DNA of 46,693 bases from Elusimicrobiota bacterium (GTDB lineage: Bacteria; Elusimicrobiota; Elusimicrobia; UBA1565): contig JACRDU010000148.1 of assembly GCA_016218495.1 (NCBI GenBank), positions 1 to 46,693 of the forward strand. Reading direction: 5' to 3'. The notes beneath the pieces were generated by a model, which worked only from the letters and a program-made list of their open reading frames with translations, was not told the DNA's origin and made no database searches. The translations under genes and the position numbers were made by a program. Shown here in pieces: positions 1 to 46,693 of this stretch (positions are counted from its first letter, which is position 1; each line of letters begins with the position of its first letter).

Positions 1-212
1 AACACGCTCTGCGTCCGTGGAGCGTCATTGTTCTGGAATCTCAACGGACAACGGCAACAGAAACGGAGGCAAGACCCAGCAAACTACGGCAACGGACCCT
101 CAACGCTCTTCAGGCTCATTCCCGGATTGGAAAATGCTGAGCCAAGGGCCTATCCGTCATGGGGCCGCCTGACCCCTGGCAAAACCCCGCCCCGCCTTCC
201 ATCCTTATATGT

Positions 213-3200
213 ATGCCCCTCTGGAGACGGGTCCTCGCGGCCTCGTTGGCCGCCGTGCTGACGGCTCTCGCTCCCGGCCTCGAGCCGTACCGCCTGTTCG
301 CCCAGGTCAAGGGCGCCGTCGAAGTGCCGGTCACGGTGGGGACCCCCGGGCTGGGCCAGACGGGGGCCGGGACGGTCGGCGCGAACCTGTCCCTCTCCGC
401 CCCGCCGTCCCTCGTCTCTCCGACGGGGCTGGCGTCCACTTTGCCCAACCCCGCGGCCCTAAGCCCCGCATTGACGCCCAAGGTCGGAGCGGGAGCGTCC
501 GCGGCTGCCGCGCCTTCGGCCGCGGCCATGCCCGCCGCGGCCGCCGCGGCGGCTCCGGCGAAGGCCCTGCCCCCGGTCCGATCTCCGGCGCCATCCCGCG
601 CCTCGTCAAAGACCTCCGGCCGCAGCGCGCCGGAGGCGGCCCCTGAGCGAGCCGGAAAGCCGGCGCCGCGGGCCGCCGGTGCGGCGAAAACCCTGGACTC
701 CATCTCCAAGGGGGTCGACGCGGGCGCCGCCCTCGACTCGCTCTACTCGGGCGCCGCCGCCCGGACGGCCTCCGACGCCTTCCCCGCCGCGGCCCGGACC
801 GGGTCCCTCAACGCCGCGCGCCCGGCCCTCGGCCGGGGCGCCGCATCCCAGCCCGCCGCCGAGGAGCCGGCCGTCGGCTTCCTGAAGAAGGAGGCCCCGG
901 CCCAGGCCCCGCAGGGCTTCTTCGGCCGGCTGCGCTCCAAGCTCTCCGCCTTCTCCGGCTTCAACCGCTCCGAGAAGGCCTACATCCTCGGCCAGGCCAC
1001 CTTCCTCTTCGCCATCAGCATCTACCTGGCCTCGATGCCCCTGCTCGTGCAGGCCCTGACCGGCGACGCGGCGATGACCGGCGTGGCCCGCGCCGTTCAC
1101 TATTGGACCTTCGCCGGGGCCTCGCTGCTCTCGGGCGGCATCGTGGCGCGTACGCCGATGAAGCGCATCCTGGTCGGGGCGGCCGTCTCGCGCGCCCTCA
1201 TCTTCGGCTCCATCGGATTCCTGGCTCTGGTCGGCGGCTTGCCCTGGGCGGGCTTCCTGGGCCTGGTCGGGATCAACGCCGTCATCGTGTCGATGAACCA
1301 CCTGGTCGACATCGACACCGACGGGGCCCGCAAGGTCTTCACCTCGGACAAGAAGATCGAGCAGGGCGGCTACCTCTACGACCTCATCTACTACGGGATG
1401 ATGCTGGTCGTCCCGCCGCTGATCGGCCTCCCGATGGACTGGCTGGACGCCACCTACGGCCCCGGCATCGGAGCGGCGGTGGGGTTCGCGATGTTCGCGG
1501 CGGTGATGAGCGCCGCGGCGTTCATCTACGCCAAGTTCGTCAAGGTGAAGGGCAACGGCGAGGCCCTCCTCGACGCCCTGGGACCCTTGGGCCGCGGGCT
1601 GCGCATGCTCCGTTCGGGCTGGGAGATCCTGCGCGAGGCCCCGCGGCGCAACTGGGAGACGATGAAGCTCCTGTGGCGCAACAAGCGCATCCTGTCGCGC
1701 TCAGCGATGGCCACGGCGGAGAATTTCGTCGAGGACGCGCTGTTCGCCGTCGTCCTGCCCACCTTCGCCATCGACATCCTCAAGTCCGGGGCCTCGGGCA
1801 ACGGCCTGCTGCTCTCGGCGGTCACGCTGGGGGGCCTGATCGCCTCGACGTTCCTGATGAAGTACGCCCAGAAGATCCAGGGGCGCATCGGCACCTACCA
1901 GTTCCTCGCCTACCTGACCATCGGGGCCTCGCTGGCCTTCATCCCTTCGGCCCTGCTCTGGTCCGCCCCTTCCCTGCTCCTCGCGGTGCCGGCCGTCGTG
2001 CTGATGAAGATGCTCTACCAGCCGCTGCGCTCGCGCATGCGGGCGCTCCTGCAGGTCGAGATCAAGAACGACCCCGAGGCTTCCAAGCGCGGGGAGGACA
2101 TCAACGCCCTGATGACGGTCTTCGAGGTCCTCGCCGCCGGCGCGGGCGGCCTGGCCTTCGCCTGGCTCTTCGGCCACGCGGGGGCGGGAACGCCGCTCCA
2201 CGACCTCCTCGGCGACGGCGCGCCGATGAAGATGGTCACGCTGGCCATGATGGGCATCTCGGCGGTCTACCTGGGAGGGCTCAAGCTGCTCGGCTCCACC
2301 CTGCCGCGCTGGCTGCGCTGGCGCTCGCCCAAGGGCGCCGAGCGGACCGAGCTCGACAAGCTGGCCAAGAACCTGGCCAAGCTGGGCCTCCCCCCGGCCA
2401 AGACGGTGCGGGTGGCGAACCCGGTCTCGGCCGACCGGCCGACGGTGGCCATCCTGGCCCCCGCCTCCGTGTACAAGCTCTCCATCGCCCGCGAGGGCGG
2501 GCGCCAGGCCCCCGGCGACGTCCACCTGGCCCTGGACGCCTCCTGGCTGGTCTCGGAGCGCCGGCCCGACGGCCGGACCCGCATCCTGATGAAGAAGGGC
2601 CTGTTCTTCGACGCCGAAGGCCAGGCCTGGGTGGCGGAGTACGACCAGCCGCGCGTGGTGCGCTACTTCGGCAACTTCTTCACTTTGGGCTCCAACGACC
2701 GCGCCGACGGGGTCCCGTTCGAGAAGGGCCTCGACACGCCGATGACGAGCTCGGTGGAGCTGGAGGCCGTCACCAACGACAAGCTCCTCACGCGCGTCTT
2801 CATGGCGGAGAAGGGCGTGGGGGTGCCCGCCACCCTGGCCTTCCTCCTCCACGGCCATCCCATGGCCTGGCGGACCGGCTTCGACCGCAACGGGGTGACG
2901 CTGGCCCAGCTCGGCGCCCGGGTGCGCGCCCAGGTGGAGGAGTTCCTCGCCGCCAACGCCGGGCGCCTCGGCGGCGAGGTCGTGGTGAAGCCCTCGGGCC
3001 CGCAATGGCACTCGAGCCGCGGGGTGAAGTTCTTCAAGACCTCCGACATCGACGCGATCGCCGCCCACGTCATGGCCCTCTCGCAGGACGGCATGATGAC
3101 CCCCGACGGCGCCGTCCTCATCGACGAGCGCATCACGCCTCCGCCGCTCTACTTCCGCGTCAAGGAAGGCGGCGCGCGCGCGCCGCCCGCCGACGGCTAT

Positions 3201-5060
3201 TCCGGCAAGGGCCTGCGCATGGGCGCCGACGTGTCGCTGGACTTCCTTTCGGCCGCGGAGGCGAAGACCGCCGCCGCGGCGCCGGCCAAGCGCGACTGGA
3301 ACATGCGCCTGTTCGCCCAGCGCACCCCGTGGGGCGGCACGGTCAACTCGGCCGTCTTCGTGCGCGCCGGCCCCTGGGGCAAGCCCACGGTCGCCGAGCC
3401 CGGCGGCCCGAACGAGGCGGGGAAGGCCGACCCCGAGGACGCCGCCGTGGTGATGCCCTTCGAGGACGTGATCAAGGCCCTGCAGGACCAGCACGGCCTG
3501 CTCAAGACCCCCGCCGAGGCGGCGGCCTTCCGCGAGGACCTCGAGAGGACGGCGCGCGGGACCCTCGAGTCGCTCTGGGAGAACGAGGCCCAGCTGCGCG
3601 CCGACGGGAGGATCCCCGCCCAGGCCCAGACCGACTTCGTCGGCCTCGACGTGATGCTCGACTGGAAGGGCGGCAAGCTCATCCCGAAGGTCATCGAGAT
3701 CAACGACCACGACTCGGGCGGGCAGATGCAGCTCGACAGCTTCTATCCGGAGCGGGCCGGCGAGCACTCGCGCGCCTGGGTGGCGACGATGCTGCAGCGC
3801 GCCCGCCGCGACGCCCTCAAGGGCAAGCGCATCCTGATGGTGGGCGGCGGCTACTACGGCAAGCGCTTCATCTTCGAGCGGGCCAAGGAGCTGGGCGTCA
3901 AGATCACCCTGGTCGACCGCCCGGGCTCCCTGATGGCCGACCTGGTGGACCGCTATATCCCCGTGGAGACCCTCGACAAGGACGGCGCCGCCGCGGCCGC
4001 CGAGTCGGCCCTGGCCGAGGCCGGCCTGACCGGAAAATTCGACGGCATCACCTCGTTCTGGGAGGACGATATCCCGCTGACCGCCGAGCTGGGAGAGAAG
4101 CTGGGCCTGCCCTTCCTGCCGGTCGCCGGGGCCAAGGCGGCGCGCGACAAGCGCGCCACGCGCGAGGTGATGGCGGCGGCCGGCCTGCCTGCCCCGCGCT
4201 TCGCGCCGGTGCGCTCCGACGAAGAGCTCGAGGCGGCCGTCGCGTCGGTGGGATTCCCCGCCATCATGAAGCCGGCCTCCGGCGCGGAGGCCAAGTTCGT
4301 CAAGGAGGTGCGCTCCGCCGCCGAGGCCCGCGCCGCCTGGAAGTCGCTCTCCGCGGAGGTGGCGCGCGAGGCGGCCACCGACGGCGCCTTCTCGGCCCAG
4401 ATCGGCCTGGTGATGGAGCAGTACCTCGAGGGCGACGAGGTCGATGTGGACGTGGTGATGCAGGGCGGCAAGCCGGTGTTCACCTCGGTCACCGACAACT
4501 GGCCGACCAAGCGCCCCTTCTTCCTCGCCACCGGCTCCAGCCTGCCCAGCCACCTGCCGTCTGCCGGCCAGGCCGAGCTGGCCAAGCTGGCCCACGACTC
4601 CGCCGCCGCCCTCAAGCTGGACCGCGGGGTGCTGCACATCGAGATGAAGCTCACCCCCGAGGGTCCGCGGGTCATCGAGGTCAACGCGCGCATGGGCGGC
4701 GTCTATGTCCGGGACTGGGTGAAGGACGTCTGGGGGGTGGACCTCGTCGAGGAGGGGCTGATGGCCGCGGCGGACATCCCCGGCGCGCCCTACAAGTCCC
4801 CGACCCCCCTGACCCACCTGGAGGGGCGCTTCCTGATTCCGGAGCGCTCGGGCACCCTCAAGGCCCTCGACGGCTCCGCCGCCGAGGCGGACCCGTCGCT
4901 CTACGAGCTGCGCAAGATGATCCGCCCGGGGGCCGCGGTGCGCGTCCCGCCGGAGGGCAACGACCGGGTGGGGATGGTCACGGCCCGGGGGCGCAGCGCG
5001 GCCGAGGCCGAGGCCGCCCTCAAGCGCGTCGAAGCGAAGGTCCGGATGGACGTGGACTAG
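213..5060 (+). CDS. MFS-like transporter fused to tandem ATP-grasp ligase modules
   Basis: A 1615-residue protein if started at the ATG at 213, chosen because it opens directly with a basic, hydrophobic signal-like stretch (MPLWRRVLAASLAAVLTALA). An in-frame ATG at 159 is possible. Layout from 213: signal-like helix, Ala/Pro-rich linker to about 235, a polytopic MFS-like region about 250-700, then a soluble half. The first ATP-grasp-like unit has VVVKPSGPQW near 925 and the metal-site motif KVIEINDHDSGG near 1160. The second has a Rossmann start (KRILMVGGGYYGKRF, near 1205), MKPASGAEAK, EQYLEGDEVDVDV and RVIEVNARMGG near 1487. The E-x-N metal-ligand pair is present in both units, so both may be active. 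The doubled layout resembles carnosine synthase and other ATP-dependent peptide ligases. I infer synthesis of an amide-bonded product coupled to transport; the substrate is unknown. The stop overlaps the convergent lipoprotein gene by 4 bases. Confidence 0.85.
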   Translation: MPLWRRVLAASLAAVLTALAPGLEPYRLFAQVKGAVEVPVTVGTPGLGQTGAGTVGANLSLSAPPSLVSPTGLASTLPNPAALSPALTPKVGAGASAAAAPSAAAMPAAAAAAAPAKALPPVRSPAPSRASSKTSGRSAPEAAPERAGKPAPRAAGAAKTLDSISKGVDAGAALDSLYSGAAARTASDAFPAAARTGSLNAARPALGRGAASQPAAEEPAVGFLKKEAPAQAPQGFFGRLRSKLSAFSGFNRSEKAYILGQATFLFAISIYLASMPLLVQALTGDAAMTGVARAVHYWTFAGASLLSGGIVARTPMKRILVGAAVSRALIFGSIGFLALVGGLPWAGFLGLVGINAVIVSMNHLVDIDTDGARKVFTSDKKIEQGGYLYDLIYYGMMLVVPPLIGLPMDWLDATYGPGIGAAVGFAMFAAVMSAAAFIYAKFVKVKGNGEALLDALGPLGRGLRMLRSGWEILREAPRRNWETMKLLWRNKRILSRSAMATAENFVEDALFAVVLPTFAIDILKSGASGNGLLLSAVTLGGLIASTFLMKYAQKIQGRIGTYQFLAYLTIGASLAFIPSALLWSAPSLLLAVPAVVLMKMLYQPLRSRMRALLQVEIKNDPEASKRGEDINALMTVFEVLAAGAGGLAFAWLFGHAGAGTPLHDLLGDGAPMKMVTLAMMGISAVYLGGLKLLGSTLPRWLRWRSPKGAERTELDKLAKNLAKLGLPPAKTVRVANPVSADRPTVAILAPASVYKLSIAREGGRQAPGDVHLALDASWLVSERRPDGRTRILMKKGLFFDAEGQAWVAEYDQPRVVRYFGNFFTLGSNDRADGVPFEKGLDTPMTSSVELEAVTNDKLLTRVFMAEKGVGVPATLAFLLHGHPMAWRTGFDRNGVTLAQLGARVRAQVEEFLAANAGRLGGEVVVKPSGPQWHSSRGVKFFKTSDIDAIAAHVMALSQDGMMTPDGAVLIDERITPPPLYFRVKEGGARAPPADGYSGKGLRMGADVSLDFLSAAEAKTAAAAPAKRDWNMRLFAQRTPWGGTVNSAVFVRAGPWGKPTVAEPGGPNEAGKADPEDAAVVMPFEDVIKALQDQHGLLKTPAEAAAFREDLERTARGTLESLWENEAQLRADGRIPAQAQTDFVGLDVMLDWKGGKLIPKVIEINDHDSGGQMQLDSFYPERAGEHSRAWVATMLQRARRDALKGKRILMVGGGYYGKRFIFERAKELGVKITLVDRPGSLMADLVDRYIPVETLDKDGAAAAAESALAEAGLTGKFDGITSFWEDDIPLTAELGEKLGLPFLPVAGAKAARDKRATREVMAAAGLPAPRFAPVRSDEELEAAVASVGFPAIMKPASGAEAKFVKEVRSAAEARAAWKSLSAEVAREAATDGAFSAQIGLVMEQYLEGDEVDVDVVMQGGKPVFTSVTDNWPTKRPFFLATGSSLPSHLPSAGQAELAKLAHDSAAALKLDRGVLHIEMKLTPEGPRVIEVNARMGGVYVRDWVKDVWGVDLVEEGLMAAADIPGAPYKSPTPLTHLEGRFLIPERSGTLKALDGSAAEADPSLYELRKMIRPGAAVRVPPEGNDRVGMVTARGRSAAEAEAALKRVEAKVRMDVD

Positions 5061-5710
5061 GGCTTCAGGCTCGGCCCGCCGGGGCCGTCCTTGAGCGCCC
5101 GGAAGGAGTTGACCAGGTTGTTGAACCGGTCTTCGTACTTGTCGAACCCGGCGCGCGTCGCGGGATAGATCAGCACGTAGAAGCCCGTGTCCATGGGCAC
5201 GACCACATAGGCGTGCTGGCGCAGCACCACGGTCTTCTTGGAGCCGGCCTCCTCGGACACGCCGAAGCGCATCGTGCCGGGGACCTCCATCGGCGCGAGC
5301 ACCACGAAATGCGTGGCCTCCCAGCCGCTGACCGAGATGGGATGCGGCTCGACCTTCAGCGCGCGGTCGGGGCCGTAGAGGTCGCGCAGGGTGCGCTCGA
5401 CGAATTCGCGGGGAGTGGAGTAGGCCTCCACCGCCCCGTCGGGCAGGGTCCGGACGCGGTCCTTGCCGTACCAGCGCGCCTGCAGCGTGGGGACGCCGCG
5501 GTGGAACTCGGGGTCGAAGGGGCCGACGAAGGTGTAGCTGTAGTAGTCGTCGCCCTGGCGGTCCAGATAGACGCTCCAGCCCCAGGGGACCTGGGCCGTG
5601 AAGTCGCCGGACTCGGAGTTGTACTTGATGTACTTCGGGGGCTTGCAGGCCGCCGTAAAGGGCAGGGCCGACAGGGCGGCGAGCACGCAGAGCTTCTTGA
5701 ACCCATTCAT
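5057..5710 (-). CDS. Predicted lipoprotein of unknown function
   Basis: A 217-residue protein with a lipoprotein signal: MNGFKKL, a hydrophobic core, and lipobox FTAAC with the acylated Cys at 22. The mature part has alternating polar and aromatic residues (FTAQVPWGWSVYLD, YYSYTFVGPFDP, FYVLIYPATRAGFDKYEDRF). It ends in a FNNLVNSFRALK segment like the tail of small lipoproteins of the PsbP/DUF1795 kind, which I mention only as a resemblance. It is probably anchored in a membrane facing the periplasm. Its last 4 bases overlap the end of the upstream convergent fusion gene (shared CTAG). A good sigma-70-type promoter lies just before the ATG and leaves almost no leader. Function is not known. 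Confidence 0.8.
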   Translation of the reverse strand: MNGFKKLCVLAALSALPFTAACKPPKYIKYNSESGDFTAQVPWGWSVYLDRQGDDYYSYTFVGPFDPEFHRGVPTLQARWYGKDRVRTLPDGAVEAYSTPREFVERTLRDLYGPDRALKVEPHPISVSGWEATHFVVLAPMEVPGTMRFGVSEEAGSKKTVVLRQHAYVVVPMDTGFYVLIYPATRAGFDKYEDRFNNLVNSFRALKDGPGGPSLKP

Positions 5711-5721
5711 GCTTTCGGCCG

Positions 5722-5750
5722 ATTATAACAGGGTTTCCGCGGTCTGTCCA
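5722..5750 (-). promoter_or_regulatory. Promoter of the lipoprotein gene
   Basis: Reading the minus strand, TGGACA (5750-5745), a 17-base spacer and a perfect TATAAT (5727-5722) precede the ATG at 5710. Only 11 bases separate the -10 box from the start codon, so the mRNA would carry a leader of about 5 bases and no ribosome binding site. Confidence 0.65.
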
Positions 5751-5756
5751 TGAAAG

Positions 5757-6407
5757 CTAGCGCTTCTCCCGATGAGCCTTTACGAACTCTATGACGGGAG
5801 GGATGACAGAGAGGATGATGATGGCCAGGATGACGAAATGGAAGTTCTTCTTCACCATGGGCAGGCCCGCGAACTTATAGCCGGCCAGCACGAAGGAGAG
5901 CACCCAGAACACGCCCCCGACCACGTTGTAGGCCGCGAAGCGGCGGTACTCCATGGTCCCGACTCCGGCGACGAAGGGCGCGAAGGTGCGCACGATGGGC
6001 ATGAAGCGCGCCAGGATGATGGTCTTGCCGCCGTACTTCTCGTAGAACTCGTGGGCGCGCTGCAGGTGGCGCGGGTTGAGCCAGCGCGAGTCCGTGCGGT
6101 GGAAGACCTTGGGGCCTATCCAGCGCCCGGCCGAGTAGTTCACCGCGTCGCCCAGGACGGCCGCGGCGATGAGCAGGGCGCAGACGGCCTTGACGTCGAT
6201 GGGGGAGCCCTCGGCGGCCGCCAGCGCCCCGACGGCGAAGAGCAGGGAGTCGCCGGGCAGCCAGGGCGTCACGACGAGCCCGGTCTCGGCGAAGACGACG
6301 AGGAACAGGAGGGCGTAGAGCCAGCCCCCCATCCAGCCCGCCCAGACGGTGAGGTAGCGGTCGAGGTGCAGGAATACGTCCACCGTCGTGCGCAGGAGCT
6401 CGAACAT
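5757..6407 (-). CDS. DedA-family inner-membrane protein
   Basis: A 216-residue polytopic protein of the DedA/SNARE-associated (PF09335) family. Seen: MFELLRTTVDVFLHLDRYL, typical of DedA starts; a hydrophobic hairpin with FAETGLVVTPWLPGDSLLF; the conserved loop HEFYEKYGGKTIILARFMPIVRTFAPFVAGVG with the paired basic and acidic residues of this family; then C-terminal membrane segments ending in KAHREKR. Family members are linked to undecaprenyl-phosphate or phospholipid flipping and to membrane homeostasis. I chose the ATG at 6407 because it fits family N-termini and has a TAGACT hexamer 8 bases upstream. An upstream ATG at 6440 and GTG at 6443 are in frame and remain possible; they add PPKKFVDYPP-type residues. 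Confidence 0.88.
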   Translation of the reverse strand: MFELLRTTVDVFLHLDRYLTVWAGWMGGWLYALLFLVVFAETGLVVTPWLPGDSLLFAVGALAAAEGSPIDVKAVCALLIAAAVLGDAVNYSAGRWIGPKVFHRTDSRWLNPRHLQRAHEFYEKYGGKTIILARFMPIVRTFAPFVAGVGTMEYRRFAAYNVVGGVFWVLSFVLAGYKFAGLPMVKKNFHFVILAIIILSVIPPVIEFVKAHREKR

Positions 6408-6415
6408 GGGCGGGT

Positions 6416-6421
6416 AGTCTA
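6416..6421 (-). promoter_or_regulatory. Candidate -10 hexamer (TAGACT) for the DedA gene
   Basis: TAGACT on the minus strand, 8 bases before the ATG at 6407, fits the TANNNT type seen before several other genes here. If it is the real -10 box the transcript is nearly leaderless. No clear -35 box is seen. Confidence 0.35.
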
Positions 6422-6446
6422 CGAATTTCTTGGGCGGCATCACCCA

Positions 6447-6944
6447 TCAGACTTGGAACCCGATCCTCTTTCTCGGCGCCTTGGGCTGCCGCATCAATTG
6501 GCGCAGGGCATCGAAGACAGCCTTGAAGCGACCTTCGCAACTAGCCTCAAGCGCCTCAAGCCTCTTTGCCAACCCCTCGCTGGAGGACAAGAAGCGCCGC
6601 ATCCGCACGAAGGCGCGCATGATCTCGATGTTGACCTGGACGGCCCTAGGGTGGTTCAGGACGCTTGAAAGCATGAGGATGCCGTGCTCCGTGAATGCGC
6701 GTAGCGGTTTCCGACGGCCTCCCCAGGATTCCGAACTTGATATCACAGATTGTGATATCAAGATTACTGTTTCTTTTTCAGACAAATTAACCATAAAATC
6801 CGACGGAAACCGCTCCAGATTCCGGCGCACGGCCTGATTGAGCACACGGGTCTCGATGCCGTAGAGCTCCGCGAGGTCCCGGTCCAGCATGACCTTCTGG
6901 CCGCCGATGAGGTAGATGCGCGTCTCGATGGATATAGGGTCCAC
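6447..6944 (-). CDS. ORF6N-domain DNA-binding protein
   Basis: About 165 residues from a GTG at 6944, the first plausible start before the domain; the frame stays open upstream, but that stretch is Arg-rich and non-family in character. The ORF6N domain fills most of it: IETRIYLIGGQKVMLDRDLAELYGIETRVLNQAVRRNLERFPSDFM, then WGGRRKP and AFTEHGILMLSSVLNHPRAVQVNIEIMRAFVRMR, followed by a helical tail. ORF6N proteins are found in phages, plasmids and scattered chromosomal loci, and are thought to bind DNA. The middle (about 6737-6800) is clearly AT-richer than the neighbours and contains a long perfect palindrome. Together these suggest acquisition by transfer. It lies 71 bases downstream of the cupin gene on the same strand. 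No integrase or other phage gene accompanies it. Confidence 0.85.
   Translation of the reverse strand: MDPISIETRIYLIGGQKVMLDRDLAELYGIETRVLNQAVRRNLERFPSDFMVNLSEKETVILISQSVISSSESWGGRRKPLRAFTEHGILMLSSVLNHPRAVQVNIEIMRAFVRMRRFLSSSEGLAKRLEALEASCEGRFKAVFDALRQLMRQPKAPRKRIGFQV
6736..6762. repeat. Perfect 12-bp inverted repeat inside the ORF6N gene
   Basis: Arms CTTGATATCACA and TGTGATATCAAG are exact reverse complements around a 3-base centre (GAT). The element sits in an AT-rich island inside the coding sequence, in the residues that read LISQSVIS. Such symmetry could be an operator for the encoded DNA-binding protein or a relic of insertion. Confidence 0.9.
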
Positions 6945-7015
6945 GATACTAGTACGCGCGAGGGGTCGGTTTGGTTCCCCCCCTTCAGGTGCCGCGACGC
7001 AACACCCGTGGATTC

Positions 7016-7381
7016 TTAGGCGGCGTCGCGATGGACGGCGGCGGGGGAGAACGCGGGGACGCAGACGGCCACGTACTCGGCGCCCTCGGGCTCCGGGGAG
7101 GAGTAGCGCACCCACTCGCCCTTGGGGGTATGGACGGCCTGGCCGGCCTTGACCAGCACGGCCCCGGATTTCGTCTCGACCTTCAGGCAGCCCTTGAGGA
7201 CGAGGGTGTACTCGTCGAATTCGGGCGTCTGACCGGGCTCCACCCAGCCCGACGGGCTCTTCATGCGCGCCACGCTGACCTGCGCGGTGCCGGAGTTTAT
7301 GCGCCCGACGAACTCCTCGATGAGCTTGGGCTTGGTCCCGGCGGCTTCGATGACGGACGGCTTGGGGATGAGTCTGGCCAT
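7016..7381 (-). CDS. Small cupin-domain protein
   Basis: 121 residues from the ATG at 7381 (MARLIPKPSV). A single cupin barrel is visible: SPSGWVEPGQTPEFDEYTLVLKGCLKVE is the first conserved strand pair, and VKAGQAVHTPKGEWVRYSS is the second with the usual G-x-x-x-H-x-P-x-G pattern. The two histidines of the classical first motif are replaced by a PEFDEY sequence, so metal binding, if any, must differ. It could be a small-molecule binding protein or an enzyme of the EutQ-like or DUF861-like kind. I cannot assign a substrate. The ATG is supported by a TACAAT hexamer 7 bases upstream and the lack of any Shine-Dalgarno sequence. Confidence 0.82.
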   Translation of the reverse strand: MARLIPKPSVIEAAGTKPKLIEEFVGRINSGTAQVSVARMKSPSGWVEPGQTPEFDEYTLVLKGCLKVETKSGAVLVKAGQAVHTPKGEWVRYSSPEPEGAEYVAVCVPAFSPAAVHRDAA

Positions 7382-7388
7382 GGCGCCG

Positions 7389-7394
7389 ATTGTA
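7389..7394 (-). promoter_or_regulatory. -10 hexamer (TACAAT) placed for a leaderless cupin mRNA
   Basis: TACAAT on the minus strand ends 7 bases before the ATG at 7381, so transcription would begin at or one base before the start codon. No -35 box at normal spacing is evident. Confidence 0.5.
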
Positions 7395-7434
7395 CCAATC
7401 GGCTGGCCCGCATTCGCCGGCGGATGCGGAGGCT

Positions 7435-9762
7435 TCAGCGGGACGCGGGGCCGACGGGGACGCCGCGGTCGGCCTCGAGCGAGGCCCGGATCATCTCGGC
7501 GAGCAGCCGCGCCTCGGCCGAGGTCCCGCGCCCGGCGGCGCGCTCTTCGGCGAGCAGCTTCGCGTAGGAGTCCTGCAGGCCGGCGAGCTCCTCGGCGCCG
7601 ACCAGGTTCAGCACCATGTCGGCGGCGCCCTTGAGCGGCAGGATGTGGGTCTTCTCGTTCTCGAGGATGCGCGCCCAGCCCTTGAGGTTCTCCCCGATGG
7701 GCTTGCCGCGGGCGACCCGGTCGCGGGCCAGGCGGCGGGCCAGGCGCACGACGGCGGGGGCGTCGAGGTAGACGTTGAGCGACTCGTGGCCGCGCGCGGC
7801 GGCGAGCAGGCCCGGGTGCGAGGCGAAGATGGAGTCGACGACGAGCACCTCGTCGGGGCCCAGCTGCATGTACTCGCCCGAGTCGAAGCGCGTCACGCCC
7901 GAGGCCATGTCGTGGACCGGGAGCTCGACGCGGCCGCCGGCCAGCAGGGTCCTGATGTCGGCCGCCACGCGCTCGAGCAGCATGGCGTCGGGGCGGTCGA
8001 AGTCGGGCTGGCCCTTGGCGTCCACCGGGACCTCGGGGCGGCTCTTGAAGTAGCGGTCGACCTCCAGCGAGCGGATGCGGCCGCCCAGGCCGGCCTCGAG
8101 GCTCTTGGCCAAGGTCGACTTGCCGGCGGCGGTGGGGGCCTCGAGGAAGATGACGCTGCGGCCCGGCAGGGCCTTGGCCCGCGCCGTCATCGCGTCGAGC
8201 TGGGGCTTGGCCTCGGGGCCGGCGAAGGAGGAGAGGTCGGCGCCGTCGAAGGCCGGGGCCAGCTCCGCCTTCTCGGCGGCAGGGGCGGCTTCGCGCCCCT
8301 TGCCTTCGGCGCCGCGGCCGCGCGAGACGAGGGAGAGAACCTTGTCGACGAGCCGGACGATCGGGCCGACCAAGGCGTTGGTGACGCGCGGCGCGTAGAT
8401 CTGGCCCAGCACGATGCCGGCCGTCAGGATGCCGATGCCCGCGTTCATGGCCCAGCGCAGGTCGCCGGTGACCAGCGCGGTGAAGAGGTGCAGCAGGCTG
8501 CCGCCGGCCACCAGGGCGGGATAGAGCGGCGCGACGCCCTCGGCGACGCGCTTCTCGGTCTCCCAGACGCGGAAGTTGTGCCGGATCTGCGGGAAGTTGA
8601 GCACCCACAGGAGCCCCATCGCGCCGGTGAAGGAGAGGTCGAGCCAGGCCTTGAGGGGCATCAGGGCCTGGGTCGCGATGAGCGGCAGCGGCGCCAGCGA
8701 GGCCGCCACGGTCAGGGCCGACGCCTTCATCTCGGCCTTGTCGCGCTTGTACCAGTTGATCTGCCCGATGACGATGGCGCTCTCGAGCACGCCGGCCACG
8801 TTGGCCAGGTTCCACCAGATGCTGGCGCCCTGGCCGATCGAGACGACCGACAGCAGGGTGGCCGCGCCGAACCAGATGAGCGGGCTGGCTATGACCAGGT
8901 CCTTCACGGTGGCCTTGCCGCCCTTGAAGTTCTTGACGATCTGCGGGATGCCGATGACGGTCAGCGCCGCCGAGCCCAGGGCGGCGACGATTCCGGCGTG
9001 CGGCACGAGGAAGGGGGCGGCGGCCGCGGCAGTGACGAGGCCCAGCGCCAGGGCGGTCTTGCGCACCGCGGGGCGAGACCAGAATGAGGCTTGCGCGGGC
9101 GCCGCCGATGGGGCGACGGGCTCGGCCTTCGCCTGCGCCGCCGGGGCCGACGGGGCCAAGAGGCCGGAGGCGGCGCGGCCCGTGAGCTCCGCGCGCACGG
9201 CGGCGGCGGGGGCGGCCACATCGCCCGAGCCGGAGATGAGGCGGCGGTTGAGCAGGGCTTCGAAGCTGGAGGCGGCCGAGCCCTTCGCGCCTTCGACCGG
9301 CATTTCGGAGGCCTGGGCGGAGAGCTCGAGGCCTTCCTTCTTCGCGGCCTCGCGCTGGGCGGCGGCTTCGGCTTTCGCGGGGGTCGCCCCGACGGCCGGG
9401 GCGCGCAGGACGGGGGAGGCAAAGAGGGGCGCGGCGGCCCGGGCCTGGGCCAAAGGCGCCGCCGTGACGGAGGCGGCGGCCGCCGCCTGGGCTGAAGCCG
9501 CCCGGGGCGACGCCGTCGGAGAGGCCAGCGCCGGCAAGGTCGGCAGCACGGAGGGCGAGGCCAGGCTCGCATTGAAGCCGGAGAGGGTCGGGACGGAGAG
9601 GGGCGCCATGGACCCGACGGGGACCGGGGCGACGCCCACGGAGACGACGGGAGCCTGGACCTGGGCGCGGACGTTGTACTGGGCCAGGACTTCGGAGACC
9701 CCGGGCCCCATGGCCCAGAGGGCTTGGAGGGTAGCTATCAAGGACGCCGCGGTCTTCTTCAT
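7435..9762 (-). CDS. PQ-loop-like membrane segment fused to a uridine-kinase-like domain
   Basis: 775 residues from the ATG at 9762, preferred over the ATG at 9774 because GAGAGG lies 4 bases before it. Layout: signal-like helix (MKKTAASLIATLQALWAMG...AQYN), Ala/Pro-rich linker to about 225, a multi-pass region about 228-450 with two PQ-loop-like motifs (IGIPQIVKNFK near 270, LNFPQIRHNFR near 395), and a C-terminal P-loop kinase domain about 525-775. The kinase part shows Walker A EAPTAAGKST near 540, DRYF after it, VVDSIFASHPG in the position of the uridine kinase VEGI loop, and RLARRLARDRVARGK as a lid. PQ-loop proteins include SWEET-type transporters and lysosomal amino-acid carriers. I infer transport coupled to phosphorylation of the imported molecule, but the substrate is not shown by the sequence. 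Confidence 0.82.
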   Translation of the reverse strand: MKKTAASLIATLQALWAMGPGVSEVLAQYNVRAQVQAPVVSVGVAPVPVGSMAPLSVPTLSGFNASLASPSVLPTLPALASPTASPRAASAQAAAAASVTAAPLAQARAAAPLFASPVLRAPAVGATPAKAEAAAQREAAKKEGLELSAQASEMPVEGAKGSAASSFEALLNRRLISGSGDVAAPAAAVRAELTGRAASGLLAPSAPAAQAKAEPVAPSAAPAQASFWSRPAVRKTALALGLVTAAAAAPFLVPHAGIVAALGSAALTVIGIPQIVKNFKGGKATVKDLVIASPLIWFGAATLLSVVSIGQGASIWWNLANVAGVLESAIVIGQINWYKRDKAEMKASALTVAASLAPLPLIATQALMPLKAWLDLSFTGAMGLLWVLNFPQIRHNFRVWETEKRVAEGVAPLYPALVAGGSLLHLFTALVTGDLRWAMNAGIGILTAGIVLGQIYAPRVTNALVGPIVRLVDKVLSLVSRGRGAEGKGREAAPAAEKAELAPAFDGADLSSFAGPEAKPQLDAMTARAKALPGRSVIFLEAPTAAGKSTLAKSLEAGLGGRIRSLEVDRYFKSRPEVPVDAKGQPDFDRPDAMLLERVAADIRTLLAGGRVELPVHDMASGVTRFDSGEYMQLGPDEVLVVDSIFASHPGLLAAARGHESLNVYLDAPAVVRLARRLARDRVARGKPIGENLKGWARILENEKTHILPLKGAADMVLNLVGAEELAGLQDSYAKLLAEERAAGRGTSAEARLLAEMIRASLEADRGVPVGPASR

Positions 9763-9908
9763 GGGGCCTCTCATATAGAGGATAGCCGTGCCGGACGGGG
9801 CCCGCCTGGGCCGAAGGAGGCCCTCAGGGACTCCCCGAAAGGCCTACGGCATCCGTCATATCCCGGACCCCGGCCTTAAATGGCTAGAATGTCGTTCCCG
9901 GAGGACAC

Positions 9909-11060
9909 ATGGATTTCGAGCTCACAGACGACGCCAAGATGATCCGCGAGACGGTGCGCAAGTTCGCGGAGACCAAGATCAAGCCCGTCGCCCACGAGCT
10001 CGACGAGAAGGAGCAGTTCTCGGCCGAACTGACGCGCCAGATGGGAGAGCTCGGCATCTTCGGCATCATCGTCCCGGAGGAGTACGGCGGCCAGGGCCTG
10101 GACTACCTCTCCTATGTGGTGGCCGTGGAGGAGCTGGCCCGGGTCGACGGCTCCCAGGCCGCCACCGTGGCCGCCGGGGTGTCGCTCGGCATCGCGCCGC
10201 TGCTCTACTTCGGCACCGACACGCAGAAGAAGCAGTACCTGCCGCGCCTGGCCTCCGGCGAGGGCCTCTTCGCCTTCGGCCTGACCGAGCCCGAGGCCGG
10301 CTCGGACTCCCGCGGCTCGAAGACCAAGGCCGTGCAGGGCCCCGACGGCACCTGGACCATCGACGGGGCCAAGATCTTCATCACCAACGCCTCCAACGAG
10401 CTGACCGACGGCATCATCGTCCAGGCCGTCAGCGCCCGGACCGAGAAGGGCGACCCGGAGTTCACCTGCTTCATCGTCCCCAAGGGCACCCCGGGGCTGA
10501 GCGTCAAGACGATGCACAAGAAGCTCATGTGGCGCGCCTCGATCACCTCCGAGCTGTTCTTCTCCGGAGTGAAGGTCCCCGACTCGTCCATCCTCGGCAA
10601 GCGCGGCGCGGGCTCGCGCCAGATGCTCAAGACGCTCGACTCGGGCCGCCTCTCCATCGCGGCGATGGGGCTGGGCTGCGCGCAGGGCGCCTACGAGGCC
10701 GCCCTGTCCTACGCCAACCAGCGCCAGCAGTTCGGCAAGCCCTTGGCGCGCTTCCAGGCCACGGCGTTCAAGCTGGCCGACATGTACGTCAAGATCGAGC
10801 ATGCCCGCTGGTTCCTCTACCGGGCCTGCTGGCTGCGCGGCCAGGGCAAGCCCTTCGGCACCGAGTCGGCGATGGCCAAGCTCTATTGCTCCGAGGTGGC
10901 CCAGCAGGTCGCCAACGAGGCCGTGCAGATCCACGGCGGCTACGGGCTGATGAAGGAGTTCGACGTCGAGCGCTTCTACCGCGACCAGCGCCTGCTCCAG
11001 ATCGGGGAAGGCACTTCCGAGATCCAGCGCCTGGTCATCAGCCGCGCCATAGGGTGCTAG
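9909..11060 (+). CDS. Acyl-CoA dehydrogenase, short-chain/butyryl type
   Basis: 383 residues, full length for the acyl-CoA dehydrogenase family. It oxidises an acyl-CoA to the trans-2-enoyl-CoA with FAD and normally hands electrons to ETF. Seen: N-terminal helical domain (MDFELTDDAKMIRETVRKFA), FAD-binding middle (FAFGLTEPEAGSDSRGSKTKA, ITNASNELTDG), and C-terminal helical domain with YANQRQQFGKPLARFQ and QIHGGYGLMKEFDVERFYRD. The catalytic base is in QIGEGTSEIQ (the first Glu). GGAGGA sits 6 bases before the ATG and a TAGAAT hexamer is at 9885-9890, so unlike several neighbours this gene appears to have a normal leader. No ETF, thiolase or enoyl-CoA hydratase gene lies beside it, so the substrate is open. 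Confidence 0.93.
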   Translation: MDFELTDDAKMIRETVRKFAETKIKPVAHELDEKEQFSAELTRQMGELGIFGIIVPEEYGGQGLDYLSYVVAVEELARVDGSQAATVAAGVSLGIAPLLYFGTDTQKKQYLPRLASGEGLFAFGLTEPEAGSDSRGSKTKAVQGPDGTWTIDGAKIFITNASNELTDGIIVQAVSARTEKGDPEFTCFIVPKGTPGLSVKTMHKKLMWRASITSELFFSGVKVPDSSILGKRGAGSRQMLKTLDSGRLSIAAMGLGCAQGAYEAALSYANQRQQFGKPLARFQATAFKLADMYVKIEHARWFLYRACWLRGQGKPFGTESAMAKLYCSEVAQQVANEAVQIHGGYGLMKEFDVERFYRDQRLLQIGEGTSEIQRLVISRAIGC

Positions 11061-11104
11061 CGCCGCCGATGCGGCGCTGTGCTGGGCGCTCAGGCGGCGC
11101 CCAG
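11059..11104 (+). terminator. Two consecutive GC-rich hairpins after the acyl-CoA dehydrogenase
   Basis: Hairpin 1: AGCGCCGC (11059-11066), loop CGAT, GCGGCGCT. Hairpin 2: CTGGGCGC (11082-11089), 7-base loop, GCGCCCAG (11097-11104). The gene's TAG stop is part of hairpin 1. There is no T-run, so this is termination by position only. The 13-mer GTGCTAGCGCCGC occurs at 11054 and again at 11104. Confidence 0.45.
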
Positions 11105-11119
11105 TGCTAGCGCCGCGAA

Positions 11120-11167
11120 GTTGTCAATACCCCCGGATTTCGGGGACATGACGCCCGTGTTGACAAC
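11120..11167. promoter_or_regulatory. Nested dyads ahead of the giant FN3 gene
   Basis: Outer arms GTTGTCAA (11120-11127) and TTGACAAC (11160-11167) enclose an inner hairpin CCCCG-GATTT-CGGGG (11131-11145). TTGACA within the right arm (11160-11165) looks like a -35 box, but no matching -10 lies 17 bases on (TTAATA is 22 bases away). It could be an operator, a leader structure or part of the preceding terminator. Confidence 0.4.
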
Positions 11168-11206
11168 TCATACTTCCCGCCCCATCCTTAATAGTGCAGG
11201 CTGTTC

Positions 11207-14200
11207 ATGCACTCCCTGGGGTTGGCGCGCCGAGACCTGACCCTCTCCCTGAGCCTCTGGGGGCTCCTTGCCATATCCGCCTCGGCTCAGGTCCCGGGCA
11301 TCCCGGGCACCCCCGTCGGCGTCGTGGGGTCCACCGGCTCCATCGTCTGGACCTGGACGCCGGCCACCGACGCGACGAGCTACGAGGTGGCTCTCGGGAC
11401 CAAGACCACCGAGATCATCGCCACGCCGACCAGCACGTCGACCTCCATCACCGGGATGGGCCCCAACTCGGCGTCGGCGGTCGTCGTCCGCGGCTCGAAC
11501 ACCTTCGGGTCGGGCTCTTTCTCGGGGTGGCCCGGGTTCAAGAACACCTGGGCCAATCCCCCCCTGTCCCCCTCGGTGGACAACGTGACCGGGACGGACC
11601 TCACGCTGTACTGGGACGCGAACGGAAACCCGGGCGACACCGTCTTCGAAGTCTACACCTCCCTTGACGACTCCAGCTTCAACCCCGCCGGGAGCGGCAC
11701 CCCCGCCTCCGCCTTCGTCAGCGGGCTCGCCCCCGCCACCACCTACTATCTGCGCGTACGGGCCTACAACAACGATTCCGTCCCCACCGGATACTCCGCC
11801 AGCATCTCCACCCGGACCAGGGGGACGCCGTCCACGGCCCCGGACACCCCTGTCGGCCTCGCGCTGTCGACGAGCGACGTCCACTGGTCGTGGACCTCCG
11901 TGTCCGGGGCGACCAGCTACAGCGTGCGCCTGGCCTCGGACGCCACCCAGGTCCTGGCCTCGCCGACGACGACGAACGTGACCCTGCACGGCTATCAGCC
12001 CAACGGCGAATCCTCCGTCATCGTCCGCGCGGTGAACGGCGAGGGCGCGGGCCCGCCCTCGAACTCCTCCACCAAGTTCTCTTCGGCGGCGGTCCCCAAC
12101 GCCCTCACCGCAGCCAACATGACCTCGGTGTCCTTCGAGCTTTCCTGGAACGCGAACGCGAACCGGACCGGGACCGTGTTCGAGATACAACGCTCCACCG
12201 ACGACGCCTCGTACGCCACCATCACGACGCAGACCGGGGTCTCGTTCGCGATGTACGGGCTCACGCCCGTGACGACATACTACCTGCGCGTGCGCGCCGC
12301 CAACGACAACGGCGTCCAGAGCGCCTTCTCGGCGACCTACTCCACCGTGACGAACCTGACGGGGGGCGGGACCGTGCCGGGGATGCCCGGGACCCCGGTG
12401 CCCAACGTCGTCTCCTACTTCGAGATCGAGTGGTCCTGGGCCCCCGCCCTCGACGCCACCAACTACGAGCTCTACATAGCCACCAACGGACAGCCCATAG
12501 CCTCCCTGTCCGGCACCTCGGTGACCATCTACGGCTTCGCTCCCAACTCCCTCTCCTCGGTCACCGTTCGCGGGATCAACGGCGTGGGCTACGGCCCGGC
12601 ATCCCCGGGCGCATACGCCTACACGTTCGCCGGCGTCCCGGCGGCCCTGGATGTGACGGCGGTCTCTTCCGATACCGTCTCCCTGACATGGAACGCCAGC
12701 GGGAACCCGGCCGGCACCATCTTCGAGCTGCAGAAGGCCACCGACGGGACCTCCTTCGCCGCGCACTCCTCCTATACCCAGACCTCGGTCAACCTGACCT
12801 TCCTGGCGCCGGGCACGACCTACCAGTTCCGCGTCCGGGCCTACAACGACGACGGCATCAACACGGCCTTCTCGAACACCGCCTCGACCCGGACCAACGA
12901 GACCCTGCCGGGCATACCCGGGGCGCCGAGCGCCGTAGTCCAATCGACCGGGGACATCAAATGGTCCTGGACGGCGGCGCCCAGGGCGGCCGAATACGCC
13001 GTGCTGGACGCGCTGGACCCCGTCGTCCCGCTGGCCGTAGTGTCCTTCACCAGCGTCACGCTCTCCGGGCTCTCCCCGAACCAGCGCCAGACCATCGTCA
13101 TCGTCGGCGCCAACCAGTACGGCAACGGGCCCGCCTCCTCCACCGGGAGCGCGCACAGCTTCGCCAAGCCGCCCACGGCCCTGAGCGTCGTCGGCGTCAC
13201 CTCCATCTACGCCAGCCTCTCCTGGAACGCCAACGGAAACTCGATAGAGACCGTCTATGAGCTGCAGAAATCCACCGACGACCTGACCTATGCCACCCAT
13301 TCCACCTATTCGGTCACCGGTTCGACCGTCGCGGGGTTGAGCCCGTCGTCGACGTATTATTTCAAGGCGCGCGCCATCAACGGAGACCTCGTTGCGACCG
13401 CCTTCTCAGGCACCGTCTCCACCGTCACCACCGCCACCGGGGGCGTCCCTCCGCCCGGAGCGCCCTCCACGCCGGTCCCGGTGGTGCTGTCGAGCGCCGA
13501 CGTCTCCTGGTCCTGGCTGGAGGTCGCCAGCGCGACGAGCTACCGGGTCTACCTATCCAGCAAGCCCTCCGAGCTCATCGCCACTCCCCCGACCTACTAC
13601 TTCACCCTGTCGGGCCGCGGGCCCAACGAGCTCGTCGACATCATCGTATCGGCCGTCAACGAGACCGGCGAGGGGCCGGCCTCCCCGTCGGCGTCCTCCT
13701 ACACCTTCGCCGCACCGCCCAGCGGCCTGAGCGGGTCCTCGGTGACCACCACCACGGTCGACCTGTTCTGGAGCGGCGGCGGGAACCCGGCGGGGACGGT
13801 CTTCGAGCTCCAGAAGTCCAGCGACGACCTCGGCTTCGCCACTCACTCCACCTACACCGCGCTGGCGGCCTCCGTCACGGGGCTGACGGTGGGGGCCACC
13901 TACTACTTCAAGGTCCGGGCCTATAACCAGGATGCCGTCGCCACGGGCTTCTCGACGACCTATTCCACGCGCACGGCCGTCATCCTGCCCGGCGCCCCCG
14001 GCACCCCCACGCCTACCGTCCTGTCGACCGGGTCTTTGTCCTGGACCTGGACGGCGGCGCTCGACGCGTCTAGCTACCAGGTCTTCTCGGCCTCCTCCCC
14101 CGCGACGCTCCTGGCCGCGCCGACCTCCAACTCGGTCTCCTTCGCAGGGCTGGGGGCCAACACCCCCTTCGGCATCCGCATCCGGGGCGTCAACGGCGGC

Positions 14201-17200
14201 GGCAACGGGCCGTTGACGGCCGCCGTCACCGCCTACACCTTCGCGGCCCCCCCGACCGCGCTCGCCGTCTCCGGCGTCACCTCGCTGTACGCCAGCTTGA
14301 ATTGGAGCGCGGGCGTCAACCCCGCTGGGACGGTCTTCGAGCTGCAGCGGTCCTTGGACGGCACCGTCTTTACCACGCATTCCACCTACACCGTGGCGGC
14401 CGCCACGGCCTCCGGCTTGAGCGCCTCGACCAACTATTGGTTCCGGGTCCGCGCCTTCAACGACGACCTGACGGCGACCGCCTTCTCGAACACGGCGGCG
14501 ACCGCCACCGACGCCACCGGAGGCACCCCTCCGCCCGGGGCGGCCGGCGCCCCGTCGGCCGTGCAGCTCTCGACGGGCCACGCGGCCTGGTCCTGGACCC
14601 CGGCCTCGGACGCCACCGGCTACCGGGTCTATCTGGCCACCAAGCCGGCGGAGCAGCTGGGCTCCTCCCCCTCGAGCGGGTTCACCCAGGGCGGCCTCGG
14701 TCCCAACGAGCCCGCCGGAATCGTCGTCATCCCCTTCAACGCCATCGACGACGGCCCCGTCTCCTCCTCGGGTTCCGCGCGCACCTGGGCGCGGCCTCCC
14801 ACCACCCTCGGCCTGACCTCGGTCTCCTCGACCTCCATCGGCCTGTCCTGGAACGCGGACGGCAACCCGACGGGGACCGTCTTCGAGCTGCAGATGTCCG
14901 TCGACGGCGGGGCCTTCGCGGCCGAGTCGACCACGACCCTGACCACGGCCTTGGCGGCGAACCTGCTGCCCGGCACCACCTATGACCTGAAGGTGCGCGC
15001 CTACAACGCGGCCGCGGTGGCGACGGCCTTCTCCGGGACTGTCTCGACCGTGACGCGGGCGGCCTCCCCCGGCCTCCCCGGGACCCCGACCCAGGCGGCC
15101 GTCTCCACGAACTCCGTCTCATGGACCTGGACGCCGGCCTCCTCCGCTACGAGCTACAAGGTGGCGCGGGCCTCGAACACCGCCGACGTCATCGGGCCCC
15201 CCGCCGGCCCGGCCGTCGTCTTCAACGGCCTGGGGCCGAACGCGCCCTCCGCCATCGTCGTGCGCGGCGTGAACTCCACCGGCGACGGCCCCTTGTCCGC
15301 GGCGGCGACGGTCTACTCGCTGGCCAAGCCGCCCGCCGCCCTGACGGTGGTCTCGGTGACCTCGGCCGCCGTCAACGCCTCCTGGAGCGCCGACGGCGAC
15401 CCGGCCGGCACGGTCTTCGAGGTCCAGGTGGCCACCGACGGAACGTCCTTCCTCCCCTATTCGACCGTGACCACCGCCGGCGTGTCGGTGACGAGCCTCC
15501 AGCCCGCCACGACCTACGACATCCGCGTCCGCGCCTACAACGACGACGCCGTCGCCACCATCTTCGCGGGCCCGGTCTCTACGCGGACCCTGTTCTCGTT
15601 CCCCGGCCTGACCGGGAACCCGGTCGGCACGACCCTCTCCACGGCGGACGTGCGCTGGGCGTGGACGGCGTCCTCGAACGCCGTCTCCTACGAGGTACGC
15701 CTCGCCTCCGACACCTCCCAGCTCCTCGCCTCCCCCACGACCACCTCCGTCGTCCTCGCAGGCTACGCCCCCAACAGCCGCTCCTATGTCGTCGTGCGCG
15801 GCGTCAACCCCGCCGGCTACGGCCCCTATTCCGCCTCCGCCTCCGCCTACACCTACGCCAAGCCCCCCACCACCCTCTCCGGCCTCTCCGTCTCCTCCGC
15901 CGCCGTCGACCTCGTCTGGGGCGCCGCCGGCAACGCCCCCGGCACCCTCTTCGAGGTCTCCGCCGCCACCGACGGCACCTCCTTCGTCCCCCGCTCCACC
16001 TCCGACGTCCCCACCGTCTCCATCGGCGGCCTCCTCGCCCAGACCCCCTACCAGCTGCGCGTGCGCGCCGCCAACGGCGACGGCGTGGCCACCGCCTACT
16101 CCAACACCGCCTCCACCCAGACCACCCCGCCCTACCCCGGCCTCCCCGGCGCCCCCGCCGGCACCGCCCTCTCCACCGCCGACGTCTCCTGGTCCTGGAC
16201 CTCCGCCTCCGACGCCATCAGCTACCAGGTCTTCCTCGCCACCAAGACCTCCGAGCTCCGCGCCTCCCCCTCCGGCAACTCCGTCACCCTCTCAGGCTTG
16301 GGCCCCGACGACCTCTCCTCCATCGTCGTGCGCGGCGTCAACGCCACCGGCAACGGACCCCTCTCCGCCGCCGGCTCCCGCCGCACCCTCGCCCTGCCGC
16401 CCTCCACCCTCGCCGTCGTCTCCGTCTCCTCCGCCTCCGTCGACCTCTCCTGGAACGCCGCCGGCAACCCCGCCTCCACCTCCTTCCAGGTCCACGGCTC
16501 CACCGACGGCTCCACCTACGCCCTCCTCAAGACCACCCAGGGCTCCGCCGCCTCCGTCGGCGCCCTCGACGCCTCCACCGCCTTCCAGTTCAAGCTCCGC
16601 GCCGTCAACGGCGACGGCGCCCTCACCGCCTACTCCAACACCGTCTCCACCCAGACCGGACCGCCCTATCCCGGCCTCCCCGGCACGCCCACGCCCACCG
16701 TCCTCTCCACCGGCGGCGTCTCCTGGTCCTGGACGGCCTCCTCCGCCGCCGTCAGCTACCAGGTCTTCCTCGCCTCCAAGACCGCCGAGCTCCTCGCCTC
16801 CCCCGCCGGCACCTCCGCCACCCTCATCGGATTTACCCCCAACGACACCTCCGCCATCGTAGTCCGCGGCGTCAACGCCCTCGGCACGGGACCCTACTCC
16901 GCGCCCGCCTCCACCTACACCTTCGCCGCCGCCCCGGCCTCCCTCGCCGTCGTCTCCGCCGCCCAGACCTCCGTCACCCTCTCCTGGGACACCTCCGCCA
17001 ACCCCGCCGGCACCACCTTCGAGCTCGAGTCCTCGCTCGACGACTCCATCTTCTCGCCCGCCGCCAGCGTCACCGCCTCGCCGGCCGCCATCCCGTCGCT
17101 CTCCGCCTTCACCACCTACTACTTCAGGGCCCGCGCCCGTAACCTCGCCTCCATCCCCACCGCCTTCTCCAACACCGCCTCCACCCGGACCGCCCCCGCC

Positions 17201-20200
17201 CTCCCCGGCGCCCCCGGCACACCCACACCCACCGTCCTCTCCACTGGCGGCGTCTCCTGGTCCTGGACCTCCGCCTCCGCCGCCACCAGCTACCAGGTCG
17301 TCCTGGCCTCCGACAACGCCCAGGTCATCGCCTCCCCGACCGCCAACTCCCTCACCCTCAACGGCTACCCCCCCAACGCCCTCTCCGCCATCGCCGTGCG
17401 CGGCGTCAACGCCACCGGCAACGGGCCCTTCTCCGCCTCCAGCGCCGCCTACACCTTCGCGTTGCCCCCCTCCGCCCTCAGCGTCTCCGGCGTCACCTCC
17501 ATCTGGGCCAGCCTCAACTGGGACGGCGGCCTCAACCCCGCAGGCACCCGCTTCAAGGTCGACAAATCCCTCGACAACGTCCTCTTCACCGCCCACTCCA
17601 CCTACTCCGTCGCCGCCGCCACCGTCGCCGGCCTCTCCCTCTCCACCACCTATTACTTCAGGGTCGCCGCCCTCAACGACGACCTCGTCGCCACCGCCTA
17701 CTCCAACACCGCCTCCACCGTCACCGACGCCTCCGGCGGCACCCCGCCCCCGGGCCCCGCCGGCACCCCCTCCCCCGTCGTCCTCTCCACCGGCGACGTC
17801 TCCTGGTCCTGGGGGGCCGCGGCCAACGCCGCCAGCTACAAGGTCCTCCTCGCCTCCAAGACCTCCGAGGTCCTCGCCTCCCCGGCCGGCACCTCCGTCG
17901 TCCTCTCCGGCTACGGCCCCAACTCCCTCTCCTCCCTCATCGTGCGCGGCTCCAACGCCGTCGACGACGGGCCCCCCTCCGCCGCCGCCTCCGCCTACAC
18001 CTGGGCCATGCCCCCAGGCACCCTCTCTCTGGTCAGCGTGGGCTCCGCCTCCGCCAGCCTCTCCTGGACCTCCGGCGGCAACCCCGCCGGCACCCGCTTC
18101 GACGTCGAAACCTCCCTCGACGGCGGCGCCTTCTCCCTCTCCAGCGCCACCCTCGCCACCACCGCCCTCCTCCCCTCCCTCTCCGCAAGCACCACCTACG
18201 GCTTCCGCGTGCGCACCCTCAACGGCGACTCCGTCACCACCACCTACTCCAACGAGCTCACCACCCGCACCTTCCCCCCGCTGCCCGGCGCCCCCGGCAC
18301 CCCGACGGGCACGGCCCTCTCCACCGCCGACGTCTCCTGGTCCTGGACCTCCGCCTCCGACGCCATCAGCTACCAGGTCTTCCTCGCCACCAAGACCGCC
18401 GAGCTGCTCGGCGCGCCGACCTCCCCCGCCTTCACATTCTCCGGCCTCGGCGTCAACGCCCTCTCCGCCGTCGTCGTGCGCGCCGTCAACGCCACCGGCG
18501 ACGGACCCCTCAGCTCCCCCGCCACCGCCTACTCCGCCGCGCTGGACCCCGCCTCCCTCGCACTCGTCGCCGTCGGCTCCGACTCCGTCTCCGTCTCCTG
18601 GAACGCCGGCGCCAACCCGCCCCTCACCCGCTTCCAGGTCCAGGCCGCCACCGACGCCGTCTCCTTCCAGACCGCCGCCACCAGCGCCGCCTCCTCCGCC
18701 CTCCTCACAGGGCTCCTCAGCTCCACCACCTACGACCTCAAGGTCCGCGCCCTCAACGAGGACGCCGCACCCTCGGGCTTCTCCAACACCGTCTCCACCC
18801 TCACCAGGCCCGCCGCCCCGCCCGCCCCCGGCACCCCCTCCCCCGTCGTCCTCTCCACAGGCGACGTCGCCTGGTCCTGGACCCCCGCCGCCACCGCCAC
18901 GGGCTACCAGGTCTTCCTCGCCACCAAGACCGCCGAGCTCCTCGCCTCTCCCACCGCCGCCTCCGTCACCCTGCGCGGCTTCGGCCCCAACTCCCTCTCA
19001 GGCATCGTCGTCCGCGCCCTCAACCAGACCGGCTCCGGACCCCTCAGCTCCCCGGCCTATGCCTACTCCTTCGCCATGGAACCCACGGCGTTCTCCGTCG
19101 TCTCGGTGACCTCCGCCGCCATACAGCTGTCCTGGAGCGGCGCCGGCAACCCCGCCGTCACCGTCTTCGAAATCGAAGCGGGCCCCGACGGGGTCTCTTA
19201 TGCCCCCTTCTCCACGACGACGGCCGTCTCTTTGCTCGCCAACGACCTGCCGCCGCTGACGACCTACTGGTTCCGGCTGCGCGCCTCCAACGGCGACGCC
19301 GTCGGCACCGCCTTCGCGGCCGCCGTGACGACCCAGACCCTGCCCGCCCCGCCCGGGCCCACCGGGACCCCGGTCGCCGTGGTCGCCTCCACGGCCGACA
19401 TCGCCTGGTCCTGGACGCCGGGCCTGGGCGCCGTCAGCTACCAGGTCTACCGGGCGTCGAACACGGCCGACCTCCTGGCCTCCCCGGCGGCGCCGTCCTT
19501 CTCGCCTCCGGGGCTGGGGCCCAACCAGCCCTCGGGCATCGTCGTGCGCTCCGTCAACTCCGTCGGGACCAGCGCCCTCTCCGCCTCCGCCACCGCCTAC
19601 ACCCACGCGGCCGTCCCGACCGCGTTCGGACTGGTGAGCGTCACGTCGGTCTCGATCGCCCTCTCGTGGAACGCGGCCGGCAACCCCGGCGGGACCGTCT
19701 TCGAGCTGCAGGGCTCCACCGACGGCGTGGGCTTCGCGCCGTACTCGACGGCGACGGCCTCCGCGCTGGCCTTGAACTACCTCTCCCCCTCGGCCACCTA
19801 CGCCTTCCGCCTGCGCGCCGCGAACGCCGACGCCGTCGCCACCGCCTTCACCTCCATCGTCTCGACCCGCACGCTCCCGCCGCCCCCCGGAGCCCCGGGG
19901 ACCCCCGCGGGCGTGGCCCTCTCCACCGCCGACGTCTCCTGGTCCTGGGCGCCGGCCCCCGCGGCCTCCTCGTACCGGGTGGTGCGGGCGTCGGACCCCG
20001 CCCAGATCCTGGCCGTCCCCTCCGGCAACTCCGTCGTCCTCTCCGGCCTGCCGCCCAACGCCCTCTCCGGCGTGGCGGTGCAGGCGGTCAACGAGACGGG
20101 GACCAGCTCGCTGAGCGCGGCCGCCACCGCCTACACCCTGGCGTCGCCCCCCTCCGCCCTGAACGTGACGGCGGCCAGCTCGGTATCGGTCAGCGTGGCG

Positions 20201-23200
20201 TGGAACGCCGGGACGAACGCCGCGGGCACCGTCTTCGAAGCGCAGATTTCCACCGACGGCGTCTCCTTCGTCGCCGGCGGCACCACGACGGCCTCCTCCA
20301 TCCTGGTCGCCTCCCTGCAGTCGGGCTCCAGCTACTTCCTGCAGGTCCGGGCGCTCAACGGAGACGGGCTGGCCACCGCTTTCTCGAACACCGTCTCCAC
20401 ACTGACCGCGCTGCCCGCCCCGCTGGCCCCGGGCACCCCGGCGGGCACGGCGCTCTCCACCGGGGGCGTCTCCTGGACCTGGTCCCCGGCGACGGCCGCG
20501 GTCTCCTACGAGCTGCTCATCGCCTCGCAGACCGGCACCATCCTCGCCGCCGTGCCGTCTACCTCCGCCGTGCTGACCGGCCTCGGGCCGAACTCGGTGT
20601 CCTCGGTCGTCGTGCGCGGCGTCAACGCCACCGGTGGCGGCATCCTCTCCGCGCCGGGCGCCGTCTATACCCTCGCCGCCGTCCCCACCGGCGCCTCCGT
20701 CGTCTCGGTCGGTTCCGCCTCGGCCGTCATCTCCTGGAGCGCGGCCGGCAATCCGGCGGGGACGGTCTTCAAGGCGCAGGTCTCCTATGACGGGGGGCTC
20801 TTCTTCGACGGCTCCTCGGGGACGGCGACGACCCAGCTCATGAGCTTCCTGAGCCCGATGAGCACCTATTCCTTCCAGGTGGCGGCGGTGAACGGCGACG
20901 GCATCCTCTCCTCCTATTCCACCTCCGTGACGACGCGGACGATGCCGCCGGCCCCCACGGCGCCGTCCGTCCCGTCGGCCACCGTGCTGTCCACCGGAGG
21001 GGTCTCCTGGACCTGGGGGGCCGAGGCCCTGTCCGACTCCTACCAGCTCGTGCTGGCCACCAAGACCTCCGAGGTCGTCGCGTCGGTGAGCGCCACGACG
21101 GCCGTCCTCACGGGCTTCGGACCGAACTCGGCCTCCGCGGTGCGGGTGCGCGGCGTCAACGCGACGGGCCCCGGCGACCTCTCCCCGCCCGCCACCGCCT
21201 ACACCTTCGCCGTCGACCCGGCCTCCCTCGTCATCGCCGCGGTCAGCTCCGTCTCGGCCTCGCTGAGCTGGAGCGCCAACGGGAACCCCGCCGGGACCGT
21301 CTACCGCGTCGAGGCCTCCTACGACGGGGGGCTCTTCTTCCTCGCCTCGACGACCACGGCCTCCGCGGCCGCCGCCGCCCCGCTCTCCCCGTCGAGCACC
21401 TACGCCTTCCGCATCGGGGCGCTCAACGGCGACGGGGTCGCTTCCGGCTACGCCGTCTCCGGCACGACGCGCACCCTCCCGCCGCCGCCATCGGCCCCCG
21501 GCACGCCGGGGGCCGCCGTGCTCTCCACTGGCGCCGTCCAGTGGGCCTGGAGCCCCTCCGACTCGGCGGACTATTACGAAGTGGTCCGTGCCTCCAAGAC
21601 CTCCGAGGTCCTGGGGACCGCGTCCGGGACCTCCTTGGTCCTGTCCATCTACGCCCCCAACATCCCCTCGGCCGTGGCCGTGCGGGGCGTGAACGTGACG
21701 GGGCCCGGCCCGCTGTCGGCCGCCGCTACCGCCTACACCTTCGCGAACCCGCCCGACACGCTGGCCCTGGTCTCGGTCACCTCCGCCGCGGTCTCCTTGT
21801 CCTGGAACGGCGGCGGAAACCCGGCCGGAACGCGCTTCGAGGTCCAGGCCTCCACCGACGGTTCGACCTTCGCCGCGCTGGCCAGCACCCCTGGCTCGTC
21901 TTATTCCGCCGCCGGACTGGCCTATTCGACGACCTACGCCTTCCAGGTCCGGGCCCTCAACGAGTCCGACCTGGGCACCGCTTTCAGCAACAGCGTCTCC
22001 ACCATGACGCTGCCGCCCCCGCCCGGCGTCCCGGGGACCCCGGCGGCGGCCGTCCTCTCCACCGGCAGCCTCACCTGGTCCTGGACGCCGGCCTCCTCCG
22101 CCCTCGCCTATGAGGTCCGCCGCGCCTCGGACACCACCCAGCTGCTCGCCTCACTGACGACGACGTCGCTGACTTTGGCCGGCCTCCCCCCCAACTCCGC
22201 CTCGGCCATCGTCGTGCTCGGCGTGAACAACACGGGCAGCGGCCCGCTGTCGGCGGCCGCCACCGCCTACACCTTCGCGCAGGCCCCGTCCTCCCTGGCC
22301 CTGGCCGCCGTCTCATCCTCCGCGGTCTCCGTGACCTGGTCCGCCGCCGGCAACCCCGCCGGGACGGTCTTCGAGCTGCAGACCTCCGTCTCGGGTGGGG
22401 CGTTCGCCGCCGCCTCCACGACCACCGCCTCGGCGCTGACCCTGTCCGGCCTCCTCCCCTCGACGTCCTACGAGCTGCGCGTCGCGGCCGCCAACGGCGA
22501 CGCGGTGATGACGGCGTTCTCCGCCTCGGTGGCCACGACGACCTTCCCGCCGCTGCCCGCCGTCCCCGGTTCGCTGGCGGGCACGGCCCTCTCCACCGCC
22601 TCGGTCGCCTGGTCGTGGGCGGCCGCGGCGGACGCCGTCGGCTACGAGCTCTTCGCCGCCTCGGGCTCGGCCTCACCCCTGGCGGCCGGCCCGTCCACCT
22701 CGGCCGTGCTCTCGGGCTTCGGGCCCAACGCCCCTTCCGGCGTGTCCGTGCGCGGCGTGAACCCCTCGGGTCCCGGCCCCCTGTCGGCCCCCGCCACCGT
22801 CTACACCCTGGCCGAGGACCCCGGAGCCCTGACGGTGCTCTCCGTCGGCTCCACGACGGCCGTCGTGTCCTGGAGCGGCGGCGCCAACCCGGCGGGGACG
22901 CTCTACAACCTCGAGGTCGCCGTGGACGCCGGGCCCTTCGTCTCGGCCGCTACGACGACGGCGGCGGGGCTGTCCGTGGAAGCCCTCAGCCCCGACACGA
23001 CCTACGCCTTCCGCGTGCGCGCCCTCAACGCCGACCTGGTCGCCACCGCCTACAGCGCCGGCGCCTCCACGCGGACGCTCCCCGCCCTCCCCGGCGTCCC
23101 CGGCGTCCCCGCCGGGACGGCGGTCGGCGTGTCGTCCATCCAGTGGACCTGGGCGGCGGCCAGCGACGCGGCCGCCTACCGGCTCTATGCCGCCTCCGCC

Positions 23201-25048
23201 CCGTCCTCCCTGGTCGGCTCCGTGACGGCCCCGCCCTTCTTCCAGACCGGCCTGTCCCCGAACTCCACGGCCGCCGTCGCGGCCGCGGGGGTCAATCCCA
23301 CCGGCCTCGGCCCCTTGTCGGGGGCCTCCTCGGCCGTCTACACCCTGGCCAACGCCCCTTCGGGCTCGGCGATGTCCGCCGTCTACGCCACCAGCGCCTC
23401 CATCTCCTGGGGCCTCAACGGGAACCCCGCCTGGACGACGGCCGAGCTGCAGCGCTCCGCCGACGGGACCTCCTTCGCCCAGGTCGCCCTGGGCACCGGC
23501 ACGGCGCGCACGCTCACCGACCTGCTCGTCTGCACAAGCTACTACCTGCGCGTGCGCAACCTCAACGGGGACGGGCTGCCCAGCGCCTTCGACGCCTCCG
23601 TCAGCCTGCTGACCCAGCCGTCCACGCCCACCGCGCCCAGCGGGCTGCAGGCCGCCCCCATGGCGGGCAACCGCATCGCGCTGAGCTGGGACCCCTCCCC
23701 CAGCGAGAGCGTCACCGAATACCGCCTCTATTGGGACTCGGGGACCGGGACGGTCTCCTACGCCGCCCCCTATGCCGTCCTCTCCTCGACGGTCCTGAGC
23801 TACACGACCGACGTCCTGGCCTCCAGCCCGTCCTTCCGCTTCGTGCTGCGCGCGAAGAACCGCTGCGGCATCGAGGAGTCCAACGCCAGCGTCGGCGCCT
23901 CCGCGCCCTCCATCGCCAGCCTCAGCGGCGTGAAGGCCGTCGTCCTCACCCCGCAGGGCGGCAAGAAGGTTAAGGGCGACGCCCTGACCCTCTCGGCCGC
24001 GCTGAGCCTGGGCTCGGCCGTCCAGACCGGCCGCGTCGTGTTCCAATACCGCTCCTCCTCGGCCACCCTCTGGGTGGACATCGCCACCGATACCTCCGAA
24101 CCCTATTTCGTGCACTGGAACGCCAACGCCCTCGGCGTCGCCGTCGACCAGGAGTTCGACATCCGCGCTCTCGCCTATGACGCGCTCGGAAGCACCGACG
24201 CCGCGCCGAGCGCCGTCACGGTGACCGTGGTGCCGTCGCTCTCCACCCAGTACGACATCGCCGAAAACGCGACGGGGGGCAAGGTACAGAAGCTCGATAA
24301 CGCGGTGGCGAACACCATCCAGGCCGGCGGCGCCTCCGCGACATCGGTGATCACCAAGCTGCTGATACCCGCCGGCGCCCTCGCCGACCCCAACGCCGAG
24401 GTAACGGTCGTCAGCGACCCGACCGACGCCCCCTCGGCTCCCTCCGGGGCGGACGCCATCGGGGTCGTCACCAAGATCACCCTTTCCAACGCCCAGACCG
24501 CACTGTCCAACGGGAAGACCGCCGCGGTCACCCTCGGGTACCCCGACGCGAACGGGGACGGGATGGTGGACGGGACGGCCTTCCGGGCCGACCGCCTGCG
24601 GATGTACTCGGCCGAGACCGCCGCCGGCCCCTGGGTGCGCGACTTCGGCTCCTCCATCGACGCGACGAACCGGACGGTCACCGGCAACACCCCCCACTTC
24701 AGCTTCTTCGCCCTGTTCGTGCCCGCCGCGGCGGACCTCTCGGCCCTGCGCATCTACCCCGTCCCCTACATGCCCAACAACGGCGACGCCGACGACGGCG
24801 TGCCCTATGCGGCGGGCAACCCCAACTCGGGCATCGTCTTCGACAACCTGCCCCCCTCGACCACCATCAAGGTCTACACGGTCACCGGCCAGCGCGTGGC
24901 GGAGTTCGGCTCCGGCTCGGCCGCCGGCAAGGTGCAGTGGGACGTCAAGAACGACCGGGGCCAGGACGTGGCCTCCGGAGGCTATGTCGCCGTCGTCACC
25001 AGCCCGGGGGTCTTCCCCGTCATCAAAAAGCTCCTGGTGGTCAGATGA
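11207..25048 (+). CDS. Giant secreted fibronectin type III repeat protein with FlgD/T9SS-like C-terminus
   Basis: 4613 residues. A signal peptide (MHSLGLARRDLTLSLSLWGL...ASAQ) is followed from about residue 28 to 4135 by 23 tandem units of about 179 residues. Each unit is two FN3-like halves: one with LSTxxVSWSWTxAxxATSYxV and GPNxxSxIVVRGVN, the other with LSWNAxGNPAGTVFELQxSxDG and TTYxFRVRAxNxD. A lone FN3 (PSGLQAAPMAGNRIALSWD) follows, then an Ig-like region, a segment with PDANGDGMVDG, and from about 4513 a tail with VYTVTGQRVAEF, WDVKNDRGQDVASGGYVAVV and KKLLVVR. That tail resembles FlgD-like and type IX secretion sorting domains. I saw only two cysteines, near 4108 and 4219. The likely role is a surface or extracellular adhesin or fibre. 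AGG lies 6 bases before the ATG. The end overlaps the PorV-like gene by ATGA. Confidence 0.92.
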   Translation: MHSLGLARRDLTLSLSLWGLLAISASAQVPGIPGTPVGVVGSTGSIVWTWTPATDATSYEVALGTKTTEIIATPTSTSTSITGMGPNSASAVVVRGSNTFGSGSFSGWPGFKNTWANPPLSPSVDNVTGTDLTLYWDANGNPGDTVFEVYTSLDDSSFNPAGSGTPASAFVSGLAPATTYYLRVRAYNNDSVPTGYSASISTRTRGTPSTAPDTPVGLALSTSDVHWSWTSVSGATSYSVRLASDATQVLASPTTTNVTLHGYQPNGESSVIVRAVNGEGAGPPSNSSTKFSSAAVPNALTAANMTSVSFELSWNANANRTGTVFEIQRSTDDASYATITTQTGVSFAMYGLTPVTTYYLRVRAANDNGVQSAFSATYSTVTNLTGGGTVPGMPGTPVPNVVSYFEIEWSWAPALDATNYELYIATNGQPIASLSGTSVTIYGFAPNSLSSVTVRGINGVGYGPASPGAYAYTFAGVPAALDVTAVSSDTVSLTWNASGNPAGTIFELQKATDGTSFAAHSSYTQTSVNLTFLAPGTTYQFRVRAYNDDGINTAFSNTASTRTNETLPGIPGAPSAVVQSTGDIKWSWTAAPRAAEYAVLDALDPVVPLAVVSFTSVTLSGLSPNQRQTIVIVGANQYGNGPASSTGSAHSFAKPPTALSVVGVTSIYASLSWNANGNSIETVYELQKSTDDLTYATHSTYSVTGSTVAGLSPSSTYYFKARAINGDLVATAFSGTVSTVTTATGGVPPPGAPSTPVPVVLSSADVSWSWLEVASATSYRVYLSSKPSELIATPPTYYFTLSGRGPNELVDIIVSAVNETGEGPASPSASSYTFAAPPSGLSGSSVTTTTVDLFWSGGGNPAGTVFELQKSSDDLGFATHSTYTALAASVTGLTVGATYYFKVRAYNQDAVATGFSTTYSTRTAVILPGAPGTPTPTVLSTGSLSWTWTAALDASSYQVFSASSPATLLAAPTSNSVSFAGLGANTPFGIRIRGVNGGGNGPLTAAVTAYTFAAPPTALAVSGVTSLYASLNWSAGVNPAGTVFELQRSLDGTVFTTHSTYTVAAATASGLSASTNYWFRVRAFNDDLTATAFSNTAATATDATGGTPPPGAAGAPSAVQLSTGHAAWSWTPASDATGYRVYLATKPAEQLGSSPSSGFTQGGLGPNEPAGIVVIPFNAIDDGPVSSSGSARTWARPPTTLGLTSVSSTSIGLSWNADGNPTGTVFELQMSVDGGAFAAESTTTLTTALAANLLPGTTYDLKVRAYNAAAVATAFSGTVSTVTRAASPGLPGTPTQAAVSTNSVSWTWTPASSATSYKVARASNTADVIGPPAGPAVVFNGLGPNAPSAIVVRGVNSTGDGPLSAAATVYSLAKPPAALTVVSVTSAAVNASWSADGDPAGTVFEVQVATDGTSFLPYSTVTTAGVSVTSLQPATTYDIRVRAYNDDAVATIFAGPVSTRTLFSFPGLTGNPVGTTLSTADVRWAWTASSNAVSYEVRLASDTSQLLASPTTTSVVLAGYAPNSRSYVVVRGVNPAGYGPYSASASAYTYAKPPTTLSGLSVSSAAVDLVWGAAGNAPGTLFEVSAATDGTSFVPRSTSDVPTVSIGGLLAQTPYQLRVRAANGDGVATAYSNTASTQTTPPYPGLPGAPAGTALSTADVSWSWTSASDAISYQVFLATKTSELRASPSGNSVTLSGLGPDDLSSIVVRGVNATGNGPLSAAGSRRTLALPPSTLAVVSVSSASVDLSWNAAGNPASTSFQVHGSTDGSTYALLKTTQGSAASVGALDASTAFQFKLRAVNGDGALTAYSNTVSTQTGPPYPGLPGTPTPTVLSTGGVSWSWTASSAAVSYQVFLASKTAELLASPAGTSATLIGFTPNDTSAIVVRGVNALGTGPYSAPASTYTFAAAPASLAVVSAAQTSVTLSWDTSANPAGTTFELESSLDDSIFSPAASVTASPAAIPSLSAFTTYYFRARARNLASIPTAFSNTASTRTAPALPGAPGTPTPTVLSTGGVSWSWTSASAATSYQVVLASDNAQVIASPTANSLTLNGYPPNALSAIAVRGVNATGNGPFSASSAAYTFALPPSALSVSGVTSIWASLNWDGGLNPAGTRFKVDKSLDNVLFTAHSTYSVAAATVAGLSLSTTYYFRVAALNDDLVATAYSNTASTVTDASGGTPPPGPAGTPSPVVLSTGDVSWSWGAAANAASYKVLLASKTSEVLASPAGTSVVLSGYGPNSLSSLIVRGSNAVDDGPPSAAASAYTWAMPPGTLSLVSVGSASASLSWTSGGNPAGTRFDVETSLDGGAFSLSSATLATTALLPSLSASTTYGFRVRTLNGDSVTTTYSNELTTRTFPPLPGAPGTPTGTALSTADVSWSWTSASDAISYQVFLATKTAELLGAPTSPAFTFSGLGVNALSAVVVRAVNATGDGPLSSPATAYSAALDPASLALVAVGSDSVSVSWNAGANPPLTRFQVQAATDAVSFQTAATSAASSALLTGLLSSTTYDLKVRALNEDAAPSGFSNTVSTLTRPAAPPAPGTPSPVVLSTGDVAWSWTPAATATGYQVFLATKTAELLASPTAASVTLRGFGPNSLSGIVVRALNQTGSGPLSSPAYAYSFAMEPTAFSVVSVTSAAIQLSWSGAGNPAVTVFEIEAGPDGVSYAPFSTTTAVSLLANDLPPLTTYWFRLRASNGDAVGTAFAAAVTTQTLPAPPGPTGTPVAVVASTADIAWSWTPGLGAVSYQVYRASNTADLLASPAAPSFSPPGLGPNQPSGIVVRSVNSVGTSALSASATAYTHAAVPTAFGLVSVTSVSIALSWNAAGNPGGTVFELQGSTDGVGFAPYSTATASALALNYLSPSATYAFRLRAANADAVATAFTSIVSTRTLPPPPGAPGTPAGVALSTADVSWSWAPAPAASSYRVVRASDPAQILAVPSGNSVVLSGLPPNALSGVAVQAVNETGTSSLSAAATAYTLASPPSALNVTAASSVSVSVAWNAGTNAAGTVFEAQISTDGVSFVAGGTTTASSILVASLQSGSSYFLQVRALNGDGLATAFSNTVSTLTALPAPLAPGTPAGTALSTGGVSWTWSPATAAVSYELLIASQTGTILAAVPSTSAVLTGLGPNSVSSVVVRGVNATGGGILSAPGAVYTLAAVPTGASVVSVGSASAVISWSAAGNPAGTVFKAQVSYDGGLFFDGSSGTATTQLMSFLSPMSTYSFQVAAVNGDGILSSYSTSVTTRTMPPAPTAPSVPSATVLSTGGVSWTWGAEALSDSYQLVLATKTSEVVASVSATTAVLTGFGPNSASAVRVRGVNATGPGDLSPPATAYTFAVDPASLVIAAVSSVSASLSWSANGNPAGTVYRVEASYDGGLFFLASTTTASAAAAAPLSPSSTYAFRIGALNGDGVASGYAVSGTTRTLPPPPSAPGTPGAAVLSTGAVQWAWSPSDSADYYEVVRASKTSEVLGTASGTSLVLSIYAPNIPSAVAVRGVNVTGPGPLSAAATAYTFANPPDTLALVSVTSAAVSLSWNGGGNPAGTRFEVQASTDGSTFAALASTPGSSYSAAGLAYSTTYAFQVRALNESDLGTAFSNSVSTMTLPPPPGVPGTPAAAVLSTGSLTWSWTPASSALAYEVRRASDTTQLLASLTTTSLTLAGLPPNSASAIVVLGVNNTGSGPLSAAATAYTFAQAPSSLALAAVSSSAVSVTWSAAGNPAGTVFELQTSVSGGAFAAASTTTASALTLSGLLPSTSYELRVAAANGDAVMTAFSASVATTTFPPLPAVPGSLAGTALSTASVAWSWAAAADAVGYELFAASGSASPLAAGPSTSAVLSGFGPNAPSGVSVRGVNPSGPGPLSAPATVYTLAEDPGALTVLSVGSTTAVVSWSGGANPAGTLYNLEVAVDAGPFVSAATTTAAGLSVEALSPDTTYAFRVRALNADLVATAYSAGASTRTLPALPGVPGVPAGTAVGVSSIQWTWAAASDAAAYRLYAASAPSSLVGSVTAPPFFQTGLSPNSTAAVAAAGVNPTGLGPLSGASSAVYTLANAPSGSAMSAVYATSASISWGLNGNPAWTTAELQRSADGTSFAQVALGTGTARTLTDLLVCTSYYLRVRNLNGDGLPSAFDASVSLLTQPSTPTAPSGLQAAPMAGNRIALSWDPSPSESVTEYRLYWDSGTGTVSYAAPYAVLSSTVLSYTTDVLASSPSFRFVLRAKNRCGIEESNASVGASAPSIASLSGVKAVVLTPQGGKKVKGDALTLSAALSLGSAVQTGRVVFQYRSSSATLWVDIATDTSEPYFVHWNANALGVAVDQEFDIRALAYDALGSTDAAPSAVTVTVVPSLSTQYDIAENATGGKVQKLDNAVANTIQAGGASATSVITKLLIPAGALADPNAEVTVVSDPTDAPSAPSGADAIGVVTKITLSNAQTALSNGKTAAVTLGYPDANGDGMVDGTAFRADRLRMYSAETAAGPWVRDFGSSIDATNRTVTGNTPHFSFFALFVPAAADLSALRIYPVPYMPNNGDADDGVPYAAGNPNSGIVFDNLPPSTTIKVYTVTGQRVAEFGSGSAAGKVQWDVKNDRGQDVASGGYVAVVTSPGVFPVIKKLLVVR
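11285..23625 (+). repeat. Tandem array of 23 units of about 537 bp (double FN3 repeats)
   Basis: Units begin at each PGxPGTPxxxxLSTxxVxWSW segment; dividing the span by 23 gives about 537 bp. Most copies have diverged at DNA level, but the central ones are close. An 84-base stretch at 16166-16249 recurs exactly at 18314-18397, four unit lengths away. Three units end in a variant linker rich in Gly and Pro (GGVPPPG or GGTPPPG), near 13440, 14520 and 17740, which marks a higher-order repeat. Confidence 0.88.
15715..19060 (+). other. Block of near-exclusive C-ending codons inside the FN3 gene
   Basis: Across these units nearly every codon ends in C (TCC, GCC, CTC, ACC, GTC, GGC), with few TCG, ACG, GCG or GGG. 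The same protein motifs before and after use C and G third positions mixed. The boundaries are gradual over about 50 bases. The coding strand is therefore strongly C over G. The block coincides with the units most alike at DNA level. Confidence 0.75.
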
Positions 25049-26412
25049 GGACGGCGCTCCTGCTCTCCGTCCTCCTGGCCCTCGCCCCCGCGGCACGGGC
25101 CGCGGGCGCCGGGGCCGACCCGTTCAACTTCCTCTTCCTCGACGCGGACGCGCGGGCCGTGGCGATGGGCGGCGCCTATACGGCGCTCGTCGAGGACTCC
25201 AACTCCCTGCTCTACAACCCTGCCGGGCTTGCCAAGGTCCGCGGCCACGAAGCCTCCTTCATGCACAACCAGCACTTCCTCGACATCACCCAGGAGTACG
25301 CCGCCTACGCCTCGCGCTGGGGCTGGGGCGCGAGCTTCAACACCCTGCGCTTCGGGGACACCGGGCGGACCACCTATTCGAACCCCTCCGGCTCGGGGCT
25401 GGGCAGCGTCGGGATGAACAGCATGGCGCTGGGCACGGGCTACGGCAGGGAGCTGCTGCCCGGCCTGCGTGCCGGGGCCGGCTTCAAGTACATCCATGAG
25501 GCGATCGCCGGAGTCTCCGCCCAGGGCTACGCCTTCGACCTCGGCGTCCAGCACGAGCCGGCCTTCCTGCCCGGCCTGCGCCTGGGCGCCGCCGTCCAGA
25601 ACATCGGGCCCTCGGTCAAGTTCCAGCGCGACTCGGAGAAGCTGCCGCTCAACCTCCGCTTCGGGACGGCCTACGAATTCAAGCTGCTGGGCCTGGGCCA
25701 CAGCGCCGCCTTCGACGTCACCAAGGAGCGCTCCGAGTCTCCGCTGTTCGCCTTCGGCTTCGAGACCCTGGCGGCAGGCGTCCTGCCGGTGCGCTTCGGC
25801 TTCAACACGCGCAACGACGCCGGCCCGGGCGTCAGCGCCGGCGTCGGCTGGCGCACGGAGTCCTTGCGCCTCGACTACGCCTTCGTGCCCTACGGGGAGC
25901 TGGGGTCGGCGCACCGTTTCAGCGTGACTGTCCGCTGGGGCAAGAGCGAGGACATCGCCGTGCGCGAGGAGGCCCTGGCGCGCCAGACGCCGCGCGTCCA
26001 GGACAACCCGAACGCCCGCTTCTCGGCGGCGGACCGCATGCTCGCCGCCGGAGAGGCCTCCTCCGCGCGCCGCGAGCTGGACCTGGCCAAGGGGATGCTC
26101 TCCCCGGGAGACCGGCGCCTGGTGCTCTACTACCAGAAGTCGGGCGAGGCCGCCCTGCTCGACGAGGCGACCGACGAGGCCCGGGAGCTCTTCATCCAGG
26201 CCCTGCGCGAGGCACGGCGCCTCGAGACGACGGGGCCGTCCGTCGCCGCCAGCTACATCGGGCTGGCCCGGTGCTACGAGGCCCTGGGCCAGGCCGAGTT
26301 CGCCCGCCAGTCCTACGGGAAGGCCCTGGAGGTCGACCCGACCTCGGCGCAGGTGTCCCAGGTGCGCGCGGCCCTGGCGGAACTCGGGAAAGGAAGTCCG
26401 AAGAAGCGCTAG
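25045..26412 (+). CDS. PorV/UPF0164-like outer-membrane barrel with C-terminal TPR-like region
   Basis: 455 residues from the ATG at 25045, which overlaps the stop of the FN3 gene (ATGA) and follows GGTGG; translation is probably coupled. Signal peptide MRTALLLSVLLALAPAARA. The conserved start of PorV/PorQ-type proteins is clear: NFLFLDADARAVAMGGAYTALVEDSNSLLYNPAGLAKVRGHEASFMHN, followed by amphipathic strands (ASFNTLRFGDTG, GAGFKYIHEAIAGVSAQGYAFDLGVQHE, FRFGFNTR-type repeats). From about residue 320 the chain turns helical with TPR-like repeats ending in YIGLARCYEALGQAEFARQSYGKALEVDPTSAQ. PorV in type IX secretion shuttles cargo with C-terminal sorting domains. The FN3 protein next to it has such a tail, so they probably form a secretion or anchoring pair. 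A TPR tail on this family is uncommon in my experience. Confidence 0.87.
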   Translation: MRTALLLSVLLALAPAARAAGAGADPFNFLFLDADARAVAMGGAYTALVEDSNSLLYNPAGLAKVRGHEASFMHNQHFLDITQEYAAYASRWGWGASFNTLRFGDTGRTTYSNPSGSGLGSVGMNSMALGTGYGRELLPGLRAGAGFKYIHEAIAGVSAQGYAFDLGVQHEPAFLPGLRLGAAVQNIGPSVKFQRDSEKLPLNLRFGTAYEFKLLGLGHSAAFDVTKERSESPLFAFGFETLAAGVLPVRFGFNTRNDAGPGVSAGVGWRTESLRLDYAFVPYGELGSAHRFSVTVRWGKSEDIAVREEALARQTPRVQDNPNARFSAADRMLAAGEASSARRELDLAKGMLSPGDRRLVLYYQKSGEAALLDEATDEARELFIQALREARRLETTGPSVAASYIGLARCYEALGQAEFARQSYGKALEVDPTSAQVSQVRAALAELGKGSPKKR

Positions 26413-27126
26413 CTAGGCCAGGCGCTTGAGCAGGCCCTGCAGGAAGGCCGCGTCCCCGCGGCTCAGGCGCCAGCGCATGACGCCGCGCCGGAAGCGCAGC
26501 CGCCGCGTCGCCTCGGGCATATGCATGTTGACCTGCCCCTTGGCCATCGCCCTCATCCCCACCTCGACGAGCTCGTCGACCTGACGGCCTTCGAGCATCG
26601 GCTCGTCCGGCTCGGTCACCGAGCTCTCCAGGGCCGCCCGGGAGAGCTCGTAGGCCGTCACCGCCACCGCCTGCCCCAGGTTCATCGAGGGCGCGTCGGG
26701 GCGCGTCGGGATGCGCAGCAGCGCGTGGCAATGGAAGAGGTCGGCGTTCGTGAGGCCGGACTTCTCGGAACCGAACAGGACGGCCACCCGCCCGCCGCCC
26801 GGGAGACGGCGCTTGAGCCAGGCCCTCATGGCCGGCAGGGTCAACATGGTCTGGCGCTGCCTGCGGTTGTGGGCGGACGCCGTCCCGATGACGAGGTTGC
26901 AGTCGGCGATGGCCTCCTCCAAGGTCAGGACGGGGGCTTTCTCGAGGATGTCCGCGCCGTGGACGGCCGAGCGGGCCTGGCGTAGCATGGGCTCGAACGG
27001 CTCGACGACGGCCATGTCCTCCATGCCGAAGTTCGCCATCGCACGCGCGGCCGCGCCGATGTTGAGCGAATTGCGCGCACGGACCAGGACGACCCTGGCC
27101 GCGATGGGCTTGGTGGCGCGCTTCAC
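26413..27126 (-). CDS. trmJ: TrmJ-like tRNA 2'-O-ribose methyltransferase (SPOUT/TrmH family)
   Basis: 237 residues, close to the usual TrmJ length. SPOUT-fold signature motifs are all present: motif 1 NSLNIGAAARAMANFG (residues 19-34), motif 2 FGSEKSGLTN (118-127), motif 3 PSMNLGQAVAV (146-156). These form the knot that binds S-adenosylmethionine; the Arg in motif 1 and the Ser-Asn pair in motif 3 are the catalytic positions. Family members methylate position 32 of tRNA. The C-terminal RRLRFRRGVMRWRLSRGD tail is basic. It starts with GTG, 15 bases after the stop of the upstream acyl-CoA dehydrogenase, so it is probably read on the same mRNA. It ends directly against the PorV-like gene, with no spacer between the two stop codons. 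The exact tRNA target is not shown by the sequence. Confidence 0.85.
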   Translation of the reverse strand: MKRATKPIAARVVLVRARNSLNIGAAARAMANFGMEDMAVVEPFEPMLRQARSAVHGADILEKAPVLTLEEAIADCNLVIGTASAHNRRQRQTMLTLPAMRAWLKRRLPGGGRVAVLFGSEKSGLTNADLFHCHALLRIPTRPDAPSMNLGQAVAVTAYELSRAALESSVTEPDEPMLEGRQVDELVEVGMRAMAKGQVNMHMPEATRRLRFRRGVMRWRLSRGDAAFLQGLLKRLA

Positions 27127-27141
27127 GGAGCCGGCGGTTCT

Positions 27142-28815
27142 CTAGGCCGCTTCGGCCTTGAAGACCTCGGGGAGCTTCCTGGCGACGAGGTCCATGTCGG
27201 CGATGGCGCCCTTCTGCGCCTTGGCGACCGCCTTCATGTTGATGCCCTCGACGAGCCCGACGGTGTCCTGCTCCGAGCAGCCGGCGACCAGGGCCAGGCC
27301 CTCGCTGGCGATCCAGGAGGCGGACTGCGCCGCGTGGACGCGGCTCATCGCCCTCCAGGTCTCCTGGTCGAAGACCACGGCCTCGGGCAGGGCGTCCTTG
27401 GCCGCGGCGCGGCAGAACGCGCCCGCGGTCTCGGCGTAGCACATCAGCTCGCCCAGCTTCATGTGGGAGAACTGGTTGGAGGTGAGCTTCTGGTCGTAGC
27501 AGGCCTGCAGCACGCGGGAGAGCGCCCGCATGGCCGCGGCGGCCGAGGCGGCGCCCACATCCGGGCCCTTGGCGTGCAGGGCGTCCATCTCCTCGGCGAG
27601 CTTGTCATAGAAGCGCCCGTCAGCGTTGATGTTGTCCTGCCAGCGCTGGCGGAAGGTCGTCATCTCGAGGATCTCGCTGGTCCCTTCGTAGATGCAGGTG
27701 ATCTTGACGTCGCGCTTGAGCTTCTCGACCGGGTACTCGCGCACGTAGCCGTTGCCCCCGAAGGCCTGGATGGCGCAGTCCGCCGCCCGGTTGGCGGTCT
27801 CGGTGGTCAGGAGCTTGGCGATGGCCCCCTCGGTCTGCAGGCCCTCTTCGCCGCCGTCGATGCGCTTGGCGATCTCCTCGATGAAGGCGCGGCAGGCCTC
27901 GAGGCGGGCCGTGAACGGAACGATGAGCTTGTGGGTGAAGCCCTGCTTGGTGTTCAGGGGCTGGCCGCCGACCAGGCGGACCTGGCCGTACTTGACGGCC
28001 TGCTCGAGCGCCTTCCAGCCGGTGCCCAGAGCCATCGCCGCGACCAGGAGCCGCGTGTAGCCGAACACCGCCTGCGCCTGGCGCATGCCCTTGCCCTCGA
28101 CGCCGCCGATGAGGTTCTCGGCCGGGACATAGACCTCGTTGAAGGCCAGGGCCGTGGTGTTGCTCAGACGGATGCCGTGCTTGTCCTCGTGCTTGTCCTG
28201 GGTGAAGCCCGGCGTCCCCTTCTCGACGATGAACCAGGAGACCCCCTTGGGGGAGCGCGCCAGGACGGTGTAGACCTGCGCGGTGCCGCCGTTGGTGATC
28301 CACATCTTCCCGCCGGTGATCTTATAGCCGACGACCTTGTCGCCCTCCATGACGCGCTCGGCGCGGGTCTTGAGGTGCAGGAGGTCGGAGCCCGCCGCGG
28401 CCTCGGTGGCGCCGTAGGCGACCAGGCAGCGGGTCTCTACGATCTTTTTGACCCACTTCTCCTTCTGCTCGTCGGTGCCTCCCATGAAGATGGGGTCCAT
28501 GCCGAGGAAGGTCGCGAAGACGGTGGTGCAGACGCCTAGGTCGAAGCCGGCCAGGAGCTCGCAGGCGCGGTAGATGTCGTAGGAGTTCCCGCCCAGGCCG
28601 CCGTACTTCTCGGGGATGAGCAGCAGGTTGACGGCGACCTTCTCGGGGTCGTAGAGGTCCTTGATGACGTCTTCGGGGTCCTTGTTCTCGTGGTCGAGGT
28701 GGTTGAGGCGTTCGTGCTTGAGGTTCTTGTTCCCGTACTCGCGGATGGTGTCGAGCACCATCTTGCGCGTGTCGACGTCCAAGCCCGTCATGCCCATGCT
28801 CTGAGAAACGCTCAT
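27142..28815 (-). CDS. Long acyl-CoA dehydrogenase with C-terminal extension
   Basis: 557 residues from the ATG at 28815, preferred over GTG at 28824 because AGGTG lies 8 bases before it. The dehydrogenase core covers about 20-405: LLLIPEKYGGLGG, VAYGATEAAAGSDLLHLKTRAE (FAD and substrate loop), KMWITNGGTAQVYTVLARS, and AIQAFGGNGYVREYPVEKLKRD. The catalytic Glu is in CIYEGTSEILEM. About 150 further residues form a helical extension (RALSRVLQACYDQKL, FCRAAAKDALPEAVVF), as in the longer members of the family. It differs clearly from the 383-residue enzyme at 9909, so the two are not recent duplicates. Substrate chain length cannot be read from the sequence. trmJ follows within 15 bases. Confidence 0.9.
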   Translation of the reverse strand: MSVSQSMGMTGLDVDTRKMVLDTIREYGNKNLKHERLNHLDHENKDPEDVIKDLYDPEKVAVNLLLIPEKYGGLGGNSYDIYRACELLAGFDLGVCTTVFATFLGMDPIFMGGTDEQKEKWVKKIVETRCLVAYGATEAAAGSDLLHLKTRAERVMEGDKVVGYKITGGKMWITNGGTAQVYTVLARSPKGVSWFIVEKGTPGFTQDKHEDKHGIRLSNTTALAFNEVYVPAENLIGGVEGKGMRQAQAVFGYTRLLVAAMALGTGWKALEQAVKYGQVRLVGGQPLNTKQGFTHKLIVPFTARLEACRAFIEEIAKRIDGGEEGLQTEGAIAKLLTTETANRAADCAIQAFGGNGYVREYPVEKLKRDVKITCIYEGTSEILEMTTFRQRWQDNINADGRFYDKLAEEMDALHAKGPDVGAASAAAAMRALSRVLQACYDQKLTSNQFSHMKLGELMCYAETAGAFCRAAAKDALPEAVVFDQETWRAMSRVHAAQSASWIASEGLALVAGCSEQDTVGLVEGINMKAVAKAQKGAIADMDLVARKLPEVFKAEAA

Positions 28816-28920
28816 CGGATGCACCTCGTTTAAGACCTATTAAGGAAAGGATGCCAAATTATCGGGCCTTTGGACCCGGGTTTCTGTAGGCACCGAAACT
28901 GCCAGCGTACGGCAGAGCCA

Positions 28921-29961
28921 TCAATCGAACCAATGCCTGGTCCTGAGGCAGAGGCCGCAGACGGAGAGCATCACGGGCACCTCGACCAGGACGCCGACGA
29001 CGGTAGCCAGGGCGGCCCCCGATTCGGGCCCGAAGAGGGCGATGGCAGTGGCCACGGCCAGCTCGAAGAAGTTGCTCGCCCCGATGAGGGCGCCCGGCGC
29101 CGCGACGGCGAACTCGACCTTGAACAGGCGCATCAGACCGTAGACCAGGCCGGCGTTGAAGTAGACCTGCAGCACGATGGGCACGGCGATGAGGGCCACA
29201 TGCAGGGAGCGCCCCGTGATGTTGTCGGCCTGGAAGGCGAAGATGAAGACCAAGGTCGCCAGCAGCGCGACGACGCTCACGGGATGGAAGCGCGGCAGGA
29301 AGGCGGCCTCGAACCACTCCCGGCCGTGGGAGCGCACGAGCAGCGCGCGCGTCAGTGCCCCCGCCGACAGGGGGATGACGATGAAGACCACGACGGCGTA
29401 CACCAGCACCATGAACGGCACCGTCAGCGAGGAAGCCCCGCTGACCAGGAACTTGACCAGCGGGGCGAAGGCGACCAGCATCACGAGGTCGTTGAGCGCC
29501 ACCTGCACCAAAGTGTAGGCGGGGTCGCCGTCGGTGAGGTAGCTCCAGACGAACACCATGGCCGTGCAGGGCGCCGCGGCCAGGATGATGACCCCGGCTA
29601 TGTACTGCTCGGCAAGCTCGGGGCCTATCCAGGGCAGGAACAGGTGCTTGAAGAACACCCAGCCCAGGAGCGCCATGCTGAAGGGCTTCACCAGCCAGTT
29701 GACGAACAGGGTGACCAGCAGGCCCTTGGGCCGCTTGCCCACGCTTAGGATGGAGCCGAAGTCCACCTTGAGCATCATCGGATAGATCATCAGCCAGAGC
29801 AGGACGGCTATCGGGATGTTGATGCGGCTGCCGCCGCCGAATTCCATGGCGCGCAGGCCCTCCATCAGCCCGGGCGCGGCCTTCCCCAGGGCCACGCCGA
29901 AGACCATGCACAGGCCCACCCAGAGGGTCAGGTAGCGTTCGAAGACGTTCAGGCGCTTCAT
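28921..29961 (-). CDS. acr3: ACR3-type arsenite efflux permease
   Basis: 346 residues with about ten membrane segments. ACR3 carriers export arsenite (and in some cases antimonite) using the proton gradient. Seen: the key Cys in LAAAPCTAMVFVWSYLTDGD (C132), and VGVLVEVPVMLS near the C-terminus carrying the conserved Glu. Other family segments are NWLVKPFSMALLGW, NDLVMLVAFAP and LIGASNFFELAVATAIALFG. The ATG at 29961 overlaps the arsR stop (ATGA) and follows GGAAGGGG, so translation is coupled to arsR. The pair forms a minimal arsenic resistance operon. There is no arsenate reductase (arsC) or methyltransferase (arsM) in this window, so protection against arsenate would need a reductase elsewhere. 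Confidence 0.93.
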   Translation of the reverse strand: MKRLNVFERYLTLWVGLCMVFGVALGKAAPGLMEGLRAMEFGGGSRINIPIAVLLWLMIYPMMLKVDFGSILSVGKRPKGLLVTLFVNWLVKPFSMALLGWVFFKHLFLPWIGPELAEQYIAGVIILAAAPCTAMVFVWSYLTDGDPAYTLVQVALNDLVMLVAFAPLVKFLVSGASSLTVPFMVLVYAVVVFIVIPLSAGALTRALLVRSHGREWFEAAFLPRFHPVSVVALLATLVFIFAFQADNITGRSLHVALIAVPIVLQVYFNAGLVYGLMRLFKVEFAVAAPGALIGASNFFELAVATAIALFGPESGAALATVVGVLVEVPVMLSVCGLCLRTRHWFD

Positions 29962-30302
29962 CGGCACCCCTTCCTCCTCACCGCCGCCAGCTTCGCCGCG
30001 TCGCGCCTGAGCGCCGGCACCTCGTCGAGGCAGGCGTCCAGGCAGCCGACCAGGCGCTCATGGAACGTCCCCGTCGGCCGCGCCAGGGAGTAATGCCGCC
30101 ACGCACCCTCCCTACGGACGGTCACCAGGCCCGCGCGCTTCAAGTAGGAGAGGTGGCGGGAGACCTTGGGTTGCGGCGCGCCGAGGACGGCCATGATGTC
30201 GCAGACGCAGAGCTCGCCCTTCGCCAACAGATGCAGGACGCGTAGGCGGGTCCCGTCCGCGAAGGCCTTGAACATCCGGTCGATGGAGGGAGACGCCGAC
30301 AT
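29958..30302 (-). CDS. arsR: ArsR/SmtB-family arsenic-responsive repressor
   Basis: 114 residues. Winged-helix repressor that leaves its operator when arsenite binds. Seen: DRMFKAFADGTRLRVLHLLAKGELCVCDIMAVLGAPQPKVSRHLSYLKRAGLVTVRREG. The ELCVCD box supplies Cys32 and Cys34, the metal-sensing pair of classical ArsR, and QPKVSRHLSYL is the recognition helix. The C-terminal segment (LDACLDEVPALRRDAAKL) carries one more Cys near position 90. It is the first gene of the operon with acr3 and overlaps it by four bases. A dyad that could be its operator covers the start codon region, which would give autorepression. Confidence 0.93.
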   Translation of the reverse strand: MSASPSIDRMFKAFADGTRLRVLHLLAKGELCVCDIMAVLGAPQPKVSRHLSYLKRAGLVTVRREGAWRHYSLARPTGTFHERLVGCLDACLDEVPALRRDAAKLAAVRRKGCR

Positions 30303-30320
30303 ATTCGCCTATGCAGATAT
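30301..30320. promoter_or_regulatory. Imperfect dyad at the arsR start, candidate ArsR operator
   Basis: ATAT outer arms with inner GC-ctat-GC pairs give an imperfect 20-base dyad overlapping the first bases of arsR. On the minus strand TAATAT (just outside, near 30322-30317) could be a -10 box. The position fits ArsR autorepression. Symmetry is only about 7 of 10 pairs. Confidence 0.4.
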
Positions 30321-30435
30321 TACCACGCGCAGAGGCGCTCTGGAAGGCGTCCGCCGGCAACAGCGACTGCATGAGTGCATGTGGTACGGCGATTACGGTC
30401 GCACTGGACGCTGCCGCCGTTGAGAAGGGACGCAC

Positions 30436-30454
30436 AACCCCCCACGGGGGTTGC
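30436..30454. repeat. Hairpin CAACCCCC-CAC-GGGGGTTG
   Basis: Perfect 8-bp arms around a 3-base loop, the first of three dyads in the gap. It could form in RNA or DNA. No T-run follows it. Confidence 0.7.
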
Positions 30455-30492
30455 GCGGAACTGGGGGGCCGGCTTCCGTTCTACTTCACTTG

Positions 30493-30522
30493 TCCACAAC
30501 TCGCGGCGCCGCGAGTTGTGGA
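30493..30522. repeat. Perfect 30-bp palindrome with no spacer
   Basis: The left half TCCACAACTCGCGGC is the exact reverse complement of the right half, with no unpaired centre. On DNA this is a large two-fold symmetric site; as RNA the tip would be strained. It resembles a site for a dimeric or tetrameric DNA-binding protein more than a terminator. Confidence 0.85.
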
Positions 30523-30572
30523 TAAGCAGGCACGGGATACCCCCCCGGTCCGTCGGGAATTCATGGAAACGC

Positions 30573-30602
30573 CATTTCACTTTCCCGGGGAGAGTGAAAT
30601 GA
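30573..30602. repeat. Hairpin with arms CATTTCACT and AGTGAAATG
   Basis: Nine-bp perfect arms flank an 11-base core TTCCCGGGGAG that is itself partly self-complementary. It lies nearest the end of the MetE-like gene and could serve as its transcription end, though no T-run follows. Confidence 0.65.
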
Positions 30603-30672
30603 GCGAATACGCAATCCGGGGACGTTCCTGGATGACTTGCCTCCCGCCTGGGCGTCGGGACCGGCCTCAATG

Positions 30673-31722
30673 CTAGCCCAGCTCGAGTCCGGCCAGGCGC
30701 GTCCCCTCCAGCCGGGCGCGCACCTTGGCGAATGCGGTGTCGCGCGAGGTGGAGGCGTCGTCGGCGAACGGCGAGAACCCGCAGTCGTCGGTGGTCCCCA
30801 GGCGCCCGGGGGCGATGAAGCGGGCCGCCTCGAGCACCCGGCCCCGCACCTCCTCGGCGGTCTCCACCTTCGCGCAGATGGGGTCGGTGACGCCCACGAA
30901 GATGGTCTGGTCGCCCTTCGCGTGGGCCTTGATGGCCTTCAAGACCCGGAGCCTGTCCTTCTCGCCGGCCAAAGCGATATAGAAGCGCCCGGCCTTGAGC
31001 TCGAATAGGGTGGGCAGCAGCCCGGCGTAGTCGACGTCGGCGCTGTGGGTGGAGTCCTGGTCGCCGCCCGGGCAGGTATGGACGCCTATCCTCTTGCGCT
31101 CCTCGGCGCTGAAGCGCTCGAGGACGGAGTTGTTGAGGGCCACGAAGGATTTGAGCAGGCCCCCCGAGGGGTCGAGCTTGAGCGACAGGCGGGCCTCGGT
31201 GAAGTCCACCTGCACGCTGTGCGCCCCGGCGGCCAGGCAGCGGCGGATGTCGGCCTCGTGCTCGCCCAGCAGGTCCTTGATGAAGGCCTCGCGGGGATAG
31301 CCGGGGACGCCCTCCTGCGGGTAGAGCAGGCTCAGCGCCGAGGCCGAGATGACGGCCTGCTTGACCGGGACCTTGGCGTACTTCTTGGCGGCCTTGAGGT
31401 AGCCGTCCGCGTAGGCGCAGTAGCGAAAGGGGCCCTTGGAGACCTTGGGGAGCTGGCGCGTGTGGCCGTCGGCGAAGGGGATGGTCACGCCGCCGGGGAC
31501 CAGGCCGCCCAGGCCCGCCACCGGGTAGGTGGCGAAGCTGGGCTTGGACTGCTCGCCGTCGGTGATGACGGGCGACCCAGTGGCCTCGAAGAGCCTTATC
31601 GTGTCGCGCACGGCGGCGTCGAAGGCCGCGTCCAGGTCATTCTGCGCCGCCCCGGCCTGCATGGCCGCGAGCAGGGCCGCCGGCCGGGGTATGCTGCCGA
31701 TGGGTTCGGTGGGGATGTTCAT
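30673..31722 (-). CDS. Cobalamin-independent methionine synthase C-domain-like methyltransferase
   Basis: 349 residues, matching the catalytic C-terminal half of MetE rather than the 750-residue full enzyme. The fold transfers a methyl group to a thiol held by zinc. Seen: start IGSIPRP as in MetE-C proteins, VITDGEQSKPSF, ZINC ligand pair in GVHTCPGGD near 212, FYIALAGEKDR, and the second zinc Cys in TTDDCGFSPFADD near 312. The missing N-terminal half means the methyl donor is probably not free folate-polyglutamate in the MetE manner; archaeal-type stand-alone versions use a corrinoid protein. GGAGGA lies 4 bases before the ATG. It starts 27 bases after the unrecognised 31750-33156 gene on the same strand, so the two are probably one operon. 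Confidence 0.82.
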   Translation of the reverse strand: MNIPTEPIGSIPRPAALLAAMQAGAAQNDLDAAFDAAVRDTIRLFEATGSPVITDGEQSKPSFATYPVAGLGGLVPGGVTIPFADGHTRQLPKVSKGPFRYCAYADGYLKAAKKYAKVPVKQAVISASALSLLYPQEGVPGYPREAFIKDLLGEHEADIRRCLAAGAHSVQVDFTEARLSLKLDPSGGLLKSFVALNNSVLERFSAEERKRIGVHTCPGGDQDSTHSADVDYAGLLPTLFELKAGRFYIALAGEKDRLRVLKAIKAHAKGDQTIFVGVTDPICAKVETAEEVRGRVLEAARFIAPGRLGTTDDCGFSPFADDASTSRDTAFAKVRARLEGTRLAGLELG

Positions 31723-31749
31723 CGCGTCCTCCGCGTCATAGCGTTAAAG

Positions 31750-33156
31750 TCATCCTCTCCAAATCGCGAACACGAGCTGGAAGGCCACCGGGCCCTTCAC
31801 CGGCGGCGCCGGGACGACGGCGGCCAGCTCGGACAGGCCCTTGAGCCGCTCGCCCAGGGCGTCCGAGCGCGCCCGGATGACGGCGGCGGCGCCGGGGGCC
31901 AGCTCGAGCTGGACGGCGAGGTCCGCGCCCGGGCCGCGAGGCTGCCTCTTGAAGTGCAGGCGCACGGCGACCTCCAGGTCCTTGGCGTAGGCGGCCAGCT
32001 CCGCGGCGGAAAGGGCCTCCTCGGCCTGCTCTTGGCCGCTCAGCAGCAAGATGCGCTCGAGCTCGGCCACGGGGTCGGGCGCGCGGTCCGCCGGGCGCGG
32101 CGGGAGGGCCGTTTCCCAGCCGCCCGCGGCGGTATAGGTCTTGCCGTCGACCGGGTTCTGGAACGACTCCTGGACCCACTGCAGGGCGAAGCCGAGGACG
32201 CCGCCGGAAGGAGGGAGGGCGTAGTTGCCGCCGTCCTCCGCCGCCGACTTCAGGGCCCCCAGCTGGCGCTCGCTGAGCGCGGCGGCGAAGCCGTCCTCGT
32301 AGACGCTCACCACGTCGCCGTCCGGATTGCCCCCGAAGGCCATGAAGCAGCCGGCCAGGCGCTTGCCCGCGCTGCCCGGCGGGGTGATCGCCCGCGGGTC
32401 CGCGCCCGGCTCCCAGGCGAAGCAGCCGTCGGCCCGCGGGTCGCTGCCGAGAAGGAAAGCGACCGTCGCCTCCGGGGTCTGGGCCAGCAGCTGGCTCAGG
32501 AGACCGGCGGCTCCGCGCAGGACCCTGAGCACCACGCGCCCGTCCTCCAGGCAGGCCGTCGCGCCGGCGAGCCTGGCCCGCGGCAGCTTGGCCAGGACGC
32601 TCTCGCGCAGCAGCGCGGCGACGGGCAAAGGCTGGCGCGCGCGGTCCAGCCAGAGCGGGCAGGGGAAGAACCGCGCGCTCAGCCCGAGCTGGGCCGCCAT
32701 GCGCAGGCCGCCGTGAGATTTGGCGACCTCCAGCTCCTCGGCATGAAGCGCCACGGCCGCCAGCGCCGCGCCCGGCACCCGGAACGCCTCGGTCTCCTGG
32801 GCGGCGACGTAGGTCAAGCCGGTGAACCCCATGAACTGTCCCGGCTGGAACTGCGTGAAGCCGCCGGAGTCGACCGTGCGCCCCTGCTCCGCCTGCGGCA
32901 GCACGAGCCGAAAGAGGTCCAAGGGCGCCCGCGGCGCGGGCGCGGCCTCGGGCTGGAGCACGGTCAAGACGAGTTCTTTCTGCCTGTGGGCGGAGAGCCC
33001 GTGGCTGATGTAGGTGCGGCAGGCTCGGGATTCGCCGTCGATGGGGAGCTTATGGGAGAAGACCGCGGCCGAGAGCTTTCCGGGGACCAGCTCGTCTACG
33101 GCGCTCAGGGCCCCGGGGTCCTTGGCCAGCCGCCGCGCCCAGTCGGGGAAGTCCAT
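31750..33156 (-). CDS. Unrecognised 468-residue soluble protein
   Basis: I do not recognise this family with confidence. Start ATG at 33156 (MDFPDWARRLAKDPGALSAV), supported by TACACT ending 6 bases upstream; the frame is open further up, but that part overlaps the argH end and looks non-coding. There is no signal peptide or membrane segment. Features: SRACRTYISHGLSAHRQKELVLTVLQ near residue 45-70, GGFTQFQPGQFMGFTGLTYV near 115, a HAEELEVAKSHGGLRMAAQLGL helix, a GxxPDGDVVSVYEDGF stretch near 290, then Ala/Leu-rich helices and a final strand FQLVFAIWRG. It reads as one or two alpha/beta domains. It sits between argH (37 bases) and the MetE-like gene (27 bases), all on the minus strand, so it may be co-expressed with either. 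Confidence 0.72.
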   Translation of the reverse strand: MDFPDWARRLAKDPGALSAVDELVPGKLSAAVFSHKLPIDGESRACRTYISHGLSAHRQKELVLTVLQPEAAPAPRAPLDLFRLVLPQAEQGRTVDSGGFTQFQPGQFMGFTGLTYVAAQETEAFRVPGAALAAVALHAEELEVAKSHGGLRMAAQLGLSARFFPCPLWLDRARQPLPVAALLRESVLAKLPRARLAGATACLEDGRVVLRVLRGAAGLLSQLLAQTPEATVAFLLGSDPRADGCFAWEPGADPRAITPPGSAGKRLAGCFMAFGGNPDGDVVSVYEDGFAAALSERQLGALKSAAEDGGNYALPPSGGVLGFALQWVQESFQNPVDGKTYTAAGGWETALPPRPADRAPDPVAELERILLLSGQEQAEEALSAAELAAYAKDLEVAVRLHFKRQPRGPGADLAVQLELAPGAAAVIRARSDALGERLKGLSELAAVVPAPPVKGPVAFQLVFAIWRG

Positions 33157-33162
33157 GGGCGG

Positions 33163-33168
33163 AGTGTA
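33163..33168 (-). promoter_or_regulatory. -10 hexamer (TACACT) for a leaderless mRNA
   Basis: TACACT ends exactly 6 bases before the ATG at 33156, the position a -10 box has relative to a transcription start at the A of ATG. A weak TTCAAT lies 17 bases further upstream. No ribosome binding site precedes the start. Confidence 0.5.
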
Positions 33169-33193
33169 CCCTAAGCGGCGGAGGAATTGAAGG

Positions 33194-34528
33194 CTAGCCC
33201 AGCAGAGCCCGCCAGGCCCCGCGCAGGGCCTTCGCACGCGCGGCGTTCCAGGACGCCTCTGCCCCGGCCTCGCGCGCGTTCTCGGCGAAGCCGGGCTTGC
33301 CGGGCGAGCCCAGGTACTCCGGCAGCTCCACGGCGGCCGCCCGGCCCTGCCCGTCCTTGCGCGCCCCTTCGGCCACGCGCCGGTAGGCCTCGCGGAAGGG
33401 CACGCCCTTCTTGACCATGTCCAGGGCCCGGTGCGTGGCCATCAGGTCGCCGGTCACCGCGGCGCGGCAGCGCGCGGCGTCGACGACGAGGGCGCCGGCC
33501 AGGCGCTGGGTCATGTCGAGCATGGAGGCCGCCGCGTCGAGGGCGGCGAAGAGCGGGGCCTTGGCCAGCTGGAAGTCGCGGTGGTAGCCCGAGGTGGAGG
33601 GCCCGGCCGTGAAGGCCTGGGACAGCCAGCCGGGGAACTGCGCGGCGCGGGCCCGCAGGAGCTCGGCCACGTCGGGGTTGCGCTTCTGGGGCATGATGGA
33701 GGAGCCCGTGGTGAACTCGGGGCGCAGCTTCACGAAGCCGAATTCGGCGGTGGCGAAGAGGCACAGGTCCCCGGCCAGCACGCCCAGGTCCTTGGCCGTC
33801 AGGGCCAGTGCCGAGATGACGGCCGCGTCCAGGCGCGGGCGGCAGGTCTGGACCCGCAGGGTGTTGCGCTGCACGCGCGAGAACCCGAGCAGGCGCGCCG
33901 TCAGCTTCCGGTCGAGCTTGAGCGGCACGCCGTAGCCCGCCGCGCTGCCCAGAGGGCAGGCGTCGGCCTCGGCATAGGCGTGGCGCAGGGTGCGGGCGGC
34001 GTCGAGCAAGGCCTCGGCGTGGCTGCCCGCCCAATGCCCCAGCGTCGTCGGCATGGCGCGCTGCAGATGGGTGTAGCCCGGCATCAGCACGCCGGCGTTC
34101 TTCTTCGCGAATGCGTTCCAGGCCGAGGCCGCCTCCGCCGCGGCGGCATGGAGGTCCAGGAGCCGGTCGAGGATGTAGAGGCGCAGGTCGGTCTGCACCT
34201 GGTCGTTTCGCGAGCGCCCGGCGTGGACGCGCTTGCCCAGGTCCCCCAGGGACTCCGTCAAGCGCTGCTCGACGGCGGTGTGGATGTCCTCCTGCTCGGG
34301 GAGGATTCTGAAGGAGCCGTCCGCCAGGAGCCTCTTGAGCTCGGCGCGGATGGCCTTCCACTCCGCCGGGGTCAGCAGCCCCAGCTTGACCAGGCCTTTC
34401 GCGTGCGCCAGGGTGCCGTACACCTCGTAGGGCAGCAGCCGCCTGTCGAGGACCGGGTCTTCCCCCACCGTGAAGCGCTGAACCGCCTCGTCGAGGGTCT
34501 GCCCGTTCACCTGCCAGAGCTTGCTCAC
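33194..34528 (-). CDS. argH: Argininosuccinate lyase
   Basis: 444 residues from a GTG start that overlaps the argE stop (GTGA). It splits argininosuccinate into arginine and fumarate, the last step of arginine synthesis. The fumarase/aspartase superfamily signature GSSIMPQKRNPD is at about 270-282, with the flexible-loop catalytic Ser. Other conserved parts: EDIHTAVEQRLTE, HAGRSRNDQVQTDLRLY, GYTHLQRAMPTTLGHW (general-base His region), and SAAGYGVPLKLDR. Length is slightly below the common 455-470, mainly at the C-terminus, which here ends with SPGKPGFAENAREAGAEASWNAARAKALRGAWRALLG. It is the last gene of the arg operon; the next gene downstream starts 37 bases on with what looks like its own promoter. 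Confidence 0.95.
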   Translation of the reverse strand: MSKLWQVNGQTLDEAVQRFTVGEDPVLDRRLLPYEVYGTLAHAKGLVKLGLLTPAEWKAIRAELKRLLADGSFRILPEQEDIHTAVEQRLTESLGDLGKRVHAGRSRNDQVQTDLRLYILDRLLDLHAAAAEAASAWNAFAKKNAGVLMPGYTHLQRAMPTTLGHWAGSHAEALLDAARTLRHAYAEADACPLGSAAGYGVPLKLDRKLTARLLGFSRVQRNTLRVQTCRPRLDAAVISALALTAKDLGVLAGDLCLFATAEFGFVKLRPEFTTGSSIMPQKRNPDVAELLRARAAQFPGWLSQAFTAGPSTSGYHRDFQLAKAPLFAALDAAASMLDMTQRLAGALVVDAARCRAAVTGDLMATHRALDMVKKGVPFREAYRRVAEGARKDGQGRAAAVELPEYLGSPGKPGFAENAREAGAEASWNAARAKALRGAWRALLG

Positions 34529-35583
34529 GCCGCCCCCGCCAGCTCGAAATATCCCCTGATGAGCCTCTCATAGAAGCCGACGCCTTCGAGAAGTTCGGAC
34601 ACCTCCAGGTATTCGTCAGGCGTGTGGGAGCGCCGGGAATCGCCGGGGCCGACCTTCACGGCGGGGAGTCCCTTCAAATAGGCCCAGTCCGAGACGGTGG
34701 GTGAGCCGAACGGCTCCCGGCCGCCCGCCGCCACGGCGGCCAGCACGACGGGATGTGAGGGCGCGGTGTCGACGGCCGTGAGCCTCTGCGAGCGCACCGA
34801 GACGGTCCCTTCTACGCGGCCTTTGACCAGGCCGACGAGCTCCTCGGGGGCGTAGGCCGGCGTGGTGCGGATGTCGACGACGAGCTTGCAGCGGTCGGGG
34901 ATGACGTTGTGGCGCTCCCCGCCGTGGATCTGGGTGACCTGCAGGCTGGGCAGGCCCAGCGCGGGATGGGAGCGGTCGAAGGTGATGCCCTCAAGGGCCA
35001 GGACGTCCCGCGCCGCCTTGGATACGGCGTTCTCCCCCCCGCCCCAGGCGGCGTGGGCCGCGCGGCCCCGGGCGGTGACCTCGAGGATGAGCAGGCCCTT
35101 CTGCGCCACAGCGGGCGCGAGGCCCGTCGGCTCGCCGATGACGGCGGCGTCGGGCTTGGGCAGGTGGGGCAGGACCTCGGCGATGCCGCTGTTGGTGGTC
35201 TCCTCTTCGCAGGAGGCGGACAGCACGACGGTGCCCTTCGGCGCGCCCTTGCCGAAGGCGGCGGCCGCGCCCAGGACCATCGCGCTCAGACAGCCCTTCG
35301 CGTCGTTGGACCCGCGCCCGTAGACCCGTCCGTCCTTGAGCAGGCCCTCGAGGGCCGGCACGGTCCAGCCTTCTCCCACCGGGACGGTGTCGAGGTGGGA
35401 GCTGAGCAGCAAGGTCGGCCCCCCCGAACCCAGCACGGCATAGACGCTGCGCCCCACCCGCTCCGGGGCCCAGCCCAGCGCCTTGAGCTCCGCCTCCAAG
35501 AGCGACGCCGCGGCCTCCTCCTTCCCGGACTCGGAAGGGGTGGCGACGAGGCGGCGCAGCAGGGAGACGGCGTCGCAGCTCAC
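34525..35583 (-). CDS. argE: M20-family N-acyl-ornithine/N-acyl-citrulline deacylase (ArgE-like)
   Basis: 352 residues from a GTG start inside the argB stop (GTGA). Zinc-dependent amidohydrolase of the M20 family. Metal and catalytic residues are visible: SSHLDTVPVGEGW (His and catalytic Asp), GRGSNDAKGCLSAM (bridging Asp), SASCEEETTNSG (catalytic Glu-Glu), GEPTGL (Glu), and DSRRSHTPDEYL (last His). The dimerisation lid domain sits in the middle (KGLLILEVTARGRAAHAAWG to about 280). In a pathway with ordinary OTCase the enzyme would act on acetylornithine. Here the neighbouring carbamoyltransferase looks like the N-acyl-ornithine type, so I expect acetylcitrulline or succinylcitrulline as substrate. 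LysK-type activity on a LysW carrier is less likely because no lysW is seen. Confidence 0.88.
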   Translation of the reverse strand: MSCDAVSLLRRLVATPSESGKEEAAASLLEAELKALGWAPERVGRSVYAVLGSGGPTLLLSSHLDTVPVGEGWTVPALEGLLKDGRVYGRGSNDAKGCLSAMVLGAAAAFGKGAPKGTVVLSASCEEETTNSGIAEVLPHLPKPDAAVIGEPTGLAPAVAQKGLLILEVTARGRAAHAAWGGGENAVSKAARDVLALEGITFDRSHPALGLPSLQVTQIHGGERHNVIPDRCKLVVDIRTTPAYAPEELVGLVKGRVEGTVSVRSQRLTAVDTAPSHPVVLAAVAAGGREPFGSPTVSDWAYLKGLPAVKVGPGDSRRSHTPDEYLEVSELLEGVGFYERLIRGYFELAGAA

Positions 35584-36518
35584 GCCGGCACGGGCTCCTT
35601 GGACAGCTCCGCCCGGTACGCCTCGCTCTCGCGGCTCTCGACGATCATCGTCCCGCAGCCGGCGTTCGTGAAGACCTCGAGCAGGAGGCCCGAGCGGCGC
35701 AGCCCGCTGATTACATGGGTCCGCCGCACCCCTCCGCGCAGGGCCGCCACGCAGGCCTGGACCTTCGGGAGCATCCCGCCCCGGACCGAGCCGTCGCCGC
35801 ACAGGTCCAGGACCTCGGCGGCGTCGGCGTGGCTGACCAAAGTCCGCGGATCGGAGGCGTCCCGCAGCAGGCCGTCGGTGTCGGTCATGACGATGAGCTT
35901 CTCAGCCCTGAGGGCCTGGGCCACGGCCGAGGCCAGGGTGTCGGCGTTGAGGTTGAGGACCTGCCCTTGCGCGTCGGCCACCAGCGGGGCCACCACGGGC
36001 AGCAGGCCCTGCGCCAGCATCCCCTCCAGCAGCGGGCAGTCCACCGTCTCGACGTCGCCCACCAGGCCGTAGTCGACCTCGACGGGCTCGGCGCCCGCTT
36101 CGGGCGCCACGCGCATCGGGCCGCGCCGGCGCGCCACGACGAGGCCGGCGTCCACGCCGGAGAGCCCCAGCGCCTTTACGCCCTGGCCGCGCAGCGCGGC
36201 CACCAGGTCCATGTTGACGCTGCCGCCGCAGGTCATCTTGACGACCTCGAGGGTAGCCGCGTCGGTCACCCGGCGTCCGGCCACCAGCTTGGGCTCCAGG
36301 CCCAGCGCCTTCGAGAGGCTGGTGGCCTGCGGCCCGCCGCCGTGGACCAGCACGACGCGGATGCCGAAGTGGTGCAGGCAGGCTACGTCGGCGGCCAGGC
36401 CCTGGCGCAGGTCGGGGCGCGACAGCACGGCCCCGCCGGCCTTCACGACGAAGGTCTTTCCTTTATAGAGGCGCAGATAGGGCATCGCCTGGTAGAGCGT
36501 CACGGGCTGGTCGGTCAT
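35580..36518 (-). CDS. argB: N-acetylglutamate kinase
   Basis: 312 residues from the ATG at 36518, which overlaps the carbamoyltransferase stop (ATGA) and has GGAGGA 6 bases upstream. Phosphorylates N-acetylglutamate (or a close acyl analogue). Amino-acid kinase motifs: VVKAGGAVLS (residues 24-33), VLVHGGGPQATSL (about 55), GGSVNMDLVAALRG, LNLNADTLASAVAQAL, and GGMLPKVQACVAALRGGVRRTHVISG. The C-terminus adds FTNAGCGTMIVESRESEAYRAELS beyond the usual GT end. There is no fused GNAT (acetylglutamate synthase) domain, unlike the bifunctional enzyme of Xanthomonas. N-acyl-ornithine carbamoylation bypasses ArgJ recycling, so a synthase must exist elsewhere. Confidence 0.92.
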   Translation of the reverse strand: MTDQPVTLYQAMPYLRLYKGKTFVVKAGGAVLSRPDLRQGLAADVACLHHFGIRVVLVHGGGPQATSLSKALGLEPKLVAGRRVTDAATLEVVKMTCGGSVNMDLVAALRGQGVKALGLSGVDAGLVVARRRGPMRVAPEAGAEPVEVDYGLVGDVETVDCPLLEGMLAQGLLPVVAPLVADAQGQVLNLNADTLASAVAQALRAEKLIVMTDTDGLLRDASDPRTLVSHADAAEVLDLCGDGSVRGGMLPKVQACVAALRGGVRRTHVISGLRRSGLLLEVFTNAGCGTMIVESRESEAYRAELSKEPVPA

Positions 36519-37540
36519 TGTCTTCCTCCAAGGAGCGTCAAAAGCAGGGCCTTCGCGGTATGCAGCCGGTTCTCGGCCTGGTCGATGACCACCGAGGCCG
36601 GCGAATCCAGCACGGCGTCGTCGACGACGAGGTTGCGCCGGACCGGCAGGCAGTGCATGAGAACGGCCGAATCGGTCCGCGCCATCTTGGCGGCGCCGAT
36701 GCGCCATTGGTCGCGGAACGCGCCGTCCTGCGGCGGCGGGGTCCCATATGACTCCAACGAACCCCAGGACTTGGCGTAGACGACGCCGGCCCCTTCGAAG
36801 GCCGACGCCTGGTCGTCTGTGACGGTGACCGTGCGGCCCTGGCGGGCCGCCTCGGCCCGGCACCAGGACATCACTTCCGGGTCGAGGTCGTAGCCGGCAG
36901 GCCTGCAGATGGTCAGGTCCATCCCGGCGATGACGGCGGCCTGCGCGGCGGAATGCGGGACGGCCAGCGGCAAGGCCTTGATGTGCGGCGCCCAGGCCAG
37001 CACGAACTTCCTGCCCGCCCCGGCGGCCTTCTCCTGAAGGGTCATCAGGTCGGCCAGCCCCTGGCAGGGATGCCCCATCGCCGACTCGAGGCTCACCACC
37101 GGGACGGTCGAGGCCCTGCGGAAGGCGCTCAGCCACGGCTCGGCCTTGTCCTCGGCCCAGACCGTCCCGGCAGGGAAGGCCCGGAGCGCCAGGAGGTCGC
37201 AGTAGCGGGCGAGGACGGCCACGGATTCCTTGAGGTGCTCCGACGCCGCCCCGTCCATGACGGCGCCCTCGCGCCACTCCATGTTCCATGTCCCGTTGCC
37301 GAAGTGCAGGGTCACGGGATGGGCTCCCAGCGAGGAGGCGGCCACCTGAAAGGAGGCCTGGGTCCTCAGCGAGGGGTTCATGAAGCAGAGCCCGACGGAG
37401 CGGCCCTCGAGGGGCCGGCTGCGCAGCGGGCGGCGCTTGAGCTGGAGCGCAAGCTGGGTCAGTTCCAGCGCCGCCTCCGCCCCCCAGTCACGGAGGTCGA
37501 CGAAGTCCCTGGGCCGGGCGGGGGCGCTGACGGCCGTCAC
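36515..37540 (-). CDS. argF': N-acyl-ornithine carbamoyltransferase (AOTCase/SOTCase type)
   Basis: 341 residues from a GTG overlapping the argD stop (GTGA). The carbamoyl-phosphate site reads FMNPSLRTQASF (residues 53-64), the N-P-S-x-R-T form of acetyl- and succinyl-ornithine carbamoyltransferases, not the S-T-R-T of ordinary OTCase. Further family-specific segments are WNMEWREGAVMDG with EHLKESVAVLARYCDLLALRAF, AWAPHIKALPLAVPHS, VVYAKSWGSL, and MHCLPVRRNLVVDDAVLDSPASVVIDQAENRLH near 290-325. From memory the WAPH...LPxAVP and HCLPVRRN parts are nearer the Bacteroides succinylornithine enzyme, while AENRLH is nearer the Xanthomonas acetylornithine enzyme. The acyl group is therefore undecided. 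Product: N-acyl-citrulline. Confidence 0.88.
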   Translation of the reverse strand: MTAVSAPARPRDFVDLRDWGAEAALELTQLALQLKRRPLRSRPLEGRSVGLCFMNPSLRTQASFQVAASSLGAHPVTLHFGNGTWNMEWREGAVMDGAASEHLKESVAVLARYCDLLALRAFPAGTVWAEDKAEPWLSAFRRASTVPVVSLESAMGHPCQGLADLMTLQEKAAGAGRKFVLAWAPHIKALPLAVPHSAAQAAVIAGMDLTICRPAGYDLDPEVMSWCRAEAARQGRTVTVTDDQASAFEGAGVVYAKSWGSLESYGTPPPQDGAFRDQWRIGAAKMARTDSAVLMHCLPVRRNLVVDDAVLDSPASVVIDQAENRLHTAKALLLTLLGGRQ

Positions 37541-38691
37541 TTGAAGCTCTTCACGGCGGCCGCCAGCTCGTCGACCTCGGCCTCGCCCAAAGTCAGGGGA
37601 GGCAGGAGGCGCAGCACATTGGGGTCCTCGGAGAGGCCGGTGAGGATGCGCCGCTCGAGGAGATGGTCCCTGAGCTCGCGCGCCGGCCGGTCGAGGACGA
37701 GCCCCAGCAGCAGGCCCTTGCCCCGGATTTCCTTGAGGAACGGCGACTTGAGGCGCTCGCGGAACAGGGCCTCGAGGCGCCTGGCCTGGGTCCACAGGCG
37801 GCCCTTGAGGAGGGTCTTCACGGTCGCCTCGACGGCGGCGGCCGCCAGCGGCCCTCCGCCGAATGTCGAGCCCAGCGCCCCCGGTTCCAGCTTGCGCACC
37901 AGCTCCGGAGCGATGACGATGGCTCCGCAGGGGACGCCCGAGGCCAGCGCCTTGGCGAAGGTCTGGATGCCCGGCGCGGCGTGGAAGGCCTGGGCCGCCG
38001 TCGGGGCCCCCAGGCGTCCGAGGCCGGTCTGCACCTCGTCGAAGATGAGCACGGCCCCCGCCTTGCGGCAGAGCTTCTCGAGGCCCTTGAGGTAGCCTTT
38101 GGGCGGCATGATGACGCCGGACATGCTCTGCACCGGCTCCAGGATGAAGGCGGCCGCCTCCTTGGTCAGGGCGGCCTTGGCGGCCTTGAGGTCGCCGAAG
38201 CGTACATGGACGGTGTCGGAGGCGGCCCCGGTCATGGCGTGCTTGTACTTGGCGATGCCGGTGGCGGCCAGCGAACCGGCGGTGCGGCCGTGGAAGGAGC
38301 CGTAGGTCGACACGACCTTAGGCCGTCCCGTGACGAGCCGGGCCACGCGCATCGCCGCCTCGTTGGCCTCGGTGCCCGAGTTGCAGAAGAACACCTGCGC
38401 GCCCGGGCGGCGGCAGAACCGCACCAGGGCTTCGGCGGCGCGGGAGCGGACCTGGGAGTAGACGAGGTTCGAGTAGAAGAGCAGGGTATCGGCCTGGCCG
38501 CGCACGGCGTCGACCACCGGCTTCGGGCAATGGCCCAAGAGCGCCACGGCGTGTCCGCCGTAGAGGTCGAGGTAGCGCCCGCCGTCCTCGTCGAAGACGA
38601 AGTGGCCCTTGCCGCCCTTGAGCACGAACGGGAAGCGCCCGTAGGTCGGCAGCACGAACCGGTCTTCATGCGACATCATCTCTGTTTTCAC
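37537..38691 (-). CDS. argD: N-acetylornithine aminotransferase (class III)
   Basis: 384 residues from a GTG at 38691 overlapping the argC stop (GTGA); the nearby ATG at about 38676 would break the overlap pattern. Class-III PLP enzyme that makes N-acyl-ornithine from the semialdehyde with glutamate. Seen: YLDLYGGHAVALLGHCPKPV, NSGTEANEAAMRVAR (phosphate-binding loop, about 104), YGSFHGRTAGSLAATG, ILEPVQSMSGV, VLIFDEVQTGLGRLG (ring Asp), and QTFAKALASGVPCG with the PLP Lys near 243. The family also contains LysJ and GABA or ornithine aminotransferases; the operon decides for arginine synthesis. The length is usual for ArgD (about 390). Confidence 0.93.
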   Translation of the reverse strand: MKTEMMSHEDRFVLPTYGRFPFVLKGGKGHFVFDEDGGRYLDLYGGHAVALLGHCPKPVVDAVRGQADTLLFYSNLVYSQVRSRAAEALVRFCRRPGAQVFFCNSGTEANEAAMRVARLVTGRPKVVSTYGSFHGRTAGSLAATGIAKYKHAMTGAASDTVHVRFGDLKAAKAALTKEAAAFILEPVQSMSGVIMPPKGYLKGLEKLCRKAGAVLIFDEVQTGLGRLGAPTAAQAFHAAPGIQTFAKALASGVPCGAIVIAPELVRKLEPGALGSTFGGGPLAAAAVEATVKTLLKGRLWTQARRLEALFRERLKSPFLKEIRGKGLLLGLVLDRPARELRDHLLERRILTGLSEDPNVLRLLPPLTLGEAEVDELAAAVKSFK

Positions 38692-39710
38692 GGATATATC
38701 CCCGGGAAGCGGAGTCCTTCCGCCTCGTCGAAACCCAGCATGAGATTGAGGTTCTGCACGGCCTGGCCCGCGGCGCCCTTGACCAGGTTGTCGAGGGCGG
38801 CGATGACGACGGCGCGGCGGCCCTCCATGCGCACATGGATGTCGCAGTGGTTCGAGCCGGTGACGGCGTTGAGCTCGGGCGGGGCATCGAGCAGCCGCAC
38901 GAACGCGGCTCCCTCATAGGCATCCTCGAAGGCGGACCGGAGCCTGGCATCGGTCCAATCCGAGGAGAGCTCGAGGTTGGTGACCGAGTATATCCCCCGC
39001 ACGAACGGGCCGGAGACGGCCGTCAGCGCCAGGCCGATCTCTCCGCCGAGCCGGCCGAGCAGCTGCTCGACCTCGGGCGCGTGCTGGTGCGAGAGCGGCT
39101 TGTAGGCGCGCACATTTCCCTCACGCAGCGGATGGTGGGTCGTCGCCGACGGCTTCACGCCGGAGCCCGACGAGCCGGTGATGGCGGTGACCGCGGCCGT
39201 GGCCTTCACGCCGGCCTTGGCCAGGGGCCCGAGGCTGAGCGCCGCGGCCGTGGCGATGCAGCCCGGGTTGGAGACGAGCCCCGCGCCGCGGACGGCGGCG
39301 GCGTCGAGCTCCGGGAGGCCGTAGGCGAAGCGCCCGAGCAGGGCGGGCGCCGCGTGCCTGCGCCCGTACCACAGCGGATAGAGGGCGGCGTCCCTCAGGC
39401 GGAAGTCCCCCGACAGGTCGACCAGCTTTAGGCCCGGGGCCTTCTGCAGCAGCGCCGGCGCCAGCTCCATGGCCTCGCCGTGCCCGCCGGCCAAGAACAA
39501 GGCGTCCAGCCCCTCCGGCTCGGCGGCCGGCAGGAAGCTCAGCGCGCTCAGCCCGCGCAGGTGGGGATGGGCCGAGTGCAGCGGCTCGCCGGCGTGCGAG
39601 TTCGACGCGGCCTGGACCAGTTCGAAGCGCGGGTGCTGGAGCAGGATGCGCACCAGCTCGCCGCCCGTGAACCCCGCCGCCCCGGCCACGCCGACGCGCA
39701 GCTTCGTCAC
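38688..39710 (-). CDS. argC: N-acetyl-gamma-glutamyl-phosphate reductase
   Basis: 340 residues from a GTG at 39710 overlapping the P-loop gene's stop (GTGA). NADPH-dependent reduction of N-acyl-glutamyl phosphate to the semialdehyde. Seen: Rossmann start LRVGVAGAAGFTGGELVRILLQHP, LAGGHGEAMELAP, LVDLSGDFRL, YGLPEL, and the active-site Cys in GLVSNPGCIATAAALSLGPL near 148. ITGSSGSGVKPSATTHHP and NVRAYKPLSHQHAPEVEQ follow as in type-1 ArgC. The end LVKGAAGQAVQNLNLMLGFDE is the family's conserved C-terminal helix. Full length, no anomalies. argC, argB and argD together give N-acyl-ornithine. Confidence 0.94.
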   Translation of the reverse strand: MTKLRVGVAGAAGFTGGELVRILLQHPRFELVQAASNSHAGEPLHSAHPHLRGLSALSFLPAAEPEGLDALFLAGGHGEAMELAPALLQKAPGLKLVDLSGDFRLRDAALYPLWYGRRHAAPALLGRFAYGLPELDAAAVRGAGLVSNPGCIATAAALSLGPLAKAGVKATAAVTAITGSSGSGVKPSATTHHPLREGNVRAYKPLSHQHAPEVEQLLGRLGGEIGLALTAVSGPFVRGIYSVTNLELSSDWTDARLRSAFEDAYEGAAFVRLLDAPPELNAVTGSNHCDIHVRMEGRRAVVIAALDNLVKGAAGQAVQNLNLMLGFDEAEGLRFPGIYP

Positions 39711-40759
39711 GCCACCACCGCCGGCCAGAGCAGGTCCTCGACCGCGGCGCCGAGCGCCTCCGGGTCGAGCCGGGCGTTCAGGGCCGGGACGCCGATGCGG
39801 CCCTCCACGAAGTCCTTGCCCACGGCGTTGTCCGTGGCCGGCCCCGAGATCACGTGCACCGGCAGCTTGAAGTGGTTCTTGTAGAGCTCGGCGCAGCCCC
39901 AGGCCGCCACCGGGTCGGTGGCGCAGAGCACGTGCGCCGTCCCGGCCGCCATCAGCTCCTTGTCCTGCAGGATGGCCTGGACCCCGTACTCGCCCATGAT
40001 GCCGTCCCCGAGCTCCACGACCAGGCAGTCCGGCTTCTCCTTGTTGAGGGCGTTGATGAGGCCCTTGGAGACCCGGACCGCCACCGCCTCGGAGGTCGAG
40101 GCGCAGCCGGCGTCGGTGAAGCTCAGGCTCAGCGCGGCGCCGCGGTCGTTCATGCCCAAAGTGTCGCGCAGCAGAGAGACGCCGGTGAGCTTGGCGGCCG
40201 CCACCTTGCGGCCGCGCCGGGAGAGGACGCGGATGATCTCGCAGCAGGCCGAGGTCTTGCCGGCCTGCATGCAGGAGCCCGCCACATACACGATGGGGGC
40301 CGAGGGGTCGAGGGTATCGGCCCACGGCACGGCGTTGTCGCGGATGGTGGCCGGCACGCCGGTGCGCTCGCCGAGGTACGGGAAGCTCAGCACGACGCCG
40401 AGCACCTCCGCCTGGAGCGGCTTGCCGAGCTCGGGGTTCCCGGCCGTGCAGCGGCCGATGACGCCCCCGAGGTTGAGGATGTCGAGCTTGTCGCCGACAT
40501 GGACCCTGTCGGGCACGACGCCGGCGTAGCCGCGCAGCGCCCGGCGCGAGCCGAGCACGCCGGCCAGGATGTCGCCGTCGTTGAGGGGGGTCATGCGCCC
40601 GTGCAGGTCCTCCACGGAGTTGTAGGTGCTCTTGGTGCCGATGACACGCACGGCGACGACGATGCCCTCCTGGGCCGGGATCTCGGGGGAGAGCAGGGCC
40701 TCGCGGGCGACCTTGGCGTTCTTGGTGGTCGAGGCGATCTTGTCGAAGACGACCTTCAT
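39707..40759 (-). CDS. Unrecognised P-loop protein encoded inside the arg operon
   Basis: 350 residues. I do not know a function. The ATG at 40759 overlaps the argG stop (ATGA) and its own TGA overlaps the argC start, so it is an integral member of the operon. The N-terminal third (MKVVFDKIASTTKNAKVAREALL, GTKSTYNSVEDLHGRM, GDILAGVLGSRRALRGYAG, VGDKLDILNLGGVIGRCT) looks like a beta-rich domain. The second part is a P-loop NTPase fold: IVYVAGSCMQAGKTSACCEIIRVL with Walker A near 160-169, VAAAKLTGVSLLRDTLGMNDRG as a switch-like segment, and DCLVVELGDGIMGEYG near 250 as the Walker B region. This layout recalls SIMIBI-type enzymes such as dethiobiotin synthetase or MobB. It contains several Cys. 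A regulator, chaperone or ATP-using enzyme of arginine synthesis are all possible. Confidence 0.85.
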   Translation of the reverse strand: MKVVFDKIASTTKNAKVAREALLSPEIPAQEGIVVAVRVIGTKSTYNSVEDLHGRMTPLNDGDILAGVLGSRRALRGYAGVVPDRVHVGDKLDILNLGGVIGRCTAGNPELGKPLQAEVLGVVLSFPYLGERTGVPATIRDNAVPWADTLDPSAPIVYVAGSCMQAGKTSACCEIIRVLSRRGRKVAAAKLTGVSLLRDTLGMNDRGAALSLSFTDAGCASTSEAVAVRVSKGLINALNKEKPDCLVVELGDGIMGEYGVQAILQDKELMAAGTAHVLCATDPVAAWGCAELYKNHFKLPVHVISGPATDNAVGKDFVEGRIGVPALNARLDPEALGAAVEDLLWPAVVA

Positions 40760-41973
40760 GGTTTCCCCCCGGCCAATAGGGCGAGTTGCATCGGCAGCGC
40801 GTGGAGCTTGGAGAACCCCGCCGCCTCCGCCCCGTCCCAGAGCTTCGTGGTCTCCCCGTAGGCCGCGGCCTGGGCGGCCATCAGGCTGTTGGGGCTGCGC
40901 ACGCCGGTCACCTCGAAGCGGCCGGGCAGCAGGCGTAGGCGCGCCTCGCCGGTGACCTTGGCCTGGCTGGAGTCGACCATGGCCTCGATGTCGCGCATCA
41001 CCGGGTCATAGTAGAGCCCCTCGTGGAGCATCTGCCCGTAGAAGTCGGCCAGGTGGTTCTTCCAGAAGCCCTGCCAGCGCGTGAGGACGAGCTTCTCGAG
41101 CTCCTGGTGGGCGGCGATGAGCATGAGCGGCGCCGGGGCCTCGAAGCCGATGCGGCCCTTGATGCCGAGGATGGTGTCGCCCAGGTGCACGCCCCGCCCG
41201 AGCCCGAACGCGCGTCCCGCCGCGTGCAGCGCCCCGACCAGGGCGACGCCGGACAGCGGCTTGTCGTCGAGCGCCACCGGGGTCCCCGCTTCGAAGCCGA
41301 CCACGACCTCGAGCGGCTCGGCCTTGAGGCCCTCTGCCGGCGCCGGGAACGCGGCGTCCGGGACGGCCGTCCACGGGTCGTGGGTCTCGCGCCCGCCCAC
41401 CGTCGTCCCCCACAGGCCGGTGTTGACCGAATAGGCGACGGTCTTGGAGGGGACGCTGACGCCGCGCTCGGCGAGCCAGGCGAGCTCCTGCTCGCGCGAC
41501 CAGCCCAGCGCGCGGACCGGGGCGTGGACGCCCAGGGCGGGGGCCAGGGCCCGGAACGCCCCGTCGAAGCGCACCTGGTCGTTGCCGGCCCCGGTCGAAC
41601 CGTGGGCCACGCCCTGAGCCCCGAGGCCCGCGGCGAGCTTGGCCACCAGCTCGGCCTGCAATACGCGCTCGGCCGAGACCGACAGCGGGTAGACCCGGCC
41701 GCGCAGCACGTTCCCCTTTATGAGGAAGGTGACGAAGCGCGAGAACAGCTCGGCCTTGGCGTCGAGGGTGTGGTGCGACTCGGCGCCGAGGGCAAGCGCG
41801 CGCGATTCGATGGCCTTGAGCTCGCCGGGGCCGAACCCGCCGGTGTCGACCGTGGCGGTGACGACGCGGTTCCCCTGCTCCTCAAGCCACTTCAGGCAGA
41901 AGGTGGTGTCGAGCCCTCCGGAGAAGGCGAGGACGACGAGCGGCTTGGACCCGGCTGTTGACTGTTTATTCAT
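40756..41973 (-). CDS. argG: Argininosuccinate synthase
   Basis: 405 residues, usual length. ATP-dependent joining of citrulline and aspartate. The PP-loop is LAFSGGLDTTFCLKWL (residues 15-30). Also seen: VTATVDTGGF, YPLSVSAERVLQAELVAKLAAGLGAQGVAHGSTGAGNDQVRFD (typical S-T-G-K-G-N-D-Q-V-R-F motif with Ala for Lys), LGWSREQELAWLAERGV, YSVNTGLWGTTVGGRE, and GRGVHLGDTILGIKGRIGFEAPAP. It is the first gene of the operon. The ATG at 41973 has no ribosome binding site and lies only 11 bases after a perfect TATAAT box, so it is probably translated from an almost leaderless mRNA. Position first in an arg operon, before argC, is unusual but makes it the most directly regulated gene. Confidence 0.95.
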   Translation of the reverse strand: MNKQSTAGSKPLVVLAFSGGLDTTFCLKWLEEQGNRVVTATVDTGGFGPGELKAIESRALALGAESHHTLDAKAELFSRFVTFLIKGNVLRGRVYPLSVSAERVLQAELVAKLAAGLGAQGVAHGSTGAGNDQVRFDGAFRALAPALGVHAPVRALGWSREQELAWLAERGVSVPSKTVAYSVNTGLWGTTVGGRETHDPWTAVPDAAFPAPAEGLKAEPLEVVVGFEAGTPVALDDKPLSGVALVGALHAAGRAFGLGRGVHLGDTILGIKGRIGFEAPAPLMLIAAHQELEKLVLTRWQGFWKNHLADFYGQMLHEGLYYDPVMRDIEAMVDSSQAKVTGEARLRLLPGRFEVTGVRSPNSLMAAQAAAYGETTKLWDGAEAAGFSKLHALPMQLALLAGGKP

Positions 41974-41986
41974 AAGAGTGGATAAT
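41958..41986 (+). promoter_or_regulatory. Candidate upstream promoter for argR (TTGACT-N17-GATAAT)
   Basis: TTGACT (41958-41963), a 17-base spacer and GATAAT (41981-41986) face argR. It overlaps the argG promoter, the two -10 boxes sharing bases 41985-41986, so polymerase could occupy only one at a time. It would give argR a leader of about 55 bases. Confidence 0.45.
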
Positions 41987-42012
41987 TATACATATGGCAC
42001 GGCATATGTCAA
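41985..42012 (-). promoter_or_regulatory. argG: Consensus promoter of the argG operon
   Basis: On the minus strand a perfect TTGACA (42012-42007), a 16-base spacer and a perfect TATAAT (41990-41985). Transcription would begin near 41978, about 5 bases before the argG ATG. A promoter this strong implies tight repression. Confidence 0.8.
41990..42009. promoter_or_regulatory. Inverted repeat between -35 and -10 of argG, candidate ArgR operator
   Basis: Arms ACATATG and CATATGT are exact reverse complements separated by 6 bases. The 20-base site covers the whole spacer of the argG promoter. A bound repressor would block polymerase directly. It does not match the E. coli ARG box, so assignment to ArgR is by position. 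Confidence 0.6.
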
Positions 42013-42032
42013 CTGCTCAGGCGGCAGGCGTC

Positions 42033-42041
42033 TGGTATGAT
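42033..42041 (+). promoter_or_regulatory. argR: Extended -10 box (TGGTATGAT) for leaderless argR
   Basis: TG-N-TATGAT ends 6 bases before the argR ATG at 42048, so the transcript would begin at the start codon. The extended TG element compensates for the lack of a -35 box. Confidence 0.5.
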
Positions 42042-42047
42042 GGTCGC

Positions 42048-42500
42048 ATGGATTCCAAGCACGAGCGCCAGAAGGCCGTCCTCGAGCTCGTGGCCGAAGG
42101 AGAGCTCTCCACACAGGGCGACATCGTGAAGGCCCTGGCCAAGCGCGGCATCCGCGCCACGCAGGTCTCGGTGTCGCGCGACATCGTCGAGCTGGGCCTG
42201 GTGAAGGCGGGCGGGACCTACCGGACCGCGGCGGCCGGCTCCGGCGCGGCCGACCCCGAGCTGCCGCTGCGCACCTGGCTCAGGAGCGCGGAATCGGCGG
42301 GGCCCAACCTCGTCGTCCTGCGCTGCGACCCGGGCACGGCCCAGGGCGTGGCCCGGGCCCTCGACGTGGTCAGCCCCTCAGGCGTGGTAGGGACGGTGGC
42401 CGGCGACGACACCATCTTCGTGGCGATGCGCACGCCCAAGGACGGCGCCGCCTTCGTCGACTACCTGCGCGCGCGCATCGCGCAGCGGCCGCTCCCTTAG
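42048..42500 (+). CDS. argR: Arginine repressor
   Basis: 150 residues, the standard ArgR length, from the ATG at 42048 (MDSKHERQKAVLELV). Winged helix-turn-helix N-terminus: LSTQGDIVKALAKRGIRATQVSVSRDIVELGLVKAGGTYR, where SVSRDI is the recognition helix and the tail Leu-Val-Lys is conserved. The C-terminal arginine-binding, hexamer-forming domain has NLVVLRCDPGTAQGVARALD and VVGTVAGDDTIFVAMRT, the G-T-I-A-G-D-D-T motif whose Asp pair contacts arginine. It is divergent from argG across 74 bases that contain both promoters and a dyad. It is the likely repressor of the operon and possibly of itself. It ends 2 bases from the convergent DUF481 gene. Confidence 0.94.
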   Translation: MDSKHERQKAVLELVAEGELSTQGDIVKALAKRGIRATQVSVSRDIVELGLVKAGGTYRTAAAGSGAADPELPLRTWLRSAESAGPNLVVLRCDPGTAQGVARALDVVSPSGVVGTVAGDDTIFVAMRTPKDGAAFVDYLRARIAQRPLP

Positions 42501-42502
42501 GC

Positions 42503-43222
42503 TCAGAAACTGGCGATCAGGGCGACGGCCGTCGTCGTGTCGTCGCGGATGAAGCCGGGCGGGGGCTTCCCGACGCGGGTCCACAGATACGAGACCTTGA
42601 TCGAGAAGTACGCGTTGATGGAGGCCTGCAGGGCCGTCTCGGTCCGGATTCGGTAGTCGTCGGCGAAGGCGAAGTTGTGCAGGTATTCCCCGTCCTGCGA
42701 GGCCTTCGCAGTCGGGCTGATGGTGAACTCATATTTCGAGTAGGCCCGCCCGGAACCGAAGCTCACCCTCTTGGCCCCCCGGGTGCGCTCTTCGTTGATG
42801 TAGCCGCCGCCCAGCTCCGCGCGCAGGTCATGGCGCGGCGAGACGATGACCTCGCGCCCCACGCCCAGGCCCGTGTCGTAGCGGTTCGCGACGCCGATGA
42901 AGCGGTTTTTGTCCCAGCCGAAGCGCTCGAAGACGTAGTTGAATTCCGAGACCTTCTGGGAAACCTTCTCCGAGGCGTTGTAGCGCTCGTCGGTGACCTG
43001 GCCCTTGCTCTTGGCCCCCAGCCCTCCGCCCTCGAGCTCGAGCTTGGTGCTGGCCCAATCATAGGTGAACAGGTCCTTGGCCGAGGTCGTCGTGGTGCGG
43101 CTGTTGCCGTTGGTGCTGACGATGGAGAGCTCGGCCGTGTCCCTCCATTTCTTCGGCGGGGCGTCCTGGGCGGCGGCGGGGACGCAGCGCAGGGCGAGGC
43201 AGAGCAGGAGCGCCAGTCTCAT
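42503..43222 (-). CDS. DUF481-type outer-membrane beta-barrel protein
   Basis: 239 residues. Signal peptide MRLALLLCLALRCVPAAAQ. The mature chain is a row of amphipathic strands typical of DUF481/YdiY-like barrels: WRDTAELSIVSTNGNSRTTTTSAKDLFTYDW, ERYNASEKVSQKVSEFNYVFERFGW, RHDLRAELGGGYINEE, SYLWTRVGKPPPGFIRDDTTTAVALIASF. The last residue is Phe, the usual signal for barrel assembly by BamA. E. coli YdiY is acid-inducible, but the molecular role of the family is not known. The ATG at 43222 is supported by TAATTT ending 6 bases before it; AGAGG is too far (about 12 bases) to act as a normal ribosome binding site. The gene is divergent from the small membrane protein gene. Confidence 0.86.
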   Translation of the reverse strand: MRLALLLCLALRCVPAAAQDAPPKKWRDTAELSIVSTNGNSRTTTTSAKDLFTYDWASTKLELEGGGLGAKSKGQVTDERYNASEKVSQKVSEFNYVFERFGWDKNRFIGVANRYDTGLGVGREVIVSPRHDLRAELGGGYINEERTRGAKRVSFGSGRAYSKYEFTISPTAKASQDGEYLHNFAFADDYRIRTETALQASINAYFSIKVSYLWTRVGKPPPGFIRDDTTTAVALIASF

Positions 43223-43228
43223 GGCGGT

Positions 43229-43234
43229 AAATTA
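43229..43234 (-). promoter_or_regulatory. -10 hexamer (TAATTT) for leaderless DUF481 mRNA
   Basis: TAATTT on the minus strand ends exactly 6 bases before the ATG at 43222. It pairs with a second such hexamer on the other strand 26 bases away, so the two divergent genes seem built alike. Confidence 0.45.
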
Positions 43235-43260
43235 CCTCTTTGCGGACCCTCCGGCCAAGC

Positions 43261-43266
43261 TAGAAT
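43261..43266 (+). promoter_or_regulatory. -10 hexamer (TAGAAT) for leaderless small membrane protein mRNA
   Basis: TAGAAT followed by GAGGCC and the ATG at 43273: the spacing is exactly 6 bases. GAGG in the gap could act as a ribosome binding site only on a longer transcript. Confidence 0.5.
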
Positions 43267-43272
43267 GAGGCC

Positions 43273-43554
43273 ATGTCGAAGACCGCTTTCGCTCCGCGCG
43301 GCGACTGGGCCCTGGACGCCGGCCCGGACGGCCCGCGGGTGGCCATCCCGACACGCCCCGTCTGGTTCGTTTCGGCGTTCCTCTTGGTCTGGCTCGGGGG
43401 CTGGTCGGCGGGAGAAGCCTCCGCCCTAGGCCAGGTCTTCGGGAACGCCCCCCTGTTCGTGAAGGCGTTCCTCCTCTTCTGGCTGGCGGGCTGGACGGCG
43501 GGCGGCCTCGCCGACGTCCTGGTCTCGCGCTTCGGCCTCAGGCGCGCCGATTAG
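43273..43554 (+). CDS. Small two-pass membrane protein of unknown function
   Basis: 93 residues. A short soluble head (MSKTAFAPRGDWALDAGPDG) is followed by two hydrophobic segments that look like copies of each other: FLLVWLGGWSAGE and FLLFWLAGWTAGG. The shared pattern is F-L-L-x-W-L-x-G-W-x-A-G. It ends VLVSRFGLRRAD, a basic tail that should lie in the cytoplasm. I do not recognise a named family. A two-helix hairpin could be a small channel, an anchor or a regulator of a membrane enzyme. Its stop overlaps the end of the convergent HEAT-repeat gene by 4 bases (TTAG). Confidence 0.72.
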   Translation: MSKTAFAPRGDWALDAGPDGPRVAIPTRPVWFVSAFLLVWLGGWSAGEASALGQVFGNAPLFVKAFLLFWLAGWTAGGLADVLVSRFGLRRAD

Positions 43555-46500
43555 GAGCCGCCGAAGACGGCGACGGCGCGCTCGGCCGCGGCCCGGACCC
43601 CGGCGTCGTCGTCCCCGGCCGCCAGCGCCTTTAGCTGCTCGAGGAAGGCCGTCCGCCGCGGCTTGAGCGGCTCCTGCATCACGAAGAGCCCCGCCACGGC
43701 CGCCGCTCTGACGGATGAATCCGGGTCCTTGAACGCCGCGGAGATGGAATCCGCGACCGCCGCGTCCGAAGACTGGGCGGCGGACAGAGCGCCCAGCCTG
43801 CGCACGGCGGCCGAGGGAGATGCCAGGGCCTCCCGCACGGCGTCGGCGCCCGCCGCGCCCATGCGCCCGAGCCCCGCCGCGGCTGCTTCCCTCACGAGCG
43901 AGGAGGGATGCCCGAGCTCCCCCGCCAGGACGCGCGCATCCTCGGCGCGCCCCATCTGGGCCAGCGCCGTCACCGCCGCCTGGACCACCTCGGGCTCTCT
44001 GTCCGAAAGCAGGCCCCGGGCGGATTCCGCCGCCGCGGCGATGAGGGCCTCGCCCGCCGCGCGCGAGCGCGCGTAGGCGGCGCAGGACTCCGGACCTCGC
44101 TCCGCGAGGGCGGCGGCGAAGGCCCTCGCCGCCCCATGCCCCGGAGGGAGGCGGTCCAGGACCTGCCCCTGAGCCGCCTGGAACACGGAGACCAAGGCGC
44201 TCCGGGGCAGCCCGGGGTCGACCGAAAGGACCTGCAGATAGGCGCCCAGAGACTGTGCCCCGAACGCCGCGAACAGCGGCTCCTCGGGGGCCTTCCCGCA
44301 GGATTGCTCGGCGGCGGCGAGGAGCGTGAGCCGTCCCGGCTCCTCCCCGGTCTCCCTGGAGAGGAGCCGCCCCATCGAGTGGGCGGCGGCCCGGCGCACC
44401 CTCCAATCCGGGTCCATGAGCAGGCCGCGCGCCGCCTCCGCGGCGTCGCTGCCGAAGACCGAAAGCAGGCCGGCCAGGACGACACGGCGCTCGCCCTTGG
44501 CCGCGGAGGCCTCCGCCGCCGCGGCCCGGCCGCCCCGCCGTCCGCCCCCGGAGAGGAGCAGCCGGGCCCAGACTAGCTCGTCGAAGCGCTCCGGCGTGAC
44601 GAGAACGGGGAGCAGGACCGGAGCCTCCTCCCGGTCCGAGAGGACGCGCTCGGCCAGCGTCAGAGGGACCCGCGACTCAAGGCCCGCGTCGGCCAGGACC
44701 TCCAGCCACGCCGCCAGCCGCTCACGGGCCGGCAAGGCCTCCGCCCTGAGGACGGCCTTGAGCACGCGGCGGGAATCGGCCTCCTCGAATGGTCCCCGCA
44801 CCGGCTCGGGCCAGACCGCCGGCGGCGCCTCCAATGTCCCGTCGAGCTCGAAGCCGGCCTGAGCGCCCCACGGGTCCGGGTCCGGGGTCTTGAGCCGGTT
44901 CCCCGCGCCGAGAGCGGCCGCGAGGCCGTAGCTCGGCGCGTTGCGCCGCAGGGCCCCGGCGGCGGCTCCGGCCAACGCCAGCGTGTTCCGGTCCCCGACG
45001 ACGGCGACGAACCCGTGCCCGTTGACGTCCCCGCGGGCCGAGGCCCATTCCGAGGCGAATTCGTTGTCGTCGCCATGGACGCCCAACCAGCCCGCCCCGT
45101 AATCCCAGCCGAAAGCCGGGCCCACGCCCCACACCCTCGTCCGGTTGCTCCGGCCCTCGATGGACAGCAAGCCCAGCGCGGTGTGGACCCCCGCTCCCTG
45201 CGCGTAGCGGCGGCCCTGTAGCTGGTTCGCGTCTCCGCGCACGAACATGCGCCCCAAGGCGTGCCAGTAGCCCATCCCCTGCGCCATGTATCCCGCGCGG
45301 AAGCTGTTGGTCGAGCCCAGCACCATGGCCGTGCCGACGCCTCCGGCGGCGAAGGCGCGCGGTCCGTAGCCGACGCCCTGGCAGAGGCTCAGGAAGGCCA
45401 GGGCCTCACGCCCGTCCGGACGGCGCAGCCCGCATTCGACGCGGGCGCCGTCCCCGCGCAGGGCGAAGAGCGCGCCGCCCCCGCTGAAGCCGTAGCCTTG
45501 GGAGCCCAGGTCGGAGAGGAGCCGGGCGCGGTCCCCCTTCAGCACGAAGGCCCCGACGCCGAACGCGGCCGCGCCCATCGAGAAGCGCCCCGTGTTCGCG
45601 ACCAGCGGGCCCGCGACGAACGCCCCGCCGGCCCCGAAGAGCCCCGCCCCCAGCGACCCGTCTTCCATATGGATGCTCTTCGACCCGCCGGCCGGGGCGA
45701 TGAAGAGCCCGATGCCGAAGGTCCCGGCGCCGACGCCCCCCAGGGACGATTCGACGCTGAGCTCCGGGCTCAGGTCCACGACGAGGCGCACCTCTCCCGG
45801 ACCGGCGGCCGCCGGAGACGCCGTGTAGCGGCTCCGCCCTCCGAGGTCGATGACGACCGCCGCGCCCTCCAGGTCCGCCTCGCCATAGAGGTGGTCCCCC
45901 GCCCCGGACAGGAGCACGGCTCCCGCCGGGGACTTCCATCGGATGCGCCCCTTGAACGAGCCCCGGACGGCCGCGTTCTCGAGCTCCGGCAGGGCGGCCT
46001 GCGCCGCCTGCGAGAGCCCGGCGGCGGCCTCGGCAACGGCGGCCGCGTCGAAGCGCGCGGCGAGGGCGAAGGCGGCCTCGGGAGGCGACGGCGGGGCTTC
46101 GGAGCGCGCCATCGCGCCCACGGTGCTGGCCAGCTGCTCGCGCTCCTCGGGCGTCAGGCCGGAAGAAGCCGCGTCGAGCAGCGCCTTGGCCAGCCCGGCG
46201 GCCTCGGCGAGGCGCTTGAGGGCGCGCCGCAGCGCGGGATCCTTGATGGACGCCGGAGGGTTCGATTCTTTGACCTTCGACGGCGCGGACACGGAAACCG
46301 TCATGCCTGCCGAGCTTGCCGCCGAGCGCAGGGCGTCGGACAGGCTCGCCGAGGCCGTGTCGTGCTCGGCCCCCGCCATCTCCGGGACGAACAGCGGGGC
46401 CCTGAGCAGCTCTTCGACGGCGGGAACGGCGAACGGAGCCGTCGCCCTGTCGGGGCGGAGGGACAGGTCCGCCTCCTGGGCGCGCACGGACGGCAGGAGC

Positions 46501-46586
46501 GCCCGCACCATGGCGGCGTCGTCTTGCCCCGCCAGGGCGGAGACGGAGAACAGGAGGGCGAGGGACGCTGTCTTCAAGGGAGTCAT
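43551..46586 (-). CDS. Exported HEAT-repeat protein with Gly-rich middle domain
   Basis: 1011 residues. Signal peptide MTPLKTASLALLFSVSALAG. About 80-210 is helical and Ala-rich. About 210-580 is a glycine-rich repetitive region of short strands (GDHLYGEADLEGAAVVIDLGG, SLGAGLFGAGGAFVAGPLVANTG, GRFSMGAAAFGVGAFVLKGD, GAGWLGVHGDDNEFASEW). The spacing suggests a beta-helix or similar solenoid. From about 590 to the end it is alpha-helical with HEAT-like repeats, for example DPDWRVRRAAAHSMGRLL near 725, DREPEVVQAAVTALAQMG near 865, and DPDSSVRAAAVAGLFVM near 955. HEAT solenoids act as protein-binding scaffolds. Function unknown; the periplasm or cell surface is likely. The ATG is 8 bases from the 3' end of a tRNA-Thr gene, with AGG 6 bases ahead, so the mRNA is probably cut from a joint transcript. 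Confidence 0.83.
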   Translation of the reverse strand: MTPLKTASLALLFSVSALAGQDDAAMVRALLPSVRAQEADLSLRPDRATAPFAVPAVEELLRAPLFVPEMAGAEHDTASASLSDALRSAASSAGMTVSVSAPSKVKESNPPASIKDPALRRALKRLAEAAGLAKALLDAASSGLTPEEREQLASTVGAMARSEAPPSPPEAAFALAARFDAAAVAEAAAGLSQAAQAALPELENAAVRGSFKGRIRWKSPAGAVLLSGAGDHLYGEADLEGAAVVIDLGGRSRYTASPAAAGPGEVRLVVDLSPELSVESSLGGVGAGTFGIGLFIAPAGGSKSIHMEDGSLGAGLFGAGGAFVAGPLVANTGRFSMGAAAFGVGAFVLKGDRARLLSDLGSQGYGFSGGGALFALRGDGARVECGLRRPDGREALAFLSLCQGVGYGPRAFAAGGVGTAMVLGSTNSFRAGYMAQGMGYWHALGRMFVRGDANQLQGRRYAQGAGVHTALGLLSIEGRSNRTRVWGVGPAFGWDYGAGWLGVHGDDNEFASEWASARGDVNGHGFVAVVGDRNTLALAGAAAGALRRNAPSYGLAAALGAGNRLKTPDPDPWGAQAGFELDGTLEAPPAVWPEPVRGPFEEADSRRVLKAVLRAEALPARERLAAWLEVLADAGLESRVPLTLAERVLSDREEAPVLLPVLVTPERFDELVWARLLLSGGGRRGGRAAAAEASAAKGERRVVLAGLLSVFGSDAAEAARGLLMDPDWRVRRAAAHSMGRLLSRETGEEPGRLTLLAAAEQSCGKAPEEPLFAAFGAQSLGAYLQVLSVDPGLPRSALVSVFQAAQGQVLDRLPPGHGAARAFAAALAERGPESCAAYARSRAAGEALIAAAAESARGLLSDREPEVVQAAVTALAQMGRAEDARVLAGELGHPSSLVREAAAAGLGRMGAAGADAVREALASPSAAVRRLGALSAAQSSDAAVADSISAAFKDPDSSVRAAAVAGLFVMQEPLKPRRTAFLEQLKALAAGDDDAGVRAAAERAVAVFGGS

Positions 46587-46594
46587 GAGAACCT

Positions 46595-46666
46595 AGCCGG
46601 CGACAGGAATCGAACCTGCAACCGCCTGTTTACAAAACAGGTGCTCTACCGTTGAGCTACGCCGGC
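46595..46666 (-). tRNA. tRNA-Thr (anticodon TGT)
   Basis: A 72-base cloverleaf on the minus strand. Acceptor stem GCCGGCG/CGCCGGC, D arm GCTC-AACGGTA-GAGC, anticodon stem CCTGT/ACAGG with loop TTTGTAA (anticodon TGT, decoding ACA and by wobble ACG), T arm GCAGG-TTCGATT-CCTGT. Discriminator base T; CCA is not encoded. It lies 8 bases before the start of the HEAT-repeat gene on the same strand, which implies co-transcription. Confidence 0.93.
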
Positions 46667-46693
46667 GTCAGTGTGATGATACAACAACGCTCC

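Follow-up and report, generated by a model that had tools for sequence, protein, structure and literature searches.

Organization of the locus

In this study, we analyzed a whole contig of 46,693 nucleotides (C122, hereafter the window) from a 4.15-Mb Elusimicrobiota genome of 165 contigs (G000). ORF analysis of the window revealed one uninterrupted frame of 1615 codons, whose features are listed in Table 1; an upstream ATG at position 159 is a second possible start, and homologues favored position 213. The preliminary description of this DNA had recognized a single intact chain with a signal-like helix, an Ala/Pro linker, a transporter and two ATP-grasp units, which our analysis confirmed, and had also considered a frameshift or misassembly joining two genes. 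The genome is metagenome-assembled, which speaks for such an error, but the same layout recurs at 37-84% identity in many independent Elusimicrobiota assemblies. This conserved layout rules out an artefact, whether by frameshift, chimera, misassembly or chance joining of separate genes, with a probability that is close to certainty.

The leader of the chain is MPLWRRVLAASLAAVLTALAPGLEPYRLFA, in which the helix ends with L-F-A at residue 30 and Q follows. An A-Q end is also found in the signal peptides of plain secreted proteins in the window, such as an FN3 protein, and by pattern and by comparison with these secreted proteins the signal peptide of the leader has an SPase I-like end. No hydrophobic segment could be found between the leader and the first transmembrane helix (residues 31-245). 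In the same window, positions 11207-25048 (+) encode a 4613-aa fibronectin-type repeat-like protein with 2 Cys, whose signal ends in SASAQ and which is probably secreted.

Table 1. Features of the transporter-ligase gene and of nearby genes in the window
Feature	Positions	Strand	Evidence or remarks
Whole gene: leader, linker, MFS, ATP-grasp 1, ATP-grasp 2 (LAL)	213..5060	+	1615 aa, 0 Cys
Leader, residues 1-30: basic n-region, hydrophobic helix, PG turn, ...YRLFA before Q	213..302	+	presequence profile match C122:222-512, E 1e-14
Ala/Pro-rich linker, residues 31-245	303..947	+	sequence
MFS carrier, 12 TM helices (first 263-279, last 672-688), K/R-rich loops on N/C-terminal side	948..2357	+	TIGR00900, family-averaged hydropathy
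Middle ATP-grasp (RimK/Ddl-fold), residues 716-1190; K926 in VKPSG, D1146 in GLDVM, E1162-x-N1164	2358..3782	+	motif alignment, AlphaFold model, structure searches
L-amino-acid ligase module (BL00235/BacD type), residues 1191-1615; K1353, H1475, E1477, E1489-x-N1491-x-R1493, LAL_C2 domain	3783..5057	+	Pfam, PDB search, structure and motif alignment
Small lipoprotein-like protein gene, convergent	5057..5710	-	similar frames in 11 compared homologue loci, some duplicate copies of one contig
Second class member: same leader and linker, PQ-loop membrane domain, uridine-kinase-like domain, intact Walker A	7435..9762	-	775 aa, 0 Cys

Two ATP-grasp modules

The C-terminal unit matched three Pfam families above their cut-offs, ATPgrasp_N (PF18130), ATP-grasp_4 (PF13535) and LAL_C2 (PF18603), and its best solved relative was the L-amino-acid ligase BL00235 (PDB 3vot, E 3.1e-31). 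A model of both ligase units (pLDDT 89, pTM 0.90) could be superimposed on 3vot_A over 397 aligned residues (VIA Z 40.3, rmsd 2.8). The nucleotide-site Lys, H-x-E and E-x-N-x-R either matched in the alignment with 3vot or were retained by almost every one of 19 homologues. Thus, the C-terminal module has the fold of BL00235 and of BacD/YwfE (3vmm and 3wnz, Z about 34-35) and has the three Pfam families and the catalytic residues in common with them; however, these relatives are free soluble enzymes, whereas the module described here shares its chain with a leader, a carrier and a second ATP-grasp, and lacks Cys.

For the middle unit, the PDB sequence search gave no convincing match and no Pfam family was found above cut-off. 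ATPgrasp_ST (PF14397) was matched below threshold by 11 of the 19 homologues (best E 4.2e-5), and against the 213-5060 chain it reached only E 0.13 and 11.9 bits (cut-off 31.4). In a structure search with a 900-residue model of the two ligases, the LAL half took up the list of matches; a model of the middle unit by itself was therefore built and used as the query. The AlphaFold model of this unit alone, built with 19 homologues (pLDDT 88, pTM 0.87), was most similar to RimK 5zct_C (Z 22.1, rmsd 3.4, 284 aligned), followed by LysX/ArgX (Z 21), DcsG (20.7) and Ddl (about 19-20; Foldseek E 6.5e-10), and VKPSG and E-x-N of the unit were invariant or nearly so among the homologues, with a nucleotide-site Lys and the metal motif recognized in 19 of 19. 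Judging from these fold matches and near-invariant motifs, the middle unit is predicted to be a second ATP-grasp ligase module kept under constraint. It is like RimK, LysX/ArgX, DcsG and Ddl in fold and in its E-x-N/K motifs (Z about 19-22), but differs from them by approximately 180 extra residues (486 versus about 290-300) and by having no significant sequence match.

Structure prediction of both units, which the preliminary description had proposed, yielded an ATP-grasp fold for each. Its assignment of ATP-grasp to the two soluble units is therefore borne out, by the Pfam and 3vot matches at the C-terminus and by the AlphaFold model and structure search in the middle. The E-x-N metal motifs and nucleotide-site lysines that it had noticed in both halves proved to be conserved, with few exceptions, in the 19 homologues.

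MFS carrier

The MFS-like transporter proposed earlier was upheld by two observations. First, NCBIfam TIGR00900 matched residues 259-618 with E 1.3e-11, which did not reach the curated cut-off. Second, family-averaged hydropathy revealed 12 helices arranged as 6+6 with a long central loop. Pfam MFS_1 did not reach E<=1 with the 213-5060 chain and did so in homologues; PF07690 was above cut-off in the homologue L054. No convincing relative was returned by the PDB sequence search with the MFS unit. In family averages, the K/R sums were 3.6-11.7 in loops on the side of the N- and C-termini compared with 0-1.2 on the opposite side; family averages were also used for the other leader-bearing carriers, since single-sequence helix counts were too noisy to assign sides.

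Distribution and gene neighbourhood

Full or partial homologues were present in the same genus, family, order and class, and the carrier, the middle unit and the ligase occurred in one frame in at least 11 Elusimicrobiota genomes besides G000. A single genome-collection scan returned 21 loci, all of them titled Elusimicrobia/Elusimicrobiota or plain 'bacterium', and the related named genomes were Elusimicrobia/Elusimicrobiota MAGs, many of which came from groundwater. Two relatives (L067 and L167) carry the leader and both ligases without a carrier in the chain, so the ligases may not always need it. In three others (L052, L054 and L064) the carrier is of a different MFS type, and a FemAB/ATE-like domain is added, at the C-terminus of L052 and L054 and at the N-terminus of L064 (a weak match, E 0.015-0.025 in L052), which suggests that a further aminoacyl-transfer step might be performed by these relatives.

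A reversed fusion, leader-LAL-MFS, is encoded elsewhere in G000 (L068:7436-11122, -) and has relatives in six other loci, with 0-1 Cys each. Therefore, a LAL is tied to an MFS carrier in two orders, which points to these functions having been coupled independently. An L-amino-acid ligase is also combined with a second ATP-grasp in a separate family of about 820 aa (L029-L030 and L032-L038); this family is without leader and has normal Cys, and its second ATP-grasp contains a D-Ala-D-Ala-ligase-like domain in both members scanned (L029 and L031).

The search for homologues and their neighbours that had been suggested at the outset thus found the layout across genera, families and a class. Conserved neighbours across homologue loci included an M28 peptidase, a PrcB-like protein, a nuclease-like protein and unknowns, and in the loci compared they formed no obvious pathway that could serve as a guide to the substrate.

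A leader-bearing class of chains

The signal-like helix and Ala/Pro linker had been treated as details of this one chain. Their presence was confirmed, but they are a shared element of many Cys-free chains in the genome. In G000, a sample of which was covered by the census, the leader heads at least 25 chains, including carriers, an ABC exporter, a kinase, a nuclease, LonB, MoxR, an amylase and proteases. A scan of 440 kb, partly picked around MFS genes, revealed leader-bearing MFS carriers, a double ABC exporter, PLD, an S41 peptidase and MoxR. One class member lies in the window itself (Table 1), and by eye an apparent extra helix precedes its seven PQ-loop helices.

A presequence profile built from 13 leaders matched 24 places in G000 (e.g. 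L092, L107, L109 and L154-L163), gave 11 and 14 matches in two genomes of the same genus and was found in 34 of the 57 relatives overall. Eleven chains were detected by the profile alone, among them an S8 peptidase with HEAT repeats, an alpha-amylase, a debranching enzyme/glucanotransferase and LonB; the form of their leaders and their Cys content (6 Cys in 10,909 residues, with 118 expected) are the out-of-sample support of the profile. Further fusions also belong to this class. At L109:2051-12256 (+), a 3.4-kaa leader-bearing chain contains BatA, three VWA matches, TPR and DUF58 and is directly followed by a leader-bearing MoxR gene, and at L166:168-2948 (+) a leader recognized by eye precedes an endonuclease/exonuclease/phosphatase and a TLC (ATP/ADP-transporter-like) domain in a 927-aa frame with 0 Cys. 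The ATP-dependent units of the class keep their Walker motifs or ATP-grasp sites. No description of a leader-bearing, Cys-free class could be found in the literature searched.

The most extreme relative was observed in G057, a genome from another family of the class, in which 17,755 codons at C5:8767-62031 (L110-L113) form a single open frame with 54% G+C, a steady codon-position pattern and 6 Cys. It opens with the same kind of leader, ...TTPGLDFYQVFAQ, followed by PLD, M48, S8, glycosyltransferase, DUF885, MscS-like, PDDEXK, M50, AAA, LAL, M14, ClpB-type AAA, DUF5117/DUF4953 and M48 units. Domains that stand behind separate leaders in one genome thus stand behind a single leader in another, which suggests that the domains of the class share a destination. 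Elusimicrobiota are rich in proteins over 5000 aa without COG assignment, according to the portion of a published report considered here (PMC11573180); the leader, the exclusion of Cys and the transporter-ligase fusion do not appear in that portion.

Cysteine exclusion and the side of the membrane

The leader-bearing chains contained 10 Cys in 17,502 residues (0.06%), compared with 1.08% in other gene frames (596 kb of G000). The difference held for individual domains. Among 21 MFS units of G000 (20 Pfam matches and the carrier described here), all seven with a leader were Cys-free and all 14 without a leader contained Cys. Similarly, no Cys was present in 6,386 residues of the LAL domain in 15 leader-class homologues, whereas 45 were counted in 4,562 residues of 11 homologues without leader. 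Twelve other long Cys-poor frames were found in G000, several of which look secreted or RND-type by their N-termini, although not all of them could be assigned. In this respect the 213-5060 chain resembles exported proteins of its genome, and obligate anaerobes are described as tending to keep Cys out of the proteins that they export (PMC12453122).

Together, the leader and the exclusion of Cys from the whole chain suggest routing through or into an extracytoplasmic place. In the strictest form of this explanation, the leader acts as a genuine Sec signal, and the whole chain works outside the cytosol of the bacterium itself, in an ATP-containing lumen or inside a prey or host cell, with the carrier entering the membrane from inside. 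We consider this possible, yet doubtful. The A-x-A-Q-like end of the leader, shared with plain secreted proteins, agrees with it, as do the total absence of Cys from the 1615 residues and from all 15 leader-class LAL domains compared, the clean division of MFS units by leader, the secreted or RND-type appearance of several other Cys-poor frames, the tendency of anaerobes mentioned above, the leader-bearing ligases that have no carrier at all, and the TLC-type transporter genes of G000 and its relatives. However, in two independent families the canonical positive-inside pattern puts the ligases on the cis side, and a literature search on whether these bacteria are predatory or host-associated gave broad matches only and yielded no data on their lifestyle. 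In addition, ATP is not expected in the periplasm, and we know of no Sec route across the inner membrane for 12-helix proteins.

The two kinds of evidence are in direct conflict. A signal peptide with no helix before the carrier would place the linker outside, whereas the charge pattern of the carrier would place the linker and ligases inside. K/R-rich loops on the N-terminal side speak against an exported linker in both families, including the reversed one, in which the ligase placed inside directly follows the leader. Thus, charge pattern and need for ATP suggest that the ligases face a cytosol-like side. A second explanation is then that the leader is an untranslocated membrane anchor or targeting helix, that the ligases face the cytosol of the cell itself and that the exclusion of Cys has another cause. 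This is quite possible, if slightly on the doubtful side. Besides the charge pattern of both families, it accommodates ATP-dependent domains with intact sites, and the apparent extra helix of the PQ-loop neighbour fits a linker in cis. On the other hand, it has to face the fact that every domain is Cys-free while ligases and MFS units without leader have ordinary Cys, and that the amylase, the S8 and S41 peptidases and the PLD with this leader resemble enzymes that are exported.

Proposed function

The 213-5060 product fairly probably unites an amino-acid ligase and a carrier in one membrane-bound chain, whose ligase activity, product type, direction and membrane side we infer. This reading is based on the intact chain, the two predicted folds, the conserved active sites, the 12 helices, the conserved fusion, the leader and the lack of Cys. 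Like BL00235 and BacD, the C-terminal module would use ATP to activate the carboxylate of an amino acid as an acyl phosphate and would join it to a second amino acid or an amine. The middle ATP-grasp, with its RimK/DcsG/Ddl fold, could add a second ATP-driven amide bond and thereby extend or cap the product, and the attached 12-helix carrier would move product or substrate across the membrane, efflux of the product being more likely. The earlier proposal, in which ligase and carrier are covalently linked at the membrane and a peptide or amide, most likely a small one, is made or handled there, thus remains the best reading. It had likened the doubled ATP-grasp region to carnosine synthase; among the relatives compared here, the closest were BL00235/BacD for the C-terminal unit and RimK/LysX/DcsG/Ddl for the middle unit.

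Alternatively, the carrier might work in the direction of import and supply the ligases with an amino acid or peptide, which they would capture by ligation. The neighbouring PQ-loop/uridine-kinase chain does have a form of uptake plus trapping, and the G000 chain that pairs a nuclease with a TLC-type transporter points the same way; however, the best family match of the carrier, TIGR00900, is named a proton antiporter subfamily, and we regard import as rather unlikely.

Two known systems are informative for the ligase-carrier reading. In the bacilysin operon, the BacD ligase and the BacE exporter are encoded together. Ligase and MFS exporter serve one dipeptide there, as we propose here, but as separate genes rather than one chain. 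MprF is a fused lipid aminoacyl transferase and flippase, and follows the same principle as the 213-5060 chain, a covalent link between synthase and transporter; it differs in having other folds and in being tRNA-dependent instead of ATP-grasp. The preliminary description knew of no system with this layout, and our literature search for a transporter-ligase combination likewise found none. The chain therefore appears to combine known parts in a new way, and its function is probably ligation together with transport.

With ligase and carrier permanently joined, one protein would couple the formation of peptide bonds to transport across the membrane, and the fusion hints that this almost uncultured phylum makes peptides or amides not yet known. 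The common leader and total loss of Cys further raise a question of cell organization, as ATP-driven enzymes bear the marks of exported proteins. We put forward very tentatively, as a rather unlikely reading, that in Elusimicrobiota of this lineage the signal-like helix, PG turn, A-Q end and Pro-rich linker form an N-terminal element dedicated to routing, which sends a Cys-free second proteome to an ATP-containing place outside their own cytosol, either a private compartment or another cell, and that the transporter-ligase is one member of it. If so, many carriers would belong to this second proteome along with ATP-dependent ligases, a kinase and AAA proteases, and some relatives would make a large part of it as one giant chain.
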